A program made the position numbers and the translations under genes. Of a stretch of 64,000 bases of DNA, positions 1 through 64,000 are shown one piece after another; within the stretch, counting starts at the first letter, position 1, and every line of letters starts with the position of its first letter. The DNA lies in contig CACBIM010000002.1 of the NCBI GenBank assembly GCA_902539295.1, positions 1 to 64,000 of the forward strand, written 5' to 3'. This DNA comes from an uncultured SAR116 cluster alpha proteobacterium. GTDB lineage: Bacteria; Pseudomonadota; Alphaproteobacteria; Puniceispirillales; GCA-002684695. The notes under the pieces were generated by a model. The model was given only the letters and a program-made list of their open reading frames with translations, did no database searches and was not told the DNA's origin.

Positions 1-412
1 CATAACAGTTTTATATCTTTTTAATGCGTCAAATTGTTCATTATGTATTTCTTCATCTGTCAAAATATCGAATTTTATATTTTCAAAATTTAACCAACTT
101 ATCAAATGACTATCAGCTTGAAAATGTCTTAATCCAGAACAGGTTGAAGCACCAAAAGTTAAGTATCCAACTTTAAGATTCAAAAGAGGTCTTAAATAAG
201 ACGCATGGCATATACCACTTCCATCAGAATGAAAATTGTAAGTTGAAAGTCCATAATGTTTAAAATTTGCAGGATTGTGTGGATATGCATTCCACTTATT
301 TATTTTTTCTTCCCATGAATTCTTATAATCTGGTCGGGCATGATTTCCATAAACTGTGTAAGTAAATGTTGGTATTATAACACACAAGTCTGAGTGAGTT
401 ACATTCTTTGGG
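1..412 (-). pseudogene. N,N-dimethylformamidase large-subunit-like fragment (middle part)
   Basis: The minus strand reads open from about base 412 to the left edge and continues out of the window. Its translation carries PTFTYTVYGNHARPDY, then YGLSTYNFHSDGSGI, then GLRHFQADSHLISWL and DILTDEEIH, in the order I know from the middle of the DmfA2 (dimethylformamidase beta subunit) family. No convincing start codon or ribosome binding site exists at its 5' side. There the frame runs into the antisense of the plus-strand C-terminal fragment of the same family. It is therefore a displaced internal piece rather than an intact gene. The family call rests on remembered family motifs; the broken state is seen directly. 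Confidence 0.6.
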
Positions 413-953
413 GGGCATACGAAAAATGGAATATTATAACGCTTTTGATGGAAGCTATGGCGGTCTATGGAGACGCAATGGCATTCCTCCACAAAAATTA
501 ACTGGAGTTGGCTTTAGCGCCCAAGGTCAATTTACTGGTTCTTACTTTATAAGAAAAAACTATGATAAAAATCTTGAATGGATTTTTCATGGAATAAAAG
601 AAAATAAGATAGGTAATTTTGGTTTTAGTGGTGGTGGTGCTGCAGGTTTTGAATTAGATAGAGCTGATAAATTTCTTGGTACACCTGAAAACTGTACAAT
701 TTTAGCTTCATCAGAAGGTCATGATAATGATTATGTTTTAGTACCTGAAGAACATCTTACACATATTACCACTTTACCAGGAGACCCATTAGAAACATTA
801 TTACGAGCAGATATGGTTTATTTTCAAAATGATAAAGGAGGTAAAGTGTTTAGTGTGGGATCTATAACTTTCTGTGGTAGTTTGCCATACAACAATTTTA
901 AAAATAATATTTCTACTTTACTTAAAAATATTTTAAAAAACTTTCTAAATTAA
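408..953 (+). pseudogene. N,N-dimethylformamidase large-subunit-like fragment (C-terminal part)
   Basis: Encodes about 175 residues resembling only the C-terminal domain of the DmfA2 family: EYYNAFDGSYGGLWRRNG, GVGFSAQGQF, IGNFGFSGGGAAGFELDR, YVLVPEEH and VFSVGSITFCGSLPYNN. Intact family members are several hundred residues longer. The only available initiators are a TTG at 408 and an ATG at 426, neither with a Shine-Dalgarno sequence. Recognisable homology starts near base 426. The preceding bases belong to the inverted fragment on the other strand. If the gene were intact, it would hydrolyse a small N-alkyl amide such as dimethylformamide. As it stands it is a truncated gene next to a breakpoint, either genuine or an assembly product. 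Confidence 0.65.
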
Positions 954-969
954 TTATAGTTTAGATTAT

Positions 970-1851
970 ATGAGAGTAGCATTTACAGGTGGTTCAGGAA
1001 AAGCTGGAAAGCACGCAATTAATTATCTGATTAATTCTGGACATAAAGTTTTAAATATTGACCTTAAGCCCTTGGATATTGAGGGCATAAATAATTTAAT
1101 TGTAGATATTACAGACTCAGGTCAAGTATTTAATTGTTTGACCAGTTATCTTAATATAAATGAACTTAAAGATAGCCCCAATGAAAATAAATTTGATGCT
1201 GTAGTTCATTTTGCCGCCATTCCAAGAATACTCATAAAATCTGACGAGGAAACTTTTCGTGTAAATGTTATAGGCACCTATAATGTTATTGAAGCAGCTG
1301 TTAAACTTGGCATAAAAAAAATAATTATCGCATCGTCAGAAACAACCTATGGAGTTTGTTTTGCAAATGGAAATATTGACCCAAAGTGGCTTCCTGTAGA
1401 TGAAACTCACCCCACCAACCCTATGGATAGTTATGGATTATCAAAAGTTATTAATGAACAAACAGCTGCATCTTTTCAATTAAGATCAGGGTTTGATATT
1501 TATTCTTTAAGAATAGGAAATGTGATAGAGCCAGATGAGTATCATAGATTTCAAAAATTTTTTGAAGAACCTAGCCAAAGGCTACGAAATATTTTCAATT
1601 ATATTGATGCTAGAGATTTAGGACAAGTTGTTGATCTTTGTCTTAATAAAGATGGACTGGGCTATGAAGTGTTTAATGTTGGTAATGACAATAATTCAGT
1701 AAATATATCTAATGACGAGATAATAAATAGATTTTATAAAAATATTAAAATAAAAAAAGAATTAAATGATGATGAAGCTTTATTTTCAAATCAAAAAATA
1801 AAAGATGTTTTAGGATTCAAAGAACAACATAACTGGAAAAAATATTTATAA
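970..1851 (+). CDS. NAD-dependent epimerase/dehydratase (extended SDR)
   Basis: A 293-residue extended short-chain dehydrogenase/reductase. The N-terminal nucleotide-binding loop GGSGKAG (residues 7-13) follows a beta strand. VVHFAAIPR is the conserved cofactor-contact segment. SSETTYG and YGLSKVINE supply the catalytic serine/threonine and the YxxxK pair near residue 160. Relatives act on nucleotide sugars or sugar acids, for example uronate dehydrogenases; the substrate here is not evident. It lies 16 bases after the dimethylformamidase fragment and 28 bases before the exporter gene, so it may share their transcript. No Shine-Dalgarno is visible before the ATG. Confidence 0.75.
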   Translation: MRVAFTGGSGKAGKHAINYLINSGHKVLNIDLKPLDIEGINNLIVDITDSGQVFNCLTSYLNINELKDSPNENKFDAVVHFAAIPRILIKSDEETFRVNVIGTYNVIEAAVKLGIKKIIIASSETTYGVCFANGNIDPKWLPVDETHPTNPMDSYGLSKVINEQTAASFQLRSGFDIYSLRIGNVIEPDEYHRFQKFFEEPSQRLRNIFNYIDARDLGQVVDLCLNKDGLGYEVFNVGNDNNSVNISNDEIINRFYKNIKIKKELNDDEALFSNQKIKDVLGFKEQHNWKKYL

Positions 1852-1879
1852 CATAAAATAAACAATTTAAATCTAAGTT

Positions 1880-2635
1880 TTGGAATTTTATTCAATAAAT
1901 TTGCCTGACCAAAATTTACTTCTTCTTACAATTTTGGTTATAATTGTAGGTGGAATTTTAAGAGGGTTTATGGGTTTTGGACCAGCTCTTTTAACTATTC
2001 CTATCTTAGCATTTATTTACTCTCCAATAGAGGCATTGGTTATTCATATAATAATGGAGATACCTAGCACATTATTTTTAATGCCAAATGCTTTGAAACA
2101 TAGTCAAAAAAATGAAATGCTACCAATGTTTATTGCAATGGCAATAACTATTCCATTAGGAATGTATTTAGTAGTATTACTCGATCCTCAAATCATCAGA
2201 AGGACCATTTCAATAATAGTTTTACTTTTAATTGGGATGCTTTCCTATGGATGGAGTTTTAAACAAAAAATTGGCTTAAAAACAATGATTGCAAGTGGAT
2301 CAGTTGGGGGACTTGTTCAAGGGGTAGCTGGAATGGGTGGTCCACCCATTGTTACCATTTTACTTGCTCGAGGTGATAGCCCAGACATATCAAGATCTAA
2401 TATTTTATTATTGATGGCTGGTATTGTATTGTTTTCAATAGCTTCCCAATTATTTTACAGTTTAATGACAGTAGAGCTAGTCATCATAGGTTTCTTAGCA
2501 TCTCCTATTTACATTCTGACGACTTTTGTTGGATCTAAATTTTATAATTCAAGAGGAAAAAGAATGTTCAAAAGAATAGCCTTGTTACTTTTAGCTTTAA
2601 TAGCGATATCAACTTTTATTGCATCATTTAATTAA
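1880..2635 (+). CDS. TauE/SafE-family sulfite/anion exporter
   Basis: A 251-residue, very hydrophobic protein with about eight predicted membrane segments. It has the twin glycine-proline-rich repeats typical of TauE/SafE (DUF81) permeases: GGILRGFMGFGPALLTIP near the N terminus and GGLVQGVAGMGGPPIVTI in the second half. Members export sulfite, sulfoacetate or other small anions across the inner membrane. A sulfite-releasing SuyAB-like lyase is encoded about 16 kb downstream, so sulfite export is plausible but unproven. The start is uncertain. The longest frame begins at a TTG with no clear ribosome binding site, and a second TTG lies at about 1901. Confidence 0.8.
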   Translation: MEFYSINLPDQNLLLLTILVIIVGGILRGFMGFGPALLTIPILAFIYSPIEALVIHIIMEIPSTLFLMPNALKHSQKNEMLPMFIAMAITIPLGMYLVVLLDPQIIRRTISIIVLLLIGMLSYGWSFKQKIGLKTMIASGSVGGLVQGVAGMGGPPIVTILLARGDSPDISRSNILLLMAGIVLFSIASQLFYSLMTVELVIIGFLASPIYILTTFVGSKFYNSRGKRMFKRIALLLLALIAISTFIASFN

Positions 2636-2698
2636 ATTAATTTGTAAAAGTTAATAATACTTTTATTATAGGAAATCATTAAAGATGGAGAAAATTTG

Positions 2699-4144
2699 AT
2701 GGATACCTCATACCCTAATACTCAGCTATTTATTAATGGTCATTGGAAAGATGCAGTTGCTAAAAAAACAATAGACGTTATTAATCCAGCAACAGAGAGC
2801 GTCATTGGTCAGATGGCACATGCAAGAAAAGAAGATTTGGATGAAGCACTGGAAGCAGCAAACTTATCATTTCAAAAATGGAAAAATGTTAACAGTTTTG
2901 ACCGTTATAAAATTTTAAGAAAAGCAGCCGAGATTATTAGGCAAAGATCCAATGAAATTGCTAGGATAATGACTATTGAACATGGAAAACCAATAGGTGA
3001 ATCTCTTGCAGAGGTTAATTTAGGGGCGGACATAACAGATTGGTTAGCTGAAGAGGCAAGAAGAGCATACGGACGATTAATACCATCAAGAGCAACTGAT
3101 GTTTACCAAATGGTTGTAAAAGAGCCTGTTGGTCCAGTAGCAGGATTTTCGCCATGGAACTTTCCAATTAATCAAGCTGTAAGAAAAATTGGAGGAGCTG
3201 TTGCTGCGGGGTGTTCTATAATTATCAAAGGACCAGAGGAAACTCCCGCTAGCTGTGCAGAACTTGTTAGAGCCTATGCTGATGCAGGTGTGCCTGAAGG
3301 TGTTATTAATCTTGTTTTTGGAATACCTTCTGAAATTTCTGAATACTTAATTCCACACCCTGTAATTAGAAAAATTTCTTTTACTGGGTCGACAGCTGTT
3401 GGCAAATTATTAGCGTCAATGGCAGGTTTGCATATGAAGTTGGTTACAATGGAATTGGGAGGGCATGCACCAGCAATTATATTTGATGATGCAAATGTAG
3501 AAAATGCAGTTCAAATGATAGCTAATAATAAATATAGAAATGCAGGACAAGTATGCGTTTCACCAACTAGGTTTCTGGTTCATGAAAGTTTATATGAAAA
3601 ATTTGTCGAAGGCTTTGTAAAAGTTTCTGAGTCTCAAGTTGTCGGTGATGGACTAGATCCAAAAACAACAATGGGACCATTAGCACATGATCGAAGATTG
3701 GATGCTATGGAAAGATTTGTTTCAGATGCTGTTGATAAGGGTGCAAAAATTAAAACTGGTGGCAAAAGAAAAGGAAATAAAGGTTACTTTTTTGAACCAA
3801 CAGTATTAACTGATGTTCCAATTGATGCAAAAATGATGAATGAAGAGCCTTTTGGACCAGTAGCACCAATTGCACCATTTAGAAGTTTTGATGAAGTTGT
3901 AGAAGAGGCTAATAGATTGCCTTATGGATTAGCTGCCTTTGCTTTTACTAATTCTGCAAAAACTGCAGAAAAAATTAGTGCTTCTATTGAAAGTGGTATT
4001 GTTTCAGTGAATCAACCATGGATGCCGGTTGTAGAAGTGCCCTTCGGTGGCATTAAGGATTCAGGTTACGGTAAAGAGCTTGGAACGGAGGGCTTGGAAG
4101 CCTATATGCAATCAAAATTTATTACACAAAAATCGAGTATTTAG
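2699..4144 (+). CDS. NAD(P)-dependent aldehyde dehydrogenase (succinate-semialdehyde type)
   Basis: A full-length 481-residue aldehyde dehydrogenase that oxidises an aldehyde to the carboxylate in the cytoplasm. The general-base glutamate sits in MELGGHAP (about E252) and the nucleophile in GQVCVSPTRF (about C286). GFSPWNFPINQ and the ISFTGSTAVGK cofactor loop are also present. The overall pattern is closest to succinate- or glutarate-semialdehyde dehydrogenases. I chose the ATG at 2699 because a GGAG motif at 2687-2690 is correctly spaced; a TTG one codon upstream is not needed. Its stop overlaps the convergent PanB-like gene by four bases. The physiological aldehyde is unknown. Confidence 0.85.
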   Translation: MDTSYPNTQLFINGHWKDAVAKKTIDVINPATESVIGQMAHARKEDLDEALEAANLSFQKWKNVNSFDRYKILRKAAEIIRQRSNEIARIMTIEHGKPIGESLAEVNLGADITDWLAEEARRAYGRLIPSRATDVYQMVVKEPVGPVAGFSPWNFPINQAVRKIGGAVAAGCSIIIKGPEETPASCAELVRAYADAGVPEGVINLVFGIPSEISEYLIPHPVIRKISFTGSTAVGKLLASMAGLHMKLVTMELGGHAPAIIFDDANVENAVQMIANNKYRNAGQVCVSPTRFLVHESLYEKFVEGFVKVSESQVVGDGLDPKTTMGPLAHDRRLDAMERFVSDAVDKGAKIKTGGKRKGNKGYFFEPTVLTDVPIDAKMMNEEPFGPVAPIAPFRSFDEVVEEANRLPYGLAAFAFTNSAKTAEKISASIESGIVSVNQPWMPVVEVPFGGIKDSGYGKELGTEGLEAYMQSKFITQKSSI

Positions 4145-4995
4145 GTTTTGTCTAAATAATTACAAAATCTCTCTACAAATTCTTCTGTAACTTCTACCTC
4201 AAACTTATTTGAGGGAAAAGTATTTGTATTGACCTCATCAATGAAGTCCTTAAAAGCGTTAACTCTAATTTTTTGAATTCGTTGAGCTTCTCTAAAAAGA
4301 TTGCAGTATTGTTTTGAATGTCTTGGAAATGGACCTTCGGAAGCTCCCAAAATATCATCTGCAAATAAAAACTGCACATCACATCCATTACCAGATCCAA
4401 TAGAGATGGTAACTAATGACGTTCTGCTTGATAATTCTCTCATTAACCTTGATGGAATAACTTCACATTCAACAGCCCAAGCTCCAGCACTTTCCAAATC
4501 TTTTAAATTTTGAAAAAGAGCTTTTGCCTCATCTAATGTTTTACCTACTGCTCTTATACCTCCAGTCCATGTACTTTTCCTAGGTACCAAACCAATATGA
4601 CCCTGAACAGGAATTCCAGCATTTGACAAAGCTTCTATATGATTAAGGCTACCTTGAAAAATTATTCCGTCAGCTCCTAGTTCCATTGCTTTATATGAAT
4701 GCTTAAGAGCATCATCTTTTGTTGGAACACTCAATAAAGGAATTACAAAACTCATGAAGGTTTTTGAAGCAGACTTTCTTATTTCAATAGCTGTTTCTTG
4801 TTTTAAATAATTAAACCTAGTATTAATTAGGTCAATCCCAGCATCCTCAGCAGCTTTTGCTTCATTTGGAGTAAAGGGTAATGTTTGAGTTAATTGTCTA
4901 TCACCTTTTATATCAATTATATCTTTTACAGTATAGTTTCTAAGACCCAATTCTCCAGTCATAGAAAAAACTTTTTTATATTTTGTTTTTTTCAT
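4141..4995 (-). CDS. PanB-like ketopantoate hydroxymethyltransferase family protein
   Basis: A 284-residue TIM-barrel protein related to 3-methyl-2-oxobutanoate hydroxymethyltransferase. GIPVQGHIGLVPR matches the PanB GHIGLTPQ segment, AWAVECEVIP carries the conserved glutamate of the VLE motif, and ISIGSGNGCDVQFLFADD matches the PanB IGIGAG-DGQ-LV-D segment. It differs from housekeeping PanB at many positions, including an N-terminal MTGELGLRNY stretch and the GSGNGCD loop. It sits in a catabolic neighbourhood with a 3-hydroxyisobutyrate-dehydrogenase-like gene 26 bases upstream, rather than beside panC. A related aldol reaction on another 2-oxoacid is possible. The family is likely; the substrate is unknown. 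Confidence 0.7.
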   Translation of the reverse strand: MKKTKYKKVFSMTGELGLRNYTVKDIIDIKGDRQLTQTLPFTPNEAKAAEDAGIDLINTRFNYLKQETAIEIRKSASKTFMSFVIPLLSVPTKDDALKHSYKAMELGADGIIFQGSLNHIEALSNAGIPVQGHIGLVPRKSTWTGGIRAVGKTLDEAKALFQNLKDLESAGAWAVECEVIPSRLMRELSSRTSLVTISIGSGNGCDVQFLFADDILGASEGPFPRHSKQYCNLFREAQRIQKIRVNAFKDFIDEVNTNTFPSNKFEVEVTEEFVERFCNYLDKT

Positions 4996-5021
4996 TTTAT
5001 AGACCAGATTTTATGAAGAAT

Positions 5022-5924
5022 TTATTTTTTAATACTATCTGGAAGTGATAGCCCTGCCCTATTTTGAAGACTTAGAAATATCGAAGTCCAGTCCTGTTCT
5101 TCTCGGCCCTCTTTCATAGCATGTTTATAAGTTTCAATTGATGCTCTTCCAAGATCTAAGTCAGTATTTACTTTTTTACCAAGATCAACTGCAATACCAA
5201 GATCTTTTAGTGCCAATTTTACCATAAAGGCCGGCGTAACGTCATTATTTAAGACCTTAGTTGGATAGGTAGTTGTTAAGTGGCTTTTCACAGCCGCTGT
5301 TCCACTCAAAACATCTATACAAGTCTCTTGATCTAATCCTACTGCACGTGCAAGTGTAAGAGCCTCACCACTCAAAACATTTAAAACAGTGGTCATATAA
5401 TTATTCACAATCTTCATTCTAGACCCCATTCCTGGGCCACCACAATCTTTTAAAGTATCACCAATTAAATTCAAAATAGGTGTAGCCTTAATGATATCAT
5501 TTTTTTCACCACCTAACATTAAAAGCGACTTTCCCAATCTAGCCTCGACAGATGTTCGGCCTATTGGGCAATCTATCATTGAAACATTATTATCATTTAA
5601 TTTTGACCTTATATCATCTGTTTCTAGAGGGTGAATTGTTGACATATCAATGACTATTGCACTATTTTTTAGAGTTTCGACTGCGCCATTTTTGTCAAAT
5701 AAAACTTGTTTTACATGTTCTGAGTTCGGCAACATCGTAAAGAGAAAGTCACAATCATTAGCTGCATCAGAGGGAGAATTAGCTGCAATACCATCATTGG
5801 CTACATGAGCATTTATAAGTTTTTCACTAATATCAAAACCTTTTACTTTATGCCCTCCTTTTATTATATTTGCTGCCATTGGACCTCCCATAGTGCCTAG
5901 TCCAATAAAACCTATTTTTGTCAT
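5022..5924 (-). CDS. 3-hydroxyisobutyrate dehydrogenase-family reductase
   Basis: A 300-residue beta-hydroxyacid dehydrogenase. The Rossmann motif IGFIGLGTMGGPMA begins at residue 4, IDCPIGRTSVEA is the substrate loop, and the catalytic lysine is in MKIVNNYMTT (about residue 170). The family reversibly oxidises 3-hydroxyacids such as 3-hydroxyisobutyrate, or reduces tartronate semialdehyde. It is probably co-transcribed with the PanB-like gene downstream. It reads away from the TRAP operon across a 206-base intergenic region full of repeats. A second member with a very similar N terminus lies at 13858-14742. Confidence 0.85.
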   Translation of the reverse strand: MTKIGFIGLGTMGGPMAANIIKGGHKVKGFDISEKLINAHVANDGIAANSPSDAANDCDFLFTMLPNSEHVKQVLFDKNGAVETLKNSAIVIDMSTIHPLETDDIRSKLNDNNVSMIDCPIGRTSVEARLGKSLLMLGGEKNDIIKATPILNLIGDTLKDCGGPGMGSRMKIVNNYMTTVLNVLSGEALTLARAVGLDQETCIDVLSGTAAVKSHLTTTYPTKVLNNDVTPAFMVKLALKDLGIAVDLGKKVNTDLDLGRASIETYKHAMKEGREEQDWTSIFLSLQNRAGLSLPDSIKK

Positions 5925-5939
5925 TTTATCCCTCTCAAA

Positions 5940-6052
5940 TTATTGAAGTTTTTTTATCGAAACATATTTACAAAAAGTCATCAAGCTTATCCTAAATTAA
6001 AATTTTATCCTATAATATGTATTTTATCCTATATTTTATTATTGAAGTTTTA
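5940..6052 (+). promoter_or_regulatory. Divergent regulatory region with iterated TTATCCTA and TTATTGAAGTTTT repeats
   Basis: TTATCCTA occurs three times on the plus strand, at 5987-5994, 6005-6012 and 6024-6031, with starts 18 and 19 bases apart. The array is bracketed by two exact copies of TTATTGAAGTTTT at 5940-5952 and 6039-6051. The block lies between the divergent dehydrogenase gene and the TRAP operon. It looks like an array of binding sites for an unidentified regulator. The repeats are seen directly; their role is inferred. Confidence 0.5.
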
Positions 6053-6130
6053 ATTTTGACTTGTAATCACTCTTTTCATCTGTTTAACTAATGCAAACAA
6101 ATAATAGAATCATCAAGGAGGAGACACTAG

Positions 6131-7141
6131 ATGAAATTATCAATTAGAAATATTTTTGTAATAGCTTTAGCTTCAGTCTCATTATTGTTTGCTGGGCAAG
6201 CTATGGCAAAAAAACAAACTATGAATATTGGATATTCTGTTTCTGAGGGGCATCCTTATGGAACATTTATGTTTACTTTTGCTGATAGAATGGAAAAGTT
6301 CTCTGCTAATCTAGAAAGTGGCGCAGTTAAGGTTAAGGTCCATTGCTGTCATAAAATGGGTAGTGAGCAAGAGCAGTTTAAAAAGTTGCAATTAGGCACA
6401 TTAGACGGCACTATGATTGCCCAGAATAATGCTGGTCCATTTTATCCAAAAATAGACTTATTAGTATTGCCTTACATGCTTCAAAATTATGATCACGCTG
6501 TTGCTGTTGCAGATGGTCCAATTGGTCAGGAAATTTGGGGGAATATGGCTGAAGAAATTGGTGTTCACTTAGTAACAATACCACTTTTTTCTTTTAGACA
6601 TATTTATAATACTAAAATGCCAATTAACAACTTAGCCGACTTTGCAAAAATGAAATACAGAGTACCTAAAAATGTTGTTATGATAGACACTTATAAAGCA
6701 TTTGGATCAGATCCTGTTCCTATTGCTTGGTCAGAAGCTCTAACTGCAACTCAAACTGGTACTGTTGATGGTGGAGACTTACCTATTGACGTTATGTATT
6801 CACAAAAATTTCACGATGTAGCAAAACATGTTGCTGAAACAGGCCACTTTACACTAGCACCTCCATTCTTTGTTAGCGATAAGTTCATGAAGAAATTAAC
6901 TGATGAACAAAGAGATGCTTTAGATATGGCTGCAAAGGTTGCAACTGCTGCTTCTCGTTTCCATACAAACTATGGCATGAGTATCGTTAAAGAGAAAATG
7001 ATTGCTGCTGGAGTAACTTTTACTTCACCAGACACTGGTCCATGGGTCGAAAAAGCTAAAGCAGTTCATAAAGCTTTTGGTGATGAGCGTGGTGCTGAGT
7101 ACGTTGCTATTATGGATAAAATTTACGCAGCTGCTCCTTAA
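6131..7141 (+). CDS. TRAP transporter substrate-binding protein (DctP family)
   Basis: A 336-residue periplasmic binding protein with a signal peptide (basic start, hydrophobic core, cleavage after AGQAMA near residue 26). DctP-type features include KKLQLGTLDGTMI, the FKNMKYRVP-like segment KMKYRVPKN with the carboxylate-binding arginine, and QTGTVDGGDLPID. An unusual CCHKMGS cysteine pair occurs in the mature N-terminal lobe. A strong AAGGAGGAG ribosome binding site precedes the ATG. It captures an organic anion and delivers it to the DctQM-type membrane subunits encoded next. The DHPS-type enzymes downstream suggest a sulfonate, but the ligand cannot be read from sequence. Confidence 0.88.
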   Translation: MKLSIRNIFVIALASVSLLFAGQAMAKKQTMNIGYSVSEGHPYGTFMFTFADRMEKFSANLESGAVKVKVHCCHKMGSEQEQFKKLQLGTLDGTMIAQNNAGPFYPKIDLLVLPYMLQNYDHAVAVADGPIGQEIWGNMAEEIGVHLVTIPLFSFRHIYNTKMPINNLADFAKMKYRVPKNVVMIDTYKAFGSDPVPIAWSEALTATQTGTVDGGDLPIDVMYSQKFHDVAKHVAETGHFTLAPPFFVSDKFMKKLTDEQRDALDMAAKVATAASRFHTNYGMSIVKEKMIAAGVTFTSPDTGPWVEKAKAVHKAFGDERGAEYVAIMDKIYAAAP

Positions 7142-7160
7142 ATAAATATATATATAAATT

Positions 7161-7200
7161 CCACCACAGATTGTTTTCTGTGGTGGGTATCTTAATTTTT
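7161..7200 (+). terminator. Intrinsic terminator between TRAP binding-protein and membrane genes
   Basis: A perfect nine-base-pair stem, CCACCACAG (7161-7169) with CTGTGGTGG (7178-7186), encloses an eight-base loop. A T-rich tract ending in eight Ts follows. Its position suggests partial termination, giving more binding protein than membrane subunits. Confidence 0.75.
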
Positions 7201-7214
7201 TTTCGAGGAAAATT

Positions 7215-7730
7215 ATGAGTTTATTAACTTTTTTAGAAAAGAGACTTGAAGAAGTTATAGCTGGAATTGGTGTAGTTATAATGTGTATTATGGTCTTTTT
7301 TCAGGTTGTGATGAGATATGTATTTAGCCTTCCAACGTCCTGGTCAGATGAGATTGCTCAATACTGTATGCTATGGTCTGTATATTTATCTGTATCTTGG
7401 GCTGTCAGAGAGAGAGCTCACATCCGAGTTATGAATTTCATCAATCTTTTTCCTCTAGCTTTTAAAAATGGTCTTGTAGTTTTTAGTGATTTTATATGGT
7501 TCATCTTTGGCATATTTTTAACATGGCATAGTATCACTTTAAATATAAGTTATTGGAAAGATCCTTATTTTTCCCCAGCTTTAAATATAGATCAAAAATG
7601 GCCATATCTTTGTTTGGTTTTCGGCTTTGGTTTAATGACATTACGCATTGTTCAAATATATTACCGTTGGTGGTTCCACGGGGTATCGATTTTAGAAGGA
7701 ACTTCAAAAGAGGATGCTCCTCATGCTTGA
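7215..7730 (+). CDS. TRAP transporter small membrane subunit (DctQ family)
   Basis: A 171-residue integral membrane protein with four predicted helices. It carries the DctQ signature around QVVMRYVFSLPTSWSDEIAQ (residues 31-50) and AVRERAHIRV. It bridges the large permease subunit in a sodium-driven TRAP importer. A GAGG motif lies just before the ATG. It follows a terminator-like hairpin behind the binding-protein gene and overlaps the start of the large subunit by eight bases, indicating translational coupling. Confidence 0.87.
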   Translation: MSLLTFLEKRLEEVIAGIGVVIMCIMVFFQVVMRYVFSLPTSWSDEIAQYCMLWSVYLSVSWAVRERAHIRVMNFINLFPLAFKNGLVVFSDFIWFIFGIFLTWHSITLNISYWKDPYFSPALNIDQKWPYLCLVFGFGLMTLRIVQIYYRWWFHGVSILEGTSKEDAPHA

Positions 7731-9057
7731 TTTTTTAAGAGATTATGCTTACGAAATGTCAGAGCTTTCACAAGCTCTAACTGTTTTTGGAGCAATGGTA
7801 ATAGCTATTGCACTTGCTGTTCCTATACCAATAGCTGTATCAATTGGAACAGTCATCGGTTATTTTATGCTAGATCTTGATTTTGCTGGTATTGCAAACT
7901 CTATGTATACAGGTGTTGAGCCTTTCCCATTAATTACTGTTCCTTTATTTGTCTTTGCTGGTTCATTGATGGAACAGGGTGGTATGGCAAGAAGAATTGT
8001 TAATATGGCTGAATCACTTATCGGAAATGTTACTGGAAGTTTAGGCCTTGTTGCTGTTTTAGGTTGTGCATTTTTTGCTGCATTATCTGGATCTGGCCCT
8101 GCAACAACTGCTGCTATTGGAGCAGTGATGATACCTTCAATGATAAAAATGAGGTATGATCCTGCTTTCGGAGGAGCAATTGCGGCAGCAGGAGGCGCAT
8201 TGGGGAGCCTTATACCACCAAGCAATTTAATGATCATTTATGGTATTGTAGCTGAACAGTCTATTCCGAGACTATTTCTTGCTGGTTTCATACCTGGAAT
8301 ATTAGCTACAATGGTTCTTATGATTACCACCTACATAATCGCAAAAAGAAGAAATTATGTTGGCGATGGAATACCGTTTTCATGGCCGCGTGTAGGTGAT
8401 GCATTTTATCATGGGATTTGGGCATTAATTGCACCTATAATAATATTAGGCGGTATATATTCTGGAATATTTACACCAACAGAAGCTGCTTCAGTTGCTG
8501 TTGTATATGCGTTTATTATAGGCTGGTTTGCTTATAAAGAACTAACATTTGAGGGCATTGTTCATTGCTTGAAAGTAACTGCAATGATATCTGGCGCTGT
8601 ATTAATTATACTTGGTCCAGCAAAATCTTTTGGTGAATTAATGAGTTTAATGTCAGTGCCTGATCTCATTGAAGAGGGTTTAACAGGTATTACTGAAAAT
8701 GCTTTTTTGATGCTAATGATTATAGCGGTTATATTAATTATTACGGGCATGTTTATGGAGTCCATTGCTCAAATTATACTTCTAACTCCATTATTACTTC
8801 CGCTAGTCCAAAATCTTGGTGTGCATCCTATTGCTTTTGGAATAATTATGGTTATAGCCTGTGAAGTTGGATTTTTAACACCACCTGTTGGAGCAAACCT
8901 TTTTGTTGCTGCCCGAATAACCAATTTAGGTATTGATAGAATTTCTATTGCAGTTTTACCATTTGTATTTGCATATTTAGTAATACTAACTTTAATTGCA
9001 GCATTTCCAGATATCACAACAATTGTTCCAAATTTCTTTTATGGTAAGTTTGGCTAG
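7723..9057 (+). CDS. TRAP transporter large permease subunit (DctM family)
   Basis: A 444-residue, highly hydrophobic permease with about 12 membrane segments. DctM landmarks are ALSGSGPATTAAIGAVMIP, AAGGALGSLIPPSNLMIIYG and, in the second half, EVGFLTPPVGANLFVA. It forms the sodium-coupled translocation channel. I prefer the ATG at 7723, which has an AGAGG motif nine bases upstream and gives an ATGCTTGA overlap with the dctQ stop. An ATG at 7714 is possible but lacks spacing for a ribosome binding site. Confidence 0.88.
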   Translation: MLDFLRDYAYEMSELSQALTVFGAMVIAIALAVPIPIAVSIGTVIGYFMLDLDFAGIANSMYTGVEPFPLITVPLFVFAGSLMEQGGMARRIVNMAESLIGNVTGSLGLVAVLGCAFFAALSGSGPATTAAIGAVMIPSMIKMRYDPAFGGAIAAAGGALGSLIPPSNLMIIYGIVAEQSIPRLFLAGFIPGILATMVLMITTYIIAKRRNYVGDGIPFSWPRVGDAFYHGIWALIAPIIILGGIYSGIFTPTEAASVAVVYAFIIGWFAYKELTFEGIVHCLKVTAMISGAVLIILGPAKSFGELMSLMSVPDLIEEGLTGITENAFLMLMIIAVILIITGMFMESIAQIILLTPLLLPLVQNLGVHPIAFGIIMVIACEVGFLTPPVGANLFVAARITNLGIDRISIAVLPFVFAYLVILTLIAAFPDITTIVPNFFYGKFG

Positions 9058-9080
9058 TAAATATCTAGATTGAAGATAGC

Positions 9081-11411
9081 ATGAAAGATCTGCCAACTGG
9101 TAAAGAGGATTACACTAAAGATAACTTGTCAGGTGGTTTAGTAAGTTACCCCCTTAAAAATCCAATTAGTCCCCAAGACTTAGGGTCAGCATCGATAGAA
9201 CCCAAAGGAGAATTTGAGGCTGGAAGTTACCAAACCTTTAAATGGGTCTATACAGCAGGTAAATTTGGCATAGATGACTCTGGTTCAATTAGAATATGTT
9301 TTAGGTTTGCCAGTGATTTAGGAAAACCCCAATTTGCAGACCCACAAGCACCAAACTACACAACAATAAAAGCATCAAATAATGCAATTTTGAAGTATGA
9401 TTTTGATCCTAAGGGCAATGTTAGACCATGGGATAAAACTATCTATATTCGAATTGTTCAAGGATATTTGACTGAAGGGGAAACAATAACAGTAATATTC
9501 GGAGATAAGTCAAAAGGCTCTCCAGGAATAAGAGTACAAACATTTTGTGAAGAAAGCTTTGAGTTCCATTCCTTAATTGATCCTATCGCGACAAGATGTT
9601 ACCAGCCTGTTGAAAATCAACCTATAATTAAGATTGTACCTGGTAAACCATATAAATTTGTTGCTGTTGCACCAACATTAAAAAAAGTAAATGAAAATTT
9701 TTCAATTTATATAAAAGGTGAAGATATTTGGGGAAACCCATCAAATAAGTGTAATGAAATTTTTAATTTGAGTTCTAATATAAATGTGGAAGGCATGCCT
9801 AAACAATTAGAACTTTCTGAGGGACAATTCTTTATAAAAATTGATAATCTGAAAATTAATAAAAAAACCGAATGTGTGATCAACTTTATTAGCAAAGATA
9901 AAAAAATATCTTTTCAAACAAACCCAATAAAAGTAATGGACACCGAAATACTTCATTATTGGGGTGATTTGCATGGTCAATCAGAGGAAACTATCGGAAC
10001 AGGAAGTGCTGAAGAGTATTTTAATTTTGCAAAAAATCGTGCATTTTTAGATGTTTCAGGGCATCAGGGAAACGATTTCCAGATAACAAAGAAGTTTTGG
10101 AAAGAGTTGAATGAAATTACCAAAAAATATAATAAAAATAATGTTTTCATTACAATTCCAGGATATGAGTGGTCTGGAAATACTAGCCTAGGCGGTGACA
10201 GAAATGTTTTTTTTCCTGAAGAAGATAGAATAATAAGAAGATCTTCACATGCAATGATTGAAGATAGATCTGATATTGAAACAGATTGTACAACTGCAAA
10301 TGAGCTTTTTGAATCTTTAGAGAAAAATAATGAATTTGATACCTTGGTTTATGCTCATTGTGGAGGCAGGTATGCAGATATTAAATATGCACATGACGGT
10401 AGATTTGAAAAGTCAGTAGAAGTCCACTCAAGTTGGGGTACTTTTGAGTGGATAGTTCATGATGCATTTGAGGAAGGTTACAGAATAGGAATAGTAGGTA
10501 ACTCCGATGGCCATAAAGGAAGGCCTGGCGCAAGTTATCCAGGCTCTTCAATGTTTGGTGCGATTGGTGGCTTAACTTGTTTTCTCTCAAAAGAATTAAC
10601 TAGAGAGGGCATTATTGATGCAATAAAAAAACGACACCATTATGCTACAACTGGTGGGCCTAATGGCAGGATGTATATCAACTTGAAAGCAAATTTTAGT
10701 AGTGATGCTACTATTTTTCATAATGATCCAAAGTTATATAAAGGGAGTGGAAAAGTTTCAAAAGAGGCTATGATGGGAGATATTGTCCATCTTCCAAATG
10801 GTGATCTAAGCATTAGCATAAATATTGAAGCAGCAGCAGCAATTGAAAGATTAGATATATTTAATGGAAAAGATTTAGTTGAAACTTATAAACCATATTC
10901 TGAGAGTGAATTAGGAAATAGAATACGTATTATTTGGGAGGGTGCAGAGTATAGAGGTAGATTCAGGCAAGTAATTTGGGATGGTTATGCTAAGATTAAA
11001 AATAATAAAGTATTGTCAGCACAACCTATAAATTTTTTTAACCCTGATAAATCTCTCAATTTTTCTGCTAATGATGTTAGTTGGAAAGCCCTTACAACAG
11101 GAAACTTTGGAGGGTTTGATCTAATCATAGAAAATAATAATGAAGGTGAATTAGAGATTAATACCCCACTAATTCAAGAAAAATTAAATATTAAGGACAT
11201 AGGTTATCAAGACTGTATTTTTGAAAACAACGGGGTCCTTCCAAGATTTTTAAAAGTTTTTAGATTACCTCAAACAAATAAAAATACTACACTGAACATT
11301 AAAAGAAATATACGTTTAAAGAATACAGATGATAATCCAATTTTTATTCGTCTTACACAAGAAGATGGAACGCTTGCTTGGACAAGCCCAATTTATATTT
11401 ATAGAAATTGA
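9081..11411 (+). CDS. DUF3604-family PHP-like metallohydrolase
   Basis: A 776-residue protein. The first 280 residues look like beta-rich domains without obvious catalytic motifs. From about residue 292 it shows the DUF3604/PHP-type metal site: YWGDLHGQSEETIG, SGHQGNDFQ, YEWSG, AHCGGRYADI, EVHSSWGTFEW and GNSDGHKGRPG. These histidines and aspartates match a trinuclear-type metal centre. No signal peptide is evident. Relatives are often annotated only as DUF3604; phosphoester or related hydrolysis is inferred from the PHP fold. It sits 23 bases after the TRAP permease and just before a GMC oxidoreductase, so its substrate may be, or derive from, the imported compound. Confidence 0.7.
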   Translation: MKDLPTGKEDYTKDNLSGGLVSYPLKNPISPQDLGSASIEPKGEFEAGSYQTFKWVYTAGKFGIDDSGSIRICFRFASDLGKPQFADPQAPNYTTIKASNNAILKYDFDPKGNVRPWDKTIYIRIVQGYLTEGETITVIFGDKSKGSPGIRVQTFCEESFEFHSLIDPIATRCYQPVENQPIIKIVPGKPYKFVAVAPTLKKVNENFSIYIKGEDIWGNPSNKCNEIFNLSSNINVEGMPKQLELSEGQFFIKIDNLKINKKTECVINFISKDKKISFQTNPIKVMDTEILHYWGDLHGQSEETIGTGSAEEYFNFAKNRAFLDVSGHQGNDFQITKKFWKELNEITKKYNKNNVFITIPGYEWSGNTSLGGDRNVFFPEEDRIIRRSSHAMIEDRSDIETDCTTANELFESLEKNNEFDTLVYAHCGGRYADIKYAHDGRFEKSVEVHSSWGTFEWIVHDAFEEGYRIGIVGNSDGHKGRPGASYPGSSMFGAIGGLTCFLSKELTREGIIDAIKKRHHYATTGGPNGRMYINLKANFSSDATIFHNDPKLYKGSGKVSKEAMMGDIVHLPNGDLSISINIEAAAAIERLDIFNGKDLVETYKPYSESELGNRIRIIWEGAEYRGRFRQVIWDGYAKIKNNKVLSAQPINFFNPDKSLNFSANDVSWKALTTGNFGGFDLIIENNNEGELEINTPLIQEKLNIKDIGYQDCIFENNGVLPRFLKVFRLPQTNKNTTLNIKRNIRLKNTDDNPIFIRLTQEDGTLAWTSPIYIYRN

Positions 11412-11423
11412 ATATATTAAGTT

Positions 11424-13022
11424 ATGAGCAATGAATTTGACTATATAATTGTTGGTACTGGCTCAGCAGGATCGATTGTTGCGAACCGTTTGAGTGAAAA
11501 CAAAAATACAAAAGTTTTGGCTCTAGAGGCTGGTGGAAGTGACAATAACTTTTGGTTGAAAATACCTATTGGATATTACAGAGCTATTTTCGATGAGAGG
11601 TTTGCACGACAATTTAAAACAGAGCCAAGCGAGGGCTCAGGTGGCAGAAGTATAATTTGGCCAAGAGGACGTGTGTTAGGCGGCTCTAGTTCAATTAATG
11701 GACTTAATTTTATAAGAGGGCAAAAGGAAGACTTTGACGACTGGGAAAAGCTAGGAGCAAAAGGCTGGAATTATGATAATGTCCTCTCTTACTTTCGAAA
11801 ACTAGAAAATTATCAAGGCAAAGAAAGCCAGTATCATGGAAGCCTTGGAAACATGATTGTATCAGAGCTTAATAATAATAATCCTTCATGTCGTGCATGG
11901 GTAGAAGCTGCAAAAGAATTTGGTCTTCCAGCTAATGAAGATTTTAACGGTGAAACAACTTACGGTGTTGGATCCTATCAATTCTCATCAACTGGCAGAA
12001 TGAGGTATAGTTCAGCCACAGCTTTTTTAAAGCCCGCAATGAAAAGGTCAAACTTAACAGTTAGAACAAATGCACTAGTCAGCAAAGTTTTGTTTAATAA
12101 AAATAAAGCTACCGGTGTTGAATGGATCGAAAATAATGAAGTAAAAAAAGCATACGCAAATTGCGAAGTTATACTATCAGGTGGCTCTCTTCAGTCACCA
12201 CAAATTCTCCAACTATCAGGCATTGGTCCTGCTGAATTGTTAAAAAAACATGATATACCAATTATTTTTGATTCACCTGAAGTGGGCCAGAATCTGCAGG
12301 ATCATTATCAAGTAAGAGGTATAGTTAAATTGAAAAATAATAATGGGTCTGTAAATAATCAATCACGAAACCCTTTTAAAATTGCAGAGTGGGGCCTTCG
12401 TTGGCTTTTATTTGGATCTGGTCCTTTGACATGTGGAGCTGGACAAGTTGGAGGCGCAGCATATAGCAAATTTTCAAAGAAAGGACGGCCTGATTTACAA
12501 TTTAATGTAATGCCATTATCTGTTGATAAGCCTGGTGAACCTCTGCATAATTACCCTGGTTTTACTGCCTCAGTTTGGCAATGCCATCCTGAGTCGCGTG
12601 GCTCATTAAAAATTAAAAGTACTGACCCAAAAGAGCAAGCGGAGATAAGACCTGAATATCTCTCAACAAAACTTGATCAGAATGTAATAGTTGATGGAAT
12701 AAAAATGATAAGAAGTATATTTAATCAGCCATCTTTTAGAGACCTGTGGGACAAAGAAATGCTTCCAGGAGACAGTGTTAAATCAGATGAAGAAATTCTT
12801 CATTGGGCCAAGCACAATGGGGGTACTGTTTTTCATGCTGTTGGAACTTGCCGAATGGGAAATGATAGAAAATCCGTTGTTGATGAAGAACTAAATGTTA
12901 GAGGTGTAGAAAATTTAAGAGTTATAGATGCTTCTGTAATGCCTCAAGTTACATCAGCTAATACCAATGCGCCTTCTTTAATGATTGGTGAAAAAGGTGT
13001 TTCATTTATAACTAAAAATTAG
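11424..13022 (+). CDS. GMC-family FAD-dependent alcohol oxidoreductase
   Basis: A 532-residue glucose-methanol-choline oxidoreductase. The FAD-binding loop IIVGTGSAGSIVANRL begins at residue 8. The second signature is RGRVLGGSSSINGLNFIRG near residue 90. SGGSLQSPQILQLSGIGP is the GMC signature 2. The catalytic region contains FHAVGTCRMG and TSANTNAPSLMIGEKG, giving the histidine/asparagine pair. The overall look is choline-dehydrogenase-like. It oxidises a primary alcohol to an aldehyde. It is tightly packed between the DUF3604 and SDR genes and probably acts in the same catabolic route; the alcohol is unknown. Confidence 0.85.
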   Translation: MSNEFDYIIVGTGSAGSIVANRLSENKNTKVLALEAGGSDNNFWLKIPIGYYRAIFDERFARQFKTEPSEGSGGRSIIWPRGRVLGGSSSINGLNFIRGQKEDFDDWEKLGAKGWNYDNVLSYFRKLENYQGKESQYHGSLGNMIVSELNNNNPSCRAWVEAAKEFGLPANEDFNGETTYGVGSYQFSSTGRMRYSSATAFLKPAMKRSNLTVRTNALVSKVLFNKNKATGVEWIENNEVKKAYANCEVILSGGSLQSPQILQLSGIGPAELLKKHDIPIIFDSPEVGQNLQDHYQVRGIVKLKNNNGSVNNQSRNPFKIAEWGLRWLLFGSGPLTCGAGQVGGAAYSKFSKKGRPDLQFNVMPLSVDKPGEPLHNYPGFTASVWQCHPESRGSLKIKSTDPKEQAEIRPEYLSTKLDQNVIVDGIKMIRSIFNQPSFRDLWDKEMLPGDSVKSDEEILHWAKHNGGTVFHAVGTCRMGNDRKSVVDEELNVRGVENLRVIDASVMPQVTSANTNAPSLMIGEKGVSFITKN

Positions 13023-13053
13023 ATTTTATATATGCAACTTTATAGTCAATTAA

Positions 13054-13857
13054 ATGTTTAATAATCAAACTATTGTTATTACAGGTGGAGCTAGTGGTAT
13101 AGGATTAGAAGTTGCAAATGCTGTTGTCCAAAATAATGGGACAGCTCTTATTATAGACAATAATAATGAAACACTTGGGAAACTAAAAAGGGAAGATAAT
13201 TTTCATACTTTTCAAGCAGATGTAACTGATGAAAATCAATTAGAAAAAGTACTCTTGAAGTATGAAGATGAATTACCCAAAATATCAGGTTTAGTTTGTT
13301 CTGCAGGCAAGGCACCTATTCCAAAAAAAATTGAGGATACTTCTATTATTGAATGGAATGATATAATTCAAAGTCATTTAACTGGAACATTTATTTCTTG
13401 TAAAGTATTTGGCAGTTATATGGCTGTTAACTCTTATGGAGCAATTGTAAATATTTCTTCAGTAGTTGGATATAATTCTGGACCTGTTTTAGCATATGGT
13501 GCAGCAAAGGCTGGGGTTATTAATCTTACCTCAGCTTTATCAACTCAATGGGCCAAAGACAACGTTCGTGTAAATGCTGTTGCCCCGGGCTGGACTGATA
13601 CACCCTTGTTGAGACCTAAGGAAAGAAAAAATAAAAGAGACCTAACCCCAATATTAAATTCTGTTCCTCAAAATCGTCTTATGACAACAAAAGAAATTTC
13701 TGATGTAATATGTTTTCTACTTTCATCTAATTCTTCATCAATAACTGGAACAACAATAAAGTGTGATGGAGGAACTTTATCTGGTGCAGGTTGGTTTCCT
13801 TATGGTGGCTTCCCAAATAAAGAAAAAAATAGCACACCATACAACTTAGAGGAATAG
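13054..13857 (+). CDS. Short-chain dehydrogenase/reductase
   Basis: A 267-residue classical SDR. The cofactor motif is GGASGIGLE (residues 11-19) and the acidic residue in ALIIDN suggests NAD preference. The catalytic serine is in IVNISSVVG, the YxxxK is YGAAKAG (about residues 150-156), and VAPGWTDTPL is the substrate-loop start. It oxidises or reduces a hydroxyl/keto group. The next gene begins at the base immediately after its stop codon, so the two are probably co-translated. Substrate unknown. Confidence 0.85.
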   Translation: MFNNQTIVITGGASGIGLEVANAVVQNNGTALIIDNNNETLGKLKREDNFHTFQADVTDENQLEKVLLKYEDELPKISGLVCSAGKAPIPKKIEDTSIIEWNDIIQSHLTGTFISCKVFGSYMAVNSYGAIVNISSVVGYNSGPVLAYGAAKAGVINLTSALSTQWAKDNVRVNAVAPGWTDTPLLRPKERKNKRDLTPILNSVPQNRLMTTKEISDVICFLLSSNSSSITGTTIKCDGGTLSGAGWFPYGGFPNKEKNSTPYNLEE

Positions 13858-14742
13858 ATGCCAAATATTGCTTTCATAGGACTTGGAACAATGGGAAGCC
13901 CAATGGCCAAACGTCTAATTAATTCGGGATTTAAGTTAAGTATTTTTGACATCTCAAAAAACGCTTTATCAAAATTTGAAAAAGATAATGTTAAAATATC
14001 TTCATCTCCAAAAGAAGCGGCTATTGATGCGGATTTTTTAATAACAATGCTTCCTAAATCAAATGATGTTAAGGAGGCAATATTAGGACTTAATGGAGCT
14101 GTTCAATCTTTGAAAGAAAATTCTTTGGTGATTGAGATGAGTACAATTTACCCTTCAGTTACAAACAATATATTTGAAAAATTAAAATCAAAAAATATTC
14201 ATTTTATTGACGCTCCTGTGGGTAGAACACCTCGTGATGCGGCTTCTGGTGATTTATTGATAATTGCAGGTGGAGAAAAGAAAGATATTGATCATGCTAG
14301 ACCTGTTTTGAAAGTTTTGGGTAATGAAATTATTCATGTTGGAGATGTGTGTTCAGGTATAAAAATGAAATTAATTAATAATTACATGTCAATGGTTGGC
14401 ATGGTTATGACTGCTGAAACAATTCATTTTGCAAAAAGTTTGGGAATAGACCAATCAAAAGCCGTAAAAATACTGCAGGGCACTGCAGCAGGTAAAGGGC
14501 AAATAAATATTAACTTTCCTCAAAAAGTTTTATCAGGAGATATTACACCTGATTTTCCACTTAAGATGGGCTTGAAGGATATAAGCTTAGCTATACAACT
14601 TGGGGAAGAGAATAATTTGTCTTTGAACCTTGGAAGAATATCAAAAGAATATTACGCACTAGCAGAAAAATTTGGTCGACAGGATCACGATTGTACTGCT
14701 ATGTTACATCTAATTGAAGAAGTAACAAATTTAAAAAAATAA
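13858..14742 (+). CDS. 3-hydroxyisobutyrate dehydrogenase-family reductase
   Basis: A 294-residue beta-hydroxyacid dehydrogenase with Rossmann motif IAFIGLGTMGSPMAKRL, the IDAPVGRTPRDAASG substrate loop and the catalytic lysine in KMKLINNYMSMVG. It resembles 2-hydroxy-3-oxopropionate (tartronate semialdehyde) and 3-hydroxyisobutyrate dehydrogenases. Its ATG directly abuts the TAG of the preceding SDR. It is the last gene before a 110-base gap containing a TATAAT-like hexamer, so it probably ends the operon that starts at the TRAP genes. Confidence 0.85.
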   Translation: MPNIAFIGLGTMGSPMAKRLINSGFKLSIFDISKNALSKFEKDNVKISSSPKEAAIDADFLITMLPKSNDVKEAILGLNGAVQSLKENSLVIEMSTIYPSVTNNIFEKLKSKNIHFIDAPVGRTPRDAASGDLLIIAGGEKKDIDHARPVLKVLGNEIIHVGDVCSGIKMKLINNYMSMVGMVMTAETIHFAKSLGIDQSKAVKILQGTAAGKGQININFPQKVLSGDITPDFPLKMGLKDISLAIQLGEENNLSLNLGRISKEYYALAEKFGRQDHDCTAMLHLIEEVTNLKK

Positions 14743-14852
14743 TATTTCTTTTTTTATTCAAAAATAAACATTGCTTAGTTGAATACTGTTTAACTTATAA
14801 TAGTATTAATTTTAGCAAATTTGTAATTTAAAAGATCTAAATTGGGGGGAAA

Positions 14853-16160
14853 ATGTCTGAAGTTTATCTTAAAAAAGCAAAGAAAACACCTGAAACAGGC
14901 ACATCTGAAACAAGAAAAATTGTTGAAAGAATGTTAAGTGAAATTGAAATAGGTAAAGAAACAATAGCTAAAAAATATGCTTCAGATTTAGACGGATTTA
15001 ATGGAGATATTATTGTGTCTCAAGAGAGTATAGACAATGCCAGTAAAATGGTGCCTGAAAAATTAAAAGATGATATTAAATTTGCACATGAAAGAATTAA
15101 AAAATTTGCTGAAGCTCAAAAGCAATCTATTAATGAATTTGAAACTGAACTCTCGCCAGGCCTTTGGGCAGGACAGAAATTAATTCCAATACAAACAGCT
15201 GGATGCTATGTGCCAGGAGGAAGATATGCCCATGTAGCATCTGCTATCATGAGCATTACAACTGCGCGTGTAGCAGGCGTTGAGAATATAATTGCTTGTT
15301 CAGCCCCTAAAGGTGAAGATGGTCCTAATCCGGCAATACTATATACAATGAATTATTGCGGGGCTGATAAAATACTCGCTTTAGGTGGTGTACAAGCAAT
15401 TGCCTCTATGGCATTTGGTTTGTTTACTGATTTACCAGCTAAAATACTCGTAGGGCCTGGTAATAGATTTGTTGCTGAAGCCAAAAGAACTTTATTTGGA
15501 AAGGTTGGAATAGATCTTTTTGCAGGGCCAACAGAGATTGCAATTATTGCTGATGAAAGTGCTGATGCAGATATCGTTGCCGAAGATTTAGTAAGCCAAG
15601 CAGAACATGGCCCAGACTCACCTGCATGGTTGATTTCAACAAGTGAAAAATTAGCAAATGATGTAATATCAATTATGGATAAAAAAATTCAAAACTTACC
15701 TGAAACAAGCAAAAAAGCAGCAGAATTAGCTTGGAAAGATTACGGTGAGATTATTCTTTGTAATTCTGATGAGGAGGCAGCAAGGGTTTCTGACATTTAT
15801 GCTGCAGAACATTTAGAAGTTCATACCAGTAATAATGATTGGTTTTCCAAAAGATTAAAAAATTACGGCTCTCTTTTTGTTGGAGAAGAAACAACTGTAA
15901 CTTTTGGTGACAAGTGCTCTGGCACTAATCATATTTTACCTACAAAAGGAGCCGCGCATTACACTGGAGGATTATCAGTTCACAAATTTATGAAAATAGT
16001 TACAACTCAAAGAATGACGCGTGAAGCTAATAAATCAGTTGCACAAGTTGCTGCAAGAATTTCAAGATTAGAAGGGATGGAAGCCCACGCACGATCTGGA
16101 GATATTAGATTAAAAAAATACTTTCCTGATGAAAACTTTGATGTAAGTCCTGTAGAGTAA
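14853..16160 (+). CDS. hpsN: Sulfopropanediol 3-dehydrogenase-like (HisD family)
   Basis: A 435-residue histidinol-dehydrogenase-fold enzyme. Zinc and catalytic positions of the family are retained: SQAEHGPDSPA, AAEHLEVHT, GDKCSGTNHILPT and EGMEAHARSG. There are no other histidine-biosynthesis genes nearby. The TAGCYVPGGRYAHVASA and ALGGVQAIASMAFG segments fit what I recall of HpsN, which oxidises (R)-2,3-dihydroxypropane-1-sulfonate to (R)-3-sulfolactate with two NAD. Sulfo-lyase genes five positions or fewer downstream support that reading. A GGGGGG ribosome binding site precedes the ATG, and a TATAAT-like hexamer lies at 14796-14801. The alternative is a HisD paralog for another diol. Confidence 0.75.
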   Translation: MSEVYLKKAKKTPETGTSETRKIVERMLSEIEIGKETIAKKYASDLDGFNGDIIVSQESIDNASKMVPEKLKDDIKFAHERIKKFAEAQKQSINEFETELSPGLWAGQKLIPIQTAGCYVPGGRYAHVASAIMSITTARVAGVENIIACSAPKGEDGPNPAILYTMNYCGADKILALGGVQAIASMAFGLFTDLPAKILVGPGNRFVAEAKRTLFGKVGIDLFAGPTEIAIIADESADADIVAEDLVSQAEHGPDSPAWLISTSEKLANDVISIMDKKIQNLPETSKKAAELAWKDYGEIILCNSDEEAARVSDIYAAEHLEVHTSNNDWFSKRLKNYGSLFVGEETTVTFGDKCSGTNHILPTKGAAHYTGGLSVHKFMKIVTTQRMTREANKSVAQVAARISRLEGMEAHARSGDIRLKKYFPDENFDVSPVE

Positions 16161-16166
16161 TCACTA

Positions 16167-16925
16167 ATGAAAAATGAAAATTTATTTGATGTAAGTAAAA
16201 AGATTGTTTTCATAACTGGTGCCAGCAGTGGGATAGGACAGTCTGCGGCTACATGCTTAGCTAAAAATGGTGCTAAAGTGGTTGGAATTGCAAGAAGGGA
16301 AGATAAACTCAAACATTGGTGTGAAACTTGTGAAGGTGAAACTTCATATTATTTAGCAGATGTTTCTAAAAGAAAAAATATTAAAAATATAGTTTTGGAT
16401 ATTATCGATAAAGAAGGAGAGCCAGATATTTTAGTTAATGCTGCAGGAATAAATACAAGAGAGCATGCTGACGATGTTACCTTAGAAGGTTGGGACAAAA
16501 CTTTAGATTTAAATCTATCAACTCCCTTTTTCATGGCTCAATCTGTAATTGAAGGTATGAAGAAAAAAAATTGGGGACGAATAATAAATTATGCATCATT
16601 GGCTAGCAGAAGAGCACTTCCATCGAGCATCTCTTACGGTGCCTCTAAAGGCGGGATAGAGCAATTAACAAGAGCAATGGCAGAAGCATGGTCAAAATAT
16701 GGGATAAATACAAACGCAATAGCTCCTGGTTTTTTTCCCACTGAACTTACAGTTCCTGTATTTAACGATACAGAAAGAACCAAAAGAAATGCACAGCAAA
16801 CCTGCATAGGAAGAAATGGTAAACTAGAGGATTTAGATGGGCCTTTATTATTTTTGTGTTCAAGATCTTCAGATTATGTAACAGGGCAACTTTTATTTGT
16901 AGACGGAGGCTTTACAGCAAAATGA
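16167..16925 (+). CDS. Short-chain dehydrogenase, HpsO/HpsP-like by context
   Basis: A 252-residue classical SDR with cofactor loop GASSGIGQS (residues 18-26), NNAG equivalent VNAAGIN, catalytic serine in INYASLASRR and YGASKGG as the YxxxK. It starts six bases after the hpsN-like stop and its TGA overlaps the ATG of the alcohol dehydrogenase (ATGA). In known DHPS pathways, SDR or alcohol-type dehydrogenases HpsO and HpsP interconvert the two DHPS enantiomers via the 2-keto form. That role is an inference from neighbours, not from a diagnostic motif. Confidence 0.75.
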   Translation: MKNENLFDVSKKIVFITGASSGIGQSAATCLAKNGAKVVGIARREDKLKHWCETCEGETSYYLADVSKRKNIKNIVLDIIDKEGEPDILVNAAGINTREHADDVTLEGWDKTLDLNLSTPFFMAQSVIEGMKKKNWGRIINYASLASRRALPSSISYGASKGGIEQLTRAMAEAWSKYGINTNAIAPGFFPTELTVPVFNDTERTKRNAQQTCIGRNGKLEDLDGPLLFLCSRSSDYVTGQLLFVDGGFTAK

Positions 16926-17917
16926 AGGCTTTAGTTTATACAGGGGAAAAAAATTTAATTTATCAGAATTATAGTGACCCCATTAAAAACAAAGATGAAG
17001 AAATTATTAAAATTAATTCAGTGGGAATTTGTGGTTCTGATATGCATGCATTTTTAGGTCATGATGAAAGAAGGCCCTCACCCTTGATTTTAGGCCATGA
17101 GCCATCAGGTATTATAGTCGGCGGCGAAAATGATGGGAAAAAAGTGACTATTAATCCTTTAGTAACATGTGGTCACTGTAGGTTTTGTGTCTCCTCAAGA
17201 GATAACTTATGTCTAACACGTCAGATAATATCTATGCCTCCTAGAGAAGGTGCATTCGCTGAGTATGTATCTATTCCAAAGCAAAATTTAATCTTGGTTC
17301 CTGATGACGTTAGTTTGGAAAATGCATGCCTTACAGAACCCCTTGCTTGTGGATGGCATGCATCAAAAGTTGCTAAAAAAATTATGAATTTGAACTTAAA
17401 GGAATTAAATTGTCTTGTAATTGGAGGAGGGGCTATTGGTATAGGCGCGGCATTATCTCTTCTATTGCATGGAGCAGAAAATATTTTTCTAGCTGAAACT
17501 AACGAAATTCGGCACAATAAAATTAAAAAAACCTGTAATGTCCAAGTTTTCAACCCAGAGAAAAAAATTCCTTTTGAGGAAGGAAGTATAGATCTAGTTA
17601 TTGATGGTGTAGGCATAGTAAAAACACGTGAAATGAGTTCAAAATATATTTCACCTGGTGGATTGATTGTTCATATTGGATTAGGACAACCTAAAGAGGG
17701 ACTTGATATAAGAAGGATGACACTACAAGAAATTACATTTGTAGGAACATATACCTATACATCTTCTGATTTTAAAGAAACGGCTGATAAAATTTTTAAT
17801 AATGAATTTGGAAATTTAGATTGGGTAGATATTCGCCCTTTAAAAGATGGTCAGGCTTGTTTTGAAGAAATTTTAGAGGGAAAAACTTTATTTCCTAAAA
17901 TTATACTTAAACCATAG
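16922..17917 (+). CDS. Zinc-dependent medium-chain alcohol dehydrogenase
   Basis: A 331-residue medium-chain dehydrogenase. The catalytic zinc ligands appear in GICGSDMHAF and LGHEPSG, and the four-cysteine structural zinc site is in TCGHCRFCVSSRDNLC. The Rossmann segment VIGGGAIGIGAAL lies near residue 165. It resembles threonine/sorbitol dehydrogenases. I use the ATG at 16922, which overlaps the previous stop as ATGA; a longer in-frame version would run through the SDR coding sequence. It may be the second stereospecific 2-dehydrogenase of a DHPS pathway or act on sulfolactate. Confidence 0.82.
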   Translation: MKALVYTGEKNLIYQNYSDPIKNKDEEIIKINSVGICGSDMHAFLGHDERRPSPLILGHEPSGIIVGGENDGKKVTINPLVTCGHCRFCVSSRDNLCLTRQIISMPPREGAFAEYVSIPKQNLILVPDDVSLENACLTEPLACGWHASKVAKKIMNLNLKELNCLVIGGGAIGIGAALSLLLHGAENIFLAETNEIRHNKIKKTCNVQVFNPEKKIPFEEGSIDLVIDGVGIVKTREMSSKYISPGGLIVHIGLGQPKEGLDIRRMTLQEITFVGTYTYTSSDFKETADKIFNNEFGNLDWVDIRPLKDGQACFEEILEGKTLFPKIILKP

Positions 17918-17929
17918 AAAGGATAAAAA

Positions 17930-18220
17930 ATGATAGGCATACCTCACTTATTAGTTCATGAACACAATGACAATGTTGGCGTTGTAGTTGTAGAGGGATT
18001 GAAATCTGGGACAAAAATGCTTTGCTGTATTACAGCAGATAATTCGACTTTTGAATTAGAAGCAATGGCAGATGTTCCGATAGGGCATAAAGTTGCATTA
18101 GATGATCTAAAAAAAGGTGATACCGCTACTAAGTACGGAGAGGATATTGGAAAATTTATATCTGATGTTATCAAAGGTGGTCACGTTCACGTTCACAATT
18201 TAAAAACTAAACGCTGGTAA
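17930..18220 (+). CDS. suyA: Sulfolactate sulfo-lyase small subunit-like (UxaA N-terminal/SAF domain)
   Basis: A 96-residue SAF-domain protein ([59 protein letters not shown]). It corresponds in length and motifs to SuyA, the small subunit of (2R)-sulfolactate sulfo-lyase, which splits sulfolactate into pyruvate and sulfite. The large subunit gene starts 11 bases after its stop. Other UxaA-type hydro-lyases (altronate, galactarate dehydratases) share this split architecture, so the call depends on the partner gene and context. An AAAGGA motif provides the ribosome binding site. Confidence 0.78.
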
Positions 18221-18231
18221 GGAGAAAATAC

Positions 18232-19413
18232 ATGGCATCAAAATATTCAAATAGAACTTTCATGGGTTACAGAAGAGATAATGGAAGAGCAGGTGTTCGA
18301 AATCATGTGCTAATTTTACCAGTAGATGATATTTCAAATGCAGCTGTAGAGGCTGTGGGTAATAACATAAAAGGAACTCTAGCAGTACCTCATGCATATG
18401 GAAGACTTCAATTTGGAGAAGACCTAGATCTTCATTTTAGAACAATGATTGGAACAGGTTCTAATCCTAATGTGGCTGCATGCATTGTAATTGGAATTGA
18501 GCCAGGATGGACTAAAATAATTGTAGATGGAATTGCTAAAACCGGCAAACCGGTTGAAGGTTTTTCAATTGAACAAAATGGTGATCTTAAAACAATTATG
18601 GATGCCTCAAGAAAAGCAAAAGAATTTGTTCACTATGCATCTGAACTGCAAAAAGAAGAAATTTCAATCTCTGAATTATGGGTTTCTACAAAATGCGGTG
18701 AAAGCGATACTACAACTGGCCTGGGCTCATGCCCTACTGTTGGTAATATGTTTGATAAGCTATTGCCTGAAGGAATTTATGGTTGTTTTGGTGAAACATC
18801 AGAAATAACAGGAGCAGAACATATTTGTAAAAAGAGAGCTATTAGTGAAGAAGTTGGTAATAAATGGTACAAGATGTGGGAGGCCTACCAAAATGAAGTT
18901 ATTGAGCAATTTAAAACAGATGACCTTTCAGATAGCCAGCCCACAAAAGGAAATATTGAAGGCGGACTATCTACAATTGAAGAAAAAGCTCTTGGAAATT
19001 TAGAAAAGATAGGGAGAACTTCAAAATATATAGATATTTTAGAACCTGCTGAAATACCAGATTCTGGAAACGGATTATATTTTATGGACAGTTCATCAGC
19101 TGCTGCAGAATGTGTAACATTGATGGCTGCTGGTGGATATGTGGTTCATACTTTTCCTACTGGTCAGGGAAATGTTGTAGGAAACCCAATTGTCCCAGTA
19201 GTAAAAATAACAGCAAATCCAAGAACGATTAGAACCATGTCTGAACATATTGACGTAGATGTTTCAGGGATATTAAAACGTGAAATGACTATTGATGAAG
19301 CTGGAGACAATCTAATTGATATGATAGTTCGTACTGCAAATGGAAGAAATACTGCAGCTGAAGCATTAGGCCATAGAGAATTTTCAATGACTAAATTATA
19401 CAGAAGCGCATAA
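18232..19413 (+). CDS. suyB: Sulfolactate sulfo-lyase large subunit-like (UxaA family)
   Basis: A 393-residue UxaA-family catalytic subunit. [65 protein letters not shown] and [17 protein letters not shown] closely match what I remember of Paracoccus SuyB. The conserved cysteines and histidines likely bind the metal. With SuyA it would cleave (2R)-3-sulfolactate to pyruvate and sulfite in the cytoplasm. It has a strong AAGGAG ribosome binding site. Together with the HpsN-like gene this is the best evidence that the region degrades DHPS. A sugar-acid dehydratase is the main alternative. Confidence 0.8.
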
Positions 19414-19429
19414 TTGATGGGAGGGTTTT

Positions 19430-19807
19430 ATGGATAATTTTTTTGATAAAGGTTTAGAAAAAAGAAAGGCTACTTTAGGGAAAGAGTACGTTGAAAATAA
19501 CTTGGCAAATGCTGATGACTTTACTCTTCCATTTCAGGAAGCAATGACATCTTGGTGCTGGGGTTTCGGTTGGGGTGATGAGACTATTGACCCAAAGACT
19601 AGGTCAATGATGAACTTATCTATGATTGGAGCTCTTGGAAAAATGCATGAATGGGAAATTCATTGTAGAGGAGCCATCACTAATGGTGTCACAAAAGATG
19701 AAATAAGAGCTATAATTCATGTTGTAGGAATATATTGTGGCGTTCCACAAGCTTTAGAATGCTTTAGAGTTGCAAGAAAAGTCTTAGAAGAAAAGAAAAT
19801 GCTTTAA
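19430..19807 (+). CDS. Carboxymuconolactone decarboxylase-family protein
   Basis: A 125-residue AhpD/CMD-fold protein, the length of single-domain gamma-carboxymuconolactone decarboxylases. The typical helical segment is SMMNLSMIGALGKMHEWEIH, followed by GVTKDEIRAIIHVVGIYCGVPQALECFRVA. The family's CxxC peroxidase pair is absent, since HVVGIYCGVP has one cysteine. So it is closer to the lyase/tautomerase group than to AhpD. It lies 16 bases after suyB with a GGGAGGG ribosome binding site. Its role in a sulfonate operon is unknown. Confidence 0.75.
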   Translation: MDNFFDKGLEKRKATLGKEYVENNLANADDFTLPFQEAMTSWCWGFGWGDETIDPKTRSMMNLSMIGALGKMHEWEIHCRGAITNGVTKDEIRAIIHVVGIYCGVPQALECFRVARKVLEEKKML

Positions 19808-19833
19808 TATATAAATCAACGAGGATTTATAAA

Positions 19834-21186
19834 ATGATTGAAAAAGTATCTTCATTTTTAAATGAATTTAAATTTGAGGATATTCCTAAAGTTGCTATTG
19901 ATAATTCTTTAAGAAGTTTTGTGGACTTAATTGGTGTTGCTGCCTCAGCGACACAAACAGATTTATCAAAGATAATTAGGAAGCATTGTAAAAATTTTTA
20001 TGCACCTAACCCCAATCAAGGAATATCATCATCAATATGGTTTGATGGTAGCAATGTTAATGTGTTGGGCGCAACACTTGCAAATTCAATGACTATAGAT
20101 TCACTAGATGCTCATGATGGACAAAAACTTACAAAAGGGCATGTTGGTTGTGGTTTAATTCCCTCGATAATTGCTTGCATGGAGGCTGAAAAAAATTATT
20201 GCTCTAAGGACTTACTAAGAAACTTAGTCATAGGCTATGAAATAGGAACACGCGCTGGGATTTCACTTCATGAAAGTTCCAAAGATTACCATACATCTGG
20301 TGCTTGGATATCCATTGCATGTGCAGGAATAGTTAGCAGAATTTTAGAACTCAATAAAAATCAAATTCGAGAGGCATTCGGAATAGCTGAGTTTTATGGT
20401 CCTAGAAGTCAAATGATGCGGTGCATAGATTACCCAACAATGGTCAAAGATGGATCTGGATGGGGGGCTATGTCCGGTGTAAATGCTGCTTATCTTGCAA
20501 AAGAGGGATTTTCAGGATCACCAGCAATTACAGTTGAAGATGAAAGCCTATCTTACATTTGGTCAGACCTTGGAAGCAAATGGTATACTAATGAACAGTA
20601 TTTAAAACTATATCCTGTTTGCAGGTGGGCTCAACCAGCATTGGAGGCCTGTTTATTCCTTAAAAGAAAACATAATATAGATGTTAATAATATTGAAAGT
20701 ATTACTATTAATACTTTTCACGAAGCAAAAAGACTAGATAATAAATACCCAGAAAATACTGAGCAAGCTCAATACTCATTACCTTACCCAGTTGCAATTG
20801 CGCTAATTTTTGAAAGGCTAAGTGCTCAAGAAGTCTCTGAAAAATTTTTTAAGAATAAGGAAGTTATCAATCTTACTGAAAAAATCTTAGTATGTGAAAG
20901 TGATAAGTACAATAAAGCATTTCCTAAAAATAGATACGCAGATGCAGTTATTAAATTAAAAAATGGAAATGAATTTAAATCAAAGCCAACCGAAGCAAAA
21001 GGCGATCCTGAAAATCCATTACTAATGAGAGATATAAAAAATAAATTTGAAGATTTAACATTTAATCTTTTAGGTAAAGATAGATCTGAAAGACTTTTTA
21101 AAAAAATAATTGAACTTGATTATTCTAGTGATTTTAAAGAAGTCTTAGAATTAATTATTGGCTCAGTAGATAAGAAGAGTTTTTAA
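19834..21186 (+). CDS. MmgE/PrpD-family protein
   Basis: A 450-residue member of the MmgE/PrpD fold, which includes 2-methylcitrate dehydratase and cis-aconitate decarboxylase. Family segments are DSLDAHDGQKLTKGHVGCGL near residue 85, GYEIGTRAGISLH, YHTSGAWIS and the C-terminal YPENTEQAQYSLPYPVAIAL with the conserved proline-tyrosine run. It probably dehydrates or decarboxylates a hydroxy-polycarboxylate; the methylcitrate-cycle partners prpB and prpC are not here. It ends the plus-strand run and overlaps the convergent threonine aldolase gene by four bases. Confidence 0.8.
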   Translation: MIEKVSSFLNEFKFEDIPKVAIDNSLRSFVDLIGVAASATQTDLSKIIRKHCKNFYAPNPNQGISSSIWFDGSNVNVLGATLANSMTIDSLDAHDGQKLTKGHVGCGLIPSIIACMEAEKNYCSKDLLRNLVIGYEIGTRAGISLHESSKDYHTSGAWISIACAGIVSRILELNKNQIREAFGIAEFYGPRSQMMRCIDYPTMVKDGSGWGAMSGVNAAYLAKEGFSGSPAITVEDESLSYIWSDLGSKWYTNEQYLKLYPVCRWAQPALEACLFLKRKHNIDVNNIESITINTFHEAKRLDNKYPENTEQAQYSLPYPVAIALIFERLSAQEVSEKFFKNKEVINLTEKILVCESDKYNKAFPKNRYADAVIKLKNGNEFKSKPTEAKGDPENPLLMRDIKNKFEDLTFNLLGKDRSERLFKKIIELDYSSDFKEVLELIIGSVDKKSF

Positions 21187-22244
21187 CAGTTATAGAACTC
21201 ATCAAATGAGTTCAATATGTATGTTAAATCATTATCAGTAATGTCAAGATGCATTACCATTCTTGTAGATGGTAAAGGTTGATTTAAAATTATACCTTTG
21301 TTGTTCATAAATGAACATAAGCGCTGCCCGTCTTTTTGTTGAGGTGTAAAAAAAACCATATTAGTGTTTTGTACTATGTTTTCTGAACTAGTATTGATAT
21401 ATTTCTTTAATTCTTTAGCTAAATAAATTGCTTTATCCTGGTCCTCTTTTAATCTCTTAACATTATTATTCAGGGCATAAATTCCAGCAGCTGCAAATAT
21501 CCCAGCTTGCCTCATTCCACCTCCTAGCATCTTTCGCCACCTTCTTGCTTTTGACTCTAATTCTTTTGGTAATAGTAATACTGAACCTGCTGGTGTACCT
21601 AAACCTTTTGAAAGGCAAATTGAAACTGTGTCTGCAGATTTAGCCAAATCAATCTCTGAACATCCTAAATATGAAATTGCATTAAAAAATCTTGCACCAT
21701 CCAAGTGCGTTGATAATTTAAATTTATCAGCCTCAGATTTAGCTTTATACATTTTATCAAGATCAATAGCTTTACCCCATACTGTGTTTTCCAAACACAA
21801 AAGCTTTGAAATTGGGCAATGTGGATCATCAGGTTTTACAGCATTTGAAATATTTTCAGGTAACATTTCATTATCTTCACCAGTTTTTATTGGTGCCATT
21901 GCAACGCCCCCTAGTACAGATGCTCCAGCAGCCTCATCAATAAAGATATGATACTTGTCTCCTATAATGACTTCTTCACCTCGAGCACAATGTGTTAAAA
22001 CAGCACATAGGTTGCTTTGAGTTCCACTAGTCATGAGGATACCACTCTCTTTACCAAGCATTTCTGATAACATTTTTTCTAATTTATTAATTGAAGGATC
22101 TTCACCATAAACATCATCACCTACTTCCGCATCTGCCATAATTTTACGCATCTCAATACTAGGTTTTGTAACCGTATCAGATCTAAGATCAATAATATGA
22201 TTAGTTTTTGGTTGAGAATTTTTTTTAGATAGATCATATGACAT
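21183..22244 (-). CDS. Low-specificity L-threonine aldolase family
   Basis: A 353-residue PLP enzyme of the fold-type I threonine aldolase group. IDLRSDTVTKPS at the N terminus, DDVYGEDPSINKLE, the TSGTQSNL phosphate-binding turn, HLDGARFFN, and the PLP lysine in CLSKGLGTPAGS are all canonical. It cleaves L-threonine, allo-threonine or a related beta-hydroxy amino acid to glycine and an aldehyde. It begins eight bases downstream of the aspartate-dehydrogenase gene on the same strand and is probably co-transcribed with it and the cysteine synthase. Confidence 0.87.
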   Translation of the reverse strand: MSYDLSKKNSQPKTNHIIDLRSDTVTKPSIEMRKIMADAEVGDDVYGEDPSINKLEKMLSEMLGKESGILMTSGTQSNLCAVLTHCARGEEVIIGDKYHIFIDEAAGASVLGGVAMAPIKTGEDNEMLPENISNAVKPDDPHCPISKLLCLENTVWGKAIDLDKMYKAKSEADKFKLSTHLDGARFFNAISYLGCSEIDLAKSADTVSICLSKGLGTPAGSVLLLPKELESKARRWRKMLGGGMRQAGIFAAAGIYALNNNVKRLKEDQDKAIYLAKELKKYINTSSENIVQNTNMVFFTPQQKDGQRLCSFMNNKGIILNQPLPSTRMVMHLDITDNDLTYILNSFDEFYNC

Positions 22245-22252
22245 AAGTTTTT

Positions 22253-23056
22253 TTACATATTTATTTCAAAATTATCTATAAATTTTTTTGTTTCATCAAT
22301 AATTGACATGGCAGCTAAAGATGATGATTTTGGATTATCAGGCAATGGTTTTCCTAATATTTTGAATTGAGATTCGCCAAATTTTCCTGATATAACAAGT
22401 TCATGTATATTCTCACTAATTGTATCATCAGCTATTAATTTAACTTTAGTTTTTTCAAAACCAATACCCATTAAAGCAATTGTAGCTGCTACATTTGCAT
22501 TTTTTGGATACAATTTTGAAGCTTCTCTTGCGTTGCCTGTAAAATGAACTTCTGATTTTTTTTGTAGATAATCTAGATTTATTATTTTTTCTGCTCTTGA
22601 ACCTTTCCAAGCTTTTGGGGGCTTCCTTCCAATATACTCTACCTTACTTATCCCGCTCTCTTTAGCAGCCTCTAAAATATCAAGTGAACCAACAGCTCCT
22701 TTAGCAATTATAAATTTAGATTTTCCTATTTTTTGGGAACGCTGAATATCTTTTAGTATTGGCTCATCTGAAAGAGCTCCACTTGACAGAGTAATAAAAT
22801 TTATGCCTTTAATAAGAGCTTTTGCGGCAAACATTTTCAAAGCATCATGACCTGCACAATCTAAAATTAAATCAGGAAGATTATCGAGCTCATCAATATC
22901 ATTTTTTATTTCTATTCCAGAACCAAAAGCTTTCTTTGCAATTTCTTCTCTTCCTGGTTTACATATTAAGCTTTGGATCTTTATGTTTTTTTCAGAGAGT
23001 TTTTTAAAAACAAATTTTCCTATAGAACCGAAGCCAATAATTGAAATTTTAATCAT
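22253..23056 (-). CDS. L-aspartate dehydrogenase (NadX-like)
   Basis: A 267-residue NAD(P)-dependent enzyme with Rossmann loop IIGFGSIGKFVF, the GAVGSLDILEAAK segment, and the aspartate-dehydrogenase hallmark YPKNANVAATIALMGIGF followed by LIADD and PLPDNPKSSSLAAMSI. It interconverts aspartate and iminoaspartate/oxaloacetate plus ammonia and may feed NAD synthesis or amino-acid catabolism. It lies in a tight three-gene minus-strand group, nine bases after cysteine synthase and eight before threonine aldolase. Confidence 0.82.
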   Translation of the reverse strand: MIKISIIGFGSIGKFVFKKLSEKNIKIQSLICKPGREEIAKKAFGSGIEIKNDIDELDNLPDLILDCAGHDALKMFAAKALIKGINFITLSSGALSDEPILKDIQRSQKIGKSKFIIAKGAVGSLDILEAAKESGISKVEYIGRKPPKAWKGSRAEKIINLDYLQKKSEVHFTGNAREASKLYPKNANVAATIALMGIGFEKTKVKLIADDTISENIHELVISGKFGESQFKILGKPLPDNPKSSSLAAMSIIDETKKFIDNFEINM

Positions 23057-23065
23057 TAAAAGAAA

Positions 23066-24067
23066 TTATAACCAATTAGGTATAGGTAGATTTTTTTCTT
23101 TTAAAAAATTAGGGTTCCACAACTTTGAAAAATATCGAGCTCCTGAGTCACATAGAATAGTCACGATAGTTTTTCCAGGCCCTAATTCCTTTGCTAATCT
23201 TATAGCTCCTGCAACATTAATTGCACTTGAACCACCCAAAAGAAGTCCCTCTTGAGAATGTAAATCAAAAACTATTGGAAGCGCCTCTTCATCAGAGACC
23301 TGAAATGCATTATCAATTTTTGCAAGTTCTAAATTTGCAGTAATTCTTCCTTGACCAATACCCTCACTAATTGAGTTACCAACTGCTTTTAACTCGCCAT
23401 GTTTATAATAATTGTATAACGCTGAGCCTAAAGGGTCACTTAAACCGATTATAACATTTGAATTTTGTTCTTTTAGATAACGACTAATTCCAGCTATTGT
23501 CCCTCCAGATCCAACCGAACAAATAAATCCGTCAATTTTACCTTTTGTTTGTTTCCATATTTCAGGTCCAGTTGAAACGTAATGGCCTTCTTGGTTAGAA
23601 ATATTATCAAATTGATTTGCCCATATTACCCCTTGGCTGTTTTCTTTTGATAAATCATTGGATAACTTTTCAGAGTATCTAACGTAATTATTAGGATCTT
23701 TATAGGGCACTGCAGGAACAAGTCTTAAATCTGCTCCACATATTCTTAACATATCTTTTTTTTCTTGGCTCTGTGTTTCTGGAAGAACAATTACTGTTTT
23801 ATAGCCTCTAGCATTAGCACACATAGCTAAGCTTATTCCTGTATTACCAGCAGTGCCCTCCACAATAGTACCACCATCTTTTAATTCTCCAGATCGTTCA
23901 GCATGTTCTATAATGGCTTTTGCAGCTCTATCTTTAACTGAACCTCCTGGGTTCATAAATTCAGCCTTACCAAAGATTTCACAACCAGTTATTTCACTTG
24001 CTTTTTTTAAGCGTATAAGTGGTGTATTACCTATAGACTCCATAAAGCCTGAGTAAATATTTTCCAT
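23066..24067 (-). CDS. cysK: Cysteine synthase A-like
   Basis: A 333-residue fold-type II PLP enzyme. SIGNTPLIRLKKASE, the PLP lysine in NPGGSVKDRAAK, EGTAGNTGISLAM (substrate loop), GSGGTIAGISRYL (phosphate loop) and GGSSAINVAGAI are as in O-acetylserine sulfhydrylase. The longer alphaproteobacterial form ends with YFSKLWNPNFLKEKNLPIPNWL-like sequence, present here. It makes cysteine from O-acetylserine and sulfide. It is first of a three-gene minus-strand group; the 97 bases upstream hold no clear promoter motif. Confidence 0.85.
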   Translation of the reverse strand: MENIYSGFMESIGNTPLIRLKKASEITGCEIFGKAEFMNPGGSVKDRAAKAIIEHAERSGELKDGGTIVEGTAGNTGISLAMCANARGYKTVIVLPETQSQEKKDMLRICGADLRLVPAVPYKDPNNYVRYSEKLSNDLSKENSQGVIWANQFDNISNQEGHYVSTGPEIWKQTKGKIDGFICSVGSGGTIAGISRYLKEQNSNVIIGLSDPLGSALYNYYKHGELKAVGNSISEGIGQGRITANLELAKIDNAFQVSDEEALPIVFDLHSQEGLLLGGSSAINVAGAIRLAKELGPGKTIVTILCDSGARYFSKLWNPNFLKEKNLPIPNWL

Positions 24068-24164
24068 GTCTATATTAACCTTTTAAAAAAAGTATACTTT
24101 AATTTAACAAATACAATAAACTAGCTAAATCTGGTAGATTAATTATTAAATAGATATAAATATT

Positions 24165-24860
24165 TTATTTAATTTTTTGGGCCTGTTTCCAAGCATCTTT
24201 TAATTTTTTTATATCAAAGTCATTTTTCCTTGCAGCTTTTAGGATAGGCTCCTCTTTCGTAATAACTAATTTCAGGGCTTCTGGCATTGCCTCAATGTAT
24301 TTTTTTTCTATAACCATTGCTCCATGAAGGTCAGCGTGGATTAAATCACCTGGTCTTACCTCTAATCCTAAAATATTTACAGATGTATTTAATTGAGTAA
24401 CATGGACAAAGGCGTGACTTGGACCTATTCCACTAGCTAAAACTTGGTAATCTTTATCAAGCATTCCTACATCTCTTAACAAACCATTAGTTAATGTACC
24501 TTTAATTTTTAGGCCTTTATGAATAGCTACATTTAATTCACCCCAAAATGCTCCTATGCAATTTGGGTAGTCTGTATCTTCTATAACAATAATTGTTGGA
24601 TCTTTTGCTGATGCTACATATTCATAATAAGACAGTCTATTTTCTTGAACTTTTTCAGGAGTTATTACTGGTGGTGACGCTGCTCTAATTTTGGCAGTTG
24701 CAGCAAATCCAACAATACATGGAAGTAGCGGGTCAGCAGGCACAACAGGTTTTTTTGTAAATCCAACAGCACTTCTGGTTCCCATTACCGCTTCAACAGC
24801 ATTACACATTGTTGGAGTATCATACTTTGCTAGCTCAATTAAAATATTATCTAAGTTCAT
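24165..24860 (-). CDS. RraA-like aldolase/regulator family protein
   Basis: A 231-residue RraA-fold protein. The family core is GTLTNGLLRDVGML (compare GGVIDGAVRDV), followed by VRPGDLIHADLHGAMVI with the conserved metal-binding aspartates. Members are 4-hydroxy-4-methyl-2-oxoglutarate aldolases or oxaloacetate decarboxylases, or RNase E inhibitors. In this catabolic island an aldolase role is more likely. Its start codon lies one base past the stop of the upstream NTF2-like gene, so the two form a divergent two-gene unit opposite the ABC importer. Confidence 0.78.
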   Translation of the reverse strand: MNLDNILIELAKYDTPTMCNAVEAVMGTRSAVGFTKKPVVPADPLLPCIVGFAATAKIRAASPPVITPEKVQENRLSYYEYVASAKDPTIIVIEDTDYPNCIGAFWGELNVAIHKGLKIKGTLTNGLLRDVGMLDKDYQVLASGIGPSHAFVHVTQLNTSVNILGLEVRPGDLIHADLHGAMVIEKKYIEAMPEALKLVITKEEPILKAARKNDFDIKKLKDAWKQAQKIK

Positions 24861-24861
24861 A

Positions 24862-25869
24862 TCAGCCCTCTTGAATTCGCATTTCTTTTAGCCTGCCAAA
24901 AACATCAAAACCCATTTGATACAAAATATGTATAATATCAATGGGAACCCAATTCTCAGCAATTCTATTATTTTCAAGCCTGTAGAAATCCATAACCCTC
25001 ATTTTTATCCGTTTATTAGTTGCGGGGATGCCTAACCACTCTCCGCCGTGGGTAGCTTCAACAGAGGGCCAGCCTCCTGTAACAACATAATTACCATCTT
25101 CAATTCTTATATAATGTGAAGCACCCTTTCGATCAGGAAAGCCCCTAAGAAAAGGAACTTGGTGAAAGTTTCGAAAATTTTTCATACCTTTGGATGTTCC
25201 TATACCCGCAGGACCATACCATAAAAAATTTTTAGACCAGTATTGTGAGTGTTTCATGCTTTCAATATTTTGCCCGTCATATTCGCCCAGTGCTTTATGC
25301 ATTTTCATTACAGTGTCATAATTTTCACCATTTGAGGTAGATATGTTTTCACTAATTCTTACACCGTCACATGTTGCTGGAATTGGCCAAAAAAAGTCTG
25401 TTCCTAGAGAAGGTGAAATTGGCCATAAGCCAACTTGGTTCATTAAATTCAAAAAATCTAATAACATATATGATTTTATAATTCTATCATCTAAAAATTG
25501 ATGAACCTCACATGATCTTAAATAAACTACTTTTTTTGAAGCTGGTATACCAAGGAACTCTTTATCAAAAGTTCCCTGATAATGAGAAATTGATGCAACT
25601 AATTGTGTGCCCTCAATATCAATCAACGACCTTTCATCTGAAAAGTTGTCACCCATTACAAAAATAGAATCTCGTCTCTCAATATCTGGTAAAGTATGAA
25701 AAAGTTTTTCCCAAAAATTTTTAATTTCTTCATGCCCATTTAGCTTATTAAATGGATGAGAAATAAGAATTTCAGCATTTTCATTATAAATTTCTGATAT
25801 ATTTTTTTTTAAACAAATGGAATTAATTTGATTATAAAAAACGTTTCGTATGTCTTTGCCTTTTAACAT
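24862..25869 (-). CDS. Double-domain NTF2/SnoaL-like protein
   Basis: A 335-residue protein of two tandem NTF2-like (SnoaL polyketide-cyclase-type) domains, about residues 20-155 and 185-325. The junction reads WPISPSLGTDFFWPIPATCDG. The second domain has YGPAGIGTSKGM and ends with MDFYRLENNRIAENWVPID and a QMGFDVFGRL tail. A full-length paralog with the same architecture is at 31263-32321. The fold binds small hydrophobic or polar molecules and some members are cyclases, isomerases or dehydratases; the reaction here is unknown. The gene reads divergently from the ABC importer across a palindromic operator. Confidence 0.7.
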   Translation of the reverse strand: MLKGKDIRNVFYNQINSICLKKNISEIYNENAEILISHPFNKLNGHEEIKNFWEKLFHTLPDIERRDSIFVMGDNFSDERSLIDIEGTQLVASISHYQGTFDKEFLGIPASKKVVYLRSCEVHQFLDDRIIKSYMLLDFLNLMNQVGLWPISPSLGTDFFWPIPATCDGVRISENISTSNGENYDTVMKMHKALGEYDGQNIESMKHSQYWSKNFLWYGPAGIGTSKGMKNFRNFHQVPFLRGFPDRKGASHYIRIEDGNYVVTGGWPSVEATHGGEWLGIPATNKRIKMRVMDFYRLENNRIAENWVPIDIIHILYQMGFDVFGRLKEMRIQEG

Positions 25870-25907
25870 TTCTTAATTATTTCATAAAATATATCTTTAG
25901 GATATTT

Positions 25908-25931
25908 TTTTTTGCATTCGTATGCAAAAAA
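25908..25931. promoter_or_regulatory. LacI-type palindromic operator
   Basis: TTTTTTGCAT (25908-25917) and ATGCAAAAAA (25922-25931) form a perfect ten-base inverted repeat around a TCGT centre, with the central CG typical of LacI/PurR-family operators. It lies in the 135-base divergent region between the NTF2-like gene and the ABC binding-protein gene, about 74 bases before the latter. The LacI-family gene at 33082 is the obvious candidate regulator. Confidence 0.65.
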
Positions 25932-26004
25932 TACTTGTTAATTTAATATTACATCATTAATGATTGAAATTAGTGATTAAAAACATTTTTTGTAGGAGAA
26001 ACCA

Positions 26005-27210
26005 ATGAAAATTAAATTATTTTTATTAGGAATTGCCTTCGCCTTAGTATCAAATATTTCCTGGGCAGGATGCGGTTTCACAAATGTGACAGAGGTCAGA
26101 TCTTTGTCAAATAGCTTTGATGCTTGGAAAGCTGTTACAGAAGCTATGAGTGAATGCGGTAATGTAACTGCTACACTTGATAGTGAATTTAAAGACAAGC
26201 AACCAGATGCATTTGCAGCCAATCCATCATTATATGAAATTGGTGGTGTTTCTGGTTCAACCATTACACCTCTGTTAAATGCAGGTACTATTAGACCATT
26301 AGATGATCTCGTGGCAAAATATGGTCAAAATCTTAATCCAAATCAATTAATAAAAATTGATGGCAAGATTATGGGTATTGCTATGTCTGTAAACAATCAG
26401 CATCTAATGTACAGAAAGGATATTTTTGATAATTTAGGTATTGCAGAGCCAAAGACACATGATGATGTTCTTGCTGCTGCTGAAAAAATTAAAGCTGCAA
26501 ATGTTGTAGATTATCCGTTTGGTGCAGCATATAAATCTGGTTGGAATTTAGCTGAAGAATTTGTAAATATGTACTTAGGTAATGGCGGAGAATTTTTTGG
26601 TGATGGTAATGCACCAGCAATAAATAATGCAGCTGGAGTAAAGTCTTTAGAAACAATGAAGAAATTGACTGCCTACATGGACCCAGAATACTTAACTTCA
26701 GATTCAACTTACGCTCAAAAGCAAATGCAACAAGAAAAAATTGCAATGGCTTACTTATGGGCAACACGAGCTGGAGCTATGGACAATGCAGAAGAGAGTA
26801 AAGTAGTTGGAAAGATCGTTATGGCGAGTGCTCCAATGGGTGATGTTCGTCCTGCTTCAACATTATGGTGGGATGGAATTGTGATTGCTAAAAATATTTC
26901 AGATGCAAAAGCTGATGCTGCTTTTAAAGTTGCTATGGAAGGCTTGGATACTGAAATGGTAACAGCCAACAACGACGATGCAGTATGGCTAATAACTGGT
27001 TTTAACCCAGGTCCAAGTGCAGCTGGAGCTTCAGCAACAGCAGCAAACGGAGCCGCACCTTACCCATCAGGAAGTAGAATGGGTGTTATGCACACTGCCC
27101 TTGGTAATGGTATAGCTGATTTTTTAACTGGTAAGAAGGATGCAACTTCAGCATTAGCAGATATTGAAGCAGCTTATACTTCTGCGGCTAAAGAAAAAGG
27201 CCTAATGTAA
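26005..27210 (+). CDS. ABC transporter extracellular solute-binding protein (family 1, sugar type)
   Basis: A 401-residue periplasmic protein with a signal peptide ending near ISWAG (residues 1-22). It has MalE/UgpB-like features: LYEIGGVSGSTITPLLNAG, IDGKIMGIAMSVNNQHLMYRKD and WWDGIVIAKN. Such proteins usually bind sugars, polyols or glycerophosphodiesters. A TAGGAG ribosome binding site precedes the ATG. It is followed by a terminator-like hairpin and two permease genes. No ATP-binding subunit is encoded in the window. Confidence 0.85.
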   Translation: MKIKLFLLGIAFALVSNISWAGCGFTNVTEVRSLSNSFDAWKAVTEAMSECGNVTATLDSEFKDKQPDAFAANPSLYEIGGVSGSTITPLLNAGTIRPLDDLVAKYGQNLNPNQLIKIDGKIMGIAMSVNNQHLMYRKDIFDNLGIAEPKTHDDVLAAAEKIKAANVVDYPFGAAYKSGWNLAEEFVNMYLGNGGEFFGDGNAPAINNAAGVKSLETMKKLTAYMDPEYLTSDSTYAQKQMQQEKIAMAYLWATRAGAMDNAEESKVVGKIVMASAPMGDVRPASTLWWDGIVIAKNISDAKADAAFKVAMEGLDTEMVTANNDDAVWLITGFNPGPSAAGASATAANGAAPYPSGSRMGVMHTALGNGIADFLTGKKDATSALADIEAAYTSAAKEKGLM

Positions 27211-27220
27211 ATATTTATTT

Positions 27221-27255
27221 AAAAGAAGAGAGTTTTCAAAATTCTCTTCTTTTTA
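27221..27255 (+). terminator. Intrinsic terminator/attenuator after ABC binding-protein gene
   Basis: AAAAGAAGAGA (27221-27231) pairs perfectly with TCTCTTCTTTT (27243-27253). Loop bases TTTT and AAAA can extend the pairing, and the hairpin ends in Ts. It lies between the binding-protein and permease genes, as often seen where the binding protein is made in excess. Confidence 0.65.
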
Positions 27256-27261
27256 AAAACA

Positions 27262-28287
27262 ATGAAAAAAAGAGACTTTTATTTTTTTGTAGTTCCATCA
27301 CTTTTAATGATGTTTTTATTTATTGCAGTTCCACTTGCAATAGTGTTTAAGCAAAGTTTTTTTATTACACAAAACGTTTTTGAGAAAGTAGAAGTTGAAA
27401 CGTGTACGCCTGGGTTTTTAAAACAAATCTGTGAAACAAAAATAGAAACTAAACCAAAACTTGATGAAAATGGAAATGTCATTGAGGTTAGTGTTTTTGT
27501 AGGTTTTGAAAATTATAAAAACTTACTTCAAATTAATAAATTTAAAAATGCAGTATACAATTTATCACTTAATGAGATTGAAAAAATAAACTTTTGGAAA
27601 GCCTTTAGATTTACAATTTCATTTTGTTTAATAACTTTGCCATTAGTAATATTTTTAGGATTGCTAATTGCTTTAACAGTAAATAATTTAACACGATCAA
27701 TAAAAGGTCCTGTAATATTCATTTCGTTATTGCCATTTATCATAACTCCAATTATTGGGGCATTAGCAATTAGATGGTTATTTGTTGGGGAAGGAATATT
27801 AACAGCTATTTTAGAATATTTAATGCAAAAAGACATTGCAATGTTCGCAAATGCTTGGACTTTGGAATTGCTGATGATTATTTACCGTGTTTGGCATGTA
27901 GCTCCTTTTGCATTTATCGTATTTTATGCAGGTCTACAAACAGTTAATAAAGAAATCCTCGAAAGTGCTGTAATTGATGGAGCAAATAGATTTGAAAGAC
28001 TAAGATATATCATTATCCCACATCTAATGCCTTTAATAATTTTTGTTTCCCTTATCCATCTCATGGATAGCTATAGAGTTTTTGAGGAAATAGTCGCTTT
28101 CTCATCACAAGCTTATGTAATTTCACTTCAATGGCTCACATATGATTTTTTAATACCAGATGAAACTGGCAACAGGCTAATAAATAGAGCGTCAACAAGT
28201 GCAATGCTTACAATGGTTGGGGTATCGATAATAATCACACCACTTTTGAAAAGGACTTGGGAAGACTATAGAGAGGGTAAGCTATGA
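27262..28287 (+). CDS. ABC transporter permease (MalF type)
   Basis: A 341-residue inner-membrane protein with six or seven helices. The ATPase-docking EAA loop is EILESAVIDGANRFERLRYIIIPHLMPL-like (about residues 232-260). A soluble segment of about 60 residues between the first two helices includes CTPGFLKQICETK, an unusual cysteine-containing periplasmic loop. It pairs with the next gene, whose start overlaps its stop by four bases (ATGA). It imports the unidentified solute bound by the preceding protein. Confidence 0.85.
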   Translation: MKKRDFYFFVVPSLLMMFLFIAVPLAIVFKQSFFITQNVFEKVEVETCTPGFLKQICETKIETKPKLDENGNVIEVSVFVGFENYKNLLQINKFKNAVYNLSLNEIEKINFWKAFRFTISFCLITLPLVIFLGLLIALTVNNLTRSIKGPVIFISLLPFIITPIIGALAIRWLFVGEGILTAILEYLMQKDIAMFANAWTLELLMIIYRVWHVAPFAFIVFYAGLQTVNKEILESAVIDGANRFERLRYIIIPHLMPLIIFVSLIHLMDSYRVFEEIVAFSSQAYVISLQWLTYDFLIPDETGNRLINRASTSAMLTMVGVSIIITPLLKRTWEDYREGKL

Positions 28288-29420
28288 TTGAAACCAAGTC
28301 ATTAAAACAATCATTAAGCTTACAATTAACTTCTTCATTTTTTGTTTTTTTATGGTGTCTTATTGCATCTTTTCCAATTTTCTGGATTACAATTATGAGC
28401 ATTAAACTACCTGTTGATGCTTTTTCATCAAATCCTATAACTGTAATTTTTGGACCTCTTACTTCTCAAGAGAGGTCCAGTGTATCTTTGAATGATTTAA
28501 TAATATTATCTCTATTGATATTTGCATTTTATAAATTAAGATTAAAAATTTTAAGTATATTTAATCAAGTTTTACATTTTGATTTTATATTAAAAGTTCC
28601 TCTCTTTTATCTATGTTTATCAATATTATTCCTTTTTTTATTTAGAACTTTAAATTCTTTTTCAGAGCAACTTAACTTTGCTGATTTTGAAATTTTAGGT
28701 TTCACTTTTGAACATTATAATACTGTTTGGTTCGAAAGAGATTTTCTTAAATATTTTTGGAATTCTGTAATAGTTACCTCAGGTGTTGTTGTTGTATCAC
28801 TTACTTTTGGAACATTGGCAGGGTTCGCTCTTGCGAGATATAAGTCTTCTTTAGCATTTTGGATCTTGGTTATTGCATTAGTTTTTAGAGCATTGCCTCA
28901 TTCTATTTTAGTTGCAGGATATTTACCTTTTTTTATGAACTCATCTGAAATTTTGAGACCTCTTATGGGTGATTTAGCGCCTACTTTATTTGGAAAACCA
29001 TTTGCAGTTATTGCTGTTTTAGTAGCAATAAATCAGCCTTTTACTATTTGGTTAATGCGCTCTTTTTTCCAAAACATACCATCTGAATTAGATGAAGCAG
29101 CAAGAATAGATGGATGTTCACATTTTCAAGCTTTCATAAAAGTTATAATGCCGATTATGTGGCCGGGTGTTATCACAACAGGTTTATTTAGTTTCATGTT
29201 AGGTTACAATGATTATCTTGTAACATCTTTGCTATTAGATGCACAAAACCAAACTATGGTTCCTGCAATAAGTGGGTTATTTAATAGAGACACATCAACT
29301 ACAGATCAAGTGGTGGCAGTTGCAGCAGCCGTTTCAATTACTGCACCTTTATTTCTTTTAGTTCTTTTTTTTCAAAAACAAATTGTAAGCGGTCTTACCG
29401 CTGGTGCCGTGAAAGGTTAA
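28284..29420 (+). CDS. ABC transporter permease (MalG type)
   Basis: A 378-residue membrane protein whose second half is a standard MalG-like permease: LARYKSSLAFWIL, MRSFFQNIPSELDEAARIDG as the EAA loop and FSFMLGYNDYLVTSLLL. The first half is longer than usual, with extra hydrophobic segments (about residues 70-120) between helix 1 and the core. It starts inside the stop of the MalF-type gene. The two permeases would form the transmembrane channel. Confidence 0.85.
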   Translation: MIETKSLKQSLSLQLTSSFFVFLWCLIASFPIFWITIMSIKLPVDAFSSNPITVIFGPLTSQERSSVSLNDLIILSLLIFAFYKLRLKILSIFNQVLHFDFILKVPLFYLCLSILFLFLFRTLNSFSEQLNFADFEILGFTFEHYNTVWFERDFLKYFWNSVIVTSGVVVVSLTFGTLAGFALARYKSSLAFWILVIALVFRALPHSILVAGYLPFFMNSSEILRPLMGDLAPTLFGKPFAVIAVLVAINQPFTIWLMRSFFQNIPSELDEAARIDGCSHFQAFIKVIMPIMWPGVITTGLFSFMLGYNDYLVTSLLLDAQNQTMVPAISGLFNRDTSTTDQVVAVAAAVSITAPLFLLVLFFQKQIVSGLTAGAVKG

Positions 29421-29430
29421 AGGAGGAAAT

Positions 29431-29934
29431 ATGAAAGGATCCAGACCCAACCAAGCTGAACTTACAAAAGATAATGATTTATCTAAAACAAAAAAAACAC
29501 AAGAAGTTATAGAAAGTATGGTTGATGGTTTAAATGACCATAGAATTGAAGATATTGGTGAATTTTTTTCTAAAAACTTCAGGTGGATGGGTAACTTTGG
29601 CTGTGGCACTAAATCTGGATTGGAAGAATTTCAAGATAATTGGCAAAAACCTTTTCAAAAAGCTTTCTCAGATAAAGTCTGTATTGATGAAGCTCGCTTG
29701 TTTATGGGTGAGTGGGCTGCTGCATTTGGAAGGCAAGAAGCAATTCATTCTGGAGAATTCATGGGAATTCAACCAACTGGGAAAAAAGTTGAAATAAGAT
29801 ATATGGATTTTTGGAAAGTATCAGAGGGAAAAATTCAAGATAATTGGGTCATGGTGGATTTCCCATTTGTGTTGAAACAACTTGGTGTTGATGTCTTTGA
29901 TGGAATGGGCTGGGAAAAATTTGACAACAAATAA
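29431..29934 (+). CDS. Single-domain NTF2/SnoaL-like protein
   Basis: A 167-residue NTF2-like protein with one domain: FFSKNFRWMGNFGCGTKSGLEEF, FMGIQPTGKKVEIRYMDFW and DNWVMVDFPFVLKQLGVDVF. The final segment matches the C-terminal domain of the two-domain paralogs at 24862 and 31263. It has a strong AGGAGG ribosome binding site and follows the permease gene by ten bases. The pocket-forming fold suggests a small-molecule lyase, cyclase or binding role. The function is unknown. Confidence 0.7.
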   Translation: MKGSRPNQAELTKDNDLSKTKKTQEVIESMVDGLNDHRIEDIGEFFSKNFRWMGNFGCGTKSGLEEFQDNWQKPFQKAFSDKVCIDEARLFMGEWAAAFGRQEAIHSGEFMGIQPTGKKVEIRYMDFWKVSEGKIQDNWVMVDFPFVLKQLGVDVFDGMGWEKFDNK

Positions 29935-29955
29935 AAGAGATTGGGTGTAATTTAA

Positions 29956-31263
29956 ATGATTAAATACATAAAAGAAAGTAAACCAGAATTAGAAAAAAAT
30001 GAAGACGATAGAAAGGTACGGAACTCTGTAGAAGAAATACTTTCTACCATCAAAAAAGATGGAGATAAAGCAATAAGATTGTACTCAGAAAAGTTTGATA
30101 ACTATTCTCCAGCGGTTTTCAAATTGTCAGATAAAGAAATCCAGGAATGTTTAACTAAAGTACCTGATAAAGATTTAAACGATATTAAATTTGCTCAAGA
30201 GCAAATAAAGAAATTTGCAAAAATACAATTAAATTCAATGAAAGAAGTAGAGGAGGAAACACTTCCTGGGGTTATTCTTGGTCATAAAAATATTCCTGTA
30301 CAATCTGTTGGATGTTATGTGCCAGGTGGAAAGTTTCCGATGATAGCTTCAGCGCATATGTCGGTTATAACTGCAAGTGTTGCAGGGGTTAAAAGAATAG
30401 TGGCTTCAGCACCACCTCAAAATGGAGCCCCTCACCCAGCAATTGTTGCTGCAATGTATTTAGGAGGAGCGCATGAAATTTATTGTCTAGGAGGTATTCA
30501 GGCTGTAGGAGCTATGGCTTTAGGAACTGAAACAATAAATCCTGTACATATGCTTGTAGGTCCAGGCAATGCATACGTAGCTGAAGCTAAAAGGCAACTT
30601 TTTGGAACTGTTGGAATAGATTTATTTGCAGGCCCCACAGAAACAATGGTTATAGCTGATGAAACTGTTGATGCAGAAATTTGCGCTACAGATTTACTTG
30701 GACAAGCTGAGCATGGATATAATTCACCAGCAGTTTTAGTCACAAACTCTCTAAAACTGGCTACAGAAACTCAAAAAGAAATAGATCGAATTCTTGATAT
30801 TCTTCCAACATCTGAGACAGCAAGAAAAAGTTGGGAAGATTATGGTGAAGTAATTTTATGCGACACATATGAAGAAATGCTTGAAATCTCAGATGAGATT
30901 GCATCAGAGCATGTTCAAGTTATGACCAATAGAGACGATTGGTTTCTTGAAAATATGAAGTCATATGGAGCTTTATTTCTGGGTCCAAGAACAAATGTTG
31001 CTAATGGTGATAAAGTTATAGGAACGAACCACACTCTTCCTACAAAAAAAGCAGGTAGATATACAGGAGGCTTATGGGTTGGAAAATTTCTTAAAACACA
31101 CAGTTATCAGAAAATATTAACAGATGAAGCAGCGACAATGATAGGAGAAAAATGCTCCAGACTTTGTATGCTAGAAGGATTTGTAGGACATGCTGAGCAA
31201 GCTAATGTTCGAGTAAGAAGATATGGAAAAAAGAATGTTGGTTACGGTAAAGCTGCAGAATAA
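29956..31263 (+). CDS. Histidinol dehydrogenase-family protein, second copy
   Basis: A 435-residue HisD-fold dehydrogenase with the same catalytic landmarks as the HpsN-like protein: [34 protein letters not shown] and [11 protein letters not shown]. In between, the sequence differs widely ([21 protein letters not shown]). There are no histidine-biosynthesis neighbours, so it more likely oxidises a primary alcohol twice to an acid in the island's catabolic route. Its stop overlaps the next start (TAATG). It could be a second sulfonate-diol dehydrogenase or act on a different diol. Confidence 0.78.
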
Positions 31264-32321
31264 TGACACCTGAGGAAAACTATAAAAAACTATTTAAGCC
31301 TTTGCGTTTATCAATGTATGATTTTAACGAAAATTCTGTTCGCAAAGAGCTAGAAACCTTAGTTGATAGTAATGCAATAATTCATCTTTCTTTTCCATTA
31401 AATGACACTGTTGGACCAGATGCTTTTTATGATTTAAGTTATAAAAAACTTTTTCACTCTTTTCCAGATTTAGAGAGGAGAGATTATATTGTGATTTCAG
31501 GTAGAACTGAAAAGAATTTTTATTGGGTTGGAACCTGTGGAATTTATTGTGGTACTTTTATAAATCCCTTCCTTGACATTCCTCCAACAGGACATTTATC
31601 ACATATGAGATTCCATGAATTTTTTAAATTTGAAAATAATAAGATTACAGAAGTTCAAGCGATTTGGGATATACCTGAGCTTATGATGCAAGCCAAGGCA
31701 TGGCCAATGGCCCCAAGCCTTGGAAGAGAATGGTGTGTTCCTGGTCCATCAACTTTAGATGGCATTAATGAAGGTAAAATTTTTACTGAAAAGAGTAGTT
31801 CATCTCTTGAACACATAGTCAGCATGGCAAGTGCGATGAAACGTCATCCTTCTGAAGGTGGTCCTGAACTAATGGAACTAGAAAAATACTGGCATAAGAA
31901 CATGAATTGGTATGGACCGTCAGGAATTGGTTCAAGTAGAGGAATTGATGGTTTTCGAAATTGGCATCAAATTCCCTTTCTAAATGCTATGCCTGATAGA
32001 GGTAAATTGACATCATATGATAAAAAAGATGGATGGGGAGAGGATATTTTTTATCATTTTTTCTCTGAAAATGAGTATGTAGCAGTTACAGGATGGCCAA
32101 ACATGAAACAAACTATTTCACATGATGGTTGGCTTGGTATTGCTCCTGTAAATAAAGTTATTACCTTACGTTCACTTGATTTTTGGCGTTTAGAACACGG
32201 TAAAATTAGAGAAAACTGGGTCTTAGTAGACCTGTTGGATATATATAATCAAATTGGTGTAAATGTTTTCTCAAGATTAAAAGAGTTTAATAAAGCCAAT
32301 ACAAAGGGAGTTTATCAATGA
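31263..32321 (+). CDS. Double-domain NTF2/SnoaL-like protein
   Basis: A 352-residue full-length paralog of the 24862-25869 product. The linker is WPMAPSLGREWCVPGPSTLDG, followed by YGPSGIGSSRGIDGFRNWHQ and the C-terminal LDFWRLEHGKIRENWVLVD with a QIGVNVFSRL tail. Its start overlaps the HisD-like stop and its TGA overlaps the SDR start, so these three are translationally coupled. That strongly suggests the proteins act on consecutive intermediates. Reaction unknown. Confidence 0.7.
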   Translation: MTPEENYKKLFKPLRLSMYDFNENSVRKELETLVDSNAIIHLSFPLNDTVGPDAFYDLSYKKLFHSFPDLERRDYIVISGRTEKNFYWVGTCGIYCGTFINPFLDIPPTGHLSHMRFHEFFKFENNKITEVQAIWDIPELMMQAKAWPMAPSLGREWCVPGPSTLDGINEGKIFTEKSSSSLEHIVSMASAMKRHPSEGGPELMELEKYWHKNMNWYGPSGIGSSRGIDGFRNWHQIPFLNAMPDRGKLTSYDKKDGWGEDIFYHFFSENEYVAVTGWPNMKQTISHDGWLGIAPVNKVITLRSLDFWRLEHGKIRENWVLVDLLDIYNQIGVNVFSRLKEFNKANTKGVYQ

Positions 32322-33082
32322 AGTTACCAAAAATGCCTTCTTTTCGTTTAGACAATAAAAGAGCTTTAATAGTCGGCTCTTCTTCTGGGATTGGCATTGG
32401 GTGTGCAACAGCGCTAGCTGATGCTGGTGCATCTGTTGTACTGGCTGCACGAAGAAAGGATTTATTGGATGACTTAAAAAATTCACTTGAGGAAAAAGGT
32501 CATAATGCTGAGACAATAAAATTAGATATCTCAGAAGTTGAGGATGTAAAAAAAACAATCGATTCACAAGAGTGCTTTGATATTCTGGTTAATAGCTCTG
32601 GTCTTGCGCGTCATACTCCAGCAGTTGATACTAATGAGCAGGATTTTGATAGTGTTATAGATGTCAATTTAAAAGGAGCATATTTTTTAACTAAAGAAAT
32701 TGCTAATAAGCTGATCCAAAACAAACGAATAGGTTCATTGATTAACATCTCATCTCAAATGGCCTATGTAGGAGGAATTGAAAGAGCTGTTTATTGTGCC
32801 TCTAAACATGCAGTTGAGGGTTTTACAAAATCTATGGCTATAGAATTTGGTCCACATGGCATAAGAGTAAACACAATTTGTCCAACTTTTATTTCAACAC
32901 CTTTAACAGCTCCAACGTTTGATGATCCAAAAAAAATTAAATGGATTGAAAGTAAAATTAAATTAGGAAGAGTAGGTGAAGTTGAGGATATTATGGGTGC
33001 TGTGGTTTATCTAGCGTCTGATGCTTCCTCACTTGTAACTGGATCTTCTCTAATGATTGATGGTGGATGGACCATAGGTTAA
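32318..33082 (+). CDS. Short-chain dehydrogenase/reductase
   Basis: A 254-residue classical SDR: GSSSGIGIG cofactor loop near residue 18, VNSSGLARH in place of NNAG, INISSQMAYVG with the catalytic serine, YCASKHA as YxxxK and NTICPTFISTPLTAP. The NNAG-position substitution (NSSG) is mildly unusual. Coupled by overlapping codons to the NTF2-like gene upstream and to the LacI-type regulator downstream (TAATG). Resembles gluconate 5-dehydrogenase-like oxidoreductases; substrate not known. Confidence 0.83.
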   Translation: MKLPKMPSFRLDNKRALIVGSSSGIGIGCATALADAGASVVLAARRKDLLDDLKNSLEEKGHNAETIKLDISEVEDVKKTIDSQECFDILVNSSGLARHTPAVDTNEQDFDSVIDVNLKGAYFLTKEIANKLIQNKRIGSLINISSQMAYVGGIERAVYCASKHAVEGFTKSMAIEFGPHGIRVNTICPTFISTPLTAPTFDDPKKIKWIESKIKLGRVGEVEDIMGAVVYLASDASSLVTGSSLMIDGGWTIG

Positions 33083-34089
33083 TGAGTAAGGAAAGCATTA
33101 CATCAATTGACGTTGCAAAAGCAGCTGGGGTAAGCCAGTCAGCAGTTTCAAGATATTATACACCTGGTGCAAGTGTGTCCAAGAAAACTGCAGAAAAGGT
33201 AAAGGTTGCTTCTGATCTTTTGGGATACAGACCTAATGTTTTAGCTCGATCTTTGATAACAGGAAAATCAAAAATAATCGGTTTGGTGGTTGCATATTTA
33301 GATAATTATTTTTACCCAGAAGCTGTAGAAAAAATCTCTAACACTCTTCAGCTGGAGGGCTATCATGTACTCGTTTTCATGGCATCTAAAACAGCGGGTG
33401 ATATAGATAAAGTTCTTTCTGAAATACTGGATTATCAGGTTGATGGAATTATTGTAGCCTCTGTAGCAATGTCATCAAGCCTCGCAACTAGGTGCCAAGA
33501 AGCAGGTATTCCTATAGTATTGTTTAATCGAGATCAGGATGATTCATCATTGTCATCTGTTACATCTGATAATATTGAGGGTGGGGAGAAAGTGGCTGAT
33601 CTATTAATCAGCTTAGGACATAAAAGGATATCTTACATAGCTGGTTGGGAAGGTGCCTCAACACAAAGAGATAGAGAGTTTGGTTTTGTCACAAAATTAA
33701 ATGAAAATGGAATTTCACTTTTTTCACGTGAAGTTGGAAATTTCAAATTTGATGAAGCTCAAAGTGCAACTTATAAATTATTTAAAAACAAATCTATCCC
33801 TGATGCATTATTTGTTGCGAATGATTATATGGCGTTCGCTGCTATGGATGTAATTAGATATGAATTTAACCTTAAAATACCAGAAGACGTGTCTGTTGTT
33901 GGTTATGACGATGTACCTTTATCAAACTGGCCCTCTTATAATCTTACAACAGTTAAGCAAGATGCTGATCAAATGGTTAAAGAAACTGTTAAAATTCTTA
34001 TTGAAAGAATTGAAAACAAAGATCAATCTCCAATTAAATTAAAACTAGATAGTCCAATTATAGTTAGAGGTTCCACGAGAAAAAAATAA
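33082..34089 (+). CDS. LacI-family transcriptional regulator
   Basis: A 335-residue LacI/GalR-type regulator. The N-terminal helix-turn-helix and hinge read SIDVAKAAGVSQSAVSRYY and GYRPNVLARSL. The periplasmic-binding-protein-like effector domain follows from about residue 62 (IIGLVVAYLDNYFYPEAVE; VVGYDDVPLSNWPSYNLTTV). I chose the ATG at 33082, overlapping the SDR stop, because it places the HTH at the usual distance from the N terminus. It probably represses the island through the palindrome at 25908-25931, with a pathway metabolite as inducer. That link is inferred. Confidence 0.87.
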   Translation: MSKESITSIDVAKAAGVSQSAVSRYYTPGASVSKKTAEKVKVASDLLGYRPNVLARSLITGKSKIIGLVVAYLDNYFYPEAVEKISNTLQLEGYHVLVFMASKTAGDIDKVLSEILDYQVDGIIVASVAMSSSLATRCQEAGIPIVLFNRDQDDSSLSSVTSDNIEGGEKVADLLISLGHKRISYIAGWEGASTQRDREFGFVTKLNENGISLFSREVGNFKFDEAQSATYKLFKNKSIPDALFVANDYMAFAAMDVIRYEFNLKIPEDVSVVGYDDVPLSNWPSYNLTTVKQDADQMVKETVKILIERIENKDQSPIKLKLDSPIIVRGSTRKK

Positions 34090-34090
34090 T

Positions 34091-35053
34091 ATGCAAGGGT
34101 TCGATAATAAATTTAAAGATTTTCCTGATTATATATTAGGCATTACTAATGAGATATGGGAACAAAGAGGAATTGAAACTCTTAATCATTATTATAGTGT
34201 CGATATAATTGTGCGTTCACCAGAAGGTATAGTAATTGGAAACAGAAAGGTTATAAACGCGACAAAAAATACTCTGAAAGAATTTCCAGATAGAGAATTA
34301 CTGGGAGAGGATGTAATTTGGTCAGGCAACCCCAATGATGGCATGCTAAGTTCACATCGAATACTTTCAACAGCAACCCATAATGGAACAGGCGTATTTG
34401 GCGATGCCACTGGAAAGAAACTTGTTTATAGAGTTATTGCAGACTGCCATGCAATTAATAATCAAATAAACGATGAGTGGTTAGTACGAGATCAAGGAGC
34501 AATTGTTAGACAACTTGGATGGAAACCAGAAGAATATGCCAAGGATTTAATAAAAAAAGAAAAGCAAAACAATAATCAAATAATCCCTTTTTCAGACAAA
34601 ATTGATATAGAGGGCCCTTACATAGGTATGGGAAATGACAATCAATGGGGCTTAGAATATGAAAAAATCTTAAATATGATCATGTGTAGTGAATATGCTG
34701 AAATCGAAAAACATTATGATAGAGCAGTGCAAACTGAATACCCAGGAGGTGTAACAGGGCATTCATATGTTTCAGTAAAAACTTTTTGGGGAAACTTAAG
34801 AAATGCATTTTCTGATTCAGTTTTTAGGATAGAGCATCGTATTGGCAGAGTGGACGAATATTTATCACCAAGAGCAGCCATCCGATGGAGTTTGAAGGGT
34901 AGACATAATGGAAAAGGTATATTTGGTGAGCCAACAAATAATGAAGTTTATATAATGGGGATTTCCCATGTGGAATTTGGCCCACGTGGGATAAGGAGAG
35001 AGTATTGTCTATATGATGAAGTAGCTATTTGGAAGCAAATTTTAGCAGATTAA
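34091..35053 (+). CDS. Double-domain NTF2/SnoaL-like protein (divergent paralog)
   Basis: A 320-residue protein with two NTF2-like halves, about residues 10-150 and 185-318. Each has the family layout of an N-terminal helix (IWEQRGIETLNHYYS; YEKILNMIMCSEYAEIEKHYD) followed by a curved sheet. GTGVFGDATGKK and GKGIFGEPTNNE are equivalent loops in the two halves, evidence of internal duplication. It is more distant from the copies at 24862 and 31263 and lacks their ENWV tail. It starts one base after the regulator stop. Function unknown. Confidence 0.65.
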   Translation: MQGFDNKFKDFPDYILGITNEIWEQRGIETLNHYYSVDIIVRSPEGIVIGNRKVINATKNTLKEFPDRELLGEDVIWSGNPNDGMLSSHRILSTATHNGTGVFGDATGKKLVYRVIADCHAINNQINDEWLVRDQGAIVRQLGWKPEEYAKDLIKKEKQNNNQIIPFSDKIDIEGPYIGMGNDNQWGLEYEKILNMIMCSEYAEIEKHYDRAVQTEYPGGVTGHSYVSVKTFWGNLRNAFSDSVFRIEHRIGRVDEYLSPRAAIRWSLKGRHNGKGIFGEPTNNEVYIMGISHVEFGPRGIRREYCLYDEVAIWKQILAD

Positions 35054-35079
35054 ACTTTAGTGAATGAAATGAGGAAAAG

Positions 35080-36042
35080 ATGGAATTGAGTGAAATAAAA
35101 AAAAGATTAGTAAGATATGGCGAATTAAAACCTTGCAAGACAGCATTTATTGATGCACACACACCAGGTTCAAACCAAAAAGAAAATTTTACAATTATAG
35201 GTAGTGGGGTATCAGAGAGTGCAGACCAGCATGTACATATTAATATTCCACATGGCTTTAATATAGGTGCCGCAGGCCAACCTCCCAAATGCCGGAATTC
35301 TCTTCACAGTCATAGAACTGCTGAAGTATTTTTTGTTTTGTCAGGAAGATGGAGATTTTTCTGGGGAAGATGGGGCACGGCAGGAGAAGTCGTGTTAGAA
35401 AAAGGAGATATAATAAACATTCCAACTGGTATATTTAGAGGTTTTGAAAATGTTGGTGTTGATTATGGTATGATAATGGCTGTCTTGGGTGGGGATGATG
35501 CCGGAGGTGGAGTTATATGGGCGCCTCAAGTAATTGAAGAGGCAAAAGAACATGGTTTAATTTTATCCAACAAAGGAAAATTGTATGATACAAAAAAAGG
35601 TGAAAATCTCCCTAGTGGTTCAGCACCTATGCCAGTTCTTACAGAGGAAGAGATTAAAATGTTCGATGAACCTAAAACATCAATTATAATAAATAATCAT
35701 GTAGCTAGATATTTAGACTTGAGGTCATTATCATATAATAGAACTGCTCAAGTAATTGGTGAGAATGGCAAGTTAAGAGATAAGCCAGGTTTTGAAGTTG
35801 ATTTTATAACTGAAAAATCAAAAAAAGAGATTTGTTTATATAAAAAGCCAGCTGTGTATATGCCAGTTAAAGGCAGCTGGAAAATTACTTGGAATGAAAA
35901 TACTTTAATTTTAAATTCTGGAGATACGATCACCTTTCCTGAAAGCTTAGAACACAATTTAGAAAGCTCAATGACTGGTGAAGCTGCATTATACCGAATA
36001 ATTGCTACTAATGACCCTGCTGGACCTACTTGGAGACAATAA
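35080..36042 (+). CDS. Double-cupin protein
   Basis: A 320-residue bicupin. The first cupin carries the metal motif as SLHSHRTAEVFFVLSGRW plus GDIINIPTGIFRGFENVG (about residues 74-130). The second (residues 250-320) has YMPVKGSWKITWNE and GDTITFPESLEHNLES, but its first motif is poor in histidines, so probably only the N-terminal cupin binds metal. Related bicupins are dioxygenases or isomerases. A GAGGAAAAG ribosome binding site precedes the ATG. Its stop overlaps the MetE-like start (TAATG). Reaction unknown. Confidence 0.7.
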   Translation: MELSEIKKRLVRYGELKPCKTAFIDAHTPGSNQKENFTIIGSGVSESADQHVHINIPHGFNIGAAGQPPKCRNSLHSHRTAEVFFVLSGRWRFFWGRWGTAGEVVLEKGDIINIPTGIFRGFENVGVDYGMIMAVLGGDDAGGGVIWAPQVIEEAKEHGLILSNKGKLYDTKKGENLPSGSAPMPVLTEEEIKMFDEPKTSIIINNHVARYLDLRSLSYNRTAQVIGENGKLRDKPGFEVDFITEKSKKEICLYKKPAVYMPVKGSWKITWNENTLILNSGDTITFPESLEHNLESSMTGEAALYRIIATNDPAGPTWRQ

Positions 36043-37160
36043 TGGCTATTCAAACTTCACATGTAGGATCACTTCCACGCAGCCAAAAAGTAGTTGACTA
36101 TATTTTTGCAAGAGAAAAAGGCGAAGATTATAACGAAATTGAATTCGATCAAGTAATGACCGAGGCTGTTAATGATACTGTCAGAAAGCAAAAAAAAGCA
36201 GGAATTACAATTGTTTCTGATGGGGAAACATCAAAAATTTCTTACGCAACTTATGTCAAAGATAGATATCATGGTTTTGCAGGAGACAGCCCAAGAAACG
36301 CACCAGCAGATTTGAAAAAATTTCCTAATTATTTACAAAAACTTGCTAATGATGGTGGTACGCCTAAATACGCAAGACCAATGTGTGTGAGTAAATTAGA
36401 ACCTAAGAAAAATGATGATTTGATAAAAGATATAGATAACTTAAAAAAGGCTTTAAAAGGCAATGATATAAAAAAAGGTTTCATGAATGCAGCATCACCA
36501 GGTGTAATATCTTTGTTTTTGCAAAATGACTATTATCCATCAAGAGAGGATTATTTAGAAGCTCTCTCTAATTTAATGCAATCTGAATATGAAATGATTG
36601 TTAAATCTGGTTTAGACTTGCAAATAGATTGTCCTGACCTTGCATTGTCAAGACATATGCTTTTTAATGACATGACTGATAATGAATTTGTTAAAGTTGC
36701 ATCTATAAATATAGAATCTCTCAATAACGCTCTAAGAAATATACCAAAAGATAAAATAAGAATTCATATTTGTTGGGGAAATTATGAAGGACCTCATGTA
36801 TGTGATATTTCAATCTCTAAAATGTTTGAAACTTTAATGACTGTTAAAACAGGGCATATTCTTTTTGAAGCAGCCAATCCGAGGCATGCGCATGAGTGGG
36901 AAGTGTTTGAAGAAAAAAAGAATTTAATACCTGATGATTTAATTCTTCTGCCAGGTGTGATTGATACAACAACAAATTTTGTGGAGCATCAAAATCTAGT
37001 TGTGCAAAGACTTAAAAACTTTACCAATATTGTAGGTAATGAAAGAGTTATAGGAAGCAGTGATTGTGGTTTTGGTACATTTGCAGGTTTCGGAACCATT
37101 GATCCAGATATAGCATATGAAAAATTGAAAGTTTTAGCAGAAGGTGCTGCTAAAGTTTAA
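36042..37160 (+). CDS. MetE-like cobalamin-independent methyltransferase, C-terminal-type
   Basis: A 372-residue TIM-barrel protein matching only the catalytic C-terminal half of MetE. SHVGSLPRS opens the barrel. The zinc ligands appear as HICWGNYEG (His and Cys), FEAANPRH (Glu) and SSDCGFGTFAG (Cys). Full MetE is about 750 residues, so this is the short standalone form, often found near catabolic genes and likely transferring a methyl group from a non-folate donor or acting on a thiol. I use the ATG at 36042, which overlaps the cupin stop. It ends the island's operon. Confidence 0.75.
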   Translation: MAIQTSHVGSLPRSQKVVDYIFAREKGEDYNEIEFDQVMTEAVNDTVRKQKKAGITIVSDGETSKISYATYVKDRYHGFAGDSPRNAPADLKKFPNYLQKLANDGGTPKYARPMCVSKLEPKKNDDLIKDIDNLKKALKGNDIKKGFMNAASPGVISLFLQNDYYPSREDYLEALSNLMQSEYEMIVKSGLDLQIDCPDLALSRHMLFNDMTDNEFVKVASINIESLNNALRNIPKDKIRIHICWGNYEGPHVCDISISKMFETLMTVKTGHILFEAANPRHAHEWEVFEEKKNLIPDDLILLPGVIDTTTNFVEHQNLVVQRLKNFTNIVGNERVIGSSDCGFGTFAGFGTIDPDIAYEKLKVLAEGAAKV

Positions 37161-37236
37161 TTTTTTTTATGCAAAAACAGCAATTCAGAAATTACTAAAA
37201 CGTAGTTCAAGAAAATTATTAATTTGATATAAACCA

Positions 37237-37292
37237 CTCATCGTTCATCCCTTCTTTGGGACGGAAGTAGACAAATGTCGAAGGAACGCATG
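37237..37292 (+). ncRNA. Glutamine riboswitch aptamer (glnA RNA-like), first of two
   Basis: CGTTC (37242-37246) pairs with GAACG (37284-37288) as the closing stem. TCCC (37248-37251) with GGGA (37258-37261) forms a hairpin, and GAC/GTC (37270-37279) forms a second. The single-stranded cores GGAAGTAG and GAAGGAACGC match the glnA-motif consensus as I remember it. It lies upstream of an ammonium transporter, which fits glutamine sensing. Confidence 0.72.
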
Positions 37293-37300
37293 CAAGGTTA

Positions 37301-37358
37301 AAAATCGTTCAATCCTTTTTAGGGGTCGGAAGTAGGTATCATACTGAAGGAACGCGGA
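37301..37358 (+). ncRNA. Glutamine riboswitch aptamer (glnA RNA-like), second of two
   Basis: This repeats the preceding element with changed stems but the same core: CGTTC (37306-37310) with GAACG (37350-37354), an ATCC/GGGT hairpin (37312-37326), a GTA/TAC hairpin (37336-37344), and the conserved GGAAGTAGG and GAAGGAACGC. Covarying stem bases around identical core bases argue for a real RNA. It ends about 75 bases before the amt start codon; no clear terminator lies in between, so translational control is more likely. Confidence 0.72.
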
Positions 37359-37432
37359 TCTTATTAATATCCTAACTAAGCATGATTAAATTAAATTAAT
37401 GCATTTAATAATGCAATTATTATGGAGTTTAT

Positions 37433-38716
37433 ATGTCTAAACTAAAATTATTATTTATAACTGCTTTTTTAGGTACAGTTTTTTTCTCGTTTATGGCTAA
37501 AGCTGATGTTTCGGAAGAGACAGCATATATCTTGAATAGCTTACTTTTCTTAATGTGTGGCTTTTTAGTTATGTGGATGGCAGCTGGTTTTTGTATGCTT
37601 GAATCAGGTTTGGTTACCTCAAAAAGTGTTTCAACAATAGCTGCAAAAAATATTGGTTTATATTCAATTGCTGGAATTATGTTTTGGTTATGTGGTTACA
37701 ATTTAGCTTACGGAATATCTGAAGGTGGTTTTATTGGAACCTTTACGCCATGGAGTGATGCAAGTGATATATCTACAGGTTATTCTGATACATCTGACTG
37801 GTTTTTCCAGATGGTTTTTTGTGCAGCTACAATTTCCATAGTATCAGGAACTTTAGCCGAAAGAATTAAAATATGGCCATTTTTCATTTTTGCTGCGATT
37901 TTAACAGGTATTATTTACCCAATTGAAATGGGCTGGCAATGGGGCGGTGGTTATTTAGCCGCTTTAGGGTTTTCTGATTTTGCTGGATCAACACTAGTTC
38001 ATAGTGCGGGAGGTGCGGCTGCACTTGCTGGAGCTATTATACTTGGTCCAAGATTAAACCGGTTTAAAAATGGACAAGTTGAACCATTAGAGCCTTATGC
38101 AGCATCTTCGATACCTCTTGCAACTTTAGGAACATTTATATTATGGCTCGGTTGGTTTGGGTTTAATGGTGGATCACAATTAGCAATGGGTTCATTTGAT
38201 GATGTTAACTCTGTAGCAAGAATTTTTATGAATACTAACCTAGCAGCAGCCGCCGGTGTAGTTGTAGCAGCTGGTCTTACAAGAGTAGTTTATGGTAAAA
38301 CTGATGTTGTGCAAATGCTTAACGGTGCTTTAGGTGGTCTTGTTGCGATTACTGCAGAGCCACTAATGCCTTCACCAATTATAGCGATTATTGTAGGTGG
38401 AATTGGAGGTGCTATAGTTGTATTCGGTTCTCAATTATTGATAAGAATGCAAATTGATGATGTTGTAGGAGCTATTCCAGTCCACATGTTTGCTGGTATT
38501 TGGGGCACATTAGCAGTTGTTATTTCAAATACTGAAGTTTCTTTAGGTGCACAAGTTATTGGAATTTTAGCTGTAAATATATTTGTTTTCGTAACTTCGT
38601 TTATTGTATGGTCAATTCTCAAAAGTACAATTGGCATAAGAATAAGTGAAGAAGCTGAGAAAGAAGGCACTGATAAAGTCGAAATTGGTGTTACTGCCTA
38701 CATGATTAGAGACTAA
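37433..38716 (+). CDS. amt: Ammonium transporter
   Basis: A 427-residue Amt/MEP/Rh channel with an N-terminal signal sequence (cleavage near AKADV, residue 24) and 11 membrane helices. The pore twin histidines are in STLVHSAGGAAALAG and AIPVHMFAGIWGTLA. The GFCMLESGLV segment and the DTSDWFFQMVFCAATISIV segment lining the outer vestibule are typical. It takes up ammonium at the inner membrane. No glnK gene adjoins it. Expression is probably controlled by the tandem glutamine riboswitch-like leader, and an intrinsic terminator follows. Confidence 0.92.
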   Translation: MSKLKLLFITAFLGTVFFSFMAKADVSEETAYILNSLLFLMCGFLVMWMAAGFCMLESGLVTSKSVSTIAAKNIGLYSIAGIMFWLCGYNLAYGISEGGFIGTFTPWSDASDISTGYSDTSDWFFQMVFCAATISIVSGTLAERIKIWPFFIFAAILTGIIYPIEMGWQWGGGYLAALGFSDFAGSTLVHSAGGAAALAGAIILGPRLNRFKNGQVEPLEPYAASSIPLATLGTFILWLGWFGFNGGSQLAMGSFDDVNSVARIFMNTNLAAAAGVVVAAGLTRVVYGKTDVVQMLNGALGGLVAITAEPLMPSPIIAIIVGGIGGAIVVFGSQLLIRMQIDDVVGAIPVHMFAGIWGTLAVVISNTEVSLGAQVIGILAVNIFVFVTSFIVWSILKSTIGIRISEEAEKEGTDKVEIGVTAYMIRD

Positions 38717-38750
38717 ATATCGTTATAATAAAATAAAATTCTAATCATAT

Positions 38751-38781
38751 AAAAGCCTGCTTTTCAGCAGGCTTTTTTTTT
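38751..38781 (+). terminator. Intrinsic terminator after amt
   Basis: AGCCTGCT and AGCAGGCT form a GC-rich stem (38754-38772) with flanking A and T runs that can extend it. A run of eight or more Ts follows. It closes the amt transcript, 35 bases after the stop codon. Confidence 0.85.
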
Positions 38782-38841
38782 ATTATGAATAAAGATCTAT
38801 ATGTATTATTGATTAGATTAACAAACTGAAAATTAAATAAT

Positions 38842-40116
38842 ATGAAAAAAATTAATACCCAAGAAGATTGGATTAATAGGGCTAAAGAAGTACTTCCAGC
38901 GGCAGGTTTTGGTAATTTTGAAAATGACATAATAATTAAACGCGGCAAAGGTAGCAAAGTCTGGGATGAAAATAATAATGAATATATTGATTATCTCATT
39001 GGTTCTGGCCCAATGCTTCTTGGACATGGGCATCCAGAGGTTATGGAAGCAATTTTTGAACAATTGCCTAATGGTTTAACCTTTTTTGCAAATAATTCAA
39101 AGGGTATAGAATTAGCTGAAGAAATTTGTAAAGCAGTTAAATCCTCTGAGCAAGTTCGCTTTGTCAGCTCTGGTGGTGAAGCAGATATGTATGCTATGAG
39201 ATTAGCAAGAGCTTTTACAGGAAAAGATAAAATTATAAAATTTGAGGGTGGTTACCACGGAATGAGTGCTGAAGCACAAATGAGTTTATCTCCCTCAAAC
39301 TTAGTTAATTTTCCTCAACCTGTTCCTGATAGTGCTGGAATACCTAAAAATATTGAAAAAGACATATTAATTGCTCCTTTTAACGATATTGATTTTATAA
39401 ATTCCATAATTACAGAATTCAAAGATGAAATTGCTGGAATAATAGTAGAGCCTCTTCAAAGGATCATACCTCCAGAGCCTGGATTTCTTGAGGGACTAAG
39501 AAGCTTATGTGATAAAAATAATATTCTTTTAATATTTGATGAGATTGTTACAGGCTTCAGATTAGCTTATGGAGGAGCACAAGAGAAATATAATGTTACT
39601 CCAGATTTGTGTACACTTGGGAAAATCATAGGAGGTGGTTTTCCACTTGCTGCAATTGCAGGTTCGAATGAAATAATGTCACATTTCGATCAAAATAAAG
39701 TAAGCAAGGATAAATGGTTAATGCAAATTGGAACACTTTCAGGAAATCCAATTGCTTCAGCGGCTGGGTTAAAAACAATGGAAGTTCTAAGACGAGAAAA
39801 TATGTTTGATAAACTTCGCAAATGCGGCAATGAAATTATGAATTGTTTAAATGAAAATTTAAAAAATGCAAATATTGGACATAGAATTGTAGGTGATCCA
39901 ACTTTATTTGATGTTCTTTTTTTGGATCAAGATGTTAAAAATTACAGAGATACAAAAAAAGCAGACATAAAACTTAACGCATTATTCAATAAAGGTCTTA
40001 GGATGAGAGGAATTTTTAAATCATCTGCAAAAATATATCCAAGCTTAGCTTTATCTGATGAAGACCTTTTTAATACAAAAAAAGCAATACACGATACAGT
40101 CTTAAATCTTGTTTAA
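38842..40116 (+). CDS. Class III aminotransferase (glutamate-1-semialdehyde aminomutase-like)
   Basis: A 424-residue PLP-dependent enzyme: VSSGGEADMYAMRLARAFTG (phosphate cup), EGGYHGMSAEAQ, IVEPLQ, FDEIVTGFRLAYGGAQ with the cofactor aspartate, and the PLP lysine in LGKIIGGGFPLAAIAG. It resembles glutamate-1-semialdehyde 2,1-aminomutase, but the context (amt on one side, aromatic catabolism on the other, no haem genes) favours a transaminase for another amino acid or amine. No clear ribosome binding site is present. Its stop lies one base from the convergent monooxygenase stop. Confidence 0.8.
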   Translation: MKKINTQEDWINRAKEVLPAAGFGNFENDIIIKRGKGSKVWDENNNEYIDYLIGSGPMLLGHGHPEVMEAIFEQLPNGLTFFANNSKGIELAEEICKAVKSSEQVRFVSSGGEADMYAMRLARAFTGKDKIIKFEGGYHGMSAEAQMSLSPSNLVNFPQPVPDSAGIPKNIEKDILIAPFNDIDFINSIITEFKDEIAGIIVEPLQRIIPPEPGFLEGLRSLCDKNNILLIFDEIVTGFRLAYGGAQEKYNVTPDLCTLGKIIGGGFPLAAIAGSNEIMSHFDQNKVSKDKWLMQIGTLSGNPIASAAGLKTMEVLRRENMFDKLRKCGNEIMNCLNENLKNANIGHRIVGDPTLFDVLFLDQDVKNYRDTKKADIKLNALFNKGLRMRGIFKSSAKIYPSLALSDEDLFNTKKAIHDTVLNLV

Positions 40117-40117
40117 T

Positions 40118-41308
40118 TCAATTATCGAGCCCTGTTCTTCCATATAACCATTCGATATCATTATACCAATCATCTTGAGTTTTTGATTTCATGATTTGGT
40201 TTCTTAATAAAGCATGTACTCCATCTGCATGGTACACATGTTTTCCAATCTCTCTTGAATGCAACTGGACTCTTGCTGTTCTAAGTATCCGTTTATTTTG
40301 ATAATTAATTAATGCTTGCTCTATATTTTCTTTTTCATTTTTAACTTCTTCAGATAAGCATACAGCATCCTCAATCGCCATGCATGCGCCTTGGGCTAAA
40401 TATTGGAGCATTGGATGAGCAGCATCTCCTAACACTGCTACTTTTCTATCAACCCATTTTGTGACAGGATCTCGATCACATAGAACCCAAAGTTTCCAAT
40501 CTTTTCCCTTTTCAATAATTTGTTTAGCTATTGAATTTACATGTTCAAAGCCTTTTCTGACCACATCCTTTGAAACTTGTTTTCCAGCCACTGGTTCTAA
40601 TGCATCATTATGATAGGTAACAACGAGATTAAAAGATTTTCCACCGTGAATAGGGTAGTGAACAATATGGCATTTTGGACCTGCCCAAAGTGTTGCAGCA
40701 TTCCATCTTAATTCTCCCGGCATTTGATCGATTGGTATCACCGATCTATATGTTGTATGACCTGAAACTTTTGGAGGTCCATCACCAACTAGCTGTGCTC
40801 TAATTTTTGACCAGAGACCTTCAGCTCCTATCAATGCAATCCCATTAATTTTGTTTCCATCATCTGAAATTGCAAAAACACCATCAGAGGTTTGCTCATA
40901 AGAAATAATATTTGTACTTGTACTCATTTCAATTAAATTATTTTCTTTACATGCATTTAAAAAAACACCGTGCAAATCACCTCTATGAACAACTGCATAA
41001 GGGTTTTTAAATCTATTCCTAAATTCATCACCTAATTCAATGCGGGTAATTTCATCACCATTTATTGCATCCATTAAAATCAGATCATCAATATAAACCG
41101 ACATTTTGCGCGCTTTATCACCCACTCCTAAATAATCAAACCCATGGAAAGCATTAGGTCCTAATTGAATACCTGCGCCAATTTCTCCTAACTTAGGAGC
41201 TTTTTCTAAAACAATTGATCTAACGCCATGCTTGGCAAGTCCAAGTGCAGTAGCTAAACCACCAATTCCTCCTCCAACAATGATAAATCTATTTTGTAAA
41301 GTGCTCAT
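40118..41308 (-). CDS. FAD-dependent hydroxybenzoate monooxygenase (3-hydroxybenzoate 6-hydroxylase-like)
   Basis: A 396-residue flavoprotein hydroxylase. The FAD loop FIIVGGGIGGLATALGL begins at residue 8, the pyridine-nucleotide/FAD DG-type motif is ALIGAEGLWSKIR, and the second FAD motif is AVLGDAAHPMLQYLAQGACMAIEDA. The length and order fit salicylate/3-hydroxybenzoate hydroxylases. Its neighbours encode gentisate 1,2-dioxygenase and maleylpyruvate isomerase, so 6-hydroxylation of 3-hydroxybenzoate (or hydroxylation of salicylate) to gentisate is the likely reaction. It is the last gene of the gentisate operon, two bases after the isomerase. Confidence 0.83.
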   Translation of the reverse strand: MSTLQNRFIIVGGGIGGLATALGLAKHGVRSIVLEKAPKLGEIGAGIQLGPNAFHGFDYLGVGDKARKMSVYIDDLILMDAINGDEITRIELGDEFRNRFKNPYAVVHRGDLHGVFLNACKENNLIEMSTSTNIISYEQTSDGVFAISDDGNKINGIALIGAEGLWSKIRAQLVGDGPPKVSGHTTYRSVIPIDQMPGELRWNAATLWAGPKCHIVHYPIHGGKSFNLVVTYHNDALEPVAGKQVSKDVVRKGFEHVNSIAKQIIEKGKDWKLWVLCDRDPVTKWVDRKVAVLGDAAHPMLQYLAQGACMAIEDAVCLSEEVKNEKENIEQALINYQNKRILRTARVQLHSREIGKHVYHADGVHALLRNQIMKSKTQDDWYNDIEWLYGRTGLDN

Positions 41309-41310
41309 TA

Positions 41311-41961
41311 TTATTCGCTATCAGGTTGATTTGAAGGATGTGCATTTTTAAATGCTTCTAATTGGCTACAATTTTCAAAGACTTTTTTTAAATTAGAAAG
41401 CTTTGAAATATCGATATTAAACCTGTTAGCAGAAAATATTTGAGGAACAAGAAATATATCAGCAATACTTGGTTTGTTTCCAAAGCAAAATTTATATTGA
41501 GAATTTAAATTAGATAATATTTCTTCGCATTCAGTTAGTCCACCAGCCATCCAACGCGTTAACCATTTTTGAATTTTTTCATCATTTTGATTGAATTCTT
41601 CTCTAATAAATTCTTGTACCCTTAAATTTTGAAATGGATGAATTTCACATGCAATTGTAAGACAAAAAGCTCGTGCTTTAGCTCTCAAGTTAATGTCTTC
41701 AGGTAATAAATTAGGATCTGGATATTTTTCCTCCAACCATTCAATAATTGCTAAAGATTGAGACAAAGAAAAATCATTTTCTTTTAATGAAGGAACTAAA
41801 GATTGGGGATTGATTTTCTTATATTCTGGACTGAATTGCTGTCCGCCATCCTTCCTAAGATGAATGGGGATAAATTTGTAATCAATATTTTTAAGGTTGA
41901 ACGCAATTCTACATCTATAAGCCGCTGAACTTCTAAAATAACCATAAAACTCAAACATCAA
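41311..41961 (-). CDS. Glutathione-dependent maleylpyruvate/maleylacetoacetate isomerase
   Basis: A 216-residue zeta-class glutathione-transferase-like protein. FYGYFRSSAAYRCRIAFNLK carries the SSxxxR/C active-site motif, followed by INPQSLVPSL and LSQSLAIIEWLEEKYP (glutathione gamma-glutamyl site). Located between gentisate dioxygenase and the monooxygenase, it most likely isomerises maleylpyruvate to fumarylpyruvate. The following hydrolase is not in the window. Confidence 0.85.
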   Translation of the reverse strand: MMFEFYGYFRSSAAYRCRIAFNLKNIDYKFIPIHLRKDGGQQFSPEYKKINPQSLVPSLKENDFSLSQSLAIIEWLEEKYPDPNLLPEDINLRAKARAFCLTIACEIHPFQNLRVQEFIREEFNQNDEKIQKWLTRWMAGGLTECEEILSNLNSQYKFCFGNKPSIADIFLVPQIFSANRFNIDISKLSNLKKVFENCSQLEAFKNAHPSNQPDSE

Positions 41962-41975
41962 AAATTACCTAATTT

Positions 41976-43028
41976 TTAAATTGATCTTTCTTCAAAGTAT
42001 CCAAGTTTTTCTTGAAGCGGTTTATCATGAATATGTATTAAGAATGTGTTTTCTTCTATGGAGTGTTCAATTTGTGAAAAAACAGGAGCTGTAAAAGTGT
42101 CTTTTGCAGACCAAGTTATTTTTTTTCCATTAACCGTAGTTTCTCCTTTACCTTTTATTATATGAAATGCTGAAGAAATTGATGAAATTTTATCAATTTT
42201 AATTTTTCCTTTTTTAAGCATGGTTCCAGTGAAACCCATTGTTGGGAGAACACTTTGACCATTTTCCGGATTTACATAATCAACAGAAAGTATTTTATCA
42301 CTTGAGTTATTAGATAATTTTTCTAAAACTTCTTTCGTTTTTGCCCACGGAAATCTCATCATAGGATATTTAATTGAAGATCTTTTTCCTGCAGTAACAG
42401 GAACCAAGCCTGAGGATAAATATTCAAGCTGGCTAGTATCAGGTTTATTTTTTGGTATTTGCAACTCAGTTTCTTCAGAGTACGAACCCTCTAAATAAAC
42501 AAATAGTGGCAAATCCAGAGCATCTAACCATATAACTGGTTTATCACCCTCATGCCCATGGTCATGCCATTCACCCCCAGGTGTAAGAACCAAATCACCT
42601 TCTTCCATTGGAAGTTTTTCCCCATTAACAACTGTATATCCACCCTCTCCTTCGATAATAATTCTTGCTGCAGAAGGAGTATGCCGGTGTGCAGGAGCTG
42701 TTTCACCAGGTAAAAGAAGTTGCATGCCTAAATAAATTGATGACGTTGCTTGCATTGAACCAACACCACGACCAGGATCTGATAGAACAAGTACCCGTCT
42801 CTCTGCTTTTTCTACTGGCGTTAATTCACCAGCTCTTAATAAGAGTTCTCTTACTTTACCATAATTCCAAAAACCTGATTTTGTAACTGGCTTGGGTAAA
42901 TTATGAGGTAAAACATTTCTCATCATTGGCCACAATGGAGCCACACCAGCTTCTTCTAATTTATCAAGATACTCTTTTGGTAATTCGTCAATTGTTCCAA
43001 GCTTTGGCGACATACAATTAATCTCCAA
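41976..43028 (-). CDS. Gentisate 1,2-dioxygenase
   Basis: A 350-residue bicupin. The N-terminal cupin has the iron-binding pattern APAHRHTPSAARIIIEGEG followed by GDLVLTPGGEWHDHGHEG. The conserved entry segment is EAGVAPLWPMMRNVLPHNLP. It opens the gentisate ring to maleylpyruvate using Fe(II) and O2. The C-terminal cupin (about residues 240-345) is degenerate in metal ligands, as in related enzymes. First gene of the three-gene gentisate operon, 14 bases before the isomerase. Confidence 0.88.
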   Translation of the reverse strand: MEINCMSPKLGTIDELPKEYLDKLEEAGVAPLWPMMRNVLPHNLPKPVTKSGFWNYGKVRELLLRAGELTPVEKAERRVLVLSDPGRGVGSMQATSSIYLGMQLLLPGETAPAHRHTPSAARIIIEGEGGYTVVNGEKLPMEEGDLVLTPGGEWHDHGHEGDKPVIWLDALDLPLFVYLEGSYSEETELQIPKNKPDTSQLEYLSSGLVPVTAGKRSSIKYPMMRFPWAKTKEVLEKLSNNSSDKILSVDYVNPENGQSVLPTMGFTGTMLKKGKIKIDKISSISSAFHIIKGKGETTVNGKKITWSAKDTFTAPVFSQIEHSIEENTFLIHIHDKPLQEKLGYFEERSI

Positions 43029-43080
43029 TGAAATTATTTTAGTTTATTAAATAAACTAACAGAATAATCAAAAAAAGTAA

Positions 43081-43926
43081 TCACCTAGAAAGAGAAATAA
43101 AAATCAACCCAATTGTGACTGCTATTGCTGCTACAATCCTTAAATGCCATGGTTTTTCTCTAAATATAATTAAGCCAATTAATGATGCGAATATTACAGA
43201 TGTTTCTCTTAAGGAGGAAACTAAACCTAATGGAGAGGTAACTTTCACATAAATAACAATTGCATAAGCAATAGAAGATAATAAGCCGCCAAAACTTCCT
43301 ATAAAAAGTGTCTTTTTATCAATAGAAAAAAAATCTTTTTTTGATAAAATCCAAAACATTGATAAGCCAAAGACACCTTCAAGAATAAATAACCAACCTG
43401 CATAGCCTAACGCTGTCTTTGCCTCTCTTGCGCCTATTCCATCAAGCAAACTATAAGATGCAATACATAACCCAGTAAGGATAGCAAAGTATAATGATTT
43501 ATACGTAACTGCATTAAATAACCCATATACTGAAAGTATAATTATTCCCACAGAAATAAAAATTATCCCGATTAGACCTTTTCCAACTGGAAGCTCTCCA
43601 ATAAACAAGAAGGCTCCCAAAGTTACTAATAATGGTGCGATACCCCTCATTAAAGGGTATACCTCACTTAAGTCTCCCCAATTATAGCTTTGAAACAAAA
43701 AGTAAAAATATAAAACGTGAACAAAAACTGACACAATTAGAAATGGCCATGCTTCAACAGATGGGAAACTCGAAAATAAACTTAAAGCCACTCCGAATAG
43801 AAAATGCAACAAAACGATCAAAATCATTACTGTTGCTTTTCTTTTATTACCCTTGACAAAAGAATTCCAAAGAGCATGTAAAAATGCTGCAATCAAAACT
43901 AAGAAAAAAGCATTTAGACTTATCAT
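43081..43926 (-). CDS. EamA/DMT-family transporter
   Basis: A 281-residue integral membrane protein with ten predicted helices in two repeated halves. Each half ends in the EamA-type pattern: YPLMRGIAPLLVTLGAFLFIGE and SPLGLVSSLRETSVIFASLIGL. Members of the drug/metabolite transporter superfamily export or import small metabolites across the inner membrane. It lies 21 bases after the Rieske oxygenase and 52 before gentisate dioxygenase, so it may belong to either unit. Substrate unknown. Confidence 0.8.
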   Translation of the reverse strand: MISLNAFFLVLIAAFLHALWNSFVKGNKRKATVMILIVLLHFLFGVALSLFSSFPSVEAWPFLIVSVFVHVLYFYFLFQSYNWGDLSEVYPLMRGIAPLLVTLGAFLFIGELPVGKGLIGIIFISVGIIILSVYGLFNAVTYKSLYFAILTGLCIASYSLLDGIGAREAKTALGYAGWLFILEGVFGLSMFWILSKKDFFSIDKKTLFIGSFGGLLSSIAYAIVIYVKVTSPLGLVSSLRETSVIFASLIGLIIFREKPWHLRIVAAIAVTIGLIFISLSR

Positions 43927-43947
43927 GATTAACTTTCTTAGGTGAAA

Positions 43948-45132
43948 TTAATTAGTAGACAGTAATTCTTGAGCAACCCACTTATTAAAATGATGAGTTG
44001 GATTATCCATAACAGGAGAAAAATTCCCTCCATTAAAAGCTGGAGATTGCCTTCCGTCTTGCATACCTTCAATTATTCTTAGATCTTCTGATTGAATACT
44101 ATGCCACTGTTCATAATTTTGTTTCCTAAGAGACATATATTCATCTGATTTCGCTGCTCTTTCCCCAACATAGTAAATATCCATATGCTCTTTTGTATAG
44201 TTATAACTTACAGGTTCTAGCCAATAAACATAGTAGTGATCTTTATGAATACCCAACATTACATTCGGGAAAAGAGCTACATATTCCGCAATCTCTTCTT
44301 TGTCACTTGGCCAGTTTGGAAAATTTGGAAATATTTTTCCTCCCTCAAATCTTGGATTGTAAACCAGCGTGCCCTGACCAGCAAATCTATTTGGCAAACC
44401 TTGTATGTGATAGTGATCTTCAAGTTTTGAATAAGAGTTCAGTCCAGGATGAACCCACGGCAGATGATAACTTTCACAGTAATTTTCTATCGCAAATTTC
44501 CAGTTGCATTTTGCTTCTAAAAGGAAATATCCGTTATCTTGTGCATGCGTTATAAGATTTTGATCCTCTTTAGTCCAAAACTTTGACCACCTCTTTTCTA
44601 GAGGTTCAATATATTTATCAAATGGGATTTGATTTCCCGAAATATTGATAAATATCATATCAAGCCAAACGTATGAACGTACTTCAATTAAATCACTTCT
44701 GCTTTTTACAAATCCATCTGCATCATTTTTGTCCATACCACCGATATGTGGAGTGGATACTAATTTCCCGTTTAAATCATAAGCCCATGAATGGTAGGGA
44801 CATCTTAAAGCATTTTTTATTTTGCATGGCTCATTAAGTAATTTATAGCCTCTATGACTACATACATTATGAAACACTCTAATTTTATCATTTTTATCTT
44901 TTAAAATAATAAGAGGTATACCCAGTAAATTGAACGGTATTGCTTCACCTTTTTGTTTAAGATTGCTAGCTACACCAATTACAACCCATTTGTCCTCAAA
45001 CAGTAATTTCCGTTCAAATTTTGTATAACCCCCTTCAAGATAGCATTCATTTGGAAGCCCATGAGCTTCTTCTATAGAGTTGCAAACAACTTCAAGCTTT
45101 TCTAAGGATATATAATTTTCTAACTTTTCCAT
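43948..45132 (-). CDS. Rieske-type non-haem iron oxygenase, alpha subunit
   Basis: A 394-residue ring-hydroxylating-oxygenase-type protein. The Rieske [2Fe-2S] ligands are in NVCSHRGYKL and LRCPYHSWAYD (CxH-CxxH). The mononuclear iron site begins with ENYCESYHLPWVHPG (two histidines). The N-terminal and catalytic domains look like the group that hydroxylates or demethylates quaternary amines (choline monooxygenase, glycine-betaine and stachydrine demethylases) as well as aromatics. Its neighbour is an MttB-family methyltransferase, which favours a methylated amine. No dedicated ferredoxin-reductase gene is adjacent; the flavin reductase at 49235 is a possible electron supplier. Confidence 0.8.
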   Translation of the reverse strand: MEKLENYISLEKLEVVCNSIEEAHGLPNECYLEGGYTKFERKLLFEDKWVVIGVASNLKQKGEAIPFNLLGIPLIILKDKNDKIRVFHNVCSHRGYKLLNEPCKIKNALRCPYHSWAYDLNGKLVSTPHIGGMDKNDADGFVKSRSDLIEVRSYVWLDMIFINISGNQIPFDKYIEPLEKRWSKFWTKEDQNLITHAQDNGYFLLEAKCNWKFAIENYCESYHLPWVHPGLNSYSKLEDHYHIQGLPNRFAGQGTLVYNPRFEGGKIFPNFPNWPSDKEEIAEYVALFPNVMLGIHKDHYYVYWLEPVSYNYTKEHMDIYYVGERAAKSDEYMSLRKQNYEQWHSIQSEDLRIIEGMQDGRQSPAFNGGNFSPVMDNPTHHFNKWVAQELLSTN

Positions 45133-45140
45133 TTTATAAT

Positions 45141-46697
45141 TTAAAAATCAGTTTTTACTCCACCCTCAGATTTTCTTCTATCTACAAATGACTTTAGCTC
45201 ATCTTTTACAGCAATATCTATTTTAGGAGCTTCAAATTCTTTTAGTATATCTTTCCATATTTTGTTTGCACGTTGATGTGTCCATTCAGCGCCGTCTTGC
45301 TCCCAAGCCTCATAATTTCGCCAATCTGACAAAAATGGAGAATAAAAAGCGTTAGTATACCGTTCTTGTGTATGATCACATCCAAAAAAATGTCCGTTTG
45401 GCCCAACTTCTTTTATTGCATTTACAGCTAAGGAATCTTGACCAACATCAGAAATTACTGGATCAAAATATCTTTGAAATTGCTGCAATACTTCACAGTC
45501 CATAACAAATTTTTCATAACTTGCTATTAAGCCACCCTCTAACCAACCAGCGGAATGATATACAACGTTTACTCCACCGGTACTTGCAGCCCAGAGACTA
45601 TTTAAACTTTCCCATATAGCTTGACCATCTGGGGCATTAGCAGCACAAGCATTGGAAGCCCTTAAAGGTAATCCATAGTATCTTGCCATTTGGCCTGTTA
45701 TTTGGGTGGCTCTGATATACTCAGGTGTCCCAAAAGCAGGTGCTCCACTTTTCATATCAACATTTGAGGTAAAAGTTCCAAAAACACATGGTGTGCCAGG
45801 GTTAATGTATTGAAGCAAAGCAATTGCTGCAAGACCCTCAGCTAAAGATTGAACAACTGCTCCAGTCATAGTCACAGGAGCCATTGCTCCCGCGAGTGTA
45901 AATGGAGTTACAAATACAGGCTGGCCTTTTCTAGCAAACCTCATTGCTCCATCTAGCATTGGATGATCATGCTTTAGTGGAGATGATGAGTTAATATTGG
46001 TATAAATTCTTGGCTTAGAAAAAAACTCATCTTCATTTAATCCAGATGCTATCTTAGCCATTTCAATCGCATCCTCTACACGTTGGCTCCCTAATGAATA
46101 AGCATGACAAACCTTGTCAGTTAAAGTTAATTTTTCGTATAAGCAATCTAAATGCCTGACTGAAGCATGAATATCAACTGGCTCAACAGGGTAGCCTCCT
46201 GCTAAATGAATACAATTAAAATATTGAGTAAGCTTTATAAGATCTTTAAAGCTTTCAAAATCTCCTACTCGCCTACCTCGATCTAAATCCATTACATTTG
46301 GTGGAGAAGAAACATTTACAAAGGCCATATTTCTACCACCAATTTTTACTGATCTATTTATATTTCTCGGAAAAATTTCAAATTCTGAAGGAGCCTTAGA
46401 AATCATTTCCTTAACCCAAGATCTATCCATCTTGACATTGTCTGAGTTCCTATCAACTTTACAACCAGCCTCAGAGAGTACTTTCTTTGCCTCTTCATTA
46501 AGAAACTCAATACCAATTTCTTCAAGAACCTGCATAGTCGCATTATGCACTTTGTTTACACCTTCCTCACTGAGAGGCTCTACAAAGTTGTCTGTATTAT
46601 ATGGAATACCCCATTCCAATTGATCTATTGATTTTTTGCTTTGTCGAACAGATTTTCTTGATCTTCCACCTGATCGTCTAGCAGTTTTCAGTTCCAT
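45141..46697 (-). CDS. MttB-family trimethylamine methyltransferase-like protein (no pyrrolysine)
   Basis: A 518-residue member of the MttB superfamily, with a basic N-terminal extension (RRSGGRSRKSVRQSKK). Family blocks include TMQVLEEIGIEFL, VNVSSPPNVMDLDRGRR, PVFVTPFTLAGAMAPVTM, FGTFTSNVDMKSGAPAFG and HFFGCDHTQERY. The frame is uninterrupted, so the UAG-encoded pyrrolysine of true trimethylamine methyltransferase is absent. Non-pyrrolysine relatives demethylate quaternary amines such as glycine betaine and pass the methyl to a corrinoid protein; no corrinoid-protein gene is in the window. It sits between a Rieske oxygenase and a HutH-like lyase. The substrate is probably a betaine, inferred only. 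Confidence 0.8.
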   Translation of the reverse strand: MELKTARRSGGRSRKSVRQSKKSIDQLEWGIPYNTDNFVEPLSEEGVNKVHNATMQVLEEIGIEFLNEEAKKVLSEAGCKVDRNSDNVKMDRSWVKEMISKAPSEFEIFPRNINRSVKIGGRNMAFVNVSSPPNVMDLDRGRRVGDFESFKDLIKLTQYFNCIHLAGGYPVEPVDIHASVRHLDCLYEKLTLTDKVCHAYSLGSQRVEDAIEMAKIASGLNEDEFFSKPRIYTNINSSSPLKHDHPMLDGAMRFARKGQPVFVTPFTLAGAMAPVTMTGAVVQSLAEGLAAIALLQYINPGTPCVFGTFTSNVDMKSGAPAFGTPEYIRATQITGQMARYYGLPLRASNACAANAPDGQAIWESLNSLWAASTGGVNVVYHSAGWLEGGLIASYEKFVMDCEVLQQFQRYFDPVISDVGQDSLAVNAIKEVGPNGHFFGCDHTQERYTNAFYSPFLSDWRNYEAWEQDGAEWTHQRANKIWKDILKEFEAPKIDIAVKDELKSFVDRRKSEGGVKTDF

Positions 46698-46704
46698 TTT
46701 TTCC

Positions 46705-48234
46705 TCAATTAAAAATCCAGAATTTTTTTAATTTTTTTGATTTTATAAACTCTTCTAATTCTACAGCAGTCGTTTCAATATCATTCTCTATTGGACGGTC
46801 AATAAGAATTTTGTCAATTGTTTTTCTAATAATTTTAAACATTAGTTTTGTTGGTGATGAGATTAATTTTGAATTGCTAATATTATCATGCCTTAAGTCT
46901 AATGCCTGGCAAGATACTAAGGTTTCAATTCCAGATAAAAGTTTCATTAATTCAGATTGTCTAATTAATTTTTTAGCACTTGAGGGTGTCATTGTAGACA
47001 TGTCCTCAACAGTATCTGAAACAGGACTAGTATCAAATGAAATAGGAAAAGCACATTGCCTAATCTCAGACAAAATAGAAGCTGCTGTTTTTTGTAAAGG
47101 CATTAATCCAGCAGATTTACCACCTATTGGAGATAGATAGCCAGGCAAATCTGAAATTTCATTATTCATCAATTTTTGTATTCTCTGAAAAGATCCATTT
47201 GCAATCATAGCATTAGAGAGTGTTACACTTTCCATAATTTGTGCTAGTGCAGGATTATGGAAATTAGGTGTAGACACTAAATCTTTATTATTTAAAACTA
47301 CAGGACTATCAGAAATCCCATTTAACTCATTTTCCCAATATTCGATTAGCCGAGTAATATTTGTCATACCCAAACCGTGACAAACTGATATAGTTCTAAA
47401 TGATAAAGGATCTTGCAGTCTTCTTGGTTTTTGTAAAATATTTTTGAATATATTATCATACCAACGTGCACATTCATTTTGCCCAGGTGAAACTCTTAGT
47501 TCATTAACTTCAGGGGAGAATATTTGCTTGTTTCCAATAAATGCCTCAAATGAAAACAGTGCTGAAAACTGCATCATCATAAATGCAGTTAAAGTATCAC
47601 TTAAGGCTTTGCCAGATAAAGCAATTGAAAGGCATGAGTGGTTTATCAATGCCATTGCATCCTTTCCTTCAAGTTTTGGAAGTTTTATTTTGTTTGAGAC
47701 TAGTTTATTTTTTGAGTTTATAATTTTGCCATTATTCCAAAACTTTCCTTTTCCTAATAGAGCAAGTCCAAAAGTAGCATTTTGTGTTAAATCTCCTGCC
47801 CCGATAGATCCAAATTCTGGAATTGCAGGACTAAAACCTTTTTCTAAACACTTCATCAGATGTTTAAAAAGTTTAGGTGATATACCTGTATTTCCTTTTG
47901 ATAGTTGGATACAACGTGCATAAAGAAGTAGTAAACCTATATCCTCATCCAAAAATTTTCCTACACTTGAAGATCTTCCTTCAATAATAAGCTGCTGAAA
48001 ATTTTCAATCTCTTTTTTGTTTAATTTATAATTTACATTACTACCTAGCCCTGTATTCATTCCATATACAGATTGACCGGAATTGAGGCTTTGTCTTACA
48101 CAAGCAAAATCTTTCTTAATTTTAGTTAAAATATTTTTATTTATTTGAAATTTAATTTTATTTTCTTTGATTAATTGCAGTGTTTCAAAGAAATGATTTA
48201 ATTTAATTCTCTTGTTATTAAAATTATAGATCAT
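46705..48234 (-). CDS. HutH-like aromatic amino acid lyase lacking the MIO serine (ergothionase-like candidate)
   Basis: A 509-residue member of the histidine/phenylalanine ammonia-lyase family. The catalytic tyrosine segment is kept (SVYGMNTGLGS), as is the NFH segment (STPNFHNPALA). The MIO-forming Ala-Ser-Gly triad is not: GSIGAGDLTQ has Ala146 followed directly by Gly147, with codons GCA-GGA-GAT at 47791-47799 and no serine. The NGT of HutH is NHS, and RCQPQ is RTISV. True hutH (51585-53129) keeps GASGDL. MIO-less relatives include, as I recall, ergothionase, which eliminates trimethylamine rather than ammonia. Its start overlaps the upstream gene (TAATG), placing it firmly in this operon. 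Confidence 0.72.
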   Translation of the reverse strand: MIYNFNNKRIKLNHFFETLQLIKENKIKFQINKNILTKIKKDFACVRQSLNSGQSVYGMNTGLGSNVNYKLNKKEIENFQQLIIEGRSSSVGKFLDEDIGLLLLYARCIQLSKGNTGISPKLFKHLMKCLEKGFSPAIPEFGSIGAGDLTQNATFGLALLGKGKFWNNGKIINSKNKLVSNKIKLPKLEGKDAMALINHSCLSIALSGKALSDTLTAFMMMQFSALFSFEAFIGNKQIFSPEVNELRVSPGQNECARWYDNIFKNILQKPRRLQDPLSFRTISVCHGLGMTNITRLIEYWENELNGISDSPVVLNNKDLVSTPNFHNPALAQIMESVTLSNAMIANGSFQRIQKLMNNEISDLPGYLSPIGGKSAGLMPLQKTAASILSEIRQCAFPISFDTSPVSDTVEDMSTMTPSSAKKLIRQSELMKLLSGIETLVSCQALDLRHDNISNSKLISSPTKLMFKIIRKTIDKILIDRPIENDIETTAVELEEFIKSKKLKKFWIFN

Positions 48235-49238
48235 TAAGCAAATCTGAGTTTTTGCCCCACTCCTATTTCTTTGGCTTTAGATAAAATTTTATGCCCCAAA
48301 GCAATATCTGATAATGAAAGTCCTCTATGCCAGAATAGTATAGTCTCATCATTTGCTTCTCGCCCTTTTTTGAGACCACATACAATCTCTCCTAATTCTG
48401 CGTGAAGAGTTTCAAAGGTTATTTTACCTTTATCTATATGTTCTCTCAATGCTCCAAAAATACCATGAGCCTGACCCCAATCATCCATAACAAATTTATC
48501 CATTATATCAGGCAATGAGAATTCAAGAGCTGACATTGTCCCATATGGAATAACTAATGCACCTTTTTTAATCCAGTCAGTTTTTAAAAGTGGCTCAGGT
48601 TTAGACAATCTAGAAGCCTCAACAACTATATCAGCATCAAGTATGCAGCTTTCCCAGTCGTCAGTTACTTTAATTGGTCTTTTTAAATCCTCGGTGAGTT
48701 TATTTGCAAATTTTTCTCTGCTTTCTACTCTTTTTGAATGAATTCGAACTTCTTCAAAATCAAATAAATGACACAAAAGACGAACATTCCAGTAAGCTGT
48801 TCCTCTTGCACCAATATGAGCGAGAATTTTGGGTTTTTTATTGGAAAGATATTTTGCGCCAATAGCAGTGACAGCTCCGGTTCTCATGTCAGTTATACCT
48901 GTAGCGTCAACAATTGCTTTTGGTGCTCCATTCCTAGGGTCAAACAAAGTAAGCACTCCATATTCGGATGGTCTGTCTTCAAGATAATTGTTTACAAAAT
49001 CTCCAACAACCTTTGTGCCCGCACTATCAATTTCACCTCCAATCCAGCCTCTCAAAACATTGAAATGTCCTTCAACACCAGCTCTTGGACGAATATGTGT
49101 TCTCGGTTCAATTTCAGTTTCACCTCTTCCCTGCATCTTGAGACTATCTTCAATAGCATTTAGGATTTCATCATTTGTAAGAGCGACTTTATCTACATCA
49201 AATTTATTTATAAAATCTATATAAACTTCGGGTGTCAT
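48234..49238 (-). CDS. Ornithine cyclodeaminase/mu-crystallin-family protein
   Basis: A 334-residue protein of the OCD/mu-crystallin family. GGEIDSAGTKVVG is the substrate-side segment, VDATGITDMRTGAVTAIGAKYL is the family hallmark, and the Rossmann part ILAHIGARGTAYWNVRLL has an altered GxGxxG (GARGTA). ADIVVEAS matches the DIVVTAT segment. Members reduce imines or deaminate amino acids using NAD(P). Its start overlaps the flavin reductase stop (ATGA) and its stop overlaps the HutH-like start, so it is in the middle of a coupled operon. Substrate unknown. Confidence 0.78.
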   Translation of the reverse strand: MTPEVYIDFINKFDVDKVALTNDEILNAIEDSLKMQGRGETEIEPRTHIRPRAGVEGHFNVLRGWIGGEIDSAGTKVVGDFVNNYLEDRPSEYGVLTLFDPRNGAPKAIVDATGITDMRTGAVTAIGAKYLSNKKPKILAHIGARGTAYWNVRLLCHLFDFEEVRIHSKRVESREKFANKLTEDLKRPIKVTDDWESCILDADIVVEASRLSKPEPLLKTDWIKKGALVIPYGTMSALEFSLPDIMDKFVMDDWGQAHGIFGALREHIDKGKITFETLHAELGEIVCGLKKGREANDETILFWHRGLSLSDIALGHKILSKAKEIGVGQKLRFA

Positions 49239-49891
49239 GAAGACTTTCCCTCAAGACCATCAGATGCTTTTGAAGAAGCTCCAGGTATACGCATTTCAAA
49301 TACATCTGTAACTGATGTATAGTCATAGTACCCCAATCTAGCTAATGGTCTTATTTTCTTTATATCCATTTTACCATTTGCATCTATATATTGATCATTA
49401 ACATGAATTCTCATTACCTGACCGTAAACGACATCCACGTAACCATGATTTGAGTTTCCAGCAAGACGATGTGTTGACAAATATTTACACTCAAAATGTG
49501 CGGGAGATTCTTTTACTCTTGGCACTTTAGTATCAATACATTCTTGTTTTGAGACGCCCGCATGTACAAATTCATCTTCAGAAGATGCTAACTCCATTGC
49601 AGAAATATTTACAGCTTCACGCAATTCATATGTAGCCATATTCCAAACAAACCACCCTGTTTTTTCTACATTTATTACAGTGTCTTTTCTTTTTCCTGAT
49701 GAAAGTTGATTAGCTGCAAACATTACAAGTGGAGGATCAAAAGTTAAGTTTTGCCATTGGCTATATGGGGCAAGATTTGCTATTCCATCTTCAGAAAGAG
49801 TTGAAAGCCAACCGATAGGCCTGGGAACGGTACAAGATTTAAATGGTGAATAAGGAAGCGGACACTTTTCATTGGTTGGTGAATAATGCAT
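49235..49891 (-). CDS. Flavin reductase-domain protein (FMN-binding split barrel)
   Basis: A 218-residue flavin-reductase-like protein: RPIGWLSTLSEDGIANLAPYSQWQ, PPLVMFAANQ, GWFVWNMATYELREAVNISA and HFECKYLSTHRL. The fold binds FMN and supplies reduced flavin or acts as an oxidoreductase. It lies between hutU (11 bases upstream) and the cyclodeaminase-like gene, whose start overlaps its stop. It may support the Rieske oxygenase or another flavin-using step. The partner is inferred from position only. Confidence 0.8.
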   Translation of the reverse strand: MHYSPTNEKCPLPYSPFKSCTVPRPIGWLSTLSEDGIANLAPYSQWQNLTFDPPLVMFAANQLSSGKRKDTVINVEKTGWFVWNMATYELREAVNISAMELASSEDEFVHAGVSKQECIDTKVPRVKESPAHFECKYLSTHRLAGNSNHGYVDVVYGQVMRIHVNDQYIDANGKMDIKKIRPLARLGYYDYTSVTDVFEMRIPGASSKASDGLEGKSS

Positions 49892-49901
49892 TTTTTATCC
49901 T

Positions 49902-51569
49902 TTATTTAATACTCGGCAAATTAAGTTTGTGATATTTAGCACTTTCAATAGCAATATCATATCCTGCATCAGCATGACGCATTACGCCAGTTGCAGGGTC
50001 ATTCCATAAAACTCTTTTAATTCTTTCTGAGGCTTTTTTTGTTCCATCACAACAAATAACCATTCCTGAGTGCTGGCTGTAACCCATACCAACACCGCCA
50101 CCATGATGCAACGAAACCCAAGTTGCCCCACTTGCAGTATTTAACAAAGCATTTAAAAGTGGCCAATCACTTACAGCATCTGATCCATCCTTCATTGCTT
50201 CTGTTTCGCGATTTGGACTAGCAACTGAACCACTGTCTAGGTGATCTCTTCCAATAACAATCGGTGCTGAAAGTTCTCCTTTAGCTACCATTTCGTTAAA
50301 TGCCAGACCTAATTTATCTCTCTGGCCTAAACCGACCCAGCAAATTCTAGCTGGCAGACCTTGAAATTTTATTCTCTCTCTGGCCATGTCTAGCCATTTG
50401 TGAAGATGTTTATCATCTGGAATAAGCTCTTTTACTTTAGCATCTGTTTTATAAATGTCTTCCGGATCCCCCGACAACGCACACCATCTAAAGGGACCAA
50501 TACCTTTACAAAATAATGGTCGGATGTATGCCGGAACAAAACCTGGAAATGAGAATGCTGTCTCCAGTCCTTCGTCTAAAGCGACTTGCCTTATATTATT
50601 ACCGTAATCAAGTGTTGGCACTCCCTTATTCCAAAAAGACACCATGGCTTGCACATGTTTTTTCATTGATTTTCTTGCTTCTGCTTCGACTAATTTTGGA
50701 TTGGTTTCTCTTTTATCTTTCCATTCACTTATAGACCAGTTTTCAGGAAGATAACCATTAGTTGGATCATGGGCACTTGTTTGATCAGTTACGATATCAG
50801 GCTTAATCCCCATTTCTGCAATTTCTGTAAAAATAGTTGCAGCATTACCAAGTAGCCCAACAGACTTTGATACTCCAGAGGATGTCCATGCTTTTATCAT
50901 TTCAAGAGCTTCTTTTAGACTTTCAGCTTTTTCATCCAGGTAACCTGTTCTCAAACGAAAGTCTATACTTTCAGGATTGCATTCAACGGCTAGACAACAT
51001 GCTCCTGCCATTACGGCAGCTAAAGGCTGAGCACCACCCATCCCACCAAGCCCTGCTGTCAAAATCCATTTTCCTTTCAAATCTCCATTGTAATGCTGTC
51101 TTCCAGCCTCAACAAAAGTTTCGTAAGTACCCTGAACAATTCCTTGGGTCCCTATATATATCCATGAACCTGCGGTCATTTGCCCGTACATTGCTAAACC
51201 TTTTTTATCAAGTTCATTAAAATGATCCCAATTAGCCCAATTTGGGACTAAGTTTGAATTAGCTATCAGTACTCTTGGAGCATCTTCATGAGTTTTGAAA
51301 ATGCCAACAGGCTTACCAGATTGAACCAAAAGGGTTTCATCTTCATCAAGAGATTTTAAGCTTGAAACAATTTTATCAAAATCTTGCCAACTTCTTGCTG
51401 CTCTACCAATACCCCCATAAACAACAAGTTCATTAGGGTTTTCAGCAACATCTGGATGTAAGTTATTCATCAACATTCTCATAGGTGCTTCTGTTGACCA
51501 CGACTTTGCTGTTATTATATCTCCTGTTGGGGGTTTAACTATTCTTGAATTTTTAATTAAGTCAGACAT
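49902..51569 (-). CDS. hutU: Urocanate hydratase
   Basis: A 555-residue protein, the usual length for urocanase. [57 protein letters not shown] (NAD-binding), [11 protein letters not shown] and [21 protein letters not shown]-type C-terminal sequence are canonical. With tightly bound NAD+ it converts urocanate to imidazolonepropionate. It lies 15 bases after hutH. A thiourocanate-hydratase variant is conceivable given the MIO-less lyase nearby, but the motifs visible look like ordinary HutU. Confidence 0.92.
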
Positions 51570-51584
51570 CTTTTACCTTTGATT

Positions 51585-53129
51585 TTATAAATTGAAAAAA
51601 GTTGAAATTGGAAGATCAAGCTTTGAACTCTTAAGTATATTTTTTTTATCTAATAGATTAGAAACGTTGTTAATATCATTAGATACAAACCTATCCTCAT
51701 TCAAACGCGGCACATGTTTTCTTAGTTCATCAACTACATTCTGAAGCAATGGAGAAGTTTTTAGAGGTTGACGGCTCTCTACCCCTTGCGCTGCACATAA
51801 TAATTCAATTCCAAAAATTGAATTTAAGTTTTTATTCATTTTAAATAATCTGTATGCACCATGAGCAGACATTGAAACATGGTCTTCCTGGTTTGCTGAA
51901 GTAGGTGTTGAGTCTGTAACACAAGGATTTGCAAGGTGCTTATTTTCACTCATTAAAGCTGCAGACGTTACTTCAGCAATCATAAAACCTGAATTTAAAC
52001 CTGCGTCATCTGTCAAAAAAGGGGGTAGGTCATAGCTTAAGGTTGGATCAACCATTAAGGCTATTCTCCTTTGAGAAATTGATCCAATTTCTGCTAACGC
52101 TAATGCTATTTGATCCGCTGCAAAACCGATAGGCTCTGCATGAAAGTTACCGCCTGAAACAATCTTATTTTCATCGACTAAAACAAGAGGGTTATCTGTT
52201 ACAGCTTTTGTTTCGATATCAATAGTAACTGAAGCATTCTTTAATATATCTAAACTTGCTCCCAAAACTTGTGGCTGACATCTTATACAGTATGGATCTT
52301 GAACTCTTTGGTCATTTTCTCTGTGACTTTCCCGAATAACACTTCCATCCATCAACTCTCTCATTTTACTGGCAACAAAAATTTGACCCTTATGCCCTCT
52401 TAATTCATGTATTTGTGGTAAGAGTGGGCTTGTAGAACCCATTATTGCGTCTGTCGAAAGTGAAGAAATGACAATAGAGTTTAGTACAGACCTCCAAGCA
52501 TCTAATAAACTTGCAAGTGCGCAGGCTGTCGAAAATTGGGTACCATTTAACAGAGCTAGACCCTCTTTTGGACCAAGAGTAATAGGTTCAATTCCAGCCC
52601 TTTTTAGGGCCTCAAAACCAGAAAGCTTTTCACCATTGTAAAAAGCGAAACCCTCGCCAATCATTATAGCAGCCATATGGGCTAATGGAGCTAGATCACC
52701 TGACGCACCAACAGAACCCTGATGAGGTATTTCTGGGACTATCCCAGAATTTATAATTCGTTCAATTTGCTTTATGGTTGACCATTTTACACCTGAAGCT
52801 CCTAATGATAATGATACAATTTTTAATACCATCATTAATCTCGTAACGTCTTCGGGCAAAGGCTCTCCAATTCCAGCACAGTGGCTAAGAACAAGATTTT
52901 TCTGGAGTTGTTCCCTATCTTCTGAAGGAATAATTTTGTTTGCTAACTTTCCAAACCCTGTATTAACTCCATAAACAGGCAAATCTCCCTCAGCTGATTT
53001 TTGAACAATTTCATAAGATTTTGCGACATTTGTCTCTAATTCTGGATCAACAGCTATCTTTAATTTATTCCTTAATATTTTCTCTAGAAAATCTAAGTTA
53101 ATAGAATGAGGTGATATAATCTCAGTCAA
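51585..53129 (-). CDS. hutH: Histidine ammonia-lyase
   Basis: A 514-residue MIO-dependent lyase: YGVNTGFGKLANK with the catalytic tyrosine, GSVGASGDLAPLAHMA with the Ala-Ser-Gly triad, LLNGTQFS, QDPYCIRCQPQVLGA and SGGNFHAEP. It deaminates L-histidine to trans-urocanate. I place the start at the TTG at 53129: GGAGG on the minus strand (53135-53139) is five bases upstream, the protein then starts TEIISPHSINLD, and it overlaps the hutI stop by eight bases. An ATG at 53171 would give 14 extra residues but has no such signal. Confidence 0.92.
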   Translation of the reverse strand: MTEIISPHSINLDFLEKILRNKLKIAVDPELETNVAKSYEIVQKSAEGDLPVYGVNTGFGKLANKIIPSEDREQLQKNLVLSHCAGIGEPLPEDVTRLMMVLKIVSLSLGASGVKWSTIKQIERIINSGIVPEIPHQGSVGASGDLAPLAHMAAIMIGEGFAFYNGEKLSGFEALKRAGIEPITLGPKEGLALLNGTQFSTACALASLLDAWRSVLNSIVISSLSTDAIMGSTSPLLPQIHELRGHKGQIFVASKMRELMDGSVIRESHRENDQRVQDPYCIRCQPQVLGASLDILKNASVTIDIETKAVTDNPLVLVDENKIVSGGNFHAEPIGFAADQIALALAEIGSISQRRIALMVDPTLSYDLPPFLTDDAGLNSGFMIAEVTSAALMSENKHLANPCVTDSTPTSANQEDHVSMSAHGAYRLFKMNKNLNSIFGIELLCAAQGVESRQPLKTSPLLQNVVDELRKHVPRLNEDRFVSNDINNVSNLLDKKNILKSSKLDLPISTFFNL

Positions 53130-54345
53130 ATGATCCTCCAAAAATTCTTTTATATATTGGATTAAATCCAATTCGATATGAAAACTCAGCTGGGTGCTCT
53201 AAATCCCATATTACGAAATCTGAGATCATGCCTTCCTTAATCTGACCTCTGTCATTAAGAGCTAAAGCTTTCGCGGCATTTTTTGTCACACCAGATAAAG
53301 CCTCTAGTGGTGTTACTTTAAAAAGTGTGGATGACATATTCATTGTAAGTAGAATTGATGTAAGAGGTGATGATCCTGGATTACAGTCTGTTGCAATTGC
53401 CATAGGCACATTATACTTTCTAAATAATTCGATTGGAGGCTTTTGTTTTTCATTTAGAGTATAATAAGCCCCTGGAAGGATTACAGCTATACTTCCAGCA
53501 CCAGACATTAACTTAACATCATCCTTATTTGCGTACTCAAGATGATCCACTGAAATTGCATTATAAGAAGTCGCTAACTTAACTCCGCCTGAATGACTAA
53601 GTTGCTCGGCATGCAATTTTACAGGGAGGTCTAACTTCTTGGCTAATTCAAAAACTAATTTTAATTGTTCTGTATTTAATGCAACTGTCTCACAAAATCC
53701 ATCAACAGCATCAACCAGTCCCTCTTCATGAGCTTTAGTTAAAGCTGGAAGGCAAATATCTTCTATATATTTATTGGGGTTACTCTTATATTCGGGAGAG
53801 ATGCCATGTGAACCTAGAAAACTCGTTTTCACTCTTATCGGCCGTATTGTTTCCAACCTTCTTGCAACACGAAGCATCAAACATTCAGTTTCAATATCTA
53901 AACCGTATCCAGATTTAATTTCTACTGTTGTAACGCCATTTCTTATCATATCATCTAAACGCGTTAGGGATGATTCCAGCAGTTCATCAAAAGTAGCGCT
54001 TCTTGTGGATTTCATTGTTGAGGCTATACCACCCCCTGCTTTAGCAATCTCTTCATAAGATTTTCCGTTCAATCTCATATTAAACTCTGTGGATCTGTTG
54101 CCACCAAAAACCAGATGGGTATGGCAATCAATAAACCCTGGGGTTATTAACTTTCCTTTTACATTGAATTCTTCAAAGTTTTTAAATTTTTGGGGTATAT
54201 TTTTTTCTGGTCCAACCCAAGCAATGATATCGCCATCAGATACTATTACAGCATCTTCAATTATTTCAAAGTCATCACTATTACCCGACATTGGAACAAT
54301 TTTAGCGTTAGTAAAAATTGTTTGATTGGTTTTTGAATGTCCCAT
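53122..54345 (-). CDS. hutI: Imidazolonepropionase
   Basis: A 407-residue amidohydrolase. The metal site starts with FIDCHTHLVFGGNR. Family segments are GGGIASTMKSTR, EIKSGYGLDIETE, KLHAEQLSHSGG, VDHLEYAN and IATDCNPGSSPLTS with the catalytic aspartate. It hydrolyses 4-imidazolone-5-propionate to N-formimino-L-glutamate. First gene of the minus-strand hut operon, divergent from hutF across a 77-base region with a palindrome. Confidence 0.93.
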   Translation of the reverse strand: MGHSKTNQTIFTNAKIVPMSGNSDDFEIIEDAVIVSDGDIIAWVGPEKNIPQKFKNFEEFNVKGKLITPGFIDCHTHLVFGGNRSTEFNMRLNGKSYEEIAKAGGGIASTMKSTRSATFDELLESSLTRLDDMIRNGVTTVEIKSGYGLDIETECLMLRVARRLETIRPIRVKTSFLGSHGISPEYKSNPNKYIEDICLPALTKAHEEGLVDAVDGFCETVALNTEQLKLVFELAKKLDLPVKLHAEQLSHSGGVKLATSYNAISVDHLEYANKDDVKLMSGAGSIAVILPGAYYTLNEKQKPPIELFRKYNVPMAIATDCNPGSSPLTSILLTMNMSSTLFKVTPLEALSGVTKNAAKALALNDRGQIKEGMISDFVIWDLEHPAEFSYRIGFNPIYKRIFGGSFD

Positions 54346-54382
54346 TATATAAATTTTTATTATTATAATTGCATTGATATGA

Positions 54383-54399
54383 TATGACGTAAAGTCATA
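54383..54399. promoter_or_regulatory. Palindromic operator candidate between hutI and hutF
   Basis: TATGAC and GTCATA form a perfect six-base inverted repeat around GTAAA, centred in the 77-base divergent promoter region of the hut genes. Its position suits an operator for a HutC- or LysR-type regulator, but no regulator gene is in the locus and the sequence is not the classical HutC site I remember. Confidence 0.4.
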
Positions 54400-54422
54400 A
54401 GTTCTGTCAACAAAAGACGAAA

Positions 54423-55802
54423 ATGGATATTATTAATAAACATATATTCGCAAAAAAAGCCCTGCTTCCAAATGGCTGGTCTAATAATGTAATTATAGAA
54501 ATTGACCAATCAGGTTTAATTTCAAATGTAACTGAAAATAACAACCACAAAGTCGATGCAGATCTTAATGAAGAAATTATTCTACCAGCTATGAATAATT
54601 TACACAGCCATTCTTTTCAAAGAGCAATGGCAGGATTAACTGAAGCAAGAAGCCCTCAGGGTAATGATAATTTTTGGTCATGGCGGAATTTAATGTATCA
54701 GTTTCTTGATGTATTAACCCCAGAAGAAATCTACTCAATAACTTTATTTAGCCAAATGGAAATGCTGCAATCGGGGTATGTCGGTGTTGGTGAGTTTCAC
54801 TATTTACATAATCAAATTGGGGGAACTAAATATGACAATATTGCTGAATTATCTGAAAAAGTTTTAGAGGCTTCAGAAGAAAGTGGAATTAGTATTTGTT
54901 TATTGCCAGTTGTTTATGAAAGAGGTGGCTGCGACAATAGAGAATTAGAAGGAGGCCAACTAAGGTTTCATAACAATATTGATACTTTTGAAGAATTATA
55001 TAATCAAATTAAAGTATTCTTATCAAAAAATGAAAATTTTTCACTTGGTGTTGCAGCACACTCTTTAAGAGCTGTTAAGAATGAAACTCTGAATAAAATA
55101 ATTGATCTAACAAATGGCCCTATACATATTCACGCTGCAGAACAGGTCAAAGAAGTAGAAGAAATAAAGTCATTTTATAAAATGCCACCTGTAGAATTTT
55201 TATTTGAAAATTTTGATATTAATAAAAGATGGTGTCTTGTCCATTGCACTCAAATGTCTGAATTAGAAACAGAGCTTTTATCAAAATCAGGAGCTGTAGC
55301 TGGACTTTGTCCTGTAACAGAAGCAAATCTGGGTGACGGTATTTTCAATGGATTTCAATATAATGAGCAAAAAGGGTTATACGGTATAGGAACTGATTCA
55401 AACATCAATATCAGCCTCACTGAAGAGTTAAAAACTTTTGAATACTCCCAGAGACTTTTAAATAAAAAAAGAGCTGTTATTTCTAATCAAAAACAATCAA
55501 CTGGTAGAAAATTATTTGATGATTGTCTTGAGGGGGGAGCTCGCGCTTTACAAATTAATAATGGTAAAATTCAAAAAGGTTTTAATGCAGATTTAATATC
55601 TTTACCAAATAAGAATAATGAACTCGATGGATTAAAGGATGATAAAATTTTAGACTACTGGATTTTTGCATCTCGTGAAAATGATGTTTTAAAACTCTGG
55701 AATAAAGGCAAATGCCTTGTTGAAAATGGCAAGCATTTGAACTTTGATGATATTCAGTCAAATTACAGAAAAACTATAAAAAATTTACAAGAAAAACTCT
55801 AA
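54423..55802 (+). CDS. hutF: N-formimino-L-glutamate deiminase
   Basis: A 459-residue amidohydrolase. LHSHSFQRAMAGLTE holds the HxH metal motif, VGVGEFHYLHN, HIHAAEQVKEVEEI, HCTQMSELETE, LCPVTEANLGDG and GIGTDSNINISLTEELK follow in the order typical of HutF. It converts formiminoglutamate to formylglutamate and ammonia, the four/five-step variant of histidine degradation. The subsequent N-formylglutamate deformylase (HutG) is not seen in this window. Convergent with ppx, 14 bases apart. Confidence 0.88.
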   Translation: MDIINKHIFAKKALLPNGWSNNVIIEIDQSGLISNVTENNNHKVDADLNEEIILPAMNNLHSHSFQRAMAGLTEARSPQGNDNFWSWRNLMYQFLDVLTPEEIYSITLFSQMEMLQSGYVGVGEFHYLHNQIGGTKYDNIAELSEKVLEASEESGISICLLPVVYERGGCDNRELEGGQLRFHNNIDTFEELYNQIKVFLSKNENFSLGVAAHSLRAVKNETLNKIIDLTNGPIHIHAAEQVKEVEEIKSFYKMPPVEFLFENFDINKRWCLVHCTQMSELETELLSKSGAVAGLCPVTEANLGDGIFNGFQYNEQKGLYGIGTDSNINISLTEELKTFEYSQRLLNKKRAVISNQKQSTGRKLFDDCLEGGARALQINNGKIQKGFNADLISLPNKNNELDGLKDDKILDYWIFASRENDVLKLWNKGKCLVENGKHLNFDDIQSNYRKTIKNLQEKL

Positions 55803-55816
55803 ACTTATTATAAATT

Positions 55817-57265
55817 TTATAATTCTATTATCAGTTCTCTTTCTAGATAATTTGAGAGGATATTAAGTTTTTCATACACATGATCCACTAGTAATGACTT
55901 AGTATTTTTATTAAAACTCACCTTTAACTGCTTTTCAGTTAAGTCCATTTTTAAATTGTCTAATAGATCAGGTAAGCCAGCACATGCTGCCATAGCAAAT
56001 CTCAATGACAAACCAATAATTAATGAAGTGAATTTATCTTCAATTGATAGAATCGATTTGAATTTGAAAGGAAATTTAACGAGCTCCACAGGCCTGTTGT
56101 ATCTATGGAAAAGGGTTTTCGCTAACCAAGCTCGTTCTCGATGAGTAAGTGAGTTAGTAGGCAACATTAGTATCTTCTCGGCAGCTATTACATTTCTAAA
56201 ACTAGTATGCTCATTCCATGCTATATCCGCCATTAAGCATGATGCTTTTAATAGTCTGCTTAATTCATCTTTATTACCTATACTTAAAATTGGTAAGAGT
56301 AACTTTTCTAAAGAATTAGCAAGCCCTTGAAACCTGACTGACTGCTTAGCTATTTCTTCACAAGTTGAGATAAGAGGATCATGTTTGATACTCCGGATTG
56401 ATAAATTTTCTAAAACAACGCCTTCTCTGACACTTGTCCCACAAACAAAAATATTTTTTGATTTTGTTCCTTTTAGAACTACTCTCATTATTTTTGCTGC
56501 ATTGCTCATTGTGGCTTTTCTTGATTGAGGAAGCCCCTTCACATCTCCATTTAATTTAATTATCTTGCTTAAAATTCTATTAGCTTTTTTCGATGAAATA
56601 TTTAGACCGTGTAGAATATCCAAAGGATATTTATTTTTATGTTTAAACACTAAACCCAGGGCCCGGAAACTACCACCAACACCGTAAAAGAATTGATCAT
56701 CCAATCCATTTTCCCAATTTAATTTTTTGATGATTTGTTTGAATTTTTTTTCATCTATTTCAATTAAATGCCCGTAGTTTAAACTAATGGTTTCTATTTT
56801 CTTACCATTTTGAACTTTAATAAGCTCAAGGCTGCCGCCTCCTAAATCTGCGATAATGCCATTTGCAAGCGGAATATTAGACACCAAACCTCTTGCAACT
56901 AAATCAGCTTCCTCTACACCACTTAAAATTCGAATTTTAGTATTTAAAATTTCTTCTGCAGGCTTTATGAATGCATCTGAGTTTTCTGCTTGTCTCAAAG
57001 CAGCAGTTCCAATTACTAAAACTTTTTCTAAACCAGCTTCATTAATAATATTTGAAAAACGCATAATTGTTTCGAGAGACTGTTCAATCCTCTCTTTTTT
57101 AAGTTTTTTCGTTTTTTGAACACCATCGCCCAACCTGCACGTAATTCTTTCATTGAACAGTGGGTAAGGATAACGACCATAGCGGTCAAAAATCACAAAT
57201 CTTAAAGAGTTTGACCCAATATCGATGACAGCAACTTTACCGTGATCTTCAATTAAATTTAACAA
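55817..57265 (-). CDS. ppx: Exopolyphosphatase (Ppx/GppA family)
   Basis: A 482-residue member of the ASKHA-fold Ppx/GppA family. VIDIGSNSLRFVIFDRYGRYP is the first phosphate-binding loop, VIGTAALRQAENS and SGVEEADLVARGLVS follow, and ADLGGGSLELI is the second loop; GVGGSFRALG is also conserved. A C-terminal alpha-helical region of about 170 residues matches the HD-like domain of alphaproteobacterial Ppx. It hydrolyses polyphosphate to orthophosphate or pppGpp to ppGpp. It starts 19 bases after ppk2 on the same strand, a functional pair. Confidence 0.87.
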   Translation of the reverse strand: MLNLIEDHGKVAVIDIGSNSLRFVIFDRYGRYPYPLFNERITCRLGDGVQKTKKLKKERIEQSLETIMRFSNIINEAGLEKVLVIGTAALRQAENSDAFIKPAEEILNTKIRILSGVEEADLVARGLVSNIPLANGIIADLGGGSLELIKVQNGKKIETISLNYGHLIEIDEKKFKQIIKKLNWENGLDDQFFYGVGGSFRALGLVFKHKNKYPLDILHGLNISSKKANRILSKIIKLNGDVKGLPQSRKATMSNAAKIMRVVLKGTKSKNIFVCGTSVREGVVLENLSIRSIKHDPLISTCEEIAKQSVRFQGLANSLEKLLLPILSIGNKDELSRLLKASCLMADIAWNEHTSFRNVIAAEKILMLPTNSLTHRERAWLAKTLFHRYNRPVELVKFPFKFKSILSIEDKFTSLIIGLSLRFAMAACAGLPDLLDNLKMDLTEKQLKVSFNKNTKSLLVDHVYEKLNILSNYLERELIIEL

Positions 57266-57284
57266 GATTTACTTTCATGGGGTA

Positions 57285-58208
57285 TTAATAAAATTTTGGG
57301 ACGTAAAGCTCATCTGGAAGAGTTTTTCTCTCATAGTCTGGATTGAAAACTCGTTCTGGAAGTTCTACTTTTTCATGTTCAACATCTGTATATGGAATTT
57401 TTGATAAAATGTGAGTTATGCAATTTAACCGTTCTCTTTTTTTATCATTCCCTTCAACAATATACCAAGGCGCCTCTTTAGTATTAGTCCTTTTGAACAT
57501 TGCTTCTTTAGCTTTAGTATATTTTTCCCAGTGGATGCGAGCCATTAAGTCTACGTCAGATAATTTCCATTGCTTTAAAGGATCGTTTGCACGCATTAAA
57601 AATCTTAACTGCTGTTCCTCATCAGAAATAGAAAACCAGTACTTTAATAAAATTATGCCTGAACGGATCAGCATCCTCTCAAAGTCAGGAACATCTCGAT
57701 AAAATTGTTCAACCTGGTCTTTTGTTGCAAACTCCATCACTTTTTCAACGCCTGCCCTGTTATACCAAGATCTATCAAATAGAACTATTTCACCACCTGC
57801 CGGTAAGTGAGGAACGTATCTTTGAAAGTACCATTGGGTCTGTTCTCTTTCTGATGGTGGAGGCAGTGCTACAACTCTTGCAACTCTCGGATTTAACCTT
57901 TGGGTAATTCTTTTAATTACTCCACCTTTTCCAGCACTATCCCTACCTTCACAGATTATAAGAATTTTCGCACCGGTATTTTCAACCCAATTTTGTAACT
58001 TAATTAGTTCACCTTGAAGTTTAAGTAGGTTCTTAAAATAAACTCTGTTTTCAAGGGTTTTAGGTTTTTTACCGCGGTAGATTTTCTTTATGTATTCCCG
58101 CGTTTCTTGACTTAAGATTGGCTCATTAAACTCTGCTTCAAACATTTCATCCAAAGTTTCATTGAGTTCAGCTTCTATCCATTCATCGGCATTTTCAAAT
58201 TTGCCCAT
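57285..58208 (-). CDS. ppk2: Polyphosphate kinase 2
   Basis: A 307-residue single-domain PPK2. The Walker A is EGRDSAGKGGVIKRI, followed by LPPPSEREQTQWYFQRYVPHLPAGG, the Walker B/lid DRSWYNRAGVEKVM and WFSISDEEQQLRF. The length fits class I PPK2, which phosphorylates nucleoside diphosphates from polyphosphate (or the reverse). It is transcribed with sixA upstream and ppx downstream, giving a three-gene polyphosphate operon. Confidence 0.9.
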   Translation of the reverse strand: MGKFENADEWIEAELNETLDEMFEAEFNEPILSQETREYIKKIYRGKKPKTLENRVYFKNLLKLQGELIKLQNWVENTGAKILIICEGRDSAGKGGVIKRITQRLNPRVARVVALPPPSEREQTQWYFQRYVPHLPAGGEIVLFDRSWYNRAGVEKVMEFATKDQVEQFYRDVPDFERMLIRSGIILLKYWFSISDEEQQLRFLMRANDPLKQWKLSDVDLMARIHWEKYTKAKEAMFKRTNTKEAPWYIVEGNDKKRERLNCITHILSKIPYTDVEHEKVELPERVFNPDYERKTLPDELYVPKFY

Positions 58209-58246
58209 TTTGCTTCCCTAATTTTATAATCACATCAATCTTAATT

Positions 58247-58744
58247 TCACTTTAGCAAAATATCTTTTGGTTTAGTAGTCGTAACTATCTTTAAATCAGA
58301 AAAGTTTATAAATGACTTAGTATTTTTTTGTAAAATCAAATGGCATAATCCTGCCGTTGGAAATAAAAAAGAATTTAAATGATCTACAGAATTCACAAAA
58401 TCATAAAGACCTGGATTATGCCCAATTAAAATAATATTATTATTTTTGCTTAAAAAATTATTTAATATCTTCAAAATATTTTCACTTGAGGATAAATAAA
58501 GTTCATCTAAAATTTCTGTTTGACGATTGCCATTAATATGCTGCATGCATAAGTTTAAAGTATCTATTGTTCTCTTTGAACTAGAGCACAAAACAAGATC
58601 TATATCAGAACATTTATCATTTATAATTTTTGATATAAGAGGTACGTCCCTAATACCGCGATCAGCCAACGGTCTTTCATGATCATCAAAAATTGGATCT
58701 GACCAGCTTGATTTACCGTGCCTAAATAAAAAAATATTTTTCAT
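58247..58744 (-). CDS. SixA-like histidine phosphatase-superfamily protein
   Basis: A 165-residue phosphohistidine phosphatase-like protein. FLFRHGKSSWSDP provides the phospho-accepting histidine, RPLADRGIRD is the typical SixA segment, and ILIGHNPGLYDF contains the second histidine. It may dephosphorylate a phosphohistidine protein or a small phosphate ester. It is first in an apparent sixA-ppk2-ppx unit and diverges from the arsenate genes across a Pho-box-like sequence. Confidence 0.82.
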   Translation of the reverse strand: MKNIFLFRHGKSSWSDPIFDDHERPLADRGIRDVPLISKIINDKCSDIDLVLCSSSKRTIDTLNLCMQHINGNRQTEILDELYLSSSENILKILNNFLSKNNNIILIGHNPGLYDFVNSVDHLNSFLFPTAGLCHLILQKNTKSFINFSDLKIVTTTKPKDILLK

Positions 58745-58813
58745 AAAATAATTAATTCAAATAAATCCATTAATATTAGTCGTTTATTACAAGTAAATCA
58801 AATCCCACATCAA

Positions 58814-58831
58814 TTGTAACAAAAGTTTAAT
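58814..58831 (+). promoter_or_regulatory. Pho-box-like site upstream of the arsenate genes
   Basis: TTGTAACAAAAGTTTAAT agrees with the Pho-box consensus CTGTCATAAAACTGTCAT at 12 of 18 positions, and with the site before pstS (63799-63816) at 16 of 18. A TACAAT -10-like hexamer follows at 58845-58850, 13 bases downstream, the spacing expected where PhoB replaces the -35. The match to pstS is the strongest argument. Confidence 0.55.
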
Positions 58832-58885
58832 TTGAAAAAATCATTACAATTATATTAAGTAATTTTAATATAATTGGAGAATATT

Positions 58886-59065
58886 ATGCGTGCTTATACT
58901 CATTTACATATTGCTTCTAAAATCTTTAACCTGACTTTAGAAGAAGTTAATAACCTTATTCAAAAATTTCCAAATTCTTGTGTAAAATTTGAAGGCGAGA
59001 TACTCATAGAAATTGATAGACTAGAAAAGTACTTACTTGCAGATGAAATTTACTTAAGTATTTAA
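58886..59065 (+). CDS. Small protein, possible winged-helix/excisionase-type DNA binder
   Basis: A 59-residue protein starting at the ATG at 58886, with GGAG six bases upstream; a TTG at 58874 would read through this ribosome binding site. LHIASKIFNLTLEEVNNLIQ followed by VKFEGEILIEIDRLEKYL resembles the helix-turn-helix plus wing pattern of short MerR/Xis-like proteins, but I do not recognise the family. It is the first gene of the arsenate unit, downstream of a Pho-box-like site and 35 bases before the GAPDH gene. It may regulate or assist that unit. Confidence 0.55.
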   Translation: MRAYTHLHIASKIFNLTLEEVNNLIQKFPNSCVKFEGEILIEIDRLEKYLLADEIYLSI

Positions 59066-59100
59066 TTAATTGTTTTAAAACTTAATTTTGGAACATCACA

Positions 59101-60135
59101 ATGAACATTGGCATTAATGGGCTAGGTCGAATAGGAAGACTTGTCATAAGAGATTTTTTTGGTGGTACCAATAGAAAATTTAATACCTCTAACCTTAGTA
59201 TTTTCCATTTGAATGACCCTCATTGCAATGCTGATAATCTTTGCCACCTTTTAAAGTATGATAGTGTTCACGGTATTTGGGATGCTTTAATTAAGACTTT
59301 AGGTCATGATAGAATTTCAATTAATGGAAGTGAAATAAAGCTGACAAATTTTATCAACCCATCTGATGTAAATTGGAGTGACAGTAATTGCAATGTAGTT
59401 TTAGATTGTACTGGTAAATTTTTATCTAAGGAAAAACTTCAAGGTTATTTTAATAGCGACATAAAGAAAGTTATAGTTTCAGCACCAATAAATGATCCAG
59501 AAATTTTAAATATAGTTTTTGGTGTTAATGACCATCTTTATGATCCATCAAAATATAATATTATAACAGCTGCTTCCTGCACAACTAACTGTCTGGCGCC
59601 TATAGTTAGCGTAGTTCATAAAAACTTGGAAATCTTAAAAGGTCAAATAACAACTATACATAATCCAACAAATACAAATGTTCTTTTAGATAAGCCCCAC
59701 AAGGATCTTAGAAGAGCAAGATCTACAATGCTTTCTATGCACCCTACATCGACAGGGAGTGCTAAAGCTATTGGCCTAATTTTCCCAGAATTAAAAGGAA
59801 AACTAGATGGTCACGCAGTCAGGGTACCAGTGATAAATTCAAGTTTAACTGACTGTGTCTTTCAACTTAATAAAAAAACTACCATTAATGAAGTTAATGA
59901 GCTTTTTGAACAGGCATCTAAAAGTGATCTAAAAGGTATTTTAGGAATAGAGTTTAATCCCCTAGTTTCAATCGACTTTTTAAATGATACAAGAAGTTCA
60001 ATTGTTGATGCCAATAGTACTTTAATCACAGATAACAATTTACTAAAAGTTTATTCTTGGTATGACAATGAAACAGGTTACGCGTGTAGAATGAATGATT
60101 TAGCTGAAATGGTCTGTAAATCACTAAATGTTTAA
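59101..60135 (+). CDS. ArsJ-associated glyceraldehyde-3-phosphate dehydrogenase
   Basis: A 344-residue GAPDH with NAD loop GINGLGRIGRLVIRDFF, catalytic cysteine in ITAASCTTNCLAPI and the phosphate-binding HPTSTGSAKAIGL. It overlaps arsJ by eight bases. In that arrangement, the enzyme uses arsenate in place of phosphate to form 1-arseno-3-phosphoglycerate, which ArsJ exports, giving arsenate resistance. Features such as SMHPTSTGSA and HLLKYDSVHGIW are ordinary for GAPDH, so the arsenate role rests on the arsJ coupling. Confidence 0.87.
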   Translation: MNIGINGLGRIGRLVIRDFFGGTNRKFNTSNLSIFHLNDPHCNADNLCHLLKYDSVHGIWDALIKTLGHDRISINGSEIKLTNFINPSDVNWSDSNCNVVLDCTGKFLSKEKLQGYFNSDIKKVIVSAPINDPEILNIVFGVNDHLYDPSKYNIITAASCTTNCLAPIVSVVHKNLEILKGQITTIHNPTNTNVLLDKPHKDLRRARSTMLSMHPTSTGSAKAIGLIFPELKGKLDGHAVRVPVINSSLTDCVFQLNKKTTINEVNELFEQASKSDLKGILGIEFNPLVSIDFLNDTRSSIVDANSTLITDNNLLKVYSWYDNETGYACRMNDLAEMVCKSLNV

Positions 60136-61339
60136 TTTAAAAAACTTCTTAATAATTACAAATTCATATTTAATCTTTACTCTAACCGATGGTGCTATCA
60201 GGATGATCGTTTTGCTTCATTTTTTCCATCTAGGTTTCTCTCCTTTTCTTCTTGCTATTTTATTCCTTCTTTATGAGTTCATGGGAATAATAACAAACTT
60301 CTTTGGTGGATGGGTAGCTTCATTTCTCGGTATAAAAAGAATGCTCAATGTCGGTATTTTGCTTCAAATTTTAGGTATATATCTTTTATCCTTCTATTCA
60401 CCTTCATGGGATCTGTATCTTTCTGTTATTTGGATTATGTTTGCACAAGGGTTATGTGGTGTTGCAAAGGATATAACTAAAACATCTTCGAAATCAGCAA
60501 TAAAAATTGTATCCGGAAAAGGAGAAGGTATTTTATTTAAATGGGTTTCGTGGTTTACAGGGTTAAAAAATACTACAAAAGGATTAGGTTTTTTTATAGG
60601 TGGTATTCTAGTTGAGACAATTGGGTTTAAATTTTCTATTTTTACTTTAATTGTATTTTTAACAATCTGTTTCATATTATTATTTTTTTTACAGAAAGAC
60701 CTTGGTAATTTGACGCCTTCTAAAAATTTAAAAGATCTGTTTAGCAAATCCAGAAATATAAATATTTTATCTATAGCGAGAGTATTTTTGTTTGGATCAA
60801 GGGATATCTGGTTTGTTGTTGGTTTACCTGTTTTCCTTTATTCAAGTGGTTGGTCTTTTTGGCAGGTAGGGTCTTTTTTAGCTCTTTGGACTATTGGTTA
60901 TGGAATAGTGCAGTCATCTATTCCTGCTTTCATCAAAAGAAGTAAGGATGGTCTTAGTCTGGAAATTTTATCTTCAAAATACTGGGTTATTTTACTAGCT
61001 TTTATTCAATTGATAATATTAATCATTAGTATAATTTTTGATTTTAAAACATTAGGTTTAGACACTTTCATTGTTATTGGTTTATTAGTATTCGGAGTAT
61101 TATTCGCAATTAATTCAGCTCTTCATTCCTATTTAATATTAGCTTATAGTAGTGAAAATAATATTACTGAAGATGTTGGATTTTATTACTCAGCAAATGC
61201 ATTAGGAAGATTTTTTGGGACGCTTTTATCTGGATTGCTATTCCAAATATTTGGTATTTCTGGATGTATTGCTGGGTCGTTTGTTTTTTTAATCTTCTGT
61301 CTAGTATCTACACTAAACTTGAGCATTAAAAATAAATAG
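60128..61339 (+). CDS. arsJ: Organoarsenical efflux MFS transporter
   Basis: A 403-residue major facilitator with about 11-12 helices. TDGAIRMIVLLHFFHLGFSP, LFLLYEFMGIITNFFGGWVA and GVAKDITKTSSKSAIK match ArsJ as I know it, and a GAPDH gene precedes and overlaps it. It exports 1-arseno-3-phosphoglycerate, which then breaks down outside to arsenate and 3-phosphoglycerate. It ends three bases from the convergent acyltransferase gene. Confidence 0.88.
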   Translation: MFNLKNFLIITNSYLIFTLTDGAIRMIVLLHFFHLGFSPFLLAILFLLYEFMGIITNFFGGWVASFLGIKRMLNVGILLQILGIYLLSFYSPSWDLYLSVIWIMFAQGLCGVAKDITKTSSKSAIKIVSGKGEGILFKWVSWFTGLKNTTKGLGFFIGGILVETIGFKFSIFTLIVFLTICFILLFFLQKDLGNLTPSKNLKDLFSKSRNINILSIARVFLFGSRDIWFVVGLPVFLYSSGWSFWQVGSFLALWTIGYGIVQSSIPAFIKRSKDGLSLEILSSKYWVILLAFIQLIILIISIIFDFKTLGLDTFIVIGLLVFGVLFAINSALHSYLILAYSSENNITEDVGFYYSANALGRFFGTLLSGLLFQIFGISGCIAGSFVFLIFCLVSTLNLSIKNK

Positions 61340-61342
61340 ATA

Positions 61343-62188
61343 TTAAAGACCAGTTTGTGATCTTAAATATTGAGTTAAATCTCTGTCGCCTAGCTTTGGA
61401 AGAGATTCATTTGGTATTATGTCTAAAAAATCAATCTTGAAACGATTATCAAGTGTTTTACAAATTTCTCTTATATAAAGGCTATATCTTAGAGTTAATC
61501 CTAGACTAACGCCTTCCTTATTATTCCAAAGTCTGGAAGCAAGTTGAAATAAATAAGAGTTTTGTCCATAGAACTTTATTGGTAAAACATCACATCCTGA
61601 TGATTTAATTAATCGAGCTACTAAAGGCTTCCAATCATCATCTGTCGCTGGAACACCAATCTTTTTTGCCCAAGAAACCTGACCAGCAGGAAAAATAGCT
61701 ACAACTCCTCCAGACTTTAAGTAACTTATCGCTTCTTTCCTTGTTTGAATATTTACAACCATGCTTTCCCTAGATAAACCAAAATCTATAGGTAAAATAT
61801 TTCTATTTAGTGAGGGTTCTTGCCTTAATACACCATTAGCAATAATCTTAAAGTTTGGATCTATTTTTGAAGCAATCCAACCAAGCGATAAGCCATCTGC
61901 CACTCCAAATGGATGATTAGCAATTAAAAGTAAACCTTTGTCATTATTCCTTTTTGGTAGATTTCCCAATTCACTATAATCAAATCCCATTACATTTATT
62001 GCTTCATCCCAAGCATTAATAGTTTTGATTTTTTTTATTCTTTTCTGAAATTCAATATATCTTTTTTTAAGTGCAAATCTTCCTGTTAAAATTTCAATAA
62101 TATTTATGAAAATTCTATGAGAATAAGGTAACCAGTATTCTGCATATGAAATTACTTTAGCTCTATTTTCGTCACAATATTTTTTCAT
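61343..62188 (-). CDS. Lysophospholipid acyltransferase-like protein (PlsC/putative hemolysin type)
   Basis: A 281-residue glycerolipid-acyltransferase-fold protein. The catalytic block is LLIANHPFGVADGLSLG (a histidine-acid motif with five intervening residues, as in the COG3176-type group), and FPAGQVSW is the downstream acyl-acceptor motif. LPIDFGLSRESM lies between. Related OlsA/OlsB-group enzymes make ornithine lipids or remodel membranes. I use the ATG at 62188, since the upstream TTG at 62203 lies in a promoter-like region. No Shine-Dalgarno is visible. A Pho-box-like site lies 23 bases upstream, suggesting a role in lipid changes under phosphate stress. Confidence 0.72.
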   Translation of the reverse strand: MKKYCDENRAKVISYAEYWLPYSHRIFINIIEILTGRFALKKRYIEFQKRIKKIKTINAWDEAINVMGFDYSELGNLPKRNNDKGLLLIANHPFGVADGLSLGWIASKIDPNFKIIANGVLRQEPSLNRNILPIDFGLSRESMVVNIQTRKEAISYLKSGGVVAIFPAGQVSWAKKIGVPATDDDWKPLVARLIKSSGCDVLPIKFYGQNSYLFQLASRLWNNKEGVSLGLTLRYSLYIREICKTLDNRFKIDFLDIIPNESLPKLGDRDLTQYLRSQTGL

Positions 62189-62210
62189 TTTTTTGAAATA
62201 CAAAATTTTT

Positions 62211-62228
62211 ATTACACATTTGTGACGG
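62211..62228 (-). promoter_or_regulatory. Pho-box-like site upstream of the acyltransferase gene
   Basis: Read on the minus strand, CCGTCACAAATGTGTAAT matches the consensus CTGTCATAAAACTGTCAT at 13 of 18 positions. A TTGTAT hexamer (62203-62198) follows eight bases downstream as a possible -10. It lies between the divergent acyltransferase and phoR genes. Confidence 0.5.
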
Positions 62229-62348
62229 ATTTATATTTTATTTTTAATTTTCCAAATTGAAAATTTTCAAAAGAATATACTTTTAGTATTAAAAGTAATT
62301 TAAATTAGTAAAGTAAGTTAATAGTAATAAATTCTAAAAAAATTATAT

Positions 62349-63785
62349 ATGTCAAAAATTTTAAAAGCTTTTTATTTATACGCATTTTTCTCTCTTGGGT
62401 TAATAGCAAGTTTAATAATACTTATTCTTATTGGAAAAATAACTCTAATAGAAAGTTTTTTAATTTGGGGGTTTAGTATATCCATTACTCTAATAATTAC
62501 TCGGAATGATTTATCTTTCATATATAATTTAGAGAAAAATTTGTCCCATAAGATAAAATTATTTGAAAAAAATCAACTCCCATCAACTGTATTTAATAAC
62601 TTCTTAAATACAAACGTTTTAAATAATTTAGGTAGTAAGTTTTCTGCTGTTGAAGAAAATTATCAATCTAAACTAAATGAGTTTTTGAAAGAAATTAATC
62701 AAAGTTCTGTTTTAATCGATAGCCTGCCCATAGCTATCATCTCCTTTTCTAAAGATTATAAAATTTCAAAAGCTAATAAAGTAGCATTAGATATTTTTGG
62801 AAAAGAAATAATTAATTTTGATATCCGTCATATATTCAGGCAACCTGATGTTGAAGACTTAATTGAAAATGTTTTGGTTGGCAGATCTAAAAATAAAAAT
62901 ATTACAATTGAAATATTTGGTCTTCCTCCACAAACCTGGTCTGTTCAAGTTTTAATTTTTTCAGATACTAAAGAAAAAATTGATAAAATGAAAAATTATC
63001 ACAATGATGAGCCAATTGGTGTAATCTTGATGGCAAATCAAACTCTAGAAAAACAACTTGAAAAAACAAGAGCCGATTTTATTGCAAATGTTAGTCATGA
63101 ATTAAGAACACCATTATCATCAATTTTGGGCTATACAGAAACTTTGATGTCAAAAGCAGGAGAAGAAAAAACATTAAGAAAAAAATTTCTTAAAGTAATC
63201 GAAAAACAATCTAAGAGAATGAACAGGTTAGTTAGTGATCAGCTCTCACTTGCGAGAATTGAAACTAAAGAGCACGAAGTCCCAAAAAAAAGTGTAAATT
63301 TAAAAAAAATTGTTTTTGAAGTTTTAAGAACTTTTAATAATGAAATCAAGAATGACAAAATTAAAATTGGCTTACAAATAAAAAATAGAACTAAAAACGT
63401 ACAAGGAGACAAAGATGAATTATTTCAAGTTTTGCAAAATTTATTGGAAAATGCGATTCGCTACGGTGGAAAAAAATGTGAAGTAATTATTTCATTAAGA
63501 CAAGCTGAAACTAGACCAGCCAATCTTCCAAAAAATAGCTGGCCAGCCGTTTGCATTGAAGTATCAGATAATGGGCCCGGGATAGATAAGATTCATTTGG
63601 GAAGATTGACAGAGAGGTTTTACAGAGTAGATACTTCTCGATCAAAAGAAAGAGGCGGAACAGGTCTTGGATTAGCAATTGTTAAACATATAGTTAATAG
63701 ACATAGGGGGTGTTTAGTAATTGATTCTGAGCCAAGTATTGGTAGTAAATTTTCTGTATATCTAAAAGAAAATAATCCAAAGTAA
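62349..63785 (+). CDS. phoR: Phosphate regulon sensor histidine kinase
   Basis: A 478-residue membrane kinase: two N-terminal helices (about residues 8-50) without a large periplasmic loop, a PAS domain (about 120-225, SLPIAIISFSKDYKISKANK), HisKA with the phospho-acceptor in NVSHELRTPLSSILGYTE, and a HATPase domain (NLLENAIRYGG, VSDNGPGI, GGTGLGLAIVKHIV). This architecture is PhoR. It would phosphorylate PhoB when phosphate is scarce. It precedes pstS by 110 bases, on the same strand; phoB presumably lies beyond the window. No Shine-Dalgarno is visible before the ATG. Confidence 0.88.
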   Translation: MSKILKAFYLYAFFSLGLIASLIILILIGKITLIESFLIWGFSISITLIITRNDLSFIYNLEKNLSHKIKLFEKNQLPSTVFNNFLNTNVLNNLGSKFSAVEENYQSKLNEFLKEINQSSVLIDSLPIAIISFSKDYKISKANKVALDIFGKEIINFDIRHIFRQPDVEDLIENVLVGRSKNKNITIEIFGLPPQTWSVQVLIFSDTKEKIDKMKNYHNDEPIGVILMANQTLEKQLEKTRADFIANVSHELRTPLSSILGYTETLMSKAGEEKTLRKKFLKVIEKQSKRMNRLVSDQLSLARIETKEHEVPKKSVNLKKIVFEVLRTFNNEIKNDKIKIGLQIKNRTKNVQGDKDELFQVLQNLLENAIRYGGKKCEVIISLRQAETRPANLPKNSWPAVCIEVSDNGPGIDKIHLGRLTERFYRVDTSRSKERGGTGLGLAIVKHIVNRHRGCLVIDSEPSIGSKFSVYLKENNPK

Positions 63786-63798
63786 AAACATTTAATGT

Positions 63799-63842
63799 CT
63801 GTAATAAAAGTTTAATATTTCTGTAACATAAGTGAAGTCTAC
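63799..63842 (+). promoter_or_regulatory. Tandem Pho boxes upstream of pstS
   Basis: Four contiguous 11-base units, CTGTAATAAAA, GTTTAATATTT, CTGTAACATAA and GTGAAGTCTAC, follow the 11-base periodicity of PhoB sites. The first 18 bases agree with the Pho-box consensus at 14 positions; the next 18-mer (63821-63838) agrees at 11. The array ends 53 bases before the pstS start codon. Confidence 0.7.
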
Positions 63843-63895
63843 ACCAATTAAAAAGTGATTCTTTTTAAATAATTAAATAAATTGGAGAAATATAA

Positions 63896-64000
63896 ATGTT
63901 AAAATTTAAGTCTACATTGGGCTTGGTTACTGCTGCTGCACTTGCTTTGACTGTTTCATCTGCAAATGCACGCGAAGGTAATCAAATCAGTATAGTTGGA
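63896..64000 (+). CDS. pstS: Phosphate ABC transporter substrate-binding protein, 5' part
   Basis: The first 35 codons are in the window. They encode a signal peptide (MLKFKSTLGLVTAAALAL, cleavage after SSANA) and a mature start REGNQISIVG, which matches the QI-IVGSST opening of PstS. A TTGGAG ribosome binding site lies seven bases upstream. It would bind periplasmic phosphate, and arsenate weakly, for PstCAB. The gene runs off the right edge. Confidence 0.82.
   Translation, partial: MLKFKSTLGLVTAAALALTVSSANAREGNQISIVG

Follow-up and report, generated by a model that had tools for sequence, protein, structure and literature searches.

A MIO-less lyase of the histidine ammonia-lyase family and an OCD-family reductase in the hut operon of a marine SAR116 genus

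A lyase and its reductase partner inside the hut operon

In a marine SAR116 genus, the hut operon encodes a histidine ammonia-lyase (HAL) family protein without the MIO triad, with an OCD/mu-crystallin family reductase as its real, core partner. This lyase falls in a sister group to the ergothionases that extends over alpha- and betaproteobacteria and actinobacteria. We tentatively propose, with confidence a little short of even, that it releases trimethylamine independently of MIO, in the manner of ergothionase, that its substrate is a histidine-derived betaine with an anionic ring substituent, best ergothioneine sulfonate, and that the OCD protein would desulfonate the product.

The window is the whole stretch of DNA analysed, 64,000 nucleotides of contig 2 of a 2.16 Mb genome that is 88% complete. 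Five open reading frames fill positions 43948-49891 of its minus strand, as an earlier sequence-only reading had reported, although its text passed over the flavin-reductase-like gene lying inside that range (Table 1). Intergenic gaps within this block range from −4 to +8 bp, with 10 bp to hutU. In the directon from hutI through the EamA gene the extremes are an overlap of 49 bp and a gap of +21 bp, and the OCD and lyase genes overlap by 1 bp. The minus-strand order is hutI-hutH-hutU-flavin reductase-OCD-lyase-MttB-Rieske-EamA, followed by gentisate-pathway-like genes, so that the lyase indeed lies just downstream of hutU and hutH in one tight directon. A scan of genome contigs by alignment brought up no more than two SAR116 relatives. 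Two further species of the genus (G001 and G003) share the arrangement from hutI through EamA, and their proteins are, respectively, 92% and 92% (HutU), 93% and 87% (flavin reductase), 87% and 86% (OCD), 86% and 91% (MttB) and 84% and 83% (Rieske) identical to those of the window; for the lyase the figures are 59% and 57%.

Table 1. Genes of the hut directon and its surroundings in the window
Feature	Coordinates	Strand	Match or remark
EamA/DMT-type transporter	43081..43926	-	21 bp downstream of Rieske gene; possible transporter of the module
Rieske oxygenase alpha subunit, carnitine/glycine-betaine monooxygenase type, 394 aa	43948..45132	-	Rieske and Ring_hydroxyl_A
MttB-superfamily non-pyrrolysine methyltransferase, 518 aa	45141..46697	-	PF06253, 707 bits
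Lyase, HAL family, MIO-less, 509 aa	46705..48234	-	PF00221, 342 bits
OCD/mu-crystallin family reductase, 334 aa	48234..49238	-	PF02423, 157 bits
Flavin-reductase-like protein, 218 aa	49235..49891	-	PF01613, 61 bits; best solved relative nitrilotriacetate monooxygenase component B
hutU, ordinary urocanate hydratase	49902..51569	-	probable entry point of the product
hutH, MIO-bearing histidine ammonia-lyase	51585..53171	-	ASG intact
hutI, imidazolonepropionase	53122..54345	-	first gene of directon
hutF, formimidoylglutamate deiminase	54423..55802	+	divergent

Further along the same directon, a 3-hydroxybenzoate 6-monooxygenase (over cut-off), a GST-type isomerase and gentisate-dioxygenase-like genes occupy 40118-43028, the gentisate-dioxygenase-like gene being missing at the corresponding place in G003. 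A class III aminotransferase resembling GSA aminomutase (38842-40116) is kept near the operon across the genus, and a 61% identical homologue adjoins the lyase in the unrelated G394 (L113), beside a dimethylglycine-dehydrogenase-like gene. The operon next door (26005-37160) carries histidinol-dehydrogenase-like, SnoaL, SDR, LacI and ABC transporter genes; its HisD match may be a sulfopropanediol-dehydrogenase-type enzyme and not one of histidine biosynthesis.

Loss of the MIO triad

The source genome holds two PF00221 genes, HutH and the lyase at 46705-48234. Aligned with the HutH loop of the same genome (GSVGASGDL), that of the lyase (GSIGA-GDL) has one codon fewer, the DNA GGATCTATCGGGGCAGGAGATTTA encoding GSIGAGDL at residues 142-149. 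Its orthologues read GSIGS-GDL in G001 and GSIGA-GDL in G003, and thus the Ala-Ser-Gly triad of HutH is missing from the lyase in all three SAR116 species that have it. Since invariant residues flank the gap on both sides of the alignment and the same gap recurs in G001 and G003, alignment artefact and sequencing error can both be dismissed. The loss had been described as that of the MIO serine; one residue of the triad is gone, but naming the serine is imprecise because the G001 loop keeps 'SG'. The alignment with HutH and ergothionases that had been suggested as a check showed the gap to be real and common to the ergothionases: the Treponema denticola enzyme (SSIGE-GDI) and rhizobial ergothionases, located via thiourocanate hydratase (GSIGC-ADI), are equally short. 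The same one-residue gap was found in OCD-adjacent homologues from rhizobia, Martelella, the Roseobacter group, Streptomyces and others, with two MIO-bearing HutH genes as exceptions.

The lyase shares the fold and most of the active-site frame of HutH, from which it differs in lacking the MIO triad, and it scores 290.9 bits against the HutH equivalog TIGR01225 (cut-off 539.15). An inactive or regulatory, degenerate copy of HutH would be in keeping with its faster evolution (56-59% identity) relative to the OCD protein (86-87%) and to MttB and Rieske (83-91%). We consider this very improbable, given that the frame is open in three species, that Y57, R87, R280, K382 and E410 are invariant in 12 of 12 aligned members, and that members occur in alpha-, beta- and actinobacteria. 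Elsewhere, one lyase homologue (L104, G511:C1:4234433-4235899) has a single in-frame TGA in an otherwise open frame. Divergent HAL-like proteins near OCD genes in G221 (L062:13442-16506) and G256 (L061:6777-8342), with loops GMD-GE and GGA-GE, are possibly further MIO-less lyases.

Phylogeny and active-site residues of the lyase

In a maximum-likelihood tree of 36 rows of MIO-bearing and MIO-less lyases, the two kinds were separated with 100/100 support, and both the ergothionases (6s7j and rhizobial) and the SAR116 lyase fell into the MIO-less clade. Within it, an ergothionase branch (99/97) included the Polaromonas lyase, and the SAR116 lyase belonged to the other branch (91/90). It thus belongs to a sister group of the ergothionases, a placement made at the level of the branch.

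Pocket residues were compared in the numbering of Pseudomonas putida HAL (PpHAL). Tyr53, Arg283, Phe329 and Glu414 are kept as Y57, R280, F325 and E410, and N198 was also recorded; Tyr280 is replaced by leucine (L277) and position 386 is lysine (K382), both as in ergothionase 6s7j. By contrast, His83, which is kept in HutH and in the ergothionases, is arginine (R87) in the lyase. Arginine occupies this position in nearly all OCD-associated lyases, with G483 (His) and Polaromonas as exceptions, and Lys386 is absent from two lyases of the clade, in G394 and G169. Position 83, which we take to face the ring end of the substrate in HAL-family enzymes, presumably matches the selectivity residue His89 of tyrosine ammonia-lyase. 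Having arginine there in place of histidine suggests an anionic ring substituent. An AlphaFold model of the lyase from three sequences had a mean pLDDT of 41, too low for pocket geometry or a fold search.

The description of the lyase as ergothionase-like therefore stands as far as a common clade and common pocket changes go, and falls short in that the protein lies outside the ergothionase subclade and has arginine for His83. Compared with known ergothionases (T. denticola 6s7j/6s7q and Burkholderia sp. HME13), it shares the HAL fold, the short MIO loop, the Tyr280-to-Leu change, Lys386 and Arg283/Glu414; it differs in Arg for His83, in Asn for Ser at 195 and in its sister-group place. Their partner genes differ too, a thiourocanate hydratase (NF058530) for ergothionases, and the OCD gene and a true HutU for the lyase.

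Co-occurrence of the lyase with the OCD gene

We surveyed 385 alphaproteobacterial genomes with an OCD subfamily threshold of E < 1e-90 and an OCD-type lyase profile at E < 1e-124. OCD was found in 27 genomes and the lyase in 12, every one of which has OCD (Fisher p = 9e-16; p = 1.3e-14 without the window genome); these significances are inflated by relatedness, the 12 genomes spanning eight genera. Because the two genes are non-adjacent in most of the 12, their co-occurrence exceeds what operon sharing gives. The OCD gene, which had been taken as incidental, is by comparative genomics a core partner of the lyase. The reverse does not hold: an obligate pairing of OCD with a MIO-less lyase was rejected on the 15 of 27 OCD genomes without a recognised lyase and on loci from a Comamonadaceae plasmid and Rhodococcus, where OCD is accompanied by a MIO-bearing HutH. 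OCD is thus not tied to trimethylamine release as such, and its substrate should be common to both routes, most simply a modified urocanate or histidine.

The OCD protein of the operon belongs to a distinct and highly conserved subfamily (57-87% identity). OCD-family enzymes reduce C=N bonds, and the protein shares its family and NAD(P)-reductase frame with archaeal alanine dehydrogenase (1omo), the ketimine reductase CRYM, BhcD and EutC. It lies far below every equivalog cut-off of the OCD/mu-crystallin family, however, its best NCBIfam score among ornithine cyclodeaminase and alanine dehydrogenase equivalogs being 166.5 against 409.15.

The neighbours of OCD-only loci, when surveyed, were a mixture that included fatty-acid desaturase and peptide ABC transporter genes and pointed to no clear substrate. 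A fatty-acid-desaturase family gene repeatedly stands next to OCD (L056, L057, L075, L108, L119), and in G206 one adjoins the lyase-MttB pair. A gene for a PhnD/SsuA-like binding-protein fold usually follows OCD directly in rhizobia, Terrarubrum, betaproteobacteria and Rhodococcus (L021:11444-12244, L116:11587-12405, L131:9031-9837 and others). It is absent from the SAR116 operon, and its product, with no evident signal peptide at its start, may be a cytosolic partner.

Linkage to histidine utilization

The hydratase adjacent to the block scores 949.8 bits as HutU and 672 as thiourocanate hydratase (NF058530, cut-off 930), and its identity as an ordinary urocanase makes thiourocanate, once offered as an alternative product, unlikely. 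In the survey, hutU was present in 96 of the 385 genomes, namely in 23 of 27 with OCD and 73 of 358 (20%) without it (p = 1e-11), an association confounded by relatedness and genome size, as hutU is also present in 4 of 9 listed genomes that lack OCD and measure 2.7 Mb or more. G487, in which a hutU cut off at the contig end and an apparent hutD lie beside the lyase-OCD cluster, adds a 24th OCD genome with hutU.

The expected hut linkage is kept in the three SAR116 species and was also found independently elsewhere; alphaproteobacteria, betaproteobacteria and actinobacteria all provide cases of OCD within or next to hut genes. A second hutU stands beside OCD in G221 (L078), a HutC repressor gene (282 bits, cut-off 220) adjoins the lyase in Rhizobium, OCD lies between hutU and further hut genes of a complete hut operon on the Comamonadaceae plasmid, and it adjoins the HutH gene in Rhodococcus. 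This independent linkage in alpha- and betaproteobacteria, the Rhodococcus pair and the high co-occurrence with hutU speak against a substrate not derived from histidine. In this view the lyase would act on some other betaine, or on a non-histidine acid whose side chain is anionic, its acrylate product would go to other routes, and the hut linkage would be regulatory or coincidental. Such a substrate would accommodate the arginine at position 83 and the several genomes whose lyase and OCD genes are separate from hut, and many rhizobial clusters carry CoA-transferase, SDR and MaoC genes that fit breakdown of an acrylate side chain; we judge it unlikely overall. Two Rhizobium lyase clusters with these three genes (L116:3985-7189, L120:3407-6608) suggest that the acrylate product may also be broken down through its side chain, in addition to hut.

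A possible route from ring-substituted betaines to urocanate

Sulfur genes recur in related clusters. YeiH-family putative sulfate exporters score above cut-off in Polaromonas and below it in Rhizobium, and SsuA-family binding proteins (below cut-off) and FMN-dependent NtaA/DmoA or SfnG/SsuD-like monooxygenases are also found. The SAR116 operon contains no sulfonate transporter, YeiH, SsuA or FMN monooxygenase gene, YeiH-like matches in the genus are sub-threshold and outside the operon, and the sole sulfur hint is the NtaB-like flavin reductase, for which the source genome has no NtaA-type partner over cut-off. Moreover, OCD and YeiH accompany a His83-type, ergothionase-side lyase in Polaromonas, which weakens the link between the arginine and a sulfonate.

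Since the OCD family has ketimine-reductase character, and in view of Arg87 and these sulfur genes, reductive desulfonation of 2-sulfo-urocanate is the most economical task to assign to OCD. In the proposed pathway, the lyase would eliminate trimethylamine from ergothioneine sulfonate, a trimethyl-histidine with a sulfonate on C2, with R280 holding the carboxylate and K382 and R87 the extra negative charge. OCD would then add hydride to the imine-like C2 of the 2-sulfo-urocanate product, sulfite would leave, and the resulting ordinary urocanate would pass to HutU, HutI and HutF.

The original idea that a trimethyl-histidine is split into trimethylamine and urocanate for HutU thus remains the best class of explanation and was drawn too narrowly in its substrate, since plain hercynine leaves the strictly co-occurring OCD without a job. 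With unsubstituted trimethyl-histidine as substrate, OCD would have a secondary task, such as acting on a histidine that is partly demethylated or oxidised. This chemistry is the simplest, and it agrees with the ergothionase-like MIO-less lyase, the adjacent ordinary HutU and the methylated-amine enzymes of the directon, but it explains neither why the lyase is never seen without OCD, nor the arginine at position 83, nor the YeiH and SsuA genes of related clusters. We therefore regard it as improbable, and prefer the ring-substituted betaine.

Bacterial catabolism of ergothioneine sulfonate was reportedly described in Agrobacterium radiobacter (Yan, Huang, Zhang, ACS Catal. 2022, 12, 4825; cited in PMC13405746). 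The route reportedly relies on a trimethylamine-lyase together with a reductase that strips off the sulfonate. By title its substrate is the one proposed here, and that pathway may already cover the lyase-OCD core pair; we know of no MttB, Rieske or hut directon in it. The statement that no operon with this set has been described was correct to the extent that the open literature searched seems to contain no description of the complete operon, with the reservation that the core pair may be known.

Ergothionases have been reported from few genera (PMC13405746). If the proposed pathway is true, this sister group, strictly tied to one partner gene, spread over alpha- and betaproteobacteria and actinobacteria and, in a marine SAR116 genus, integrated into the hut operon, would widen the known bacterial sources of trimethylamine and show how thiohistidine betaines and their oxidation products are recycled.

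MttB, Rieske and methylated amines

The assignment of the last two enzymes to methylated amines was borne out, both being of quaternary-amine type. The best solved relative of the Rieske protein is carnitine monooxygenase CntA, and those of the MttB protein are non-pyrrolysine enzymes (4yyc and MtgB 9yce); both proteins remain below the equivalog cut-offs (107.5 against 670 for GbcA). The MttB frame (518 aa) ends at its own stop and aligns over its full length, without the in-frame amber codon of pyrrolysine MttB (TIGR02369, 301.5 against 525). A PF02607 corrinoid protein and a Tmm-like trimethylamine monooxygenase were not found in the 88% complete source genome. The corrinoid protein is present in 3 of 5 genomes of the genus, beside methyl-THF enzymes (methyltransferase and MetF-like genes), so that MttB can work, and we do not claim an orphan MttB. 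MttB, drawing on these corrinoid and methyl-THF enzymes from other loci of the genus, would together with Rieske handle the methylated amine or demethylate related betaines, and the flavin reductase would perhaps feed the Rieske oxygenase.

A fixed place for MttB and Rieske in every lyase cluster was rejected, as most lyase-OCD clusters elsewhere are without them. The same absence favors a different view, compatible with any reading of the pair, that lyase and OCD form the whole module and MttB and Rieske perform a separate, glycine-betaine-type demethylation on the shared transcript. We hold this to be possible, though somewhat doubtful. Extending our preferred reading to its full breadth, a widespread and undescribed pair of Arg-type MIO-less lyase and OCD would turn ring-substituted histidine betaines into urocanate, and in SAR116 would share an operon with hut, Rieske and an MttB demethylase that depends on corrinoid, using the ring, side chain and methyls of marine trimethyl-histidine; taken at this breadth, it is rather unlikely. 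A role for MttB and Rieske in the lyase pathway is plausible, and against a separate demethylation stand the MttB gene that divergently adjoins the lyase in the unrelated G206 and the genes for a B12-binding protein and DUF1638 that adjoin OCD in Terrarubrum.
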